Shown one piece after another: positions 1-38,356 of a stretch of 38,356 nt of DNA. This stretch comes from Desulfobacteraceae bacterium (GTDB lineage Bacteria > Desulfobacterota > Desulfobacteria > Desulfobacterales > JAABTS01). The notes under the pieces are model-generated. The model saw only the letters and a list, made by a program, of their open reading frames with translations. It made no database searches and was not told the origin of the DNA. A program made the position numbers and the translations under genes. Position 1 is the first letter of the stretch. Each line of letters opens with the position of its first letter. The DNA lies in NCBI GenBank assembly GCA_011389735.1, contig JAABTS010000040.1, positions 1 through 38,356 of the forward strand, written 5' to 3'.

Positions 1-140
1 ACCCCCAGGGTATACAAAACCGGACTCCGGTTCCACATCACGCCGACGGCGCACACCAATCCGCCGAAAACCAGGGGAGGCCGTCCATAAACCAGCACGG
101 CAGCCAGCTTTTGTGATATCAGAAGTTTTTTCATCGACAT
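1..140 (-). CDS. N-terminal fragment of membrane protein, possibly CDP-alcohol phosphatidyltransferase
   Basis: The gene runs off the left edge of the window, leaving about 45 codons. Two in-frame ATGs lie close together (140 and 134). A GCGAG motif fits the second one slightly better. The visible residues are a short basic start, then a hydrophobic stretch with YGRPPLVFGG and later SPVLYTLGV. From memory this resembles the first membrane segment of CDP-alcohol phosphatidyltransferase family proteins, which transfer a phosphatidyl group to an alcohol in phospholipid synthesis. The catalytic motif of that family would lie beyond the edge and cannot be seen, so the family call is tentative. The reading frame itself is open throughout. 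Confidence 0.5.
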   Translation of the reverse strand, partial: MSMKKLLISQKLAAVLVYGRPPLVFGGLVCAVGVMWNRSPVLYTLG

Positions 141-182
141 CTCGCTTTGAATATTATTGTTTGTAGATCCTTTATCATAATT

Positions 183-286
183 ACAGGTTTTCAGAAAATG
201 AATTTTACAATGCGGCGGGCGCGGGATACTATTCGTATAACCCGAGCCGGCCACACAGTGAAATTTGATTTCCAGAAGGCTATAAA
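183..286 (-). repeat. Palindromic intergenic element, copy A
   Basis: About 104 bp imperfect palindrome. The left end is CAGGTTTTCAGAAAATGAAT and the right end is GTGAAATTTGATTTCCAG followed by AAGGCTATA. The arms flank a GC-rich core with GCGCGGGATA and TAACCCGAGCCGG. The asymmetric part of the core (GCGG left, CCACACAGTG right) gives the orientation as minus relative to copies B, D, E and G. It lies in the gap before the thymidylate-synthase-like gene. No open frame was seen inside it. Confidence 0.85.
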
Positions 287-314
287 TGGCTAAAATAATC
301 AAATCTGATCGTAA

Positions 315-531
315 ATGTCAATAAACGAATTCGTTCATGGCAAGGATATGTTTCTTCATTGTCAACGACATCGAGGAAATTTTTTGCCGCCCGGATGATT
401 GACGGGGATTTTTTAAGGAAGGGCGTTTAAAACTTGAATCCTGTCCTGAAAAAGGATACAAGAGAACCGATCGGGGTTTTAAGATCATGAAACATTTGGA
501 AAACGTCGTTGAAAAGAATCTCGATACATAC
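315..531 (-). pseudogene. Possible decayed signal-transduction fragment (histidine kinase-like)
   Basis: The 300-590 gap carries one minus-strand frame that reads like protein but is broken by stops. After a TGA at 534-532 it encodes a stretch with MFHDLKTPIGSLVSFF, reminiscent of a histidine kinase H-box. A TAA follows at 429-427, then the same frame continues with IIRAAKNFLDVVDNEE and ends near 315. No start codon with a ribosome binding site is evident. The stretch is short and the resemblance rests on one motif, so this is a weak call. Chance open frame is the alternative. Confidence 0.2.
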
Positions 532-591
532 TCAGGAAAGCCGGCGCGGGAGCGTCGTCTATCAACAAGGTAAGCCGGGGGAACCTGAAAA

Positions 592-1386
592 ATGAACATC
601 CACACAATCCACGCCAGAGACCTTCCGGATTTATGGTTTCAGGCGGTATACGATATCCTGGACAGGGGACGGCGGTTTAAAATCGACCGCGGATCATACG
701 CCGGGCAGACGCGCCTGGAATACGATTATTTTATCGGGCTGGTCAAATTCCCGGGCACGATTCCTATTCTACCGGACATACCGCCCGCCTGCGGCGTCCC
801 GAATCCGGTGGAACACTCTTATGTATACGGCGGCGAAGGCCATTCCCGGTCTTACATTGAATATGTGATGACGCCGCATAAGGAGCCGGGGGAATCCTAT
901 ACCTACGGGGAACGGCTCACACGGGTTCCCGTCACGGGCGACAAATTGGAGTGGTGGGATCGCAACAACGCCGAAATTATCGACAAACGCGATATCGACG
1001 GCAAAATTTTGTTCGAGGACGGCGGCCGGCTTTATCTCAACCAGATCGAATGGGTGATCGACACATACTTGAAATTCGGCGAACGGAACAACCAGATGGT
1101 GTTGCAGGTGGCGAATCCGTCGGATATCTTGCTTCTGGATCCCCCGTGCCTCCGGTCGATCGACACTCGAATTCAGGACGGACGTCTCAATTTCATAGTT
1201 TATTTCCGGTCCTGGGATCTGTGGGGCGGCCTGCCCGCGAATCTGGCTGGAATACAAAACCTGAAAGAATATATGGCGGCGGCTATCGGCGTGGAAGACG
1301 GTGAAATGATCGTCGAATCCAAGGGACTACATTTATATAGCTACGCTGAAGATCTGGCGAAATTGCGGTGCTTGAAAGATATGTAA
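592..1386 (+). CDS. Thymidylate synthase-fold protein (ThyA superfamily)
   Basis: A 264-residue protein. Its C-terminal half carries the ThyA signature: DPPC with the presumed catalytic cysteine C186, then the dUMP-binding segment FRSWDLWGGLPANLAG, and later KGLHLYSYAEDLAK where ThyA has its conserved HLY motif. Family members methylate (ThyA) or hydroxymethylate dUMP or dCMP using methylene-tetrahydrofolate. The N-terminal half, rich in Tyr, Gly and Pro, does not match canonical ThyA, and spacing resembles the divergent methanogen-type enzymes. A GGGGGAA sequence precedes the ATG. No folate gene is adjacent, so the substrate cannot be deduced. It may be the housekeeping enzyme or a modified-base enzyme. 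Confidence 0.75.
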   Translation: MNIHTIHARDLPDLWFQAVYDILDRGRRFKIDRGSYAGQTRLEYDYFIGLVKFPGTIPILPDIPPACGVPNPVEHSYVYGGEGHSRSYIEYVMTPHKEPGESYTYGERLTRVPVTGDKLEWWDRNNAEIIDKRDIDGKILFEDGGRLYLNQIEWVIDTYLKFGERNNQMVLQVANPSDILLLDPPCLRSIDTRIQDGRLNFIVYFRSWDLWGGLPANLAGIQNLKEYMAAAIGVEDGEMIVESKGLHLYSYAEDLAKLRCLKDM

Positions 1387-1447
1387 ATCTTGGGTTTAGT
1401 TCTGAAACCGGCCGCTTATATTTCAAAACGCCCCCGATTGAATAAAC

Positions 1448-1520
1448 TCACCGCAGAGACGCAGAGTTCGCAAAGGTGAAATAAATTAAACGCTTTACGT
1501 TCTTTGGGCCTTTGCGGTGA
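1448..1520. repeat. Palindromic repeat, TCACCGCAGAGACGCAG type
   Basis: About 73 bp. It starts TCACCGCAGAGACGCAGAG and ends TTTGGGCCTTTGCGGTGA, so the ends pair as an imperfect hairpin. The type is common in intergenic DNA of environmental bacteria, usually in many copies. A related copy sits at 3100-3161. It lies downstream of the ThyA-like gene and could act as a transcript end, although no T-tract follows. The rest of 1387-1660 holds nothing I can name. Confidence 0.6.
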
Positions 1521-1660
1521 AAAAATATTGGCCGGAAATGGAATCAAGCCCGGAAGGCGGATTAAATCTTCATGATCGAATCGTTCACCCCCGATTATGA
1601 AAATGTATTTTCACGATAAAAAGCCTATGAATTTATTTTCTAATCCCCTTCATATTTTTC

Positions 1661-1689
1661 TTGACACAGCCGTACATTAAGGTTACTCT
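1661..1689 (+). promoter_or_regulatory. Sigma-70-type promoter for the PEP-CTERM gene
   Basis: TTGACA at 1661-1666 is a perfect -35. A 17-base spacer follows, then TACTCT at 1684-1689 as a -10. The predicted leader is nearly 190 bases, long for a single gene. It is A-rich and contains an AAAGGAGG at about 1767-1774 that serves no convincing gene. The PEP-CTERM start has its own AGAAAGGAA about 10 bases upstream. Confidence 0.55.
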
Positions 1690-1881
1690 TCCTTAGAATC
1701 TCTGAAAAACTTTTTAGAGCGAACAAAAATCAAAGGATGGAAAAAATGATTAAAAACGAAATACAGAAAGGAGGACGACGGAAAGAAGAGATCGTAGTTA
1801 TTATGTGGTTAGTCGCTTTTATTTTTCAATTGTACATCTCTAATCAAAACACGAATTTTAAATCAGAAAGGAATTTGCATC

Positions 1882-2664
1882 ATGAAAACAACTCAATTTT
1901 TATTGGTCTTATTTTTATCATTCTTTTTATTAGTGGGCGTTTCAATGGCGGTTACGGTTCAAACCGGAACCGAAACACCTCTGCAAGAAGTCATAAACGG
2001 TATCACTGTCGGCGGAGCCAGCTCGATCGATGTCAATGACGATCAGATTCTTGACGAATTTGACAGCACATGGTCGATCACCGCTTCCGGCGGAAGTATT
2101 TCAACCCTGATCATTGAGATCGCGGGATATAAAAATACAAATTCGTTCGGAATTTATGATGTTAACGACCTTTCAAACACCCTGAATCTTTTTGAAGGCT
2201 CAGACGACGCCGTAGAAAGAACGACTCTCGAAGTTTCAGCAGACGACGACGGGTTTCTTTTCCAAAGCTACGGAGTCTATAATACCGGTTTCCGTTACAG
2301 CGACGCTGTTTTCTCTTCCCAGAACTTCGGCTACTACCTGTCCGGAATCGACAACAACCAAAACGCATTCACCTTTTACTCAAACACCCTTTACAACGAT
2401 GACGACTTCGATCATATGGTCGCCTATCAGGGCAACAATGTCGATGAACTAACTATTGGCGGCGTTACAGGCACATGGACGGACAATGAATTTATTCTGG
2501 CCTGGGAAGACCTGTATGGGGGCGGAGATCAAGATTTTAACGACATGGTGCTTATAGTGGAATCAGTCGAACCCGTCCCGGAACCCGGAACAATCGCTCT
2601 TTTAGGTATGGGACTTCTTGGGCTCGCTTTTTACGCACGTAAGCGAAAATCCGCGAAAAATTAA
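1882..2664 (+). CDS. PEP-CTERM sorted exported protein with DUF4114-like domain
   Basis: A 260-residue exported protein. Residues 1-23 form a Sec signal peptide (basic start, hydrophobic FLLVLFLSFFLLVG core). The mature part is acidic and rich in Asp, Ser and Gly. Near the end, FILAWEDLYGGGDQDFNDMV is the hallmark of DUF4114-type domains, probably a calcium-binding beta fold. The C-terminus is a textbook PEP-CTERM signal: VPEPGTIALLG, a hydrophobic helix, then RKRK. Such proteins are processed by an exosortase and often appear beside exopolysaccharide genes, which fits the glycan cluster downstream. No exosortase is in the window. The gene stands alone between its own promoter and terminator. 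Confidence 0.9.
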   Translation: MKTTQFLLVLFLSFFLLVGVSMAVTVQTGTETPLQEVINGITVGGASSIDVNDDQILDEFDSTWSITASGGSISTLIIEIAGYKNTNSFGIYDVNDLSNTLNLFEGSDDAVERTTLEVSADDDGFLFQSYGVYNTGFRYSDAVFSSQNFGYYLSGIDNNQNAFTFYSNTLYNDDDFDHMVAYQGNNVDELTIGGVTGTWTDNEFILAWEDLYGGGDQDFNDMVLIVESVEPVPEPGTIALLGMGLLGLAFYARKRKSAKN

Positions 2665-2720
2665 TATCCTGTATATTATCCCTCAATCGAGTGATCAATA
2701 GTCACTTCTGAAACTGAAAT

Positions 2721-2768
2721 AAAAGGCCGACCTTTTGTGAATAAAACCAAGAGGCCGGCCTTTTTTTT
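2721..2768 (+). terminator. Rho-independent terminator after the PEP-CTERM gene
   Basis: Arms 2721-2736 (AAAAGGCCGACCTTTT) and 2749-2764 (AAGAGGCCGGCCTTTT) pair along 16 positions with one mismatch and one G-T pair. The loop is 12 bases and a run of eight T follows. It lies 57 bases after the stop codon. Confidence 0.85.
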
Positions 2769-2772
2769 GGGG

Positions 2773-2879
2773 ATATAGCGTTTCAGATAAGCAATTTCAC
2801 TCCGTTGTCGGCCGGGGATATACGAATGTATTACGCCGGGCCAGCCTCCTTGTGGAATTTAATTCCAGAAAAGCTATAG
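2773..2879 (+). repeat. Palindromic intergenic element, copy B
   Basis: About 107 bp, plus orientation. It begins ATATAGCGTTTCAG, has the core GTTGTCGGCCGGGGATATA and CCGGGCCAGCCTCCTTGTGG, and ends TTCCAGAAAAGCTATAG. It starts five bases after the terminator T-tract. Confidence 0.85.
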
Positions 2880-2933
2880 ATCTCTATTCCCCCAATTTGA
2901 TTAAAAACTCAATTCTCACAACAGCGTATAGCT

Positions 2934-3016
2934 TTCCGGAAATATAATTTAAATGTGTTTTCGGACGGGGATACAAGATTATACGATCATAGGCCTAACG
3001 CCTTTTGAAATTTAAT
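2934..3016 (+). repeat. Palindromic intergenic element, copy B2 (right end missing)
   Basis: This copy begins CGTATAGCTTTCCGGAAATA and keeps the core as CGGACGGGGATACAAG and ATAGGCCTAACGCC. It reaches CTTTTGAAATTTAAT, where the usual TTCTGAAAACC end is replaced by unrelated sequence. It follows copy B by 54 bases and is the most diverged full-core copy. Confidence 0.65.
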
Positions 3017-3062
3017 GGGGCTTGGTTCTAATTTCGGGCGTCTTTCAAAAAGGCGCCAAAGT

Positions 3063-3181
3063 AGTTTACACTTTTCCAATACAGAAATCAGAATTAATCT
3101 CACACAAAGACACGAAGGCGCAAAGAAATGAAGACTTTGTGTTCTTTGTACCTTTGTGTGAAAACCATAAAAGTGTAAACT
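3063..3181. repeat. Nested inverted repeat around a CACACAAAGACACGAAG palindrome
   Basis: A perfect 13 bp inverted repeat, AGTTTACACTTTT at 3063-3075 and its complement at 3169-3181, encloses an inner palindrome. The inner palindrome (3100-3161) has ends TCACACAAAGACACG and CCTTTGTGTGAAAA and belongs to the same type as 1448-1520. Imperfect copies of CTAATTTCGG flank the whole unit at about 3030 and 3198. The nested arrangement suggests one repeat inside another, but no coding capacity was seen. Confidence 0.6.
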
Positions 3182-3257
3182 GATCAATGAAGGATGCCTA
3201 ATTTCGGCCATAATTTCTCGGGTTGCTCCGGGGCGCTAAAGCCGGAGAGAGCGCCTC

Positions 3258-3327
3258 GTAAGTCGCGGGTTACAAACCCGCTCAGAGCAAGAGACTCGCT
3301 CAGAGGAGGTTGCAACCCCCGGCTTAC
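3258..3327. repeat. REP-like palindrome with GGGTTACAAACCCG
   Basis: About 70 bp. The left half has GTAAGTCGCGGGTTACAAAC and the right half has GAGGTTGCAACCCCCGGC followed by TTAC. The halves are imperfect complements around CTCAGAGCAAGAGACTCGCT. A related motif (GGTTACAAACCCGCTCAGAG) recurs near 37340. This looks like the REP-type repeats mobilised by RAYT-like transposases, but none is visible here. The remaining 3328-3545 is AT-rich with no clear promoter. Confidence 0.55.
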
Positions 3328-3545
3328 CCTGCGGCGCTCCGGCCGATTAGAATCAAGCCCATTTAATGTTTGAAAACTTGTATATCGTCTGTATTGTTTA
3401 TTTTTTGATCTGATTTTTTTTCTTAATGGAAACTACATATTGTGATATTCTTTTCCTTTTGCAATATTCCAGTTCCTTCTTGCAGTAGAAAGAGCCGATA
3501 GGGAGTTGTGTATAAGTGGTGTTTCGTCTATTTCTCAGGTGAATC

Positions 3546-4685
3546 ATGAAGATTTTATTGTTGAATTATGAATTTCCGCCACTGGGCGGGGGCGCTTCAA
3601 ACGCCACGTTCAATATTGCCAAAGAGTTGGTGTTGCTTGGGTACAATGTCGAAATATTAACTTCGGGAATAAATGGTTCACCGCCAAGAGAAGAACTGCA
3701 CGGTTTTATTGTTCACCGGGTTTTTAGCCTGCGCCGCGGAATCCATGATTGCGGCATGAGAGGCGCATATACCTATGTATGGAACGCCGCTTTTCGGTTA
3801 AACCGCGTTGTTCGAAACAGCCGGTTTGACGTCTTGCATTATTTTTTCAGCCTGCCTACCGGTTTGTTGACACTGGCGCCCGGTCGTCATGGAAGCGTTC
3901 CGTATATTGTATCACTTCGAGGATCCGACGTGCCGGGATATGATCCCTGGAACAGGATGGTGCAAATGTTTCACATTTTGTTAAAACCGGTGACACGATA
4001 TATCTGGAAAAGGGCTGCGAGGGTTGTAGCGCTTAGTGACGCATTGCGAGCCACTGCGCTTGAAACAACGCCCGGTTTGGAAATCGATATTATTCCAAAC
4101 GGGGTTGAAGCCGATTTATTTAAGCCGGATGGAAATAAATCATCCGAAAATTCAGATTTTAAATTGATCACCGTATCCCGTTTGATACGTCGAAAAGGAG
4201 TCCAGCACATTCTTAAGGCTTTGAAACGAATCAACGATCCATCAATAAAACTGCTCATTGTCGGTACCGGCGATTACGAGCAACAATTGAAAAATTTGGC
4301 GGATAAACTGAAACTACATGATCAGGTTACATTCTATGGATATTGTTCGCGTGACTGCTTGCCTGCTTTGTATAATCAAATGGATGCGTTTATTCTACCG
4401 TCCATGGCCGAGTCATTTGGAATCGTATTCGCTGAGGCGATGGCCTGCCGGTTGCCTGTGATCGGAGGACGAATCGGCGGTGTCCCCGATCTTGTAAAAG
4501 ATGACAACGGAATACTTGTTGAACCGGGGAATATAGATGAAATTAAAAGCGCCATTCTTCGCTTAAAAAGCTCGAAAGCGCTTTGCAGGGATATGGGCGC
4601 CGTGAATCGTAAAAAGGTCGTCGATCATTATAGCTGGAGGTCTGTAGCTCTTCAATATTCCGATATTTATGAAAGAATTCCGTAG
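3546..4685 (+). CDS. Glycosyltransferase family 4
   Basis: A 379-residue cytoplasmic or membrane-peripheral GT-B enzyme that would transfer a sugar from a nucleotide-sugar donor. The N-terminal lobe has EFPPLGGGASNATFNIAKEL, the typical GT4 acceptor-side glycine loop. The C-terminal lobe has VSRLIRRKGVQHIL and the E-x7-E donor-binding motif at E289 and E297 (ESFGIVFAE). Length is normal for the family. It is the first gene of the glycan cluster, 31 bases before the FG-GAP protein. The donor and acceptor are not predictable from sequence. Its stop TAG is followed directly by GTTTTCAG, the terminal sequence of the palindromic element. Confidence 0.92.
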   Translation: MKILLLNYEFPPLGGGASNATFNIAKELVLLGYNVEILTSGINGSPPREELHGFIVHRVFSLRRGIHDCGMRGAYTYVWNAAFRLNRVVRNSRFDVLHYFFSLPTGLLTLAPGRHGSVPYIVSLRGSDVPGYDPWNRMVQMFHILLKPVTRYIWKRAARVVALSDALRATALETTPGLEIDIIPNGVEADLFKPDGNKSSENSDFKLITVSRLIRRKGVQHILKALKRINDPSIKLLIVGTGDYEQQLKNLADKLKLHDQVTFYGYCSRDCLPALYNQMDAFILPSMAESFGIVFAEAMACRLPVIGGRIGGVPDLVKDDNGILVEPGNIDEIKSAILRLKSSKALCRDMGAVNRKKVVDHYSWRSVALQYSDIYERIP

Positions 4686-4715
4686 GTTTTCAGGGATTCG
4701 GCTTTTTGCGAGGTT

Positions 4716-6110
4716 ATGTTTTCCAACACCTTAAACAAAAAACGATGGATAATAATTAAAGTCAAAGCATGTTTTCCATTCGTCTGCTTCGTTTTTATTA
4801 TTCTATTGATATGTTTTTGTATATTGTATCAACCGGTTGCAAATAGAATTCATTATTGTTTCTATTCTTTTAAAATGGCTGAAATTGACGAGACCCATAG
4901 TTGGCGTCGCCATGTTATCGACTCGAATGTCAACCGGGATCATGGACATTCAATTGGAGCCGCCGATCTAACTGGAGACGGCGGTCAAAATGTTCTGATC
5001 GCTTTTGGAGAACGTGGGCGTCGGCGGTCAACCGATGGCGTTTACTGGTACGAATCGGTAAATAAAGATGTTCGAGGTGAATGGCTTCGATACCGGTTGA
5101 GTGAACCATCGATTCCGATTCGATGGTGTATGGCTTTAGCCTGTGCGGACATGGACAATGATGGAGATATTGACGTAGTGGCGTTGTCTTTCAACAGCGG
5201 CAATGTTTATCTGATGGTAAATCCTTTGCATGAGGGGCTAAATATAAAAGAACCCTGGCCTACTTTGACGATATTAGAATCGCCCGGGGTATTTCGAGAC
5301 GGGGAAAACCTTGAACTCGTAGATATCGACGGCGACAACTTTTTAGATGTAGTTTTTCCTCGTGGTAAAGGCAAAGAGATTCATGTTTTGTATAACCCTT
5401 CAGGGAAGTTGTCTGAACAGTGGCAAGATTTCGTTATCGGGATTCACGGCGGCACTGACGCCCATGACGTTTATACAGCCGATATAGATAATGATAATGA
5501 TCCTGACATCGTTTCTGCGAGTGGAGATTCGACGTGGAAAGGATCTGTATTCTGGTTTGAGCATCCGGATGATTTTTCTCGTGATAGATCGTGGAAACGG
5601 CGTCGGATAAGCAAGCGATCCGCAAATTACGGGGGGTTGCAGATAGATGATGTGAACAATGACGGATGGCCGGATGTTCTTGTTACGGAAGCCCATGCAA
5701 CTCCTGGAAAAGTGCTTTGGTATGAAAATCCGAAAAACGTCGCTAAAGATTATTGGGATTCTCATCTCATTGGTTTTCAAACTTTTCCTCATGCAGGACT
5801 TTCGTTCGATGTTGACGGAGACGGCGAAAATGAATACTGGACGCCGGATAGTTCTCACGATACTTCCGGAAAATTTGGATATCGGTCGGGAGGAATCGTT
5901 TACTTCAAGTCGTCCGACTTGTCTGATATCTGGGCGATGCATCGTATCGCCGATCCTCCTGAAGTGGGAAGACAGTGCGTAGCCCTGGATATGGATGGGG
6001 ACGGCGATCTCGATGTTTTGTCAACAGCGGATCATTGCACGGAAACACATTCAATATCAATCGTATGGTGGGAGAACAGGATCAGGGATGAATATAAAAA
6101 CCGGCGTTAA
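4716..6110 (+). CDS. Membrane-anchored FG-GAP/VCBS repeat protein
   Basis: A 464-residue protein with one hydrophobic segment at about residues 20-42 and no convincing cleavage site, so probably anchored with the bulk outside the cytoplasm. At least six repeats have the form D-x-(D/N)-x-D-x-x-x-D followed by a hydrophobic strand (DMDNDGDIDVV, DIDGDNFLDVV, DIDNDNDPDIV, DVNNDGWPDVL, DVDGDGENEY, DMDGDGDLDVL). These are calcium-binding beta-propeller blades of the FG-GAP/VCBS type. Such propellers bind proteins or carbohydrates. A glycan-handling role is inferred only from its place between a glycosyltransferase and the flippase-like gene, which it overlaps by 23 bases. Confidence 0.8.
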   Translation: MFSNTLNKKRWIIIKVKACFPFVCFVFIILLICFCILYQPVANRIHYCFYSFKMAEIDETHSWRRHVIDSNVNRDHGHSIGAADLTGDGGQNVLIAFGERGRRRSTDGVYWYESVNKDVRGEWLRYRLSEPSIPIRWCMALACADMDNDGDIDVVALSFNSGNVYLMVNPLHEGLNIKEPWPTLTILESPGVFRDGENLELVDIDGDNFLDVVFPRGKGKEIHVLYNPSGKLSEQWQDFVIGIHGGTDAHDVYTADIDNDNDPDIVSASGDSTWKGSVFWFEHPDDFSRDRSWKRRRISKRSANYGGLQIDDVNNDGWPDVLVTEAHATPGKVLWYENPKNVAKDYWDSHLIGFQTFPHAGLSFDVDGDGENEYWTPDSSHDTSGKFGYRSGGIVYFKSSDLSDIWAMHRIADPPEVGRQCVALDMDGDGDLDVLSTADHCTETHSISIVWWENRIRDEYKNRR

Positions 6111-7041
6111 AATTGCGGTCAGCTTTTCTCTAATGGGGTATCTATTATGGAGCGTGGATTTGCATAGATTGGCGGATTCCTTAAAGAATGTAAATCCTGT
6201 TTATCTGATCGCCATATATCTGACATTTATCCCGGGAACCTTGATAAGCACTTTCAAATGGATGATATTATTAAAAACTCAAGGAATTCACAAACCCAAT
6301 TTTGTCAGGTTGTGGGTTTTGTATCATATCGGTATTTTCTTCAGCAATTTTTTACCCACCGAAGTCGGCGGTGATGTAGTAAGGGGCTATATCGTTGGAA
6401 AAGAATCCGGAAAACAAGCCGAGTCTTTGGCGGCTGTCGTCATGGAAAGAGTTACAGGATTGACGGCGGTTGTATTTTATGCAATATTGGGCCTTTTTTT
6501 AAACTGGTCGCTGGCGCGTGATCTCAATTTGTCATATCTGGTGTTCATCGTGACAGCCATGATGGGCGTCGGCGGTTATGCGGTGTTAAACCGGAATCTG
6601 GCGAAACTGATAAAAACAAAATTATCGTTTTCATTTTTCGATAAGGTTATGAAAAAAGCCGAATCGTTGTATGAAGCCATCTATCGATATAAAACCAAAA
6701 CAAACACACTTTCAATCGTTATCGGAATTTCATTGATTTTTCAGTTGTACGCCATCTGGTTCAATTTCGCGTTGATGCGATGTATGCGAATCGATCTCTC
6801 ATTTTTGTGCATGATTTTCATTATTCCAGTGATCACCATTATCGGTCTGGTTCCGATCACCATAAACAGTATCGGAATACGTGAAGGCGCATTTGTTTTT
6901 TTATTCGCACAGGTCGGTGTTTCCGAAGAAAAATCGCTGGCTTTAGCGTTATTGTATCGCGCAGGCGTAATGGCGCCCGGGCTGGTGGGGGCTCTATTAT
7001 ATACGTTCAGTAACAATGGCAAAGATTTACGGTCATCTTGA
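6088..7041 (+). CDS. Flippase-like integral membrane protein (LPG synthase TM/AglD family)
   Basis: A 317-residue polytopic protein with about eight hydrophobic segments. Start MNIKTGVKIAVSFSLMGYLL, the motif FFSNFLPTEVGGDVVRGY, and IGLVPITINSIGIREGAFVFLF near the C-terminus are typical of the UPF0104 / lysylphosphatidylglycerol-synthase membrane-domain family. Members are linked to lipid-linked sugar transfer or lipid translocation, often in glycan clusters. A start at 5995 is possible in frame, but the ATG at 6088 begins at the conserved region and has a GGGAGAACAGGATCAGGG leader. It overlaps the previous gene by 23 bases, suggesting coupling. It may move a lipid-linked sugar across the inner membrane, which is an inference. 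Confidence 0.85.
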   Translation: MNIKTGVKIAVSFSLMGYLLWSVDLHRLADSLKNVNPVYLIAIYLTFIPGTLISTFKWMILLKTQGIHKPNFVRLWVLYHIGIFFSNFLPTEVGGDVVRGYIVGKESGKQAESLAAVVMERVTGLTAVVFYAILGLFLNWSLARDLNLSYLVFIVTAMMGVGGYAVLNRNLAKLIKTKLSFSFFDKVMKKAESLYEAIYRYKTKTNTLSIVIGISLIFQLYAIWFNFALMRCMRIDLSFLCMIFIIPVITIIGLVPITINSIGIREGAFVFLFAQVGVSEEKSLALALLYRAGVMAPGLVGALLYTFSNNGKDLRSS

Positions 7042-7147
7042 TATAGGTTTTCAGAAATTGAATTTCAAGGGGCGGGAGGCCTGGGATAATATCGTTCGTA
7101 TATCCCGGGCCGACAACACGGTGAAATTTTATTTCTGGCGGCTATAG
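7042..7147 (-). repeat. Palindromic intergenic element, copy C
   Basis: About 106 bp, minus orientation. It begins TATAGGTTTTCAGAAATTGA, has the core GGCCTGGGATAATATCG and TATATCCCGGGCCGACAACA, and ends TTTATTTCTGGCGGCTATAG. It begins directly after the stop codon of the flippase-like gene. Confidence 0.9.
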
Positions 7148-7219
7148 TATCCACAACCCCAAGATTGAACGTTTGATTGATTCAAAAAGTAGTTTTGAAC
7201 GACGAGAGAGGCAAAAAAT

Positions 7220-7975
7220 ATGGCTGACAAATCCGAAATCCAGGATTTAAAAGGCAAGCTCAACGAAGACGGTCTGATAATTCCAGCCGATTATGTATTG
7301 ATGAAACGTAACTTTAAAGCGGAATTGTTGGAGTTCTATTTGAATTCTTTGAAAGAGGGGCAAACCATTCTTGATCTGAATCCTGGTTTCGATGGCGTTT
7401 ATACCGATATTGATCTTTCACGGCTACAATATATCGCTGTCGAACAAAATTCACATATAAAATCCTTCCTTAAAGAAAAAAACATTGCCGTAAAAGATTG
7501 GAAAGCGCCGAATATCCCCTTGAACGATAATTCAATAGATTACGTATTGAGCGCTCCCTATATTGAACATCTTCCTACTTATCTGGATGCTTTGAATCTT
7601 TTGATCGAAATCAAACGTGTTCTGAAAAAGGATGGAAGAATTTTGTTGATCGTTCCTAATTATTTGAATCTTAAATCGATATTCTATGAAGATTATAAAC
7701 ATGGCTGGGTGACGACAAAAAAGCGCCTGGAGGATATGCTTCGAGATTGCAGCTATGATGTTCTCGGATTTCGCTATACGATAGGATGGATAACAATGCG
7801 GATGAATCCTTTGTGTACGGTTTTGAGATTCGCGATATATTTGATCATGGCGATCATCAGAATGAATCCGGTTGAAAGGTTTTTGGAAGCGGTCAAGCTG
7901 GACAAGCTCGGTCATAAGTTTAAAAAAACCTTTTTTGAATTGATCGTTATCGAAGCCAGAGTGAACAAACCCTGA
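7220..7975 (+). CDS. Class I SAM-dependent methyltransferase, first of four
   Basis: A 251-residue protein with a Rossmann methyltransferase fold. The SAM-binding motif I is unusual (TILDLNPGFDGVY, with LNPG where most have DxGCG). The post-motif segments are recognisable: IDYVLSAPYIEHLPTYLDAL and IKRVLKKDGRILLIVPN. The C-terminal 70 residues contain a hydrophobic stretch (AIYLIMAIIRMN), so membrane association is possible. It resembles methyltransferases in O-antigen and glycolipid clusters. The acceptor is unknown. The altered motif I may mean weak SAM binding. The next gene begins 13 bases downstream. Confidence 0.75.
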   Translation: MADKSEIQDLKGKLNEDGLIIPADYVLMKRNFKAELLEFYLNSLKEGQTILDLNPGFDGVYTDIDLSRLQYIAVEQNSHIKSFLKEKNIAVKDWKAPNIPLNDNSIDYVLSAPYIEHLPTYLDALNLLIEIKRVLKKDGRILLIVPNYLNLKSIFYEDYKHGWVTTKKRLEDMLRDCSYDVLGFRYTIGWITMRMNPLCTVLRFAIYLIMAIIRMNPVERFLEAVKLDKLGHKFKKTFFELIVIEARVNKP

Positions 7976-7988
7976 AAGAAGGCGTCCG

Positions 7989-8747
7989 ATGAAAACAACC
8001 GCTATACATAGTCCTTTTAGCACATTCTGTGAGGGACCCGAGGATATCGAGAAAGGTTACCATTTGTTTTATTTATTTCATCGGCGTAACTATTCTAAAC
8101 GGATTCCAAAGTTCAAAGATTCTGAAATATTAATTGTTTCTTGCGGAGTAGGCTATTTTCAGCATTTTTTAAACAAGCTGGGTTATCAAAATGTAAAAGG
8201 AATCGACTCTGATCCTCAAAAAGTCGAATACGGCCGGAAAAAAGGATTTGTTTCAGAGTGCATCGATTGTTTTGAATATCTTGAAAAAACGGAATGTAAA
8301 TACGATTTAATATTCGCCGAACAGGAGGTCAACCATTTAACCAGGGATGAATTGATATACTTTCTAAACCTTTGCCACCTGGCTCTTAAACCCAAAGGCA
8401 AACTTATCATCAATGCGGCAAACTGCGCTAATCCGATCATATCCACCGAATATTTGGGGAACAATATCGACCATTATACTAATATTACGGAAAACAGTTT
8501 GAAACAGTATTTTTCGTTTACAAAATTCGGTGTTATTGAAATATTTCCGCATGATTTTTATGTCCTTTGGACGAATCCATTGAATTATATCGCCAGGTTT
8601 TTTACCGGGGCCGTCCATATTCTTCTGAGAATTATTTTCAAATTGTACGGCAAAAAGAACGTAATATTTACAAAACGTCTGGGAGCGGCGGCGGTTAAAC
8701 AGTCCGGACTTTCAGAGGATAATCAAGCTAGAACGAACAACGATTGA
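7989..8747 (+). CDS. Class I SAM-dependent methyltransferase, second of four
   Basis: A 252-residue protein. Motif I is ILIVSCGVGYFQHFLNKLGY with the acidic SAM-ribose residue in GIDSDPQKVEYGRKKGF. Motifs II-III are DLIFAEQEVNHLTRDELIYF and ALKPKGKLIINAANCANP. The tail has a hydrophobic segment (ARFFTGAVHILLRIIFKLYG) that could contact the membrane. The layout matches small-sugar or lipid-linked methyltransferases in glycan clusters, but the acceptor cannot be read from the sequence. ATG start follows GAAAGAAGG at 7974-7982, giving normal ribosome binding. Confidence 0.8.
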   Translation: MKTTAIHSPFSTFCEGPEDIEKGYHLFYLFHRRNYSKRIPKFKDSEILIVSCGVGYFQHFLNKLGYQNVKGIDSDPQKVEYGRKKGFVSECIDCFEYLEKTECKYDLIFAEQEVNHLTRDELIYFLNLCHLALKPKGKLIINAANCANPIISTEYLGNNIDHYTNITENSLKQYFSFTKFGVIEIFPHDFYVLWTNPLNYIARFFTGAVHILLRIIFKLYGKKNVIFTKRLGAAAVKQSGLSEDNQARTNND

Positions 8748-8763
8748 TATTGACTCATAGGTT

Positions 8764-8872
8764 TATATAGCCTTCAAGAAATCAAATTTCACTGTGTTGT
8801 CGGCCTGGAATATACCAATAGTATGATCCCAACCCTGCCGCCTTGTGAAATTTAATTTCTGAAAATCTATAG
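8764..8872 (+). repeat. Palindromic intergenic element, copy D
   Basis: About 109 bp, plus orientation. It begins TATATAGCCTTCAAGAAATC, has the core GTTGTCGGCCTGGAATATA and CCTGCCGCCTTGTGAAATTT, and ends AATTTCTGAAAATCTATAG. It separates the second and third methyltransferase genes. Confidence 0.9.
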
Positions 8873-8893
8873 AAGCTTTTTTGGGGAGGGACA

Positions 8894-9616
8894 ATGAAGA
8901 ATCCATCCAATGACAAGGTGAAATACCAGGAAGCGGTTTTTGATAAAAAAGCCGGAAAGCGGAAAATATATGCGATCGGAGGCAGGAAAAACCGTAATCA
9001 CGCTATAAAGCTGAATAAAATATTTGAAACGCTTCAATTCCACGATGGCGACAAGGTTCTTGAAATCGGAACCGGAGAGGGAGAACACGCCTATTGGTGC
9101 CTGAAATACAGCGGCATATTTTATACCGGTGTCGATATTTCTCGTAGATCATTAGACGTCGCCGATAAACGGCTTTGCGGCTTTAAAAATCGATATTTGC
9201 TAAAGAAAGAGAACGCAAATCGCTTATCGTTTGATAATGATCATTTTGACTCGGTCTTTTGTGCTGCTACATTGCATCATATGGAAGAACCATTTTCAAT
9301 GATATCTGAAATGGTTCGAGTTTTAAAACCGAATGGGAAAATTGCATTAATGGAGCCTAATTGGATATACCCGAGCAATGTTGGATTTGCAATTTTTCTA
9401 AGGGAGGATAGAAATATGTTTCTTATGAAGAAGCGAAATCTTTATCGTTGGCTAAAAAAAGCGGGACTGAAGGATATTAAAGTTGAAAACCTGCTCTATA
9501 CGCCGCCGGCTCCGAAAAAATTGATTCCGTTTTATGATCATGTTGATGAAATTTGCGGTAAATTGCCGATGATTCGTGCTTTTTCTCTCATGTTGTTTGG
9601 GAGCGCGGTTAAGTAA
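8894..9616 (+). CDS. Class I SAM-dependent methyltransferase, third of four
   Basis: A 240-residue enzyme of the Methyltransf_11 / UbiE-like type. Motif I is VLEIGTGEGEHAYWCLKYSG, the acidic motif is GVDISRRSLDVADKRL, and motif II is FDSVFCAATLHHMEEPFSM, followed by MVRVLKPNGKIALMEPNW. All core SAM-binding features are intact. GGGGAGGG lies 6 bases before the ATG (8883-8890). Small size and lack of a fused domain suggest a diffusible acceptor such as a sugar or lipid headgroup. It is followed 15 bases later by the next methyltransferase. Confidence 0.85.
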   Translation: MKNPSNDKVKYQEAVFDKKAGKRKIYAIGGRKNRNHAIKLNKIFETLQFHDGDKVLEIGTGEGEHAYWCLKYSGIFYTGVDISRRSLDVADKRLCGFKNRYLLKKENANRLSFDNDHFDSVFCAATLHHMEEPFSMISEMVRVLKPNGKIALMEPNWIYPSNVGFAIFLREDRNMFLMKKRNLYRWLKKAGLKDIKVENLLYTPPAPKKLIPFYDHVDEICGKLPMIRAFSLMLFGSAVK

Positions 9617-9631
9617 CGAAAGAATACGATT

Positions 9632-10387
9632 ATGGAAGTTGATGGTTTTTATAAAGATCATTGGACAAAATACCCCTTGGAAATACAGGGAGTGTTGGAT
9701 CATCTACTAGAAATATTCCCTGAAGGCGTTGGTGGGCGGCGCGTATTGGACGCCGGCAGCGGCAGCGGGATGGTTTCCGTTGCATTTGCACTGCTCGGCG
9801 CCGATGTGACCGGAGTGGATATTACCGACCAATGCGTACAAAATGGATATAAAAATGCGAACCGGTTCAATGTCGATTGCCGGTTCTTGAAAAGAAACCT
9901 GATTTCTCTCGATTTGGAAGATGAAAAGTTTGACATCATCTATAGCTGGGGTGTATTGCATCATACTGAAGACGCGAAAGCGAGTTTCCGAAGTTTGGCG
10001 AAACATTTAAAATCCAACGGTGATATGATAATCGCGGTGTATTTAAAAACAGGAATATCGCGTTTCTGGAATTTTTCGCGAATTTTCTACCAAAAAGCCC
10101 CTGAAAAGTTCAAATCAATATTTCTTGAAGGTGGTTCTCGTATACTCGATTTTGTGGATATTTTCAACCGGCTTCTTTTAAAAAAGCAACGTTACATGAT
10201 GCGTGGTACAGACAATTACGAAATCATCAATGACTGGTTTGGGGTTCCGCATAGAACATTTCATACTTATGAGGAGGTTTTTAGATGGTTCGAGGAGAAT
10301 GGGATGGATTGCGTACTAGTTAATCCCGCAACCGGACGTTTTAAATCGACTTCCAATTTTGTCGTGCGCGGAAAAAAACGGGAGTGA
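9632..10387 (+). CDS. Class I SAM-dependent methyltransferase, fourth of four
   Basis: A 251-residue enzyme. Motif I is RRVLDAGSGSGMVSVAFALL, the acidic motif is GVDITDQCVQNGYKNA, and motif II is FDIIYSWGVLHHTEDAKASF. The segment after it, HLKSNGDMIIAVY, completes the fold. The C-terminal region (NYEIINDWFGVPHRTFHTYE) resembles sugar and polyketide C- or O-methyltransferases, but no specific match can be claimed. Its stop codon overlaps the region before the radical SAM gene (GGGAGTGAAAATG), so the two are probably translated together. Confidence 0.83.
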   Translation: MEVDGFYKDHWTKYPLEIQGVLDHLLEIFPEGVGGRRVLDAGSGSGMVSVAFALLGADVTGVDITDQCVQNGYKNANRFNVDCRFLKRNLISLDLEDEKFDIIYSWGVLHHTEDAKASFRSLAKHLKSNGDMIIAVYLKTGISRFWNFSRIFYQKAPEKFKSIFLEGGSRILDFVDIFNRLLLKKQRYMMRGTDNYEIINDWFGVPHRTFHTYEEVFRWFEENGMDCVLVNPATGRFKSTSNFVVRGKKRE

Positions 10388-10389
10388 AA

Positions 10390-11475
10390 ATGAATTATTT
10401 TTCAAAATATACCGGGATGGCTGTGAATATGGCTTTCCGTCTTTTGAAAATCAAGAACAGGAAATTGCCGGGACTACCTGCTCACATTCAGGTGGAGATT
10501 ACCAATAAATGTAATTTGAGATGTTTATCCTGCCATCGGGATTTATTGTACCCTGAAACAACCTCTATGAGCTTCGAGAATTTTAAAAAAGTGTATGATG
10601 AGATTCACCCCGCCAGGATAAACATCAGCGGTCTTGGCGAACCTTTTCTGAATCCTGATATTTTCAAGATCATAGAACACGCCAAAAAGTGTGGATCTGC
10701 TGTAAATTGCGCCACAAATTTTACCCTTGTCGGGAATAAGATCGATCGACTCATTGAATCCGGTATCGATCAGATTAAAATATCGATCGACGCCTCAAAA
10801 AAAGAAACGTTTTTGAAAATCCGTAAAAAGGATTTATATGAAACCTTGATTGAAAATATCGCCGAATTGAACAGGGTTAAAAAAGAACGTGGAGTTAATC
10901 GGCCCGATATTCGTTTTAACTACGCATTGCAAAAAGAAAATATCGATGAATTGCCGGATATCATTGAACTTGCCGGTTCGATGAATGTCAGGGCGATATA
11001 TATTCAATATCTGATTTATATCGACAGGGAAGACCGAAAAGACAGCCTGGTGGGCGATATGACGGCTGAAAAGCTCATGAATGTTCTTCACAAGGCGGAT
11101 AAAACAGCTCAAAAAAATGGAATCATTACCAATATTGATATGTGGAAGCGGGATTTCAATCTGTTCTGGAACAATATGCAGCCTTCCGATCTCCGGATAA
11201 AAAACCACAGGCCTTGCTATTTTCCATGGTTTTCTTCCTGGATTGACGCCGATGGAACAGTGCGGCCTTGTCCTATTATACCCTGGAAAAAAGGGACTGC
11301 ATGTATGGGAAACGCATTTCATGAAAGTTTTTTGTCAATATGGAATAACAGCAGGTATCAAGATTTCAGGAATTCACTTGTAAACGGCGTAAGGCCTAAT
11401 GAGGTATGCGAACAATGCATCCCTCCCAGTTTGGAAACCATATTTCAAATCGGAACGAAGCTTCTTCCGAAATAG
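10390..11475 (+). CDS. Radical SAM/SPASM domain enzyme
   Basis: A 361-residue iron-sulfur enzyme. C41-x3-C45-x2-C48 (KCNLRCLSCHRD) binds the radical SAM cluster. The segment after it, SGLGEPFLNPDIF, is the usual glycine-rich SAM contact. From C276 on, a cysteine-rich SPASM-like tail has RPCPI and VCEQC, for auxiliary clusters. Such proteins modify peptides, nucleosides or sugars by radical chemistry. The ATG at 10390 is preferred to the GTG at 10384 because CGGGAG lies at the right distance. In this cluster it may act on a sugar or lipid precursor. No peptide substrate gene is visible nearby. Confidence 0.88.
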   Translation: MNYFSKYTGMAVNMAFRLLKIKNRKLPGLPAHIQVEITNKCNLRCLSCHRDLLYPETTSMSFENFKKVYDEIHPARINISGLGEPFLNPDIFKIIEHAKKCGSAVNCATNFTLVGNKIDRLIESGIDQIKISIDASKKETFLKIRKKDLYETLIENIAELNRVKKERGVNRPDIRFNYALQKENIDELPDIIELAGSMNVRAIYIQYLIYIDREDRKDSLVGDMTAEKLMNVLHKADKTAQKNGIITNIDMWKRDFNLFWNNMQPSDLRIKNHRPCYFPWFSSWIDADGTVRPCPIIPWKKGTACMGNAFHESFLSIWNNSRYQDFRNSLVNGVRPNEVCEQCIPPSLETIFQIGTKLLPK

Positions 11476-11499
11476 AACCGGAGTTTTTTATATACTATC

Positions 11500-13347
11500 A
11501 TGTGCGGGATTTGTGGCTTTATAGGAAATTTCTCGAAAGAAATACTCGAACGAATGACTGACGTCATGGCTCATCGCGGACCTGACGACCGTGGCTTTTA
11601 TCAGGATAACAATGCGGGGCTCGGCCACCGCCGTTTGAGCATTATCGATCTCAACACCGGACGCCAGCCGATTTATAACGAAACCGGATCATTGGCGATC
11701 GTTTACAATGGTGAAACATACAATTTTCAATCTCTTCGTAACGATCTCGTTTCAAAGGGCCATGTGTTTGAAACCAAAACCGATACGGAAATCATTGTAC
11801 ATTTATATGAGGAATACGGTGAACGGTGTGTAGATTATTTACGGGGGATGTTCGCCTTTGCAATATGGGACAATGAAAAACGGGAGCTTTTTCTAGCTCG
11901 GGACCGGTTCGGGATAAAACCATTATACTATACCGAACTTTCGACCGGTGAGTTTATCTTCGCATCCGAAATTAAGTCTATTCTTGAAATACCTTGCGTC
12001 AAGCGTGAAATAGATGAAACAGCCTTTGATCAATATTTTACCTTTCGTTACGTTCCTGAAGACCGGACAATGTTTAAAGCCATATACAAGCTGGAACCAG
12101 GCCATTTTCTTGTTTACAAGAATGGCAAGGCGAAGATTGAACAATATTGGGATATTGATTTTGACAGGGATGCCCCTCTATCAGGTAATGTGTCCGATAT
12201 TGCACATCGCCTGAAAGAATCGCTTCGCGAATCCATAAAAATCAGGTTGATGAGCGACGTTCCCCTGGGAGCCTATCTTTCGGGCGGACTTGATTCAAGT
12301 TTTATCGTCGGACTCATGAGCGATATATGCCCTGACCCGGTTGAAACCTTTTCAATCGGTTTCGATGATATCAAGTGGAATGAATCCCGTTATTCCGATT
12401 TTGTCGCCTCGCATTATCATACAAATCACCATCGGTTGATCGCCGGGGCACACCATATCGACCTCATGCACAAGGTTATCCGGCATCTTGACGAACCATT
12501 GGCTGATGCGGCGACAATCCCGACTTACATGATGTCTGAACTTACACGGCGATACGTGACAGTCGTCCTTAGCGGAGAAGGGGCCGATGAACTCTTCGCC
12601 GGATATGACAAATACAAGATTCTGGATTTTGGCCGCTTCATTCGGCGCCTTAACCCCTCTTTTCTTTTCAATTCAATGAGTAATAGTTCGTTAGGCCGGA
12701 AAAACATCACCATTGGGCGCATATCCGATTATCTGGGGGCGGTAAAAGATCCGGCGCACGCATATCTTCAACTTGTATCGGTTTTTACAAAAAGAGAAAG
12801 GCAGAAACTGTATCGCCGCCCGGATATTATTAATGACACTTCATACGAAATCATAAAAAAATATATCAACCGCTTTGAAAACAACCTTCATAACCTTCTC
12901 TATATCGATCTGAAAACCTGGCTTCCAAACGATGTTCTGTTAAAAAACGATAAAATGACCATGGCCAATTCCATCGAGGCGCGTGTTCCCTTTCTGGATC
13001 ACCTGTTCGCTGAAGAATCCGCCAGAATTCCGGCGTCTATGAAAATGAAAGGAATGAGGGAAAAATATATTTTGCGCAAAGCCATGGAATCAGTTGTTCC
13101 CATGGAGATTGTCAAACGTAGAAAACATGGGTTTACCGTCCCTTTGCAACATTGGATGGACGGAGGTCTCGATCGTTTCGCCCGTGAAGCCCTGTCAAAG
13201 AAAACGATTGAAAGAAGAGGTTACTTTAATTACGACACTATTGAATCCCTTTTTCAAAAAAGTTTAAAAAATATTTTTTATCGTCGTCAGTTTTGGAGCG
13301 TGTTGACTTTTGAATTATGGTGTCAAACATTCCTCGACAAGCATTGA
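11500..13347 (+). CDS. asnB: Asparagine synthase (glutamine-hydrolysing)
   Basis: A 615-residue two-domain enzyme that makes asparagine, or amidates another carboxylate, from glutamine and ATP. It starts MCGICGF; the cysteine becomes residue 1, the glutaminase nucleophile. The N-terminal domain has HRGPDDRG, GHRRLSIIDL and YNGETYNF. The synthase domain carries the pyrophosphate loop YLSGGLDSS at about residues 259-267, LSGEGADELFAGY, and EARVPFLDH. The tail has RRKHGFTVPLQHW. Length is normal. Copies within glycan clusters often amidate sugar acids or have lost amino-acid metabolism roles, so a glycan role is plausible here. It starts 24 bases after the radical SAM gene. Confidence 0.93.
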   Translation: MCGICGFIGNFSKEILERMTDVMAHRGPDDRGFYQDNNAGLGHRRLSIIDLNTGRQPIYNETGSLAIVYNGETYNFQSLRNDLVSKGHVFETKTDTEIIVHLYEEYGERCVDYLRGMFAFAIWDNEKRELFLARDRFGIKPLYYTELSTGEFIFASEIKSILEIPCVKREIDETAFDQYFTFRYVPEDRTMFKAIYKLEPGHFLVYKNGKAKIEQYWDIDFDRDAPLSGNVSDIAHRLKESLRESIKIRLMSDVPLGAYLSGGLDSSFIVGLMSDICPDPVETFSIGFDDIKWNESRYSDFVASHYHTNHHRLIAGAHHIDLMHKVIRHLDEPLADAATIPTYMMSELTRRYVTVVLSGEGADELFAGYDKYKILDFGRFIRRLNPSFLFNSMSNSSLGRKNITIGRISDYLGAVKDPAHAYLQLVSVFTKRERQKLYRRPDIINDTSYEIIKKYINRFENNLHNLLYIDLKTWLPNDVLLKNDKMTMANSIEARVPFLDHLFAEESARIPASMKMKGMREKYILRKAMESVVPMEIVKRRKHGFTVPLQHWMDGGLDRFAREALSKKTIERRGYFNYDTIESLFQKSLKNIFYRRQFWSVLTFELWCQTFLDKH

Positions 13348-13389
13348 AAAATGAGTGCAATATATAACCGAACAATTTTTGATTGCTGG

Positions 13390-13497
13390 GCTACAGTCTT
13401 CCAGAAATTAAATTTTACCGTGTTGTTGGCCCGGGATATAAGAATAGTATAATCCCAGGCCTGCCGCCTTGTGAAATTTAATTTCTGAAAACCTGCA
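13390..13497 (+). repeat. Palindromic intergenic element, copy E
   Basis: About 108 bp, plus orientation. It begins GCTACAGTCTTCCAGAAATT, has the core GTTGTTGGCCCGGGATATAA and CCCAGGCCTGCCGCCTTGTG, and ends AATTTCTGAAAACCTGCATA. It separates asnB from the GT2 pair. Confidence 0.9.
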
Positions 13498-13513
13498 TAA
13501 CGAAGGTGTTTTT

Positions 13514-14473
13514 ATGCCGATTTATGTGAGCGTCGTTGTACCTTTATATAATGAAGAAGAGTCCGTGGAAAAACTGGTTTCGGAAATTGAGAGCGTGGGA
13601 ACGAGCTTTGATTTTGAATACGAAATCATCCTTGTAGATGACGGCTCTTCCGATAGAACATGGACAATCATCGAACAGTTAGGAAAACAAAAGCCTTACA
13701 TAAAAGGGATCAAATTCAGAGGCAATTACGGACAAACAGCGGCGATGGTCGCAGGATTCGACTATGCTTCAGGAGAGATCATTGTCACCATGGACGGCGA
13801 TTTGCAAAATGACCCCGCCGATATTCCCATGTTGCTGGAAAAATTGGAACAAGGGTATGACATTGTCAGTGGTTGGAGAAAAGATCGGAAAGATAATTTC
13901 GCCCGGGTTTTTCCGTCAAAGATCGCCAACTATATCATATCGTTAACAACTAATGTGCATCTTCATGATTATGGCTGCTCGCTTAAGGCGTATCGAGCCG
14001 AATGTATAAAACCTATCAAACCTTATAGTGAAATGCATCGCTTTTTTCCGGCTCTCGCCAGTATGACCGGAGCCAGGGTAACTGAAATTCCCGTAAAACA
14101 CCACCCCAGAAAGTATGGTACATCCAAGTACGGTTTTGAGAGAATCCTGAAGGTTTTTATAGACATCTTTTCCTTGAATCTGATTATCCGGTTTTCATCC
14201 ATGCCTTTGAAAGGGTTCGCCCTTTGTTCAATTCCTTTTTTGTTGTTGACTACGCTTTTTACAACATTGAGCGTTCTTTCCGTGATACTTGGCTGGACTG
14301 CGGGAAAGGCGCCGTTTTTTCTTTTACTGGCGATGCTAAGCGGAATTGCGGCGTTTCATCTGATAACCCTGGGGGTGATCGGGGAGCTGATTGTTGGATC
14401 GGGAGACTTGTCTCATACCCAGCTTCCGGAAATAACCAAAAAAACCTTGATGTTGGGGTGTGACGATGAGTGA
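13514..14473 (+). CDS. Polyprenyl-phosphate glycosyltransferase, GT2 family (DPM/GtrB/ArnC type)
   Basis: A 319-residue enzyme that would move a sugar from a nucleotide donor onto undecaprenyl phosphate at the inner membrane. Motifs: VVPLYNEEESVEKL at the start, VDDGSSD at residues 41-47, the catalytic D94-G-D96 (TMDGDLQND), and the acceptor segment HHPRKYGTSKYGFERILK. Two membrane helices lie in the C-terminal 90 residues, as in GtrB. The product would feed a GT39-type enzyme such as the one at 15731. It overlaps the next gene by 8 bases, and that neighbour looks like a degenerate paralogue. Confidence 0.9.
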   Translation: MPIYVSVVVPLYNEEESVEKLVSEIESVGTSFDFEYEIILVDDGSSDRTWTIIEQLGKQKPYIKGIKFRGNYGQTAAMVAGFDYASGEIIVTMDGDLQNDPADIPMLLEKLEQGYDIVSGWRKDRKDNFARVFPSKIANYIISLTTNVHLHDYGCSLKAYRAECIKPIKPYSEMHRFFPALASMTGARVTEIPVKHHPRKYGTSKYGFERILKVFIDIFSLNLIIRFSSMPLKGFALCSIPFLLLTTLFTTLSVLSVILGWTAGKAPFFLLLAMLSGIAAFHLITLGVIGELIVGSGDLSHTQLPEITKKTLMLGCDDE

Positions 14474-15548
14474 AAGAGATGTAAAAGTTCAGTATTCGGT
14501 ATTGGTTATCCTCGAAGAAAAAATGAATGAAAAGATAGTAGGGTTCTCGGATTACATCGACACCCTGTATGATATATTCCTATCCAGGGATGCGTCTTTT
14601 GAAATATTGATCATTGCAAATGGAGCGGAGGGACTTTTAAGAAATGAATTACATTATATTGAAAAATGCAGAACACAGTTGAGAACGTTTGCATTGAGCA
14701 AGAAAGTTCCCCAGGCGATTTGTCTGACGCTGGGGCTTAAAGAAAGCGCAGGCGACATCATTGTCGTGTGCGGGCCATATCAACAACTGACCAATGAATC
14801 TTTTATCGGTATGCTGGACGCGTTTACGGATGATGTCGATATCATAACTCCATGCCGGGAAAATAGACGCGACCCTCGTTTCAACCAGCTTCAGTCACGG
14901 ATTTTTAACGGCCTCGTAAGATTTATCACGAAATCCGATATCCACGATTTGAGCTGCAACGTAAAGGCATTCCGCCGTTATGTGCTTGAAGATGTAAAAC
15001 TATATGGGAATATGTATCCTTTCCTGCCGATCCTGGCGGAACGTAGGGGATACAAAACGAAAGAAATACAATGCGCCAATTATCAGGCGATCGGCAGGAC
15101 CGGGTTCTATTCTCTATCAGAGTATTTCACCAGAATTATTGATATATTCACATTGTATTTCAATACGCGCTTCGCCAGAAAGCCGCTTCGTTTTTTCAGC
15201 GCCGTTGGGGCGCTGTTTATCCTGATAGGGGTTCTTATTATCTGTTATCTTTGTTTTCAAAAATTTTTTATGGGATATGGCGTTGGTAATCGTCCGGAAT
15301 TGCTGATATCCGTCCTGTTTATGGTTTTCGGGGTTCAAGCCGCCGGCGTGGGGCTGCTTGGTGAAATTTTCGTGTTTATCCAGGGACGCCATATCAAAGG
15401 ATACAATATCGAACGGTATGTTTCCGCGGAATACAGCGGCCCTGAGAGACGAAAGGATATCGGCGAATATGAACAAGCGAAACCGGTTAATATTAGAATG
15501 GTTGATAAACATAATACTGAAGAACGGCGCAAGTATGAAAAGCATTGA
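14466..15548 (+). CDS. GT2-like protein lacking the usual catalytic motifs
   Basis: A 360-residue relative of the preceding GT2 enzyme with the same layout: a nucleotide-sugar fold, an acceptor-side segment (NVKAFRRYVLEDVKLYGNMY), and two membrane helices (FFSAVGALFILIGVLIICYL and ISVLFMVFGVQAAGVGLLGE). The positions expected to hold VDDGSSD read LIIANGAEG. The expected DGD motif reads VCGPYQQ (about 101-107), so the metal-binding DxD is gone. The start is ATG 14466, overlapping the previous stop by 8 bases (a GTG six bases earlier is possible). A non-catalytic partner or subunit of the first GT2 is the likely role; a different chemistry is possible. A charged cytoplasmic tail of about 50 residues follows the last helix. 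Confidence 0.75.
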   Translation: MSERDVKVQYSVLVILEEKMNEKIVGFSDYIDTLYDIFLSRDASFEILIIANGAEGLLRNELHYIEKCRTQLRTFALSKKVPQAICLTLGLKESAGDIIVVCGPYQQLTNESFIGMLDAFTDDVDIITPCRENRRDPRFNQLQSRIFNGLVRFITKSDIHDLSCNVKAFRRYVLEDVKLYGNMYPFLPILAERRGYKTKEIQCANYQAIGRTGFYSLSEYFTRIIDIFTLYFNTRFARKPLRFFSAVGALFILIGVLIICYLCFQKFFMGYGVGNRPELLISVLFMVFGVQAAGVGLLGEIFVFIQGRHIKGYNIERYVSAEYSGPERRKDIGEYEQAKPVNIRMVDKHNTEERRKYEKH

Positions 15549-15591
15549 TTGTCGATTCCTGAAAAATCAAGCCCTGATAATTCAGGTTAGG

Positions 15592-15699
15592 GATAGGATT
15601 TTTAGGAATTAAATTTCACAAGGCGTCAGGCCCGGGACAATACGATTCGTATATACAGGGCGGACAACGCAGTGGAATGAAATATCCGGAAGGCTGTAT
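15592..15699 (-). repeat. Palindromic intergenic element, copy F
   Basis: About 108 bp, minus orientation. It begins GATAGGATTTTTAGGAATTA, has the core GGCCCGGGACAATACG and TACAGGGCGGACAACGCAGT, and ends AATATCCGGAAGGCTGTAT. It lies between the GT2 pair and the GT39 gene. Confidence 0.85.
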
Positions 15700-15730
15700 C
15701 ACATGAGTAAATCGAGAAGGGGAGTTGAGA

Positions 15731-17632
15731 ATGGCTGATTATACGGCTTCAGACACCAGAAAGTTTTTGTCGATCATATTATTATGCGCCGGCGTTTTGC
15801 GATTATGGGGCATATGGCACGGATATCCTTATTCCTATTATCCGGATGAAGCTCATTTTGTCAAAAGAGCCCTGTCTTTTGGCAGCGGCGACTTAAATCC
15901 TCATTGGTTTCATAAGCCGGCGTTTTTTATGTATGTGCTTTTCTTTGAATACGGGGTCTTTTTTGTCATCGGTAAAATCGCCGGAATGTGGGAAAGCGTG
16001 GGAGGATTTGCGGTATCCTATATTAAAAATCCCGGCCCTTTTTACATCATCGGCAGAATCACCGTGGCTGCATTTGGCATGGGTGTTATCGTTGTAACTT
16101 ATCTAATTTCAAAAACACTTTTTAATCGAAAAAACGCTGTCTTTTCAGCTCTGATCTTAGCGGTGTCGGTTGGACATGTCATGGTTGCCAAAGATATCAA
16201 AGCGGATATTCCATGCGCCTTTTTTACTATCCTTTCCGTATATTTTCTCATTTTATACCTGAAATTCGGAAGGACTCGCAGTATTCTTTTGTCGGCTGTT
16301 TTCGCCGGAATTGGAACCGCGACAAAATATTATTCCATTGTGATGCTGGCTCCTATATCCGTCGCCCTGTTTTGGAACTTTAGAAATTATAACAAACAAT
16401 TTTTCATATACGCTTCTAAACGGTTTTTCCTGTGCATTATCGTATTTTACCTGGTATATTTTTTTTGTTCTCCCTATAACTTCATCGATCCGCTAGGCAG
16501 AAAGGAAACATTCGGCAAGTTCCTAATTTTATCGGAAAAAGTTGTAAAAGTGGTTAAAGGGGAGAGCACGGATGAACTTCGCGAAGATGAAAAAATTGCA
16601 GAATCCATAGATGCGTCCAAAATTTCGCCTCAGCTTATTATTAAAGGGTTTTTCAGTTATATCGGCGAATTGAACAAAGGCATGGGATCGATTGTATTGA
16701 TATTGTCTTTTTTAGGCCTTGTTTTGTTAGTCCGAAACTTGAATAGTGCAATTGTATGTTTTTTGTTGTTTCCTTTTTTATTCATGGGGATTTCCATATT
16801 AATTCATCCGGGATACGCCGAAATACGGCATCAGGTGATTATATATCCATTTATCGCCGTAGCGGCGGCTTATTCATTCACTTTGATTTTGGATAAAATG
16901 ACGGCGTATCACCAAATAGGATATATATTGATCGTTTTATTGCTTGTACCGCTTTACGGTTCGGTTCAGTATAATATGTCCATTTCGAAAAAGGATACAA
17001 GAAATATCGCAAAGGCCTGGATCGAGAAGAATATTTCACCAGAGAGCAGATTGTTGCTGGATGAAGGAGGCGTAGAGCTTATGATGAGCCGGAGCAATAT
17101 TGAAAAAAATATCGTAAAAGCTGATAATGCTGATAAAAAAGGACAGTTTACCGCACATTACGACACATATCTGAAATACCAGTTTGACGCCGTAAAAGAC
17201 GCCGTTGCATATGATATCACTTACATCAGGTTCCCCTGGTGGAGAGATTCGGAAGATAAGGGCGGTGTCCGCATTCTGGATTCTGAATTTGATAAAGACA
17301 TGGGAAATCCTTTAATACCCGCAGGCGTCGAAAACTATGGGTATTATATCCAAAACGGATTTGACTATGCTGTAGTGCATAGTTACAAATATAACTCTTT
17401 TCTTAAAGAAAACGCTGCATCAAAAAAATTTCCATCCTTTAAAAGATTCTACACCGAACTTTTCCAAAATGCTCCATTGGTTAAAACGTTCACCCCGGAA
17501 TCTTACAACGCGAAAGGTCCGGTTGTAAAAATATTTAGATTCTCCCGAAAAAAGAGCGACAAATCGAGCGCTGATCTTAATTTTTCAGGAATTGCACATT
17601 TATGTTCCTTATATAGCTTTTCAGATAATTAA
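15731..17632 (+). CDS. GT39/ArnT-like polyprenyl-phosphate-dependent glycosyltransferase
   Basis: A 633-residue integral membrane protein with roughly 10-12 helices. The first periplasmic loop has YSYYPDEAHFVK with the catalytic D39-E40 of GT39/ArnT/PMT enzymes. A soluble C-terminal portion follows. The family uses polyprenyl-phosphate sugars as donors, so it pairs with the GT2 enzyme at 13514. Likely acceptors are lipid A, glycans or proteins. ATG 15731 is preferred to the TTG at 15725 because GGGGAG lies 6 bases upstream. The final codons (LYSFSDN and the TAA) come from the palindromic element G, so the C-terminus was altered by that insertion. Confidence 0.87.
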   Translation: MADYTASDTRKFLSIILLCAGVLRLWGIWHGYPYSYYPDEAHFVKRALSFGSGDLNPHWFHKPAFFMYVLFFEYGVFFVIGKIAGMWESVGGFAVSYIKNPGPFYIIGRITVAAFGMGVIVVTYLISKTLFNRKNAVFSALILAVSVGHVMVAKDIKADIPCAFFTILSVYFLILYLKFGRTRSILLSAVFAGIGTATKYYSIVMLAPISVALFWNFRNYNKQFFIYASKRFFLCIIVFYLVYFFCSPYNFIDPLGRKETFGKFLILSEKVVKVVKGESTDELREDEKIAESIDASKISPQLIIKGFFSYIGELNKGMGSIVLILSFLGLVLLVRNLNSAIVCFLLFPFLFMGISILIHPGYAEIRHQVIIYPFIAVAAAYSFTLILDKMTAYHQIGYILIVLLLVPLYGSVQYNMSISKKDTRNIAKAWIEKNISPESRLLLDEGGVELMMSRSNIEKNIVKADNADKKGQFTAHYDTYLKYQFDAVKDAVAYDITYIRFPWWRDSEDKGGVRILDSEFDKDMGNPLIPAGVENYGYYIQNGFDYAVVHSYKYNSFLKENAASKKFPSFKRFYTELFQNAPLVKTFTPESYNAKGPVVKIFRFSRKKSDKSSADLNFSGIAHLCSLYSFSDN

Positions 17633-17818
17633 TTTCAATGCGTTGTCGGCCCGGAAATATAAGAATTATATTATGTTGAATGTTGAATGTTGAATGTTGA
17701 ATGTTGAATGTGAGTCCCCCTCATTCAGCATTCAACATAAATAATTTGGCGTTCAACACAAAATGCAACAATCCCGAGCCTGCCGCCTGGTGAAATTTAA
17801 TTTCTGAAAAACTATAGC
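17611..17818 (+). repeat. Palindromic intergenic element, copy G, split by an insert
   Basis: Plus orientation, 208 bp. The left arm (17611-17673) begins ATATAGCTTTTCAGATAATT and reaches GTCGGCCCGGAAATATAAG. The right arm (about 17766-17818) has ATCCCGAGCCTGCCGCCTGG and ends AATTTCTGAAAAACTATAG. About 95 bases with a TGTTGAA array and a matching inverted copy separate them. The left arm holds the last codons and stop of the GT39 gene. The whole lies between two convergent genes and could end both transcripts. Confidence 0.85.
17674..17708 (+). repeat. Tandem heptanucleotide array (TGTTGAA)x5
   Basis: Five perfect copies of TGTTGAA in a row, then TG. After TGAGTCCCCC comes TCATTCAGCATTCAACA, which pairs with the array to form a 16 bp stem with one mismatch. 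A further GTTCAACA lies at 17751. The array is inserted in the centre of palindromic element copy G. Confidence 0.9.
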
Positions 17819-17828
17819 ATGTGTATCG

Positions 17829-18947
17829 TTAACGCAGCGCCTGATAACCGCCGGAGACGCCCCTGGGCGACAGAACGATCTGCCAGACCTGATTCTTGCG
17901 GGCTCTGAACGAACCGGCGCAGGACAGGAGGTAGTACTTCCACATTCTGTAAAAGCGTTCATCATAATTGGATTTCAGACGGTCCCAGTTTTCCCGGAAT
18001 TTGTTATACCACGCCATTAGTGTTTTTTCATAATGAGGTCCGAAATTATGCCAGTCTTCCAGGACGAAAACGCCTTCGATGCTGGATGTGAGCTGAGCTG
18101 GACTGGGAAGCATGGAATTGGGGAAAATATATTTGGAAATCCATTGATCCGTGCCGATTACCGACTGGTTTCCGCCGATAGTATGCAGCAGGAACAGGCC
18201 GTCGGGTTTTAGCAGATCCCGAATTTGTTTCATGAACGGCCGATAATTTTTATACCCCACATGTTCAAACATCCCGATGGACAGGATGGCGTCGAATTTT
18301 CCGTTCATGTCGCGATAATCTTTCAGTTCGATATCCACCGGAAGCCCTTTGCAGAATTCTTCGGCATAGGCCGCCTGTTCCTCGGAAACAGTTACGCCGG
18401 TCACATGAACGCCGTATTGTTCCGACAGGTAACGCGCTGTCCCGCCCCAGCCGCACCCGACATCCAGTAGTCGCATGCCTTCCGACAGTTTAAGCTTTCG
18501 AGCCGCCATATCCAGCTTGGCTTTTTGAGCGTCATCGACGGTGTCGGCGTTGGCCCAATATCCGCAACTGTAGATCATGAGATTGTCGAGCATGCATTGA
18601 AACAGGTCGTTTCCGATATCGTAATGATGTTTGCCGATCCGGTAAGCGCGGGCTCCTTTTTGAAGATTGACCAGCTTTGCCCTTATAAAATGGAGGGCCG
18701 ATTTCCAGGACCGGATCGTCTCGTCCAGCCCGACGCGAAGAACCCGATTGAAAAATTCATCCAGGCGTTTGCATTCCCACCAGCCGTCCATGTATGCATT
18801 GCCTAACCCCAGCGATCCTTCCGCCAAAATCCGAGGGTACAGGTCTTCATTATAGACCCGAATATCCCAGGGACGGTCGCCGTTGATTTTAACGTCCGCT
18901 TTTTGAAGATTGGGTTCGATTTTCTTGAGAAAAGAATCTGTTTGCAT
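17829..18947 (-). CDS. cfa: Cyclopropane-fatty-acyl-phospholipid synthase
   Basis: A 372-residue enzyme that adds a methylene from SAM to double bonds of membrane phospholipid acyl chains. Seen: YDIGNDLFQCMLDNLMIYSC, the SAM site LLDVGCGWGGTARYLSEQYG, TVSEEQAAYAE, and FDAILSIGMFEHVGYKNYR, all diagnostic of Cfa/mycolic cyclopropane synthases. Length is typical. The ATG at 18947 is chosen because AGGAGG sits six bases before it; the 18965 TTG would place this site inside the gene. It is the only minus-strand gene between 592 and 34160 and is convergent to the glycan cluster. No convincing promoter was found upstream. Confidence 0.95.
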   Translation of the reverse strand: MQTDSFLKKIEPNLQKADVKINGDRPWDIRVYNEDLYPRILAEGSLGLGNAYMDGWWECKRLDEFFNRVLRVGLDETIRSWKSALHFIRAKLVNLQKGARAYRIGKHHYDIGNDLFQCMLDNLMIYSCGYWANADTVDDAQKAKLDMAARKLKLSEGMRLLDVGCGWGGTARYLSEQYGVHVTGVTVSEEQAAYAEEFCKGLPVDIELKDYRDMNGKFDAILSIGMFEHVGYKNYRPFMKQIRDLLKPDGLFLLHTIGGNQSVIGTDQWISKYIFPNSMLPSPAQLTSSIEGVFVLEDWHNFGPHYEKTLMAWYNKFRENWDRLKSNYDERFYRMWKYYLLSCAGSFRARKNQVWQIVLSPRGVSGGYQALR

Positions 18948-19094
18948 ATCGCACCTCCTGTTCAATGATTATGGATACATGCGCCGCCGATTGAATTCCA
19001 ATGATGGCGGAAACTCGATAAAACACCAGGCATAGCCTCTTACGCCGGTAATTGAGGGAAATTATGCTTCCCGATATACACACTCAGGAATATT

Positions 19095-19201
19095 TATAGG
19101 TTTTCAAAAATTATTTTTCACCAAACCGATAGCCAGGGATGACGCTATTCGTATTTCCCGAGCCGACAATGCGGCCAATTTTTAATTTCCAGAAAACCGT
19201 A
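19095..19201 (-). repeat. Palindromic intergenic element, copy H
   Basis: About 107 bp, minus orientation. It begins TTATAGGTTTTCAAAAATTA, has the core CCAGGGATGACGCTATTCG and TTTCCCGAGCCGACAATGCG, and ends AATTTCCAGAAAACCGTAA. It is upstream of cfa, so it could lie in the cfa leader or promoter region. Confidence 0.85.
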
Positions 19202-19319
19202 ACATGGAAGAAAACGCTTCGCCATCGGGGAAAACATGTAATTTTTTGCTTTGGAATCGGCAAGCAATACGACTATCGGTAGGAAAGGGTTTAGGCGGGG
19301 GGGCCTTGACGCTCCACCT

Positions 19320-19342
19320 GGAATAAGGGACGCCCTTATTCC
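19320..19342. repeat. Perfect short hairpin GGAATAAGGG / CCCTTATTCC
   Basis: A 10 bp perfect stem with a 3-base loop, followed by ATTTTTGG. It resembles a weak terminator on +, but no gene lies upstream on that strand. It lies just before the 25 bp direct repeats, so it may be part of the same unknown element. Confidence 0.6.
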
Positions 19343-19358
19343 ATTTTTGGGTATTTGC

Positions 19359-19448
19359 CTTACGCCCCTGTATGGAAGACCAACATACATCGAACGATAC
19401 CGTGCAATGGCCGGATTTTACGGCTTACGCCCCTGTATGGAAGACCAA
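19359..19448 (+). repeat. 25 bp perfect direct repeat, two copies
   Basis: The two copies are at 19359-19383 and 19424-19448. Each begins CTTACGCCCCTGTATGGA and ends AGACCAA. The copies start 65 bases apart with 40 unrelated bases between. No transposase or array is nearby. The region 19202-19540 otherwise holds no gene I can support. Confidence 0.8.
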
Positions 19449-19540
19449 TATCCGAACAACGATAAAAGCCTGTGGATAAAAATGCAAATTGACCAATTGC
19501 ATGAAGTCTGATATCGAAAGGGGAACAATTGGAGGGCGTT

Positions 19541-19921
19541 ATGATAAAAACAATATTGATGATCGACGATTCAAAAGCGGCTCAGTTTTTTCTCAAAGGG
19601 TGCATCCCAAAGGACAAGGGGTTCGAACTATTTACGGCGGACAACGGCCGGGAAGGGCTTGACCGTTTTCGGGATATACGTCCCGATATTACATTTTTGG
19701 ATTTGACAATGCCTGAAATGGATGGTGTTCAGGTGCTAACTGAAATTAAAAAATTCGATCCGGATGCGGTCGTGGTTGTCTTGACGGCGAATATACAGCG
19801 CAAAGTAATTGAGGAAGTCAAAGGTTTGGGCGCTTTTAGCGTGCTACGAAAACCGCCCCAAAAAGAGCAGATTCGAGGTGTTTTGTTTGGCGCGGGTAAA
19901 GAAATGGAAAAAAGACGGTGA
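19541..19921 (+). CDS. CheY-like single-domain response regulator
   Basis: A 126-residue receiver domain with no output domain. The acidic pocket (MIDDSKAA), the phosphorylation site D54 in FLDLTMPEMDG, the switch T in VLTANI, and the conserved K in LRKPP are all present. GGAGGG four bases before the ATG fixes the start. It is the first of three overlapping genes: this receiver, a CheC phosphatase and a GGDEF protein. The CheC neighbour suggests that this receiver is the phosphatase's substrate. The cognate kinase is not in the operon. Confidence 0.92.
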   Translation: MIKTILMIDDSKAAQFFLKGCIPKDKGFELFTADNGREGLDRFRDIRPDITFLDLTMPEMDGVQVLTEIKKFDPDAVVVVLTANIQRKVIEEVKGLGAFSVLRKPPQKEQIRGVLFGAGKEMEKRR

Positions 19922-19923
19922 CC

Positions 19924-20577
19924 ATGGGAACGGCAAAGAATACAATATTTTCCAAATTCGAGATAGACACCTTTCAGGAAATCATGAACATCGGATTCGG
20001 GCAGGCGGCCGCGGATTTGTCCGAAATCATGAATGTCACGCTGGAGCTGGGCATACCTTACCTGAACGTGGTTAAAATTTCGGACATGATCAATTATATC
20101 AAAAACGAATTCAAGGATTTCAATAATTGCAGCGTTATCGAACAAATCTACTGGGGTAATTCCAAGGGAATCGCGCTGCTGATTTTTCCTTTTGACACCG
20201 GAAAAGGGATTTTGTCATTATTCCAGGAGGATTCGGGCTATTCATTCCAGTCGGACAATATCGACGAGCTGGAAAAGGAAGTCATTATCGAGGTCGGCAA
20301 CATTTTGATCGGCGCTTGCGTCGGAAAGATCGCCGAATTGCTCAACGATCAGATCACGTATGAACCCCCGCGCCTGATTTTGGGGAGTACTTTTCACGAC
20401 GCTTTTTTAAAAGGCTTGTTCGATACGGATAGCTGGGCGATATTGTTGAAAACCGTATTTCAATTCGACGACGCCGGCGATGACGAATCCTCCGGATACC
20501 TGTTTTTGATCAACAGCCATGAAGCCATTGCTTATATCAGAAAGTCTCTTCAAGAGTTTTTGGAACAATATCAATGA
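19924..20577 (+). CDS. CheC-like chemotaxis phosphatase
   Basis: A 217-residue protein of the CheC/CheX/FliY family that dephosphorylates phospho-CheY. It has two copies of the catalytic E-x-x-N helix: FQEIMNIGFGQAAADLSEIM near the start and VIIEVGNILIGACVGKIAEL in the second half. Both glutamate-asparagine pairs are intact, as in true CheC. ATG 19924 is used because the GTG six bases earlier only extends the start. It sits two bases after the receiver gene and overlaps the GGDEF gene at ATGA. The three genes are probably one transcript. Confidence 0.85.
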   Translation: MGTAKNTIFSKFEIDTFQEIMNIGFGQAAADLSEIMNVTLELGIPYLNVVKISDMINYIKNEFKDFNNCSVIEQIYWGNSKGIALLIFPFDTGKGILSLFQEDSGYSFQSDNIDELEKEVIIEVGNILIGACVGKIAELLNDQITYEPPRLILGSTFHDAFLKGLFDTDSWAILLKTVFQFDDAGDDESSGYLFLINSHEAIAYIRKSLQEFLEQYQ

Positions 20578-21548
20578 ATTACGAACAGATTCTGAACGTC
20601 GTCAATCTCGGAGTCGTCGTTTTTGACAGAGAATATAAGGTTTGCTATTGGAATCGCTGGATGGCGATGCATAGCAATATTCAGTCTCAAACGATCATCA
20701 ACCGGCCGATTTTTGACTTTTTTCCAGATTTGAACAATCCCATTTTTATGCGAAATTGCAGATCCGTTCTGACGTTCGGCAACCTGATTTTTTTATCTCA
20801 AAAGCTTCATAAATATCTGTTTCCTTTCAAATTGATTCGGTCCGGAATTTCTCCGATGGAATATATGCAGCAAAGCTGCACCATGGGCCCGCTCCGGGAT
20901 TCGGAAAACGTAATCAATTACGTTTTCATCACTATCCAGGATGTGACGGAAATCGTTTCCTATGAACAAAGACTTCGGGAACTCAATATGACCGACGGTC
21001 TTACAGGCATGTACAATCGAAGATACCTTGACATTCGAATCAACGAAGAATTCAAGCGGCATCAAAGATTTGGCCGTCCCATGTCGTTGATCCTGTTTGA
21101 TATCGACCATTTTAAAAAAATCAACGATACTTACGGCCATCAATGCGGTGATTATATTTTACAGGATCTGTCCTCGGCGACCTTGTCCGCCATCCGAAAT
21201 GTAGATATTCTGGCGCGATACGGGGGTGAAGAATTCTGCTGTCTGCTGCCGGAAACCAGTTCCGATAAAAGTGTTCTGATTGCGGAACGGCTTCGGAAAC
21301 AGGTGATGGAAAATTCATTCCGATGGAATGACGCCGATGTTCATGTCACCATCAGCCTGGGGGTTTCGGTGCTGACTGCGGGGATAGATTCTCCGGGCGC
21401 ATTGATTGAAAGAGCGGATCAGGCGCTTTACCAGGCTAAGGATAACGGTCGAAACCGGGTCATGTTATTTGACGGCGGCTCGTATTCTGAAAAGCCGACT
21501 TTAAAAACCGGAATTCATGAACCTGAAAATCAGACTTCAGCCGATTGA
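20574..21548 (+). CDS. PAS-GGDEF diguanylate cyclase
   Basis: A 324-residue cytoplasmic enzyme that would make cyclic-di-GMP from two GTP. Residues about 1-130 form a PAS sensor domain (VVFDREYKVCYWNRWM). Residues about 138-305 form the GGDEF domain: MTDGLTGMYNRRYL, FDIDHFKKINDTYGH, and the active-site G217-G-E-E-F221. The product-inhibition site R208-x-x-D211 is present five residues before it, so feedback control is expected. It overlaps the CheC gene by four bases, coupling c-di-GMP synthesis to a chemotaxis receiver and phosphatase. The ligand of the PAS domain is unknown. Confidence 0.93.
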   Translation: MNYEQILNVVNLGVVVFDREYKVCYWNRWMAMHSNIQSQTIINRPIFDFFPDLNNPIFMRNCRSVLTFGNLIFLSQKLHKYLFPFKLIRSGISPMEYMQQSCTMGPLRDSENVINYVFITIQDVTEIVSYEQRLRELNMTDGLTGMYNRRYLDIRINEEFKRHQRFGRPMSLILFDIDHFKKINDTYGHQCGDYILQDLSSATLSAIRNVDILARYGGEEFCCLLPETSSDKSVLIAERLRKQVMENSFRWNDADVHVTISLGVSVLTAGIDSPGALIERADQALYQAKDNGRNRVMLFDGGSYSEKPTLKTGIHEPENQTSAD

Positions 21549-21640
21549 TTTGTTCTCTCCTTTAAATTATATTCTCATCATAAACAGCGTTCAGGGAAAT
21601 TTAGAAACATAAAATTCATTGACGGAAAAAGGAGAGTAAC

Positions 21641-22549
21641 ATGAAGAAAAAATTGATGGTTCTGGTTTTAAGCATGGTTATGTTCGGCGTTTTCACTGGA
21701 AGCGGATTTGCGGGCGATTGTTCGACCAATTATCCGATTTTGCTGGTTCACGGAGTCGCGCTTGGGGACGACACTCTCGGTTTTGATTATTACGGACGGA
21801 TTCCGGGATATCTGAGATCATACGGCGCGATCGTCGAAGGCGGCGGCCAGGACGCCTGGTCTGACGGCGCGGACAACGCGGTTCAACTGAAACAAAAAAT
21901 CGAAGACGTGATGGACGCTTATGATGTTAACAAAGTCAATATCATCGCACATTCAAAGGGCGCCATCGACACCCGTTACATGTTTAAAAAATTCCCCTCA
22001 ATGAAGAATCATGTCGCTTCCTTTACCTCTGTTGCAAGCCCCCAGAAAGGCAGCGTTCTGGCGGACATCATACTGGGCGTGATGCCTGACTGGGCCGAAC
22101 CTTATATCGGCGGCATGTTGAATGTGATCGGATTGATCATCCAGGGCGATGAATCTCCTGACAGTCTGGCGGCCGGTTATCAACTGCTTCGATCCAGTAT
22201 GGCTGCTTTCAACGCTTCTTTCGGCGATTTGAATACAGGAATCGACGGAGTCTATTGTCAAAGTTATGCGGCGAAAATCAAGGGCGTTGTTCTGGACGGG
22301 GCGCTTCAGTCAACAGGCGTGGTCATGGCGATTGGCGGGGAGTCTCCGAATGACGGAGCGGTGTGGACGAACTCAGCGCCTTACGCCGAATTCAAGGGTG
22401 TAGAATCCGGCGCCTGGTGGTGCGGCGGCGTAACCCACTTCGGCATTGTAGACCGGGGCATCCTTGTTTTTCCGGGCTTCACGCCGGGTTTCGACGCACG
22501 TGAATTCTACCGGGGCGTTGTTCAGGATTTGAAAAACAGAGGTTTCTAA
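21641..22549 (+). CDS. Secreted triacylglycerol lipase
   Basis: A 302-residue exported hydrolase of triglycerides. A Sec signal peptide covers about residues 1-24 (AGDCSTN begins the mature form). The oxyanion region is LLVHGVALGDD. The nucleophile is S105 in AHSKG, a Gly-to-Ala variant of G-x-S-x-G. The other triad members are predicted as D238 (PNDGAV) and H266 (VTHFGIVD), as in family I lipases. It matches foldase-dependent lipases, and the foldase lies next to it. A GGAGAG sequence precedes the ATG. A strong terminator lies between it and the foldase. Confidence 0.92.
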   Translation: MKKKLMVLVLSMVMFGVFTGSGFAGDCSTNYPILLVHGVALGDDTLGFDYYGRIPGYLRSYGAIVEGGGQDAWSDGADNAVQLKQKIEDVMDAYDVNKVNIIAHSKGAIDTRYMFKKFPSMKNHVASFTSVASPQKGSVLADIILGVMPDWAEPYIGGMLNVIGLIIQGDESPDSLAAGYQLLRSSMAAFNASFGDLNTGIDGVYCQSYAAKIKGVVLDGALQSTGVVMAIGGESPNDGAVWTNSAPYAEFKGVESGAWWCGGVTHFGIVDRGILVFPGFTPGFDAREFYRGVVQDLKNRGF

Positions 22550-22635
22550 TCCGCGTATGTCGATGAAATCAATAAAGAACAGATTGTCGCTGAAGCTCTT
22601 TAATTTGGAATCAATCTGACCATGTATCCCGACCA

Positions 22636-22669
22636 AAAAACCGCGTTCCTCTCGAGGAGCGCGGTTTTT
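22636..22669 (+). terminator. Rho-independent terminator between lipase and foldase genes
   Basis: The arms AAAAACCGCGTTCCTC and GAGGAGCGCGGTTTTT form 16 pairs with one T-G wobble and almost no loop, ending in five T. It lies 86 bases after the lipase stop and 32 bases before the foldase ATG. The stem has T/A runs on both sides, so it could also work on the other strand. Confidence 0.85.
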
Positions 22670-22701
22670 CCGTTTCAAGGCAGATTTTACCGGAGGATCG
22701 A

Positions 22702-23688
22702 ATGAAAAACAAGCCCATTATCGCCGCGGTTATTGTATCGATAGTCATTCTTACCACCTGCTGGTTTTTACTTCGAGTCGATCGTTCGATGGATATCGAA
22801 ACCGTTACGGCCAAAACCGAGATCTCCGAACCGGCCGTTCAACGGCAGTCTCGATCGGAACAGCGGGATCGCAGTGTTTTCTCTGAAATGGAAGAACAGG
22901 AACCGGATGTATTCAAATCCGGTGATAAGCCGGCCGATACCCGCCTGATTCAAAAAATCACGGTGAATATCATCGATTCCGAACCGAATCCGGAAAATGA
23001 TACCGGATACACCGCGGAAACCGAATTCAAGGCTTATTTCAAGGATAGTATCGTGAATGAAAACACCGTCCGGGCGTTTAAAATTTTACAGTCAAGATTC
23101 AGTTCCAGCCTTGATTTGGAAAAACATTACGAGGATGTATATGAATATCTGAAAACACAGGTCAGCGCTGAAAAAGCTGCTGAAGCCGTTGAATTGTATA
23201 AAAAATTTACGGAATACGAAATGACTTTGACGGATCAGGCCCACCTCTGGAACCAGGAAAAGCCGATGAATTCGACGGAGGCGATCCAGTTTTTGGAGTC
23301 CGTGCAGAGACACCGGGAACAATTCTTCGGAAACGACGTGGCGGAGACGTTATGGGGCGATGAACTGACGGCTTATGAATATCAGCTTCGAAAGCACGCC
23401 GTTGTCAGCGATGAATATATGAACGGAGACGAAAAGGCCGCCCGGATCAAAGATCTGGAAAAGGAATTGTTCGGCGGCGACCCTGATGTATCAAGCAGTC
23501 CTTATTCCCGTTATCAGGAAACCCTTCAGTTGTACCGCAGGGACTTTGAACGGATGACGCCTCAGGAACAATACGATAAAGCGAAAGAGATCCGGCATGA
23601 GATATTTCCTCCGGACGCCGCCGCCAGAATGGACGAACGGGAAAAAGCGCGGCTTGCGGACGACGGGATTATCGTTCTTGATCAATAG
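22702..23688 (+). CDS. Lipase-specific foldase (Lif / lipase chaperone)
   Basis: A 328-residue inner-membrane-anchored periplasmic chaperone that folds the secreted lipase. One helix is at about residues 5-24, then a variable linker and a helical region. Diagnostic segments include QRHREQFFGNDVAETLWGDE and YQETLQLYRRDFERMTPQEQ. The usual RxxFDY motif is not clear; TEFKAYFKDSIV may stand in for it, so binding could differ from the Pseudomonas type. Size is in range. The gene follows the lipase in the same direction. Its stop TAG lies in the first bases of palindromic element I. Confidence 0.88.
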   Translation: MKNKPIIAAVIVSIVILTTCWFLLRVDRSMDIETVTAKTEISEPAVQRQSRSEQRDRSVFSEMEEQEPDVFKSGDKPADTRLIQKITVNIIDSEPNPENDTGYTAETEFKAYFKDSIVNENTVRAFKILQSRFSSSLDLEKHYEDVYEYLKTQVSAEKAAEAVELYKKFTEYEMTLTDQAHLWNQEKPMNSTEAIQFLESVQRHREQFFGNDVAETLWGDELTAYEYQLRKHAVVSDEYMNGDEKAARIKDLEKELFGGDPDVSSSPYSRYQETLQLYRRDFERMTPQEQYDKAKEIRHEIFPPDAAARMDEREKARLADDGIIVLDQ

Positions 23689-23835
23689 GTTTTCAGAAAT
23701 GAAATTTCATTATGTCGCCGGTCCGGGATATGATGTACAGCGATTTTTTAAATCGCCGCTTTTCTTTCCGAATTGAAAATTCAGGGTGCATCCCGGGCCT
23801 GCCGCCTTTTGAAATCTAATTTATGAAAACCTTTA
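23684..23835 (+). repeat. Palindromic intergenic element, copy I, with a 45-50 bp insert
   Basis: Plus orientation, 152 bp. The left arm begins AATAGGTTTTCAGAAATGAA and has GCCGGTCCGGGATATGATG. The right arm has CATCCCGGGCCTGCCGCC and ends in TTATGAAAACCTTTA. Between the arms lies extra sequence with the small palindrome GCGATTTTTTAAATCGC and GAATTGAAAATTC. Its first bases supply the foldase stop codon. Confidence 0.85.
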
Positions 23836-23951
23836 AAGCGTGAAGAAAAAATCGACATTCCCACCGCCAATCTTAACAAAAATCAATCCTTTCTATTGGA
23901 ATCCGGCCTAAAATAAGATACACTCCATCAATCAAACCAAAAGAGAGCGTA

Positions 23952-24776
23952 ATGATGGAGAATGTAAGAATACACGGCCGCCCGCCGTATCGCGCCGCGG
24001 TTCTTCATGGCGGCCCCGGCGCTCCCGGAGAAACCGGGCCGGTGGCGAAAGAGCTTTCAGTATCCCGAGGCGTACTGGAACCGTTGCAAACGGCCGGAAC
24101 AATCAAAGGCCAGATAAGGGAACTCAAGGCCGTTCTGGAAAACGCCGCACGGTTTCCGATCGTTCTTATAGGCTATTCCTGGGGCGCATTGCTCGGCTTT
24201 CTTTTTGCCGCGCATTATCCCGCGGATGTTCGAAAGTTGATACTTGTGAGTTGTCCTCCGTTTGAATCGAGTCATGCTGCTAACATCAATGAAACCCGTT
24301 TGAACCGTCTCAGCGGGCCCAAAAAAGCGGAAGCGGCGGGACTTCTCGAACAACTCGCCCGGCCTTCGGAACCAGCCGAATCCGATACATTCATGCGTTT
24401 GGCGGAATTATGCGGCGAAGCGGACGCCTTTGATCCCATCGAAACCAATTCCTGTATTATCGATTATCAAATCGGCGTATTCCATTCGATTTGGAAAGAA
24501 GCAGAGGCCCTGCGCCGTTCCGGGAAACTTTTGTCCTTCGGCGACCGTATCGCCTGTCCGGTTACCGCCGTTCATGGAGTGTATGACCCGCATCCGGCCG
24601 AAGGGGTTGAAATTTCCTTGTCAAGAAAAATAGAAAGGTTTCGAATGATTCGACTTGAAAAATGCGGTCATAAGCCCTGGATCGAAAAACATGCCGGAGA
24701 TGATTTTTACCGGGTTTTAAACGATGAATTGCGGGAGGATTCCGAAACCCTGCATGGATTTGAGATGCGATCATGA
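23952..24776 (+). CDS. Alpha/beta hydrolase coupled to the ATPase-phosphatase fusion
   Basis: A 274-residue cytoplasmic alpha/beta hydrolase. LHGGPGAPGET is the oxyanion loop, S76 in GYSWGA the nucleophile, D212 in HGVYDPHP the acid and H240 in CGHKPW the base, so the triad is complete. The HGGPG form resembles prolyl aminopeptidases and similar hydrolases; substrate is unknown. It has no signal peptide. Its last bases overlap the start of the 1654-residue gene (ATGA), so the two proteins are likely made together. The reading of the pair as one system is an inference from this overlap. Confidence 0.85.
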   Translation: MMENVRIHGRPPYRAAVLHGGPGAPGETGPVAKELSVSRGVLEPLQTAGTIKGQIRELKAVLENAARFPIVLIGYSWGALLGFLFAAHYPADVRKLILVSCPPFESSHAANINETRLNRLSGPKKAEAAGLLEQLARPSEPAESDTFMRLAELCGEADAFDPIETNSCIIDYQIGVFHSIWKEAEALRRSGKLLSFGDRIACPVTAVHGVYDPHPAEGVEISLSRKIERFRMIRLEKCGHKPWIEKHAGDDFYRVLNDELREDSETLHGFEMRS

Positions 24777-27700
24777 AAGCGGATTTGAAAATAGGTGATT
24801 TGATCGAGGTTCCTCCGGTCAAGACCGTTATCCGTCTGGAAGACGGGGTAGAACGTTCCGAATCCATTATCGACGGATTCGTGGTCACGGCGGATGTAGA
24901 TTCCCATTTAACGGTAATTTCCGAGTCCATAGCGCAAAACCGGGGGCGCGGTTATTTTCTTCAGGGCGATTTCGGATCGGGCAAATCTCATTTTCTGGCC
25001 GCATTACATGCATGGATCGAAAGATATCCCGGCCATGACCTGCTGACGGATCGGCACGGCGGATTGAAACGTCTCGCTGGAATGAATCCGAACATTCTGG
25101 CGGTGTCGATTTCCCTGGTTAATTACCGTGCCGCGGCGTCGTTCGAACAGATCGTTATAGAGGCGCTGGAATCGGCGCTGGCGAATAAAGGGGTTCAGGT
25201 AAAACTGACGCCGCAATCGCGGTTTTTGGACAATCTCGCCGTTTTGATCAAAGATCCCGACACTGCGGCGGAATTCGCGGTTCAGGCCGGGATACCGGTT
25301 TCCGGAATCCATTCCTTTCTGATGGAAGATCCCGGTCGGGCGTATATTCTGGGACTCCAGCTATACAAGCGTTTAGGGATTGAACGACCGGAATCCATGG
25401 CAGGCGATCGGTCGGACATGTTCAGGCGAGCCTTCGATGCAGTTCTAAAAGCCGGTTTTAAAGGCGTGTTGATTATTATCGACGAGCTTTCGGAATTTTT
25501 CCGTTCCAAGCCCGATGCGCGGTCTCTGAACGAAGACGCCCGCACCCTTCAATTACTCGGGGAACTGGCCGGCGAAAATCCTATCTGGATTATCGCCGCG
25601 CTTCAGGAAAGCATCGAACGCACCGGCGATATATCCCAGGTGACGTTTCGGAAAATCAAGGACCGGTTTCCGGTCAAACTGAGTTTGACGACCATCCATA
25701 TCAAAGCGCTTTTGTCCGGCCGTTTGGTTCGCCGGAAGCCCGGCGCCGAAAAAGCGCTTGAAGATGTCCACCGGTATTTGAAACGTCACTTTTCAACGTT
25801 TAATGAATCGTTCTCCGATTTTTTGGCCGTGTATCCTGTTCATCCTGTGACAATCGCCTTGCTGGACGGACTGGGAGATCTGTTTTCAGAGCATCGAGGG
25901 ATCGTGGATTTCGTTCATTCGCGTATCGCGGGGAATCCGGATCGGCGTATCCCGGGAATTTTGGATCGGCCGGCCTATGAATTGCTGGCTCCCGACAGCA
26001 TTTATGATCATTTTGCTCAGCGCATGGCCGAATTTTCCGCCTTCAATGTTTATCCTCGCCACATTATGCCTCATTTTCAAGCGGTGATCGGCCGAACGAT
26101 TGAAAATCCGGACGACCGAAGGACAGCGGAACGGATTATCAAGATCCTGATGCTTCACGCCATACATCCCACAGCGGATTTTCCGACGGTGCGGCAGGCG
26201 GCCGAATGGTCGGCTTGCGCGGTCTGGGAACATGATCCCGCCATGAACGTGCAATTCGCCGCGGAAGTACTGCTCGATCCCCTGGTCGATCAGAGCCGGT
26301 TTCTGATAAAACGCAAAGCCGATAATCCTCTGGATACGGTGTATGAAATCATCACTCGGGAAAATCCGTTAAAGAACTTAAAGGCGCGTATCGACAGGCG
26401 AATGTCCGAAATACCGGAGGACGACACCCGTCTGTTGCTGTTTCCGCTCACAATTACCGAAGAATCGGCGGCCTGGCCGGGAAGGGAAATGTTTGACGAA
26501 GGCGCGCCGCGCATGATCACCTGGCGGCGCACCACTCGCAAAGCATGGGTGGTTTTTGTATCCCCGGAGAGAACATCGGAAATCGAATCCATGCTGGATG
26601 AAAAAATCGAAACGGGAGTTGTCGATTTTGCAATGGCCGTATGTATCGGCGAAACGGCGATAGCGTCGAAATATACCGCGGTCTGGCGGATCAACCTGCC
26701 GTCCGACGACAGGGCGTCTTATACATTACGCGAATTTTTAGCGGCCCGGTTTGTTTACAAGGGGCTTGATCCGGGAAATCCGGCGGATACGAATCTGATG
26801 GAGCCGGTTCAAGAAATGATCGATAAATCGGCGCCCGGAGCCCGCCAGACCGCCCTGGACTTGTTTTACGCCGGAAAATTCGATAATCCTTCGGTTCCTT
26901 ATGACCGGACGATCCAGCGCCTGAAACGGTTTGACCGTTTGGTGGAATGGGCCGGGGAAGCGCTCCTGGAAAACCGCTATTCCGCATTCCGGGACATTGA
27001 ACCCAAAAAGGTTTCACCTTCGCCGATGCTCTATAAACGGATCATTGAAGAATTTATCGCGCCGGGAAGTATTTCGATCCGGAAAGCCGGAACTACAGGC
27101 GTTATCGACGCCATCGACGGGCTGGCCGCGCCGCTTGGCCTGGTGGAATTAAAATCCGGAACTTACGTATCCGCGCCGGATCCGGACAGGCATCCGCTTA
27201 TCGCCGCGGTGTTCGGGATGATGAACGCCGCCCGGAAAACGCCGGTGAGCCGTGTCTTGAAATCTCTTCAGACTGGACGGTTCGGGCTTCCCGCCGACAC
27301 AGCCAAATTTCTTCTTACCGCTCTCGCTTACAGCGGCCTGATTATGGTCATTCGATCCGGCCGGCCGGTTCCCGCCGATCAGCTCGACATGCTCCGGATC
27401 GATACCGCGGACGATATCGCGCCGGGCGGAATCATCGGCAAACAAGACCGGGACGCCCTGCAGAATGAATGTTATTTTCTTGCTCCGGCCGGCGGATGGA
27501 CTTCGTTCGGACTTAAACAACAGCGGGACGCATGGCGTAATGTCATTAGCTTCAGTAAATGGGCCGAAAAAACCGCCGAATTGAAATCCCGAATACGTCA
27601 ATATGTTGAATACTCCGCTTTTTCGGAATTCGATTTTGATGAATTGATTCGTAAAATCGATGGGTTCGTTTTGCTTGGAGCCGCTGTTGACCCGTCTTTG

Positions 27701-29737
27701 CAGGCCGGCGAAGGCCTGGAGCGGTTTTTGGACGCCTGGCGCCGGTCCGAACTGTGTGCTGACGATATCGAGCGAATCAAAACAGCCGAACTTTTTTTTA
27801 CCCGGTTTGCCGAACAATTCACGTTCATCAGCCATTATGCGCGACACGACGCGGTGGTCGAAGCCGCGGAACGAAACGAACTCATCGGAAACCAGGCCGG
27901 AAAGCTCAAAGAGGCTCTAAATGATAACGGACTGATAATATCAAAAGACCGGATGCGCCGGCTGAACGATCTGTTTGATTCGTTCAAGGCCGAATATACT
28001 GCTTTTTACAAAGAACGACATGATGCATGGTATCGAAAAACGTATGAAAAACCACTGTCTGATTATTCAAAACGGGCGCTGATGCTGCTCAAAAGACTTT
28101 CCGCCATTGACGCCCTGGACCGGCCTGAGAGCCTGGAAACGCTTTTGAACGCCTTTGATTCAAGGCGCACAATGTGCTGCCGGCGCAATCCGGATGAAGA
28201 ACTGATTCGTTCCCCCATTTGCGGATGCGGGTTTATGCCGGGTAAAGCACCTTTACAACAGCCTTTTGACGAAGATCCGGAAACCGCGTTGGAAAAAATG
28301 CTCGAACAATATCTAAGCATTCTGAAATCCCCGAAAATCCTGGAAGCCTTTGCGGCCAGGGGATTTGCACTGAAAGACGCACGCCCTGACGTGGCGGATC
28401 GTCTTCGGCGGCTGTCTGCGTCACTCCGAAGTGAAACGCCGTCAACCGTCGTACTGATGGATCTTTTCGACACCGGTTTGGCTCAGGAAATCAGCGGGGC
28501 CTTGTCTGGTCGAATTTCCATTGAAAAGCGAAGCATCACGGATCTGGTTCGTCATTTGAGCGGCAGGCGGCTGGCGTCCTATCAAATCATGGATACGGTA
28601 AAATCCTGGATTTCAGAGGCCGGCGAAGACAGCGTTATCGCTATCGATCAGAATTTAAAGTCTGACGGAAGAGAGTCCATTGACGACTTTTTCTGGTGGC
28701 CCTTGCTTCATGGCCGTCTGCTGGATCAACATATAGACAAGGCGTCGCTGGAAAAAAACATTCGCAGAACGGAAACAGCGCTTGAACGTTCCTATCCGTC
28801 GGCGGAATTGTATAAAAGCTTTGCCTGTTCGGATACAATGACTCTCTTGCAGTTTGTGGCGGAGGAACGTTTTCATATGCAGGCGCTTCGGATAGCCTGG
28901 CTGATTCTCGCTGAAAGAATCGTATCCGGAGAACAATGGCCCAAAGACGGCGATACGCTCTTATCCCTTTATGGGATCAGGGAAACGGCCGATAAAATTT
29001 CAGCCCGGCTCAAAAATTTGAAAGAATTGCCGGAAATAAAACGGGCTCCATTTCCGGATCGTCTCAGAGCAAGAATTCCCCTGTCGGAAATCGTGGTCGA
29101 TCCCTGGGTGTCGAAAGATCTTCGATCCTATGTGTTTAACGCTATTCGAGATATTGAAAAGCAGGGCGATGAATGGCTCTCGGCGACTCCGTCCCGGGGC
29201 CGGTTGCCCCTGTCCGACAACCCTGTCGTCATGATCTTGGACGGTGTTTCACCTGATGTCTGGATCGATGCGTATCGCCGGTTGGAAGAACGGTTCGGAA
29301 GTTTCGAATGGGCCTGGCGAAAGATCGACACCGGATCCTCTACTGTCGATTCCATGTCGGAAATGTTCGGTGTCGCCAAAGATCCTATGGACGCCTTTGT
29401 AGAATCCGGAATCGACTATTACCAGGTTAAAGGGTCTGAATCCCAAAGAGTCATTGATCTGTTCCCCGAGATTAAAGAAGACCGGCCCACGGTTATTCGA
29501 GTCGCGCTTATCGATGACGGCGCTCATCGTTCTTTTTTGCGGCTGGCGCAAATGCCCGAATCGGTTTTCCGGTTTTTAAATCAGGCGTTGAATGATTTCC
29601 TGGATATTTGCAGGCGCGGAAAAAAAACTTTCATCCTGACGACGGATCACGGACTTTCGCTTACGCCGTCGGGATTATCTCATGGTAAAGGAGGCGTTTA
29701 CGAAAAAACAGTGTTTCTGGTGAAAATAAGCGTTTAA
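24773..29737 (+). CDS. BrxC/PglY-like ATPase fused to a PglZ-like phosphatase domain
   Basis: A 1654-residue soluble protein. The N-terminal AAA-type ATPase has Walker A G65DFGSGKSH73, Walker B LIIIDELSEF with D237-E238, a sensor-like IIAALQES (about 273-280), and YPVHPVT (354-360), the layout of BREX BrxC/PglY. C1135-C1136 and C1150-G-C1152 could bind zinc. The C-terminal part has the metal ligands of an alkaline-phosphatase fold: D1490 (MILDGVSPD), a Ser/Thr nucleophile around S1522-T1524, D1581-x3-H1585, D1625-H1626 (TTDHG), and H1637. That matches PglZ. In BREX these are separate proteins. No PglX, BrxA, BrxB or BrxL gene is here. It overlaps the hydrolase by four bases. The domain calls rest on motifs only. 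Confidence 0.8.
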   Translation: MKADLKIGDLIEVPPVKTVIRLEDGVERSESIIDGFVVTADVDSHLTVISESIAQNRGRGYFLQGDFGSGKSHFLAALHAWIERYPGHDLLTDRHGGLKRLAGMNPNILAVSISLVNYRAAASFEQIVIEALESALANKGVQVKLTPQSRFLDNLAVLIKDPDTAAEFAVQAGIPVSGIHSFLMEDPGRAYILGLQLYKRLGIERPESMAGDRSDMFRRAFDAVLKAGFKGVLIIIDELSEFFRSKPDARSLNEDARTLQLLGELAGENPIWIIAALQESIERTGDISQVTFRKIKDRFPVKLSLTTIHIKALLSGRLVRRKPGAEKALEDVHRYLKRHFSTFNESFSDFLAVYPVHPVTIALLDGLGDLFSEHRGIVDFVHSRIAGNPDRRIPGILDRPAYELLAPDSIYDHFAQRMAEFSAFNVYPRHIMPHFQAVIGRTIENPDDRRTAERIIKILMLHAIHPTADFPTVRQAAEWSACAVWEHDPAMNVQFAAEVLLDPLVDQSRFLIKRKADNPLDTVYEIITRENPLKNLKARIDRRMSEIPEDDTRLLLFPLTITEESAAWPGREMFDEGAPRMITWRRTTRKAWVVFVSPERTSEIESMLDEKIETGVVDFAMAVCIGETAIASKYTAVWRINLPSDDRASYTLREFLAARFVYKGLDPGNPADTNLMEPVQEMIDKSAPGARQTALDLFYAGKFDNPSVPYDRTIQRLKRFDRLVEWAGEALLENRYSAFRDIEPKKVSPSPMLYKRIIEEFIAPGSISIRKAGTTGVIDAIDGLAAPLGLVELKSGTYVSAPDPDRHPLIAAVFGMMNAARKTPVSRVLKSLQTGRFGLPADTAKFLLTALAYSGLIMVIRSGRPVPADQLDMLRIDTADDIAPGGIIGKQDRDALQNECYFLAPAGGWTSFGLKQQRDAWRNVISFSKWAEKTAELKSRIRQYVEYSAFSEFDFDELIRKIDGFVLLGAAVDPSLQAGEGLERFLDAWRRSELCADDIERIKTAELFFTRFAEQFTFISHYARHDAVVEAAERNELIGNQAGKLKEALNDNGLIISKDRMRRLNDLFDSFKAEYTAFYKERHDAWYRKTYEKPLSDYSKRALMLLKRLSAIDALDRPESLETLLNAFDSRRTMCCRRNPDEELIRSPICGCGFMPGKAPLQQPFDEDPETALEKMLEQYLSILKSPKILEAFAARGFALKDARPDVADRLRRLSASLRSETPSTVVLMDLFDTGLAQEISGALSGRISIEKRSITDLVRHLSGRRLASYQIMDTVKSWISEAGEDSVIAIDQNLKSDGRESIDDFFWWPLLHGRLLDQHIDKASLEKNIRRTETALERSYPSAELYKSFACSDTMTLLQFVAEERFHMQALRIAWLILAERIVSGEQWPKDGDTLLSLYGIRETADKISARLKNLKELPEIKRAPFPDRLRARIPLSEIVVDPWVSKDLRSYVFNAIRDIEKQGDEWLSATPSRGRLPLSDNPVVMILDGVSPDVWIDAYRRLEERFGSFEWAWRKIDTGSSTVDSMSEMFGVAKDPMDAFVESGIDYYQVKGSESQRVIDLFPEIKEDRPTVIRVALIDDGAHRSFLRLAQMPESVFRFLNQALNDFLDICRRGKKTFILTTDHGLSLTPSGLSHGKGGVYEKTVFLVKISV

Positions 29738-29765
29738 TCGATCTGAAAGCGCCGGAGGAGGGAAT

Positions 29766-32081
29766 ATGCATTTTTCTGTCAATTTGAAATTAAAATGGAG
29801 GTTGTTGGGCGGCTTTTTATTATGTGCGCTGTTTACCGGAATTATAATGGCACTGGGCGTCTTTTCGGCGATCGGTATACGAAACGAACTCAAAGAGGGC
29901 CTTGACGATAAAATGCAGCGGATCGACGTTCAAAAAAATCGGATTGAAAATTTGATTCCGTTACGCGGGCTGGTTTTAAAAATCACGAAAGGAGCGAATG
30001 CGGACGAATTGTCGGAGGCGGCCCAAACCGTTGAATCTTTGAAGCGGAGGGCCAAAGAAGGCGGTTCCCGAGAATATGTATCGATCATCGATGCTTTTGA
30101 CACGCTGTTGATCCATAAACTGGATCAGACGGCTGCTTATGGCGAAATGGACCGGATTCAAAGCGAAATATCGGATGTATTGGAAACGCTTGGAACCATT
30201 GTGGCGAATATCTCGGATACGGCCGAATATAATTCCACCATGGCCATCGAAGAGACGGTAGTATCCAGTGAAGAAGAGTTCAAGCAAATTTCGGAAACTA
30301 TCGGAAATCTCTTTTTGAATGTAGAATTGCCTGCTCGAATCCGGTCTGATCTCACCGCCGCGAATGTACTGTTGAAAGACGCGATTATTACGGATAGTAG
30401 AGATCGTCTGGATGAAATACAAAGCGAAATCAGCTTGTTGTTTCAAAATATCGTAACTCGGATGGAACGAGTCCCCCAAATCGGATTGAACCCCGAAATA
30501 GAAAGCAGCTTTTCCAATTTTACCCAGGCCGCCTCGATTATTATCGCCGCCAGGCAAAAACTGCTGGCGTCCTCCGCATATCGAGAAACGAGTACGGGAA
30601 ACGAATTGAAAACCCTTTTTTATGAAATCAATGGCAACTTTGCGGAACTTTCGGAACTGCTTGCAGGAGCGGCGGAGAAGATCAAGCTCGCTTCCGAATC
30701 CAGGTACAATGAAACAGCGGAACGGATTAAAGCGTACTTCAACAACATTTCATTCATAGCCAACCAGGCGCTGGTAGGAACGAAAGCCGCTTACGCCGTC
30801 GCAGCGTCGAGCAATCTGCTGAAAGCCGAAATCAGAGAAGTGTTTATCGTGAATGACGCAGAACCGCTGAAACGAATGGAACAACATGTTTTATCCTTAA
30901 TCAGTAGTATCGAACGGGATGCATCCTGGTTGCCGGAAAATCGATATCAGGATTCCCTTTTGGAAACCCAAAATCGGATAAAGGCGCTTTCAGCGGAGCT
31001 GTTTGTCATTAAAAAGCGGTTGTTGAACGCGGGCGTGAGTTTGGAGGAATCTTCCGGGGCTATTATGGGGCGAATGTGCGAGGTTGACGATTCCATCCTG
31101 GAGTCGGCCCGGGATATCCGGACAAATGCGGTCAGGATAATGGCGGTGGGCGATGATTTGATTGAAAGAAGTATTTTCCTTCAAATCATGATTGGATTTG
31201 CAGTCTTTTTGATTTGCATTATCGTGGGATTGCCGGTTACAAAATCCATCAGCGGATCGATCAAACGGATTATCCGTGAGCTTTCAAAGAGCGCAGGCCA
31301 AATTTTTTCCGCCGCGGATCAGGTGTCGTCGTCAGGCCGGACGCTCGCCGCTTTGGCGGACAGGCAGGTGGCCGCCGTTGAAGAAACTGCTTCGTCACTG
31401 GAACAAATGGCGTCGATGACCCGCCAAAACGCCGATAATGCGAATAAAGCAGCTTCATTGACCATTGACACTGCAACCCATGTCAATCAAGCTTATGAAT
31501 CCATGGACAAACTGACGGCTTCCATGTCGGAAATTTCACGCGCCAGTGAAGAAACCGCCGGAATCGTCAAGAATATTGACGAAATAGCGTTCCAGACCAA
31601 TTTACTGGCGTTGAACGCGGCCGTCGAGGCGGCCCGGGCCGGGGAATCGGGAGCCGGATTCGCCGTTGTGGCGGAAGAAGTCCGTAATCTGGCGCATCGA
31701 GCGGCGGATGCGTCCGGGCACACGGCGGTCCGAATCCGGGAAACCGTTGAAAAAGTCAAGGAAGGCGTGGAGCTTCTGAATTCCGCCCATACGGTTTTTA
31801 CCCGCATGACGGAAAAGACCGCTGCTGTAAAAACCTTGATCGAAGAAATCGCCGCCGCATCAAAAAAACAGTCCGGAGGAATCGAACAGATGAACCGGGG
31901 GGCCTCCGAAATCGGACAGGCCGTTCATGAAAACGCCGCCGCCGCTGAAGAAAGCGCATCCGCATCGAACATGATGCATATCCAGGCGAAACAACTGAAC
32001 GACATTGTGCGCGAGCTGACAATAATGGTCGAGGGTGAAGGGAAGATCGCAGGGGAAAATCGTCCGGTCCAGGCCGGATAA
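29766..32081 (+). CDS. Methyl-accepting chemotaxis protein
   Basis: A 771-residue membrane chemoreceptor. TM1 is at about 12-36 and TM2 at about 470-495, with a large, mostly helical sensory region of over 400 residues between them. Only a short HAMP-like link (TKSISGSIKRIIREL) follows TM2. The signalling hairpin is canonical, IAFQTNLLALNAAVEAARAG and GAGFAVVAEEVRNLAHRAA, at about 605-650. Methylation helices flank it. The signal sensed is unknown. GGAGGAGGG precedes the ATG. It starts 28 bases after the ATPase-phosphatase gene, so it may share its transcript, but a functional tie is not shown. Confidence 0.93.
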   Translation: MHFSVNLKLKWRLLGGFLLCALFTGIIMALGVFSAIGIRNELKEGLDDKMQRIDVQKNRIENLIPLRGLVLKITKGANADELSEAAQTVESLKRRAKEGGSREYVSIIDAFDTLLIHKLDQTAAYGEMDRIQSEISDVLETLGTIVANISDTAEYNSTMAIEETVVSSEEEFKQISETIGNLFLNVELPARIRSDLTAANVLLKDAIITDSRDRLDEIQSEISLLFQNIVTRMERVPQIGLNPEIESSFSNFTQAASIIIAARQKLLASSAYRETSTGNELKTLFYEINGNFAELSELLAGAAEKIKLASESRYNETAERIKAYFNNISFIANQALVGTKAAYAVAASSNLLKAEIREVFIVNDAEPLKRMEQHVLSLISSIERDASWLPENRYQDSLLETQNRIKALSAELFVIKKRLLNAGVSLEESSGAIMGRMCEVDDSILESARDIRTNAVRIMAVGDDLIERSIFLQIMIGFAVFLICIIVGLPVTKSISGSIKRIIRELSKSAGQIFSAADQVSSSGRTLAALADRQVAAVEETASSLEQMASMTRQNADNANKAASLTIDTATHVNQAYESMDKLTASMSEISRASEETAGIVKNIDEIAFQTNLLALNAAVEAARAGESGAGFAVVAEEVRNLAHRAADASGHTAVRIRETVEKVKEGVELLNSAHTVFTRMTEKTAAVKTLIEEIAAASKKQSGGIEQMNRGASEIGQAVHENAAAAEESASASNMMHIQAKQLNDIVRELTIMVEGEGKIAGENRPVQAG

Positions 32082-32099
32082 ATCTCTATGGTTTTGCAG

Positions 32100-32148
32100 A
32101 TATAGCCTTTCAGAAATTTTTCGGCCAAACTATTGGGCCTGCCGTTTA
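32100..32148 (+). repeat. Palindromic intergenic element, copy J (degenerate partial)
   Basis: About 49 bp. It begins ATATAGCCTTTCAGAAATTT and has GGCCAAACTATTGGGCCTGC, but lacks the usual right arm. It is the shortest copy and lies between the chemoreceptor and surE. Confidence 0.55.
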
Positions 32149-32246
32149 CCGTCCCGCAAAAAAGAACCCTGAACACTTTTCCTTGACCGCCGGCCCCGCC
32201 GGTGATACCATGAATTTAATCGCGATACAGGAGGATTCCGTGTAAA

Positions 32247-33005
32247 ATGAAAGTATTGTTGACCAACGACGACGGCGTTTATGCTCCGGGATTGTGGGAA
32301 GTGTACGACCGGCTGTCCGGACTGCACGATGTTGTCGTTGTGGCTCCGGATCGTGAACGAAGCGCCGTGGGGCACGGGATAACGCTTGAAACCCCGTTGA
32401 GAACCCGTTTACTGGAGATTCGTAACGGGTACAAGGGATATTCCGTGAACGGCACGCCTGCCGACTGTATCAAGCTCGCGCTGTTGGAAATTCTGGATCA
32501 TAAGCCCGACATGGTGATTTCAGGAATCAACCCCGGCGCCAATGTCGGGGTCAACATCAATTACTCTGGCACCGTGGCGGCGGCCAGGGAGGCCGCGTTT
32601 TATGGAATACCAGCCATGGCCGTGTCGATCAAAGGGCCGGGCGTCAAGCAATACCGGTTCGCGGCTGAATTTATAGAATCCCTTGTGAACAAATTGGCCC
32701 ATAACCGGATGCCTTTTGGAACGATCCTCAACGTCAATATCCCCAATAAGCCTCCGGAACAAATTTCAGGGGTTCGAATCAGCAGACTGGGGATTCGGCG
32801 TTTGAGCGAGTATTTTGAAAAACGGATCGATCCCAGGAATAACGAATACTATTGGCCCGGGGCGGATTCTCAGTCTTTTGACAACAGCCCGGAAATAGAC
32901 GGTCATGCGCTGAACGAAAACTGGATCTCGATTTCGCCGTTGAAATGCGACACCACGGACTATTCCTTTTTGGAAACGCTTAAAACGTGGGGCGTGGGAG
33001 CATAG
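32247..33005 (+). CDS. surE: 5'/3'-nucleotidase SurE
   Basis: A 252-residue metal-dependent nucleotidase that removes phosphate from nucleoside monophosphates, linked to stationary-phase survival. Metal ligands D8-D9 lie in LTNDDGVYAPG. APDRERSAVGHG, NGTPADCIKLAL, SGINPGANVGVNINYSGTVA and AREAAFYGIPAMAVS are all diagnostic. Length matches the family. AGGAGG lies 12 bases before the ATG, an unusually long distance, with no alternative start nearer. The gene is followed six bases later by the HD-GYP gene. Confidence 0.96.
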   Translation: MKVLLTNDDGVYAPGLWEVYDRLSGLHDVVVVAPDRERSAVGHGITLETPLRTRLLEIRNGYKGYSVNGTPADCIKLALLEILDHKPDMVISGINPGANVGVNINYSGTVAAAREAAFYGIPAMAVSIKGPGVKQYRFAAEFIESLVNKLAHNRMPFGTILNVNIPNKPPEQISGVRISRLGIRRLSEYFEKRIDPRNNEYYWPGADSQSFDNSPEIDGHALNENWISISPLKCDTTDYSFLETLKTWGVGA

Positions 33006-33011
33006 GACGCC

Positions 33012-34160
33012 ATGAATGAAAACCGGGATCGCCGAAACGGAACAATGAATTCAGGCGGAAAAATCCTGATAGTGGACGATCAGGCCTATAACATCAAGAT
33101 CCTTTTAACGATTCTGAAGACGGACTACGCGACGGCTGTCGCCGGAAACGGCAAGGATGCTTTGAAAACCGCGGCCGTCTGGTTTCCGGACTTGATCCTG
33201 ATGGACGTCATGATGCCGGAGATGGACGGGTACGAAGCTTGCCGAAAGATTAAAAACAATGAAGCGATTCGGAAAATTCCGATTATTTTTATTACCTCCC
33301 GGAGCGACATTGAAGATGAGGCCAAAGGATTTGAACTGGGCGCCGTCGATTATATCACCAAGCCGTTTAGCGAACCTGTTGTCCGGGCCAGAGTGAAAAC
33401 TCATCTGGCGCTCAAATTCGCCAACGAAGAACTTGAAAACCAGAATCTTATCCTTGAACGGAAAGTCCGGGAAAGAACGCAGGAACTGGTCAAAACCCAG
33501 GATGTCATGATTCGAAGTCTGGCAGCCCTGGTTGAAGCCAGGGACAGTGAAACCGGCGGCCATATCAAGCGGACTCAAAATTATGTCAAAGTATTGGCGG
33601 AAAATTTAAAAAAGCATCCCAAATTCAAACCCCTTCTGTCCGACCGGTATGTGGAATTGTTATACAAATCCGCACCCCTGCACGATATCGGCAAAGTCGG
33701 CGTTCCGGACAAAATCTTGTTGAAACCCGGAAAACTGACGGCCGACGAATTCGAGCTGATGAAACTCCATACCGTATACGGCCATGACGCCATTTTAAAA
33801 GCCGAAAAAGATTTGTGCCGGGATTCGTTTTTGCGAATCGCCAGGGAAATCGCCTATACGCATCAGGAAAAATGGGACGGAGCCGGTTATCCCCGACAGC
33901 TAAAGGGAGATGAAATTCCGTTATCCGGTAGAATCATGGCCGTCGCCGACGTATACGACGCATTGATCAGTAAACGGATTTATAAACCGCCCCTTTCACA
34001 TCAAACCGCCGTTGAAATTATCCGGGAAGGGAAGGGGAAGCATTTTGATCCCGATATTGTGGATGTTTTTTTGGAAATATCCGATCGATTCCGTGAAATA
34101 GCCCATGAATTCGCCGATTACGATGAAGAACGGGAGCGTCTGGAAAGTGATGAACAATGA
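33012..34160 (+). CDS. Response regulator with HD-GYP domain
   Basis: A 382-residue protein that probably degrades cyclic-di-GMP. Residues about 12-130 form a receiver domain with D65 in LMDVMMPEMDG. A coiled-coil linker (about 135-170) leads to the HD-GYP domain. H224-D225 lie in LHDIGKVGVPD, followed by HTVYGHDAI and HQEKWDGAGYP, the GYP signature. It lies six bases after surE. The next gene is convergent, with only three bases between stop codons. Together with the GGDEF protein at 20574 it gives the window both synthesis and breakdown of c-di-GMP. Confidence 0.94.
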   Translation: MNENRDRRNGTMNSGGKILIVDDQAYNIKILLTILKTDYATAVAGNGKDALKTAAVWFPDLILMDVMMPEMDGYEACRKIKNNEAIRKIPIIFITSRSDIEDEAKGFELGAVDYITKPFSEPVVRARVKTHLALKFANEELENQNLILERKVRERTQELVKTQDVMIRSLAALVEARDSETGGHIKRTQNYVKVLAENLKKHPKFKPLLSDRYVELLYKSAPLHDIGKVGVPDKILLKPGKLTADEFELMKLHTVYGHDAILKAEKDLCRDSFLRIAREIAYTHQEKWDGAGYPRQLKGDEIPLSGRIMAVADVYDALISKRIYKPPLSHQTAVEIIREGKGKHFDPDIVDVFLEISDRFREIAHEFADYDEERERLESDEQ

Positions 34161-34163
34161 ACG

Positions 34164-36662
34164 CTATACGGCGGATTTGTTTTCATTGAGATACTTGCGG
34201 ATTTTTTGAGCGAGGACGTTAAAATTGACCGGCTTCATTAGAAGTTCCTGAACCCCAAGTTTGATCGCGGCTTCGGAATCAATGGCGTCGCTGTATCCGG
34301 TGCAGATTACGATTGGAATATCCGGGCGAATTTCGAGGATTTTTTCGGCTAGCTGGTAACCGGTCAAATGAGGCATGGTCATGTCCGAAATCACCAGATC
34401 GAAACGTTCCGGAGATTCTTCGACCATTTTGAGCGCGGTGGGGCTTTTGGTCACGGTCGTTACTTCGTATCCAAGATAGCTCAGGATTTCCTGGCCGATT
34501 TCCACAATGCTTTCTTCATCATCGACAAACAAAATCCGTTCATGGCCGCCGAGCGCTTTTTCTTCGAACATTTCGACCGTTTCACTTTCAGATTCATCGA
34601 TTCGGGGTAAAAATACGCTGAACGTGGTTCCCTTGTTAATCCGGCTGGACACCGTCAATGCGCCGCCGTGCGCGGCAACGATGCCTTGAACCACCGCCAG
34701 GCCAAGGCCGGTGCCTTCCGATTTGGCCTTGGTGGTGAAATACGGATCGAAAATACGTTCCAGGGTGTTTTTATCCATGCCGGGACCGGTGTCGCTCACC
34801 GTCAATTTCACAAATGATTCCGCCTCGATATTCGAATGCAACAAGAAGGGTTCCTCCCCTGTGAATTCGGCGACATCGAGACCGACTTTCAGAACTCCTC
34901 CCGTATCCCGCAAGGCGTGATGCGCATTCGTGCAAAGGTTCATGAGAACCTGATGTATTTGTGTCGGATCGGCGTTCACAGTGCTTTTCTGATCGTTGAA
35001 ACATGTCTGTATTTCAACGGTCGAAGGCAATGAAGCTCTTATCAATTTTAGCGCTTCTTTTACTATCGGGCTGATTTTTATCGGCTGGGGTTCTATCTCC
35101 CCTTGACGGCTGAACGAAAGAATTTGCCGAACCAGATCCGCAGCCCGGTCACACGCTTTTGATATTTGCTGAAGATAGGGATAGGCCTGATCATCGCTTT
35201 GAGTGTTTCGCAGCGCCAGTTCCGTATACCCCATTACAGCCGATAGAATATTGTTGAAATCATGGGCCACGCCGCCGGCTAGCGTTCCTATGGCTTCCAT
35301 TTTCTGCGCCTGCCGGAGCCGGGCTTCCAGCTTTTTGGTTTCGGATATGTCTCTGATAACCGCCAACAAACCCGTAGTGTTGCCTTCGTGGTCGTGGCAG
35401 CATGACGTGCTGACGCTGACATCCACAATACGCCCGTCTTTGGTGAATCGTTTGGTTTCGAATCCGTGATGGGGTGTTTCATGATTGAGGATGGACTCGA
35501 TAATGGATTCGGTTTTTTTTATTTCCTCCACAGGAACGAAAGGAATACGCCGATTTTCCACGTCTTCGAGTTTCCATCCGAAAATTCGGGTAAATGACGG
35601 GTTTACAAACGTGGGATATCCATCCAGGTTGTATATAACGATGGCGTCGGCCGAAGAATCCAGCAAAGACCGATACAAATCTTCGGCGCGTTTGGACTCC
35701 GCATAAAGTGCCTTGTATTTTTCTTCGCTTTTGCGCAGCGCGGATTCCGACTGTTCCAGTTGCTGATGTTTAATCTGCAAATCCGCCGTGGCCAGCGAGA
35801 CTTTGTTTTTCAGTTGATAATTCCAAAACCATAGAAATACGGCCGTAGCGGCCCCGGCGATCAGCATGGCCCCGAAACTCAACAGCGGCCAGGGAATTTG
35901 ATGGCCGATAGCGTTCCCGGACCAGCGCTTCTCGATAGAATCAATTTCCCGTTTGGAAATGGAGGCGAACCCTTTATTGATCATTCCCAAATGATTATGC
36001 CGTCCTTTTTTCACCGCCGCACAAAGCTGTAAACTGATCAACGGGGTTTCCGACATTTTGAACCGCCATCCTTCGCCGGTGGCGCCGAGATGAAACAGGG
36101 TTTCCTGTGTGGAACCGATAAAAACCAAAAGATCGCCGTTGAATGCGCTTCCGATAAGCGCTTTCATGGATGAGAACGCCGCAAGATCCAGGGCTGCACT
36201 CTGCCGCCGGAGAAATATTTCAGCATGTCCACCCTCGACCACGCCGATACGAAACGGCGTCAAATCGCTCAACTTTTCCACGCCCTTCAGATCTTTGCGA
36301 TAAAATATGAAATAATCGAGGTTTAAAATCGGGATGGAAAAATCAAAAAGATCGTTATAATCGTCAAAAGGGATCATTCCGCCAATGATGTCGGCGTCTC
36401 CCTTCAACACCTTATGATAGGCTTCGATACTGCAGGATGTCTGGTATTCGATGGGAATCCCGTTCTTTTCCGACCACAGACGCCAGATATCCACCAGAAT
36501 GCCGTTTACCCGGCCTTCTTCATCGGTAAAGGTAAAGGGAAAATGATTCCATTCGCCGGTGATCACATAAGGTTCCCGGCCGAAAGCGGTGTGAGTCCAG
36601 GGCAATCCCATCTGGATCAGGATACATGCAAAAACGGCGAAGCAGGCGATTGGTTTTATCAA
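34164..36662 (-). CDS. Hybrid histidine kinase with periplasmic solute-binding sensor
   Basis: An 832-residue kinase. In order: signal peptide (to about residue 35), SBP_bac_3-type sensor (about 36-265), a transmembrane helix ([16 protein letters not shown]), coiled coil, PAS (about 345-460), HisKA with H467 in [11 protein letters not shown], HATPase ([22 protein letters not shown]), and a C-terminal receiver with D760 (ISDMTMPH). The start is taken as TTG 36662, because it forms a TTGA overlap with the upstream stop, has AAAAGGA upstream, and leaves a clean signal peptide. The longer TTG start at 36752 adds 30 unlikely residues. The sensor may bind amino acids or other small solutes. Confidence 0.9.
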
Positions 36663-37240
36663 AACGGACGTCCTTTTCTGTTCGACGGATGTACCGCCAC
36701 GCCCCTCTGGTTTATCGGAAGAAATCGAATAATCAGAAACACCAGATAGCAACTGATCAATTTATCGGCTATATTGGCCGGAATTCTTGCCAGAAAAGCG
36801 CTGGTTAAAATGGTTTGGCCGGATTGCATGAGCGACGCCACGAACCTGTCCAGACCGCCGCCGGTGAAACCGCCGAAAAGATAAACGGCGATCGGCGTCG
36901 CCATTACAGGAGATACAACTCCTATAAGGAGGGCCGCCATCAAAGGGGTCACAGCGTCTTCAAATCCCCGCTTCATAGCGATAAAACCGGCAATCATCCC
37001 GATGGCGGCGTTGACAATCCCGAAAGGAATCATGACGTGATTTGTCCATACGCCTAAAATGACATTGGACAAAAATCCAACGCCGGCTCCAATCCACGGC
37101 CCCAGTACCGCTCCCGACAGTATGGCGCCGATACTGTCAAGAAACAGAGGCGATTTCATAAGCGTATTCAAAAAATGGCCGGCGATATTGAGGGCCAGAC
37201 CGATGGTGATAAAAATAAAATACCTTCTTTTGGAATACAT
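36659..37240 (-). CDS. ECF transporter S-component-like membrane protein
   Basis: A 193-residue protein with five or six hydrophobic segments. Segments such as LDSIGAILSGAVLGPWIGAG and GIVNAAIGMIAGFIAMK resemble ECF transporter S components and the related membrane domains of some sensor kinases. No ECF ATPase or T component is nearby. AAAGGGA precedes the ATG. It overlaps the histidine kinase start by four bases (TTGA), so the two are likely one sensory unit in which this protein may bind a ligand or aid the kinase. This is inferred from the arrangement. Confidence 0.65.
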   Translation of the reverse strand: MYSKRRYFIFITIGLALNIAGHFLNTLMKSPLFLDSIGAILSGAVLGPWIGAGVGFLSNVILGVWTNHVMIPFGIVNAAIGMIAGFIAMKRGFEDAVTPLMAALLIGVVSPVMATPIAVYLFGGFTGGGLDRFVASLMQSGQTILTSAFLARIPANIADKLISCYLVFLIIRFLPINQRGVAVHPSNRKGRPF

Positions 37241-37448
37241 TAAATCCCTTTGATCAATCTTTCCGGCGAGTCAAACGCGCCGAAAGAAATCCACGCTCCC
37301 AGGGATTTGCAATCCCCGTTGGGCACAAGAGTGATACGCAGGTTACAAACCCGCTCAGAGCCGTATTTTGCGGCTTTTCGTTCAAGCGCTAAATACATTA
37401 TATTTCTTTATCCATTTTTCCAGAGACTCAAACGCACCGAAAGAAATC
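37234..37448 (-). repeat. Tandem duplication (57 bp units, 158 bp apart) flanking a REP-like palindrome
   Basis: Two diverged copies of about 57 bp lie at 37234-37291 and 37392-37448, each containing AATACATTA at one end and CGAAAGAAATC at the other. On the minus strand they encode ISFGAFDSPERLIK and ISFGAFESLEKWIK; many differences fall at third codon positions, so they arose from coding sequence. Between them, 37292-37391 holds GGGATTTGCAATCCCC and GGTTACAAACCCGCTCAGAG, the REP-like motif also seen at 3258. A 52-codon minus-strand frame (37398-37240) spans the palindrome. Its stop overlaps the next ATG (TAATG). I treat it as debris. Confidence 0.65.
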
Positions 37449-37762
37449 GATGATGTTTGAAACGGAATTGTAATTGCTGAAAAGCCGCATAACCGATTAT
37501 ATCCCCGAATTGGGTTGTAATTATATGGGGATTGGGAGGGGTTGTCAACAAATTGGAAACCTGTAGCGGGATATCAGCTCCGAAACAGGCTTTTAGCGCT
37601 TTCGAAAATTCATTGAAAAGACAGGCGGACCGGCTCATCGATCCAGTAAAAACCTGATTGCGCTGGATAATTCTCAGCAATTCTAATTTTGACCATGTCT
37701 TCGCTGACAATGCCAAAAGGTAATTTTTTAGGTTCCCATGTCGGGAATTTCAAATCTGTCAT
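37382..37762 (-). pseudogene. Broken small gene upstream of the ECF-like gene, two in-frame TGA codons
   Basis: From ATG 37762 the minus frame runs 126 codons with no TAA or TAG but with TGA at 37612-37610 and 37576-37574. It begins MTDLKFPTWEPKKLPFGIV, then has FYWIDEPVRLSFQ before the first TGA, and ends with ISFGAFESLEKWIKKYN. The last part is duplicated at 37240-37291, which supports it having been coding. I do not recognise the family. Decay is the simplest reading. Recoding of TGA would be needed for a full-length product. TGA is a normal stop for many other genes here. Confidence 0.45.
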
Positions 37763-38048
37763 TTTTCTGCTCGAACTTTTTGTTCAAGAAGGCTGAATGG
37801 CGCACCTTTTATAAATTGGATTTCGAATGTTTGTTTTTTCTATTTTAAAATAACGACGAAAATCGGAGCAATTCTATGAAAAAAGATAAAAAATACTGAT
37901 AATTGCGCAAATTTACGGAAAAGGCTGCAGGAGTGCCGGAATCTGGGGTGGACGAACCAATTTTTATTTTTTAAAATAGATCCCTGAAGAAACGGAAGGA
38001 AGGTAGATCACAAAATGGTTAAAAACGAATAATAAAAAAAAGAAAATT
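37763..38048. other. AT-rich gap without recognised features
   Basis: I see no open frame, repeat or convincing promoter here. The stretch has long A and T runs (for example AAAAAAGAAAATTATG before the transposase fragment). It may be promoter territory for both flanking units. Confidence 0.5.
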
Positions 38049-38345
38049 ATGCGTGTACCTGTAGAAACGGAACTAAAAAATAAAATCGAAGAGGCTTTGA
38101 TTGAACTTGCCTTTGACAAGATGATAGAGCAGTTGAGATCGACTTTCAGAGTGTTTCCGGATAAACGCACCGGTTTGAATCTGACTTATGGCATGGAAGA
38201 TATCGCCCTTGGTGCTTTTTCTCTTTATTTTACCCAAAGCCCTTCGTTTCTGGCTTTTCAAAATGCTATGAAAAAAAACAAGGGGCACGACAATGCGGAT
38301 GTTACGTTTAAATCCCAACCCCAAAAACAGTTACACCATCCGTGA
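38049..38345 (+). pseudogene. N-terminal transposase fragment
   Basis: A 98-residue frame. LRSTFRVFPDKRTGLNLTYG and LGAFSLYFTQSPSFLAFQNA match the start of a DDE transposase group (IS4/ISNCY-like) whose N-terminus typically reads F..L.D.R....YSL.DALMS.FAMF..K.PSLLAF. The match fades after MKKNKGHDN, and the frame stops at TGA 11 bases before the window edge. So it is either truncated, frameshifted, or broken by the window end. No terminal inverted repeat can be checked. Confidence 0.55.
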
Positions 38346-38356
38346 CACAAACCCCC

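Follow-up and report, generated by a model that had tools for sequence, protein, structure and literature searches.

Gene content of the locus

The sequence analyzed here, which we call the window, is a 38,356-bp stretch of contig JAABTS010000040.1 from a Desulfobacteraceae bacterium. Between positions 3546 and 17632 it carries a run of genes that all lie on the + strand with gaps of no more than 178 bases. The first encodes a GT4 glycosyltransferase (3546–4685; PF00534, 2e-44), and it is followed by genes for an FG-GAP (beta-propeller) protein whose N-terminus carries a hydrophobic segment at residue 10 (4716–6110; PF13517, 9e-26) and an LPG_synthase_TM/flippase-like membrane protein (LPG_TM, 5995–7041; PF03706, 3e-41; TIGR00374), a candidate lipid-sugar flippase whose true start may lie later than 5995, since its open reading frame overlaps the FG-GAP gene. 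The segment from 7220 to 13347 had been described in a first-pass annotation as four SAM methyltransferase genes followed by radical SAM and AsnB amidotransferase genes, and the open reading frames agree with this order: MT1 (7220–7975; PF08241, 4e-8), MT2 (7989–8747; PF13649, 3e-7), MT3 (8894–9616; PF08241, 3e-19), MT4 (9632–10387; PF08241, 2.5e-17), the radical SAM gene, which MT4 overlaps by four bases (rSAM, 10384–11475; PF04055, PF13186), and the AsnB-type glutamine amidotransferase gene (AsnB, 11500–13347; PF13537, PF00733). That annotation ended short of the genes for ArnC1 (13514–14473), ArnC2 (14460–15548, overlapping ArnC1 by 14 bases) and a PMT_2-type membrane glycosyltransferase with 10 hydrophobic segments (15725–17632), which is assigned to the GT-C transferases by family match (PF13231, 2e-15) and not by a solved fold.

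Seven terminator-like sites were found on the + strand in 2600–18000, all of them inside genes and in numbers not above chance (13 observed and 15.1 expected in the scan). The promoter scan was too unspecific (54 sites, 38.5 expected, sd 6.0); promoter-like sites do occur in two internal gaps (7121–7148 and 13426–13453), and a single transcript is thus not established. Neither a tRNA gene nor an Rfam match reaching the gathering score was found in the window.

Methyltransferases and recurrence of the gene set

Each of MT1 to MT4 passes the Pfam gathering threshold for one or more class I methyltransferase families. They are, as first described, different from one another, being dissimilar proteins rather than tandem duplicates; BLAST matches between the six pairs showed 24–43% identity over 7–162 aa, with a best E value of 6e-9. 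The SAM motif of MT1 is indeed degenerate: its motif I reads LDLNPGFDG and lacks the glycine-rich form of class I methyltransferases, and its best Pfam match starts at residue 59, past motif I, with the remaining domain still matching PF08241. The two MT1 orthologs that were found (27–34% identity, beside rSAM and AsnB in genomes G191 and G097) have the ordinary motifs VEIGPGLG and LEVGPGYG, so the degeneracy is a property of the window's copy. The suggestion of a highly methylated product does not follow from the number of methyltransferase genes, and one of them has this damaged motif.

Orthologs of MT2, MT3 and MT4 were sought in 60 genomes that were chosen and not randomly sampled, 40 with and 20 without a match to the ArnC2 profile described below. 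MT2 has 45–46% orthologs in gene sets of G106, G092 and G161, and MT4 has a 58% ortholog adjoining AsnB in G076 and a 32% relative adjoining rSAM in G318; for MT3, the search of the 59 genomes besides the window's own gave no ortholog at E≤1e-20. Each of MT1, MT2, MT4 and rSAM is found again in a small number of genomes, in the company of glycosyltransferases and mostly of AsnB, and some of these sets also hold a flippase-like protein. The arrangement is MT1-rSAM-AsnB-PMT-ArnC1-ArnC2, contiguous, in G191 and rSAM-MT1-AsnB-ArnC1-ArnC2 in G097. In G318, which lies outside the window's order, a large part of the set is present without ArnC2, as ArnC-GT4-AsnB-MT-LPG_TM-rSAM-MT4. G076 has GT4-AsnB-MT4; the GT4 proteins of G318 and G076 are 38% and 46% relatives, respectively, of that in the window. 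Locus L014 keeps rSAM-AsnB, and the 11.3 kb read there shows only weak GT2 matches and lacks ArnC2; rSAM stands at the contig start, with the upstream genes out of view. LPG_TM has 25–30% relatives in several gene sets, those of G318, G106 and G092 among them, and one that immediately follows the ArnC pair in Indioceanicola; none was found near the pair in 40 kb of G191 or 9.7 kb of G097. The PMT_2-type enzyme has 46–52% relatives that adjoin ArnC1/ArnC2 in G191, G690 and G730. Genes for FG-GAP proteins stand ahead of PMT-ArnC1-ArnC2 in G690 and G730 as well, and their products gave no BLAST match at 1e-5 to the FG-GAP protein of the window.

The recurrence of MT1, MT2, MT4, rSAM and AsnB beside glycosyltransferases agrees in part with the earlier proposal that these genes decorate a surface sugar or lipid, although the four-methyltransferase block itself is in none of the other genomes read. 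It also bears on a rather less likely account, that this is an exopolysaccharide or O-antigen locus of the ordinary, patchwork kind in which the methyltransferases, rSAM and AsnB modify unrelated residues and lie together because such loci gather tailoring genes. The low G+C content (0.417, compared with 0.49 in the part of the window beyond 19.5 kb and 0.425–0.51 at eight further loci of this genome), the lack of MT3 orthologs and the variation in accessory genes between gene sets all point that way. Such a locus would not lead one to expect, however, that rSAM recurs with AsnB, MT1 or MT4 and an ArnC (in G191 and G097 and, outside the order, in G318), nor that ArnC1 and ArnC2 are together in every sequence read in which the upstream gene is fully visible.

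Radical SAM enzyme and AsnB-type amidotransferase

The rSAM protein matches both PF04055 and the SPASM family PF13186, and to that extent its designation as a radical SAM/SPASM enzyme stands, but besides the CxxxCxxC motif at residues 43/47/50 it has only four conserved auxiliary cysteines (C278, C296, C342 and C345). This is the one-cluster "twitch" pattern of the BtrN kind, which is kept in G318, and BtrN is also the best PDB sequence match. In a predicted model (mean pLDDT 82) the closest fold is DesII (Z 24.8), followed by BlsE (23.8), SuiB (23.2) and SkfB (22.5), with BtrN lower (18.7). BtrN, BlsE and DesII share with rSAM the radical SAM core and an auxiliary-cluster domain, at only 15–17% identity in the structural alignments. 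The substrate of DesII is a sugar; SuiB, a peptide enzyme, ties with BlsE, and the substrate of rSAM is therefore unreadable from its fold.

The best NCBIfam match of AsnB is TIGR03108, at 622.7 bits and under the curated cut-off of 816.9, and it also matches TIGR01536 (545.9 bits). It has glutaminase and synthetase domains and an N-terminal cysteine, as do uronamide-forming amidotransferases of the WbpS (PGN_1234) type. PMC7468200 describes that AsnB-type enzyme as making a sugar amide (glucuronamide), and the idea of a possibly amidated product is reasonable on that analogy. WbpS likewise belongs to a glycan locus, a likeness by description and not by aligned sequences; unlike the WbpS setting, no Wbp pathway gene was recognized among the open reading frames scanned in the gene run.

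These two proteins might instead belong to a peptide natural product (RiPP-like) cluster, with rSAM as a SPASM maturase, AsnB as a lasso-type cyclase and the methyltransferases as further tailoring enzymes. AsnB does match the lasso cyclase model NF033535 (3.5e-81), and rSAM matches several peptide maturase models and folds. The scores with TIGR03108 and TIGR01536 are, however, about twice that with the lasso model (273.7 bits), AsnB still begins with MCGI and has a complete glutaminase domain, and the recurring neighbors are glycosyltransferases, so we consider a peptide cluster very improbable and set it aside.

A tandem pair of ArnC-like proteins

ArnC1 is an intact ArnC/GtrB-type polyprenyl-phosphate glycosyltransferase that aligns with ArnC (9hwj) over most of its length at E 8e-55, with the DDGS and DxD (MDGDLQ) motifs expected of such an enzyme in a three-component system, as well as R122 and R199. 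ArnC2 is its paralog; a profile of three ArnC2 sequences matches 9hwj at E 1e-29 over positions 9–322 of 324. The known ArnC (9hwj, 9bhc, 8vxh) and GtrB (5ekp) enzymes, of which 9hwj was the one compared, carry both motifs, whereas ArnC2 has ANGAEG in place of DDGS and CGPYQQ in place of DxD, and in the window the two types form a tandem pair. The predicted structure of ArnC2, made from two sequences, was too poor for use (pLDDT 44).

When the phylum was searched with the ArnC2 sequence alone, the only match was in its own genome (1/395), without remote relatives, and an alignment-based search was therefore used. This matched 40 genomes of the order; among the 30 whose best match was read for motifs, 14 (own genome included) are DxD-less and 16 ordinary. 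A broader 11-row profile matched 128 genomes of the phylum; motifs were read in 31 of them, made up of 30 loci and G318. It also catches ordinary ArnC, the only DxD-less copies in the 30 loci being those of the window and G242, and so the family was defined by motif and tree and not by score. From plasmid records, one of 132 matches was read in a first search and five of eight in a later one; matches on Rufibacter and Acidithiobacillus caldus plasmids were rejected as ordinary DxD enzymes. The trees were built from open reading frames of at least 270 aa after removal of same-core copies (72 kept, then 80 with eight named-plasmid proteins added).

DxD is missing in all 18 ArnC2 members read, and these form one clade (support 1.0). 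An intact ArnC lies directly upstream in 15 of the 15 cases in which the upstream gene is fully visible, and these 15 ArnC1 partners form an exclusive clade of their own (support 0.969). Distances within the two families are correlated (r=0.86, nine pairs), with 1 of 5000 permutations reaching as high a value. Among the sequences read, the pair thus has a single origin and has co-diverged. ArnC2 is under purifying selection in the one usable, unsaturated comparison (dN/dS 0.25). Across 11 sequences, G105 and Q108 of the vacated donor site are invariant and Y107 and Q109 almost invariant, and the wider clade has SY.Q or AYFQ, PQTPQ or GWPE instead; all 18 retain the HD aspartate and the R122 position.

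Because both donor motifs are lost, loss of catalysis fits best, and from these motifs ArnC2 is probably a non-catalytic partner. It could also act independently as an enzyme, the vacated site having taken on a new chemistry, for example on the lipid-linked sugar after loading, and the conserved motif there in 11 sequences and the single selection estimate could be so understood. We think this unlikely, as the wider clade replaces that very motif, both donor motifs are gone and an intact ArnC is always adjacent in the readable cases. If ArnC2 is instead a non-catalytic partner, the two proteins could represent a class of obligate hetero-oligomeric synthases of single origin that co-diverged between the window's order and the Alphaproteobacteria, in which ArnC1 would load the sugar and the donor-dead ArnC2, retaining part of the lipid-phosphate half-site, would present, check or hand the lipid-sugar to the flippase, for a glycan with a radically edited, methylated uronamide. 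We offer this as a tentative proposal and hold it somewhat doubtful in its full form. GtrB, which serves as a model for polyprenyl-phosphate glycosyltransferases, assembles as a tetramer from a single kind of polypeptide (PMC4728340). If the proposal is true, a conserved DxD-less second subunit would be a regulated or division-of-labor version of the step that opens many surface-glycan pathways. An ArnC1/ArnC2 pair is encoded, for instance, on plasmid NZ_CP038235.1 of Leisingera sp. NJS201. Records of the ArnC2 type are annotated "glycosyl transferase family 2" (Leisingera), "glycosyltransferase" (Rhodobacteraceae bacterium S2214) or not at all (the Indioceanicola table), and neither the gene set nor a dead ArnC partner appeared in any title or start of an abstract found by our searches of the open-license PMC literature.

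A proposed periplasmic glycosylation island

Our preferred reading, to which we give a probability of about 60%, is that approximately 3546–17632 forms a single operon-like island whose products decorate a surface glycan as three-component periplasmic systems do, by way of ArnC1/ArnC2, LPG_TM and the GT-C enzyme, with a sugar that is amidated, methylated and radically edited. In the cytosol AsnB would amidate the sugar, some of MT1 to MT4 would methylate it and the twitch-type rSAM would edit it, most simply by a two-electron oxidation. ArnC1, with ArnC2 as its conserved non-catalytic partner, would load the sugar, probably of the uronic acid type, onto undecaprenyl phosphate; LPG_TM would flip the lipid-sugar, a role suggested by family resemblance; and the GT-C enzyme would transfer the sugar outside the membrane to what we infer to be a surface glycan acceptor. 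No sugar-nucleotide biosynthesis gene was recognized among the island open reading frames scanned, so the sugar is a guess; in PMC9943897 a DPM-family enzyme is described as making Dol-P-GlcA.

The logic is that of three-component systems (GtrA/GtrB/Gtr-X and the undP-ribofuranose systems, PMC11127046), and the window likewise joins a polyprenyl-phosphate glycosyltransferase, a membrane candidate flippase and a GT-C enzyme in one locus. It differs from them in its extra DxD-less synthase and in the attached amidation, methylation and radical SAM genes. The flippases described in that paper are GtrA, SMR or MATE proteins, whereas the candidate here belongs to the LPG_synthase_TM family, and no GtrA, SMR or MATE flippase had a Pfam match among the 27 window open reading frames scanned. 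The LPG_synthase_TM protein may stand in for the flippase, and the locus may work like a three-component system, among which we do not class it.

Relation to XrtA/PEP-CTERM loci

The NCBIfam model nearest to AsnB, TIGR03108, is the amidotransferase of XrtA/PEP-CTERM exopolysaccharide loci, and PMC7468200 has already described asparagine synthases of this kind encoded next to genes for exosortase and glycosyltransferases. XrtA/PEP-CTERM loci have an exosortase, but none was found on the window's contig, and the AsnB there scores below the TIGR03108 cut-off. The two exosortase matches in this genome are on other contigs (C38 and C68, the window being C318), and we rejected an assignment of the window as an XrtA locus proper. 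The rSAM, AsnB and methyltransferase set, pointing to an unusual sugar, lies near the question of the attachment partner of sorted PEP-CTERM/exosortase proteins. Exosortase and EpsI-like genes lie near the relatives in L014 and G125, and a PEP-CTERM protein is encoded upstream of the locus studied here.

The ArnC pair and its island

The noteworthy feature of this region is a live/dead pair of ArnC genes that adjoins the run of methyltransferase, radical SAM and amidotransferase genes reported by the first-pass annotation. That run is real: ORF and Pfam analysis confirmed the coordinates, + strand and families of all six genes, namely four SAM methyltransferases (MT1 to MT4, 7220-10387), a radical SAM enzyme (10384-11475) and the amidotransferase AsnB (11500-13347). 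The methyltransferases are distinct, as had been proposed (pairwise BLAST gives 24-43% over 7-162 aa, best E value 6e-9), and their mutual dissimilarity means that they are not a tandem duplication. The degenerate SAM motif ascribed to MT1 was also borne out, LDLNPGFDG standing against VEIGPGLG and LEVGPGYG in the two orthologs found, and the best Pfam match of MT1 starts downstream of it. Since both orthologs have an ordinary motif, the degeneracy is a change in the window's copy rather than a family trait.

These six genes are part of a longer same-strand island, which also includes a GT4 gene (3546), an FG-GAP protein gene (4716) and an LPG_synthase_TM flippase-like protein gene (LPG_TM, 5995) on one side and, on the other, ArnC1 (an intact polyprenyl-phosphate glycosyltransferase, 13514-14473), its paralog ArnC2 (14460-15548, sharing 14 bases with ArnC1) and a GT-C enzyme of the PMT type (15725-17632). 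The island has a G+C content of 0.417 vs 0.49 in the window from 19.5 kb onward. It is likely transcribed as one transcript; its intergenic gaps are at most 178 bases, and all seven + strand terminator-like sites listed in 2600-18000 are intragenic, in a scan whose overall yield (13 sites vs 15.1 expected) is not above chance. Against a single transcript, promoter-like sites are present in two of the internal gaps.

ArnC1 aligns in register with the ArnC and GtrB structures at DDGS, DxD, R122 and R199. GtrB is a tetramer with key active-site residues D94, D96, R122, D157 and R200, and mutation of key donor- and acceptor-site residues abolishes its activity (PMC4728340). A profile of three ArnC2 proteins is homologous to ArnC over nearly the full length (1e-29 to 9hwj), but in the window's ArnC2 DDGSSD has become ANGAEG, MDGDLQ has become CGPYQQ, and the R199 column has no arginine. 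ArnC2 retains the R122 position and an HD aspartate; the latter and the GtrB D157 column fall at different alignment positions and so are not equated.

The three-row ArnC2 profile matches 40 of 389 genomes of the order Desulfobacterales, and the 30 matches read comprise 14 DxD-less proteins (own genome included) and 16 ordinary ones. A phylum search added one DxD-less ArnC2 from outside the order (G242), and plasmid records added three from Alphaproteobacteria (Indioceanicola profundi, Leisingera sp. NJS201 and Rhodobacteraceae bacterium S2214), for a total of 18. The next gene upstream is a full, intact ArnC in 15 of the 18, with a 0.66 kb gap between the two in G638; the remaining three are G636 and G666, both at contig ends, and G161, where the contig end leaves only an ArnC tail. 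No solitary ArnC2 was found among the loci read, a minority of the broad-profile matches. An 80-sequence FastTree tree places the 18 ArnC2 proteins in a single clade (support 1.0) and their 15 intact partners in another, exclusive one (0.969), and a 72-sequence tree is concordant (15 ArnC2 at 1.0, 12 partners at 0.974). ArnC1 and ArnC2 distances are correlated over nine pairs (r=0.86, with 1 of 5000 permutations as high), to which shared organismal descent may contribute, and the single unsaturated comparison gives dN/dS of 0.25 for ArnC2 and 0.16 for ArnC1. Next after the Indioceanicola pair comes an LPG_TM gene, and those of Leisingera and S2214 lie among exopolysaccharide genes that include an export protein and a tyrosine autokinase.

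Recurrence of the tailoring genes

The radical SAM gene is rare, being found in 3 of 242 order genomes at 1e-40 and in 2 of 385 phylum genomes at 1e-50 (own included in both), and its single close named relative is in Deltaproteobacteria bacterium CSMAG_537 (locus L014, 66%). One order of genes is MT1-rSAM-AsnB-PMT-ArnC1-ArnC2 (G191) and another rSAM-MT1-AsnB-ArnC1-ArnC2 followed by another PMT_2-family protein (G097), rSAM being the radical SAM gene; no LPG_TM match occurs in the 40 kb and 9.7 kb read, respectively. L014 has rSAM-AsnB, with rSAM at the contig start and an exosortase and EpsI-like gene farther along; ArnC2 is absent from the 11.3 kb read, in which the only GT2 matches are weak. 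Outside the order, G318 has consecutive genes for an intact ArnC (47%, outside the clade of ArnC2 partners), GT4, AsnB, a methyltransferase, LPG_TM, rSAM and an MT4 relative. Among 60 chosen genomes (own included), MT2 has orthologs in three others, each with GT4 and LPG_TM family genes nearby and two with AsnB as well, MT4 has one, on a GT4-AsnB-MT4 contig, and MT3 has none apart from the window's. Thus MT1, MT2, MT4 and the radical SAM gene are members of a group of tailoring genes, variable in composition, that accompanies AsnB and glycosyltransferases. The earlier reading of a decorated surface sugar is fair, but the row of four methyltransferases is not the conserved unit.

A neighboring gene set recurs in order relatives L111, L112, L055 and L064, and partly in L060: AsnB, LPG_TM, a hexapeptide acetyltransferase, MT2 or not, GT4, an NAD epimerase and a GlpD-like FAD enzyme. 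Its members vary by locus, families having been scanned in L055, L111 and part of L064 and assigned elsewhere by sequence likeness. It could possibly serve a glycerol-containing glycan or lipid.

AsnB and the radical SAM enzyme

AsnB has glutaminase and synthetase domains and the N-terminus MCGI; its top model, TIGR03108, scores 622.7 bits, under the 816.9 cut-off. The AsnB homolog PGN_1234/WbpS of Porphyromonas gingivalis forms a glucuronamide linking sugar, and TIGR03108-matching asparagine synthases in exosortase loci with glycosyltransferases are noted in the same paper, so this association is not new (PMC7468200). Exosortase and EpsI-like (DUF3485) genes lie close to the rSAM/AsnB pair at L014:8053-9506 and to the ArnC pair at L059:5511-7003. 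The exosortase matches of the own genome are on contigs C38 and C68, and upstream of the island the window encodes a DUF4114 protein that carries a PEP-CTERM sorting signal at its C-terminus (1882-2664).

The radical SAM enzyme has CxxxCxxC plus C278, C296, C342 and C345, conserved in four close orthologs (the window's included) and all retained in G318; across ten rows three of the four auxiliary cysteines are invariant and C345 nearly so. These cysteines make up the one-cluster "twitch" pattern, a domain holding one auxiliary cluster, for which BtrN uses four cysteines (PMC9012708). BtrN is also the best sequence match among solved structures (9e-11). The structure model (mean pLDDT 82) is closest in fold to DesII (Z 24.8, 298 residues, 4.1 A), then to BlsE (Z 23.8, 294 residues, 3.5 A), with which the peptide enzyme SuiB ties (Z 23.2), followed by SkfB (Z 22.5) and, lower, BtrN (18.7). 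The context favors a sugar substrate, of which the fold is no proof. Distant relatives (26-28%) occur in plasmid records H21-H30 (Brachyspira hyodysenteriae and Methylobacterium).

A possible assembly scheme

The island fits the three-component scheme of a polyprenyl-phosphate synthase, a flippase and a GT-C enzyme (PMC11127046), from which it departs in the kind of candidate flippase and in an additional synthase-like subunit that is presumably non-catalytic. A DPM-family enzyme loads glucuronic acid on lipid (PMC9943897), and loading of this type would suit amidation by AsnB. Gene content, motif losses, linkage and co-divergence can be read from the sequences themselves; we infer the sugar identity, order of modification, flippase, complex formation and acceptor.

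Other genes in the window

An ORF at 592-1386 matches thymidylate synthase (PF00303, 1.6e-11) in part, at residues 146-251 only. A 1654-aa ORF (24773-29737), BrxC/PglY- and DUF6079-like in its N-terminal part (8e-33 Pfam; 1.3e-25 PADLOC), lies beside genes for a hydrolase and a chemotaxis receptor; the window ORFs that were searched against Pfam include no other recognized BREX gene. At 21641-23688 a hydrolase with weak lipase-type matches is followed by a lipase chaperone (PF03280). Directly past the island, on the opposite strand, is a cyclopropane-fatty-acid synthase family gene (PF02353, 17829-18965).

Follow-up and report, generated by a model that had tools for sequence, protein, structure and literature searches.

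According to the available text of a survey of BREX diversity, the ATPase BrxC and PglZ are separate proteins; that text, as far as it goes, mentions no fusion of the two, no TPR partner and no RecQ (PMC12839542). Likewise, no published account of a BrxC-PglZ fusion was found in the open-licence literature, including searches for DUF6079, PglZ with TPR, PglZ with RecQ and BrxC with TPR. The "BrxC-BrxB fusion" deposited as PDB 9zn5 is an engineered construct and was discarded as a natural example (PMC13326643). A PglZ domain is also present in PorX, where it cleaves cyclic and linear oligonucleotides according to the available parts of two sources (PMC12839542, PMC12205998). The nucleophile is a threonine, T272 in PorX and T538 in Escherichia fergusonii PglZ (PMC12205998). 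The DNA analysed here, referred to as the window, is a contig of 38,356 nucleotides from a Desulfobacteraceae bacterium (JAABTS010000040.1). It encodes one chain in which predicted structures place a BrxC-type AAA+ ATPase ahead of a PglZ-type active site.

The fusion gene occupies positions 24773..29737 of the forward strand and consists of a single open reading frame of 1654 amino acids with an ATG start and zero internal stops. Structure models of residues 1–1106 and 1080–1654 both reached a pLDDT of 86. In the first, residues 1–528 (24773..26356, +) are predicted to form a BrxC-type, ORC/Cdc6-like AAA+ ATPase with a winged-helix region. The best matches of this model are the BrxC structures 9zdx and 9zll (Z 20.3 and 20.2 over 469 and 463 residues), while ORC/Cdc6 proteins rank behind them (Z 15.2 and lower). 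In the second, residues 1294–1654 (28652..29734, +) are modelled as a helical linker followed by a PglZ catalytic domain with its core at about 1481–1654. Here, PorX ranks first (Z 15.1 over 250 residues), followed by BREX PglZ (Z 13.7 over 333 residues) and then by other enzymes of the alkaline phosphatase superfamily (Z about 10–11). The single-chain arrangement had first been proposed in a sequence-only reading of the window, which was prepared to abandon it if the C-terminus matched neither PglZ nor another alkaline phosphatase; both halves of that proposal now have structural counterparts.

Profile searches capture only part of this architecture. The N-terminal half matches Pfam DUF6079 (E 8e-33, 113.5 bits against a cut-off of 23, best stretch residues 230–463) and the PADLOC BrxC model (E 1.3e-25), and the NCBIfam equivalog cut-offs are missed by far (72.8 of 400 bits for BREX_BrxC, 25 of 1700 bits for PglY). 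The PglZ domain of the window protein is called by neither Pfam nor PADLOC, and among 27 relatives only two give weak PglZ matches (Pfam 0.011, PADLOC 1e-4). Structure and conservation are therefore needed to recognize it, as Pfam and PADLOC on their own miss the domain.

To assess residue conservation, 37 full-length relatives belonging to several phyla were aligned. The Walker A motif GDFGSGKSH (residues 65–73, 24965..24991, +), in which G65, G68, G70, K71, S72 and H73 are identical in 37/37 sequences, and the equally invariant Walker B pair D237-E238 (25481..25486, +; 37/37) lie in the translated frame exactly where the sequence-only reading had located them. The motif YPVHPVT, which it had assigned to the N-terminus, is present as well, with Y354, P355, H357 and P358 identical in 37/37, but falls at residues 354–360 (25832..25852, +), inside the ATPase region. 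At the other end of the protein, the six proposed phosphatase ligands D1490, D1581, H1585, D1625, H1626 and H1637 are all in place, and the list lacked only the likely nucleophile T1524. All seven residues (29240..29683, +) are invariant (37/37) and occur in the order D, T, D-x3-H, D-H, H of the PglZ/PorX branch of the alkaline phosphatase superfamily, so that T1524 takes the position of the catalytic threonine of PorX (T272) and PglZ (T538). As none of the aligned full-length relatives departs from the Walker, YPxHP and phosphatase-type residues, chance is ruled out as their origin. Furthermore, three cysteines in the middle of the fusion, C1136, C1150 and C1152 (28178..28228, +), are identical in 37/37 and could possibly constitute a zinc-binding hook or hinge. 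The PglZ core is short: 113 residues lead from the threonine to the last histidine, against 228 for PorX and 203 for the PglZ of E. fergusonii according to their published residue numbers. Its substrate could consequently differ.

Full-length fusions fall into two groups. Group A, to which the window protein belongs, comprises proteins of mostly 1600–1720 amino acids in Desulfobacterota (44–50% identity) and in Spirochaetota, Fibrobacterota and Verrucomicrobia/Lentisphaerae (about 40% identity). Group B consists of more distant fusions of about 25% identity and mostly 1650–1770 amino acids, with an unchanged domain order. Counting both groups, 17 of the 291 genomes of the host's order carry a fusion.

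Upstream sequence could be read at 34 group-A loci. In 32 of these, a gene for a TPR-repeat protein of about 320 amino acids lies directly upstream on the same strand, often overlapping the fusion gene by 4 bases. Only the window and locus L045 depart from this arrangement, and both genomes carry the TPR gene elsewhere: the former on another contig (G000:C149:18614-19573, E 3.2e-112; L077 9615-10823), the latter at G291:C54 (E 2.7e-125). In the window genome, binning contamination was rejected as the source of the separate TPR contig, since the tetranucleotide profile of this contig correlates with that of the window at 0.974. At a threshold of E 1e-40 or better, the TPR family was detected in 11 of the 291 genomes of the host's order, all 11 being carriers of a group-A fusion (Fisher 4.6e-19). 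As most TPR and fusion genes adjoin, co-occurrence is better judged from the window and L045. In group B, the TPR gene precedes the fusion in 11 of 14 loci and was not found beside the fusions of L155, L158 and L160. The two genes also decay together: positions 9930-11336 of L095 (G201:C145) hold a remnant in which the N-terminus of the TPR protein is joined to fragments of the fusion, downstream of an intact RNase D gene. The loss of the pair in this relative indicates that it is dispensable. Gene pairing of this kind suggests that the two proteins may interact.

In the window itself, the position of the TPR gene is taken by an alpha/beta hydrolase gene (274 amino acids; 23952..24776, +), which shares a 4-base ATGA overlap with the start of the fusion. 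It is not conserved at this position in relatives and therefore probably stands outside the system. Further upstream lie lipase-like and signalling genes, among them, at 21641-23688, an LCAT/lipase-like gene and, after it, one resembling a lipase chaperone. No helicase gene was found near the window fusion; elsewhere the type of helicase varies by lineage. RecD2, identified by Pfam, directly follows the fusion in seven Spirochaetota loci, a SNF2-type helicase gene precedes the TPR gene in three loci (L046, L056, L072), and in six group-B loci (L025, L079, L080, L081, L154, L156) a RecQ gene separates the TPR gene from the fusion. RNase D is encoded upstream in eight Desulfobacterota loci, some genomes being counted twice. 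Given the co-occurring TPR partner, which is separated from the fusion in the window genome, and the helicase neighbours in several lineages, the suggestion that the fusion works as a stand-alone protein is not upheld.

Other parts of BREX are missing from these surroundings, as had been claimed from the sequence. No BREX gene, including a methyltransferase, BrxA, BrxB and BrxL, was found beside the fusion among the window proteins scanned. Among 86 non-helicase neighbours of the relatives, there were zero matches to BrxA, BrxB, BrxL, PglX or PglZ at E 1e-10, a cut-off that highly diverged forms could escape. Type II methyltransferase models match one of these 86 neighbours, and no defence family recurs among the 86. 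A methyltransferase is thus not recurrent near the relatives, and none was found adjacent to the window fusion. PADLOC mad2 matches on three window genes look like generic methyltransferase similarity, one of the genes resembling a cyclopropane-fatty-acyl methyltransferase, and were not taken as defence genes. The window genome encodes other BrxC-like ATPases on other contigs. Of 23 fusion-bearing genomes tested, 5 also encode a full-length canonical BrxC; the window genome is one of them, with the gene on a 4.8-kb contig (G000:C256, L099).

On balance, these features incline us to regard the fusion as a resident, chromosomal and modification-independent DNA-processing enzyme, namely an ATP-driven nuclease that loads on DNA. 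By analogy with BrxC (PMC13326643), the AAA+ ATPase and its winged-helix region would load on DNA in an ATP-dependent manner. The PglZ domain, tethered in cis, would then work as a phosphodiesterase or nuclease with two metals and would nick or cut the nucleic acid so engaged, as its counterpart in BREX suggests (PMC12205998). The TPR protein, whose gene usually shares an operon with the fusion, may serve as an adaptor or regulator, and the helicase, whether RecQ, RecD2 or SNF2, could feed or unwind the substrate. Since no DNA-marking enzyme is encoded with the fusion, its target would have to be selected by the structure or state of the DNA (stalled, recombining, foreign or replicating) and not by a missing methyl mark.

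For the biological role, phage defence and chromosome maintenance carry similar weight. It is conceivable, if rather less than likely, that the fusion and the TPR protein form an anti-phage system of their own, sensing invading DNA and cleaving it or killing the cell in the manner of a minimal BREX-like system without self-marking. Both domains are BREX core components, the spread is patchy (17/291 genomes, group B included), and the relative G201 lost the TPR gene and the fusion together while retaining RNase D. TPR proteins and helicases as companions are reminiscent of other defence systems. The sequence-only reading had offered a defence or regulatory module, of which phage defence survives as possible and the stand-alone character, given the co-occurring TPR partner, does not. 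A defensive role sits less well with the lack of a recurrent defence family among the 86 neighbours and with the inheritance of the gene. In a tree built from 27 fusions, the sequences group by phylum with five changes, which is the minimum possible, and none of 200 shuffles came out as low; the Desulfobacterota group has a support value of only 75. The control, canonical DUF6079 BrxC taken from the same three phyla, requires six changes against a minimum of two, and 25 of 200 shuffles need no more than these six. As the gene tree follows the phyla, the fusion appears to be inherited vertically, whereas canonical BrxC is thoroughly mixed among them. Furthermore, full-length relatives are absent from 72,556 plasmids and 50,697 phages, and one scan of IMG/VR viral contigs with two peptide patterns revealed no relative. 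The phylum-wise tree and this absence are not what a mobile defence system would be expected to show.

Two matches on mobile elements deserve mention. The unannotated phage record MT835493.1 from human faecal samples contains a stretch (26057-27430, minus strand) with a weak match of 23% to the ATPase region of the fusion. A match on an archaeal plasmid (H1, Halorarius; L097, NZ_CP101162.1) was rejected as a fusion, the PglZ being separate; the locus is BREX-like, with BrxA, a BrxC-like protein, PglZ and a DNA methyltransferase each encoded by its own gene.

Vertical inheritance would fit a chromosome-maintenance factor, in which an ORC-like loader and a nuclease would cooperate with RecQ- or RecD2-type helicases in replication restart, recombination or repair. 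The RecQ, RecD2 and RNase D neighbours and the ordinary chromosomal contexts point the same way. This proposal can be advanced only tentatively, as the gene is patchy and dispensable, being absent from most genomes of the host's order and decayed in one relative. A signalling enzyme, in which PglZ degrades oligonucleotide messengers as in PorX, with the ATPase and the TPR protein as its gate, is improbable. PorX is indeed the closest solved fold to the C-terminal part, and TPR proteins are often adaptors or sensors, but the BrxC-type DNA-loading region and the DNA-helicase neighbours suggest DNA as the substrate, and a messenger synthase was not noticed nearby. Finally, an assembly or frame error joining two genes, which the sequence-only reading had itself named as a danger, can for practical purposes be dismissed, because single frames of the same length recur in many independent genomes of several phyla, including that of the group-B fusion L161, which consists of a single contig of 2.54 Mb.

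Extending the preferred reading of a resident DNA-processing enzyme, one may speculate that BrxC and PglZ form an ancient, vertically inherited single-chain machine that is paired with a TPR protein and with DNA helicases able to replace one another, and that surveys or maintains the genome without marking DNA. If this were true, BREX defence and the single-chain machine would represent the mobile and the resident branch of a common toolkit, and a resident DNA-processing enzyme would suggest a cellular relative of the phage-defence core. The natural single chain with one partner also cuts the problem of how BrxC and PglZ cooperate in BREX down to two or three genes, and it poses directly the question of whether DNA methylation must protect a host from the BrxC and PglZ domains.

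Among known systems, the SspC and Mads mad8 ATPases show weak local similarity to the ATPase region of the fusion; to our knowledge, these proteins have no PglZ domain, and their partners differ from those of the fusion. BR type 3 and BRC, as described in the available text of the survey, resemble the fusion in that a BrxC-like ATPase and PglZ occur together away from classical BREX; BR type 3 also has a helicase. There, the ATPase and PglZ are encoded by separate genes, accompanied by a methyltransferase and a helicase in BR type 3 and by a HerA translocase in BRC, and a TPR protein is not mentioned in that text (PMC12839542), whereas in the window PglZ is fused, and no methyltransferase recurs near the relatives. 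The PglZ domain of PorX (7pvk, 8thp) provides the best structural match, with a threonine nucleophile and a two-metal site in common, but the fusion has a BrxC-type ATPase in place of the CheY receiver and no link to type IX secretion. Measured against a BREX system, the fusion contributes a BrxC/PglY-type ATPase, while a separate PglZ protein, the PglX/BrxX methyltransferase (or PT-modification genes) and BrxA, BrxB and BrxL are lacking at the scanned loci. With BREX BrxC/PglY (DUF6079; 9zdx, 9zll) it shares the ORC/Cdc6-like AAA+ ATPase, the winged-helix region that follows and the Walker motifs; it is about 400 amino acids longer, ends in PglZ and stands outside a BREX operon. With BREX PglZ (9zn5, 9nv3) it shares the helical linker, the catalytic domain and the order of the active-site residues, but it shows no evident N-terminal domain for binding BrxB, and its catalytic core is shorter and joined to the ATPase.
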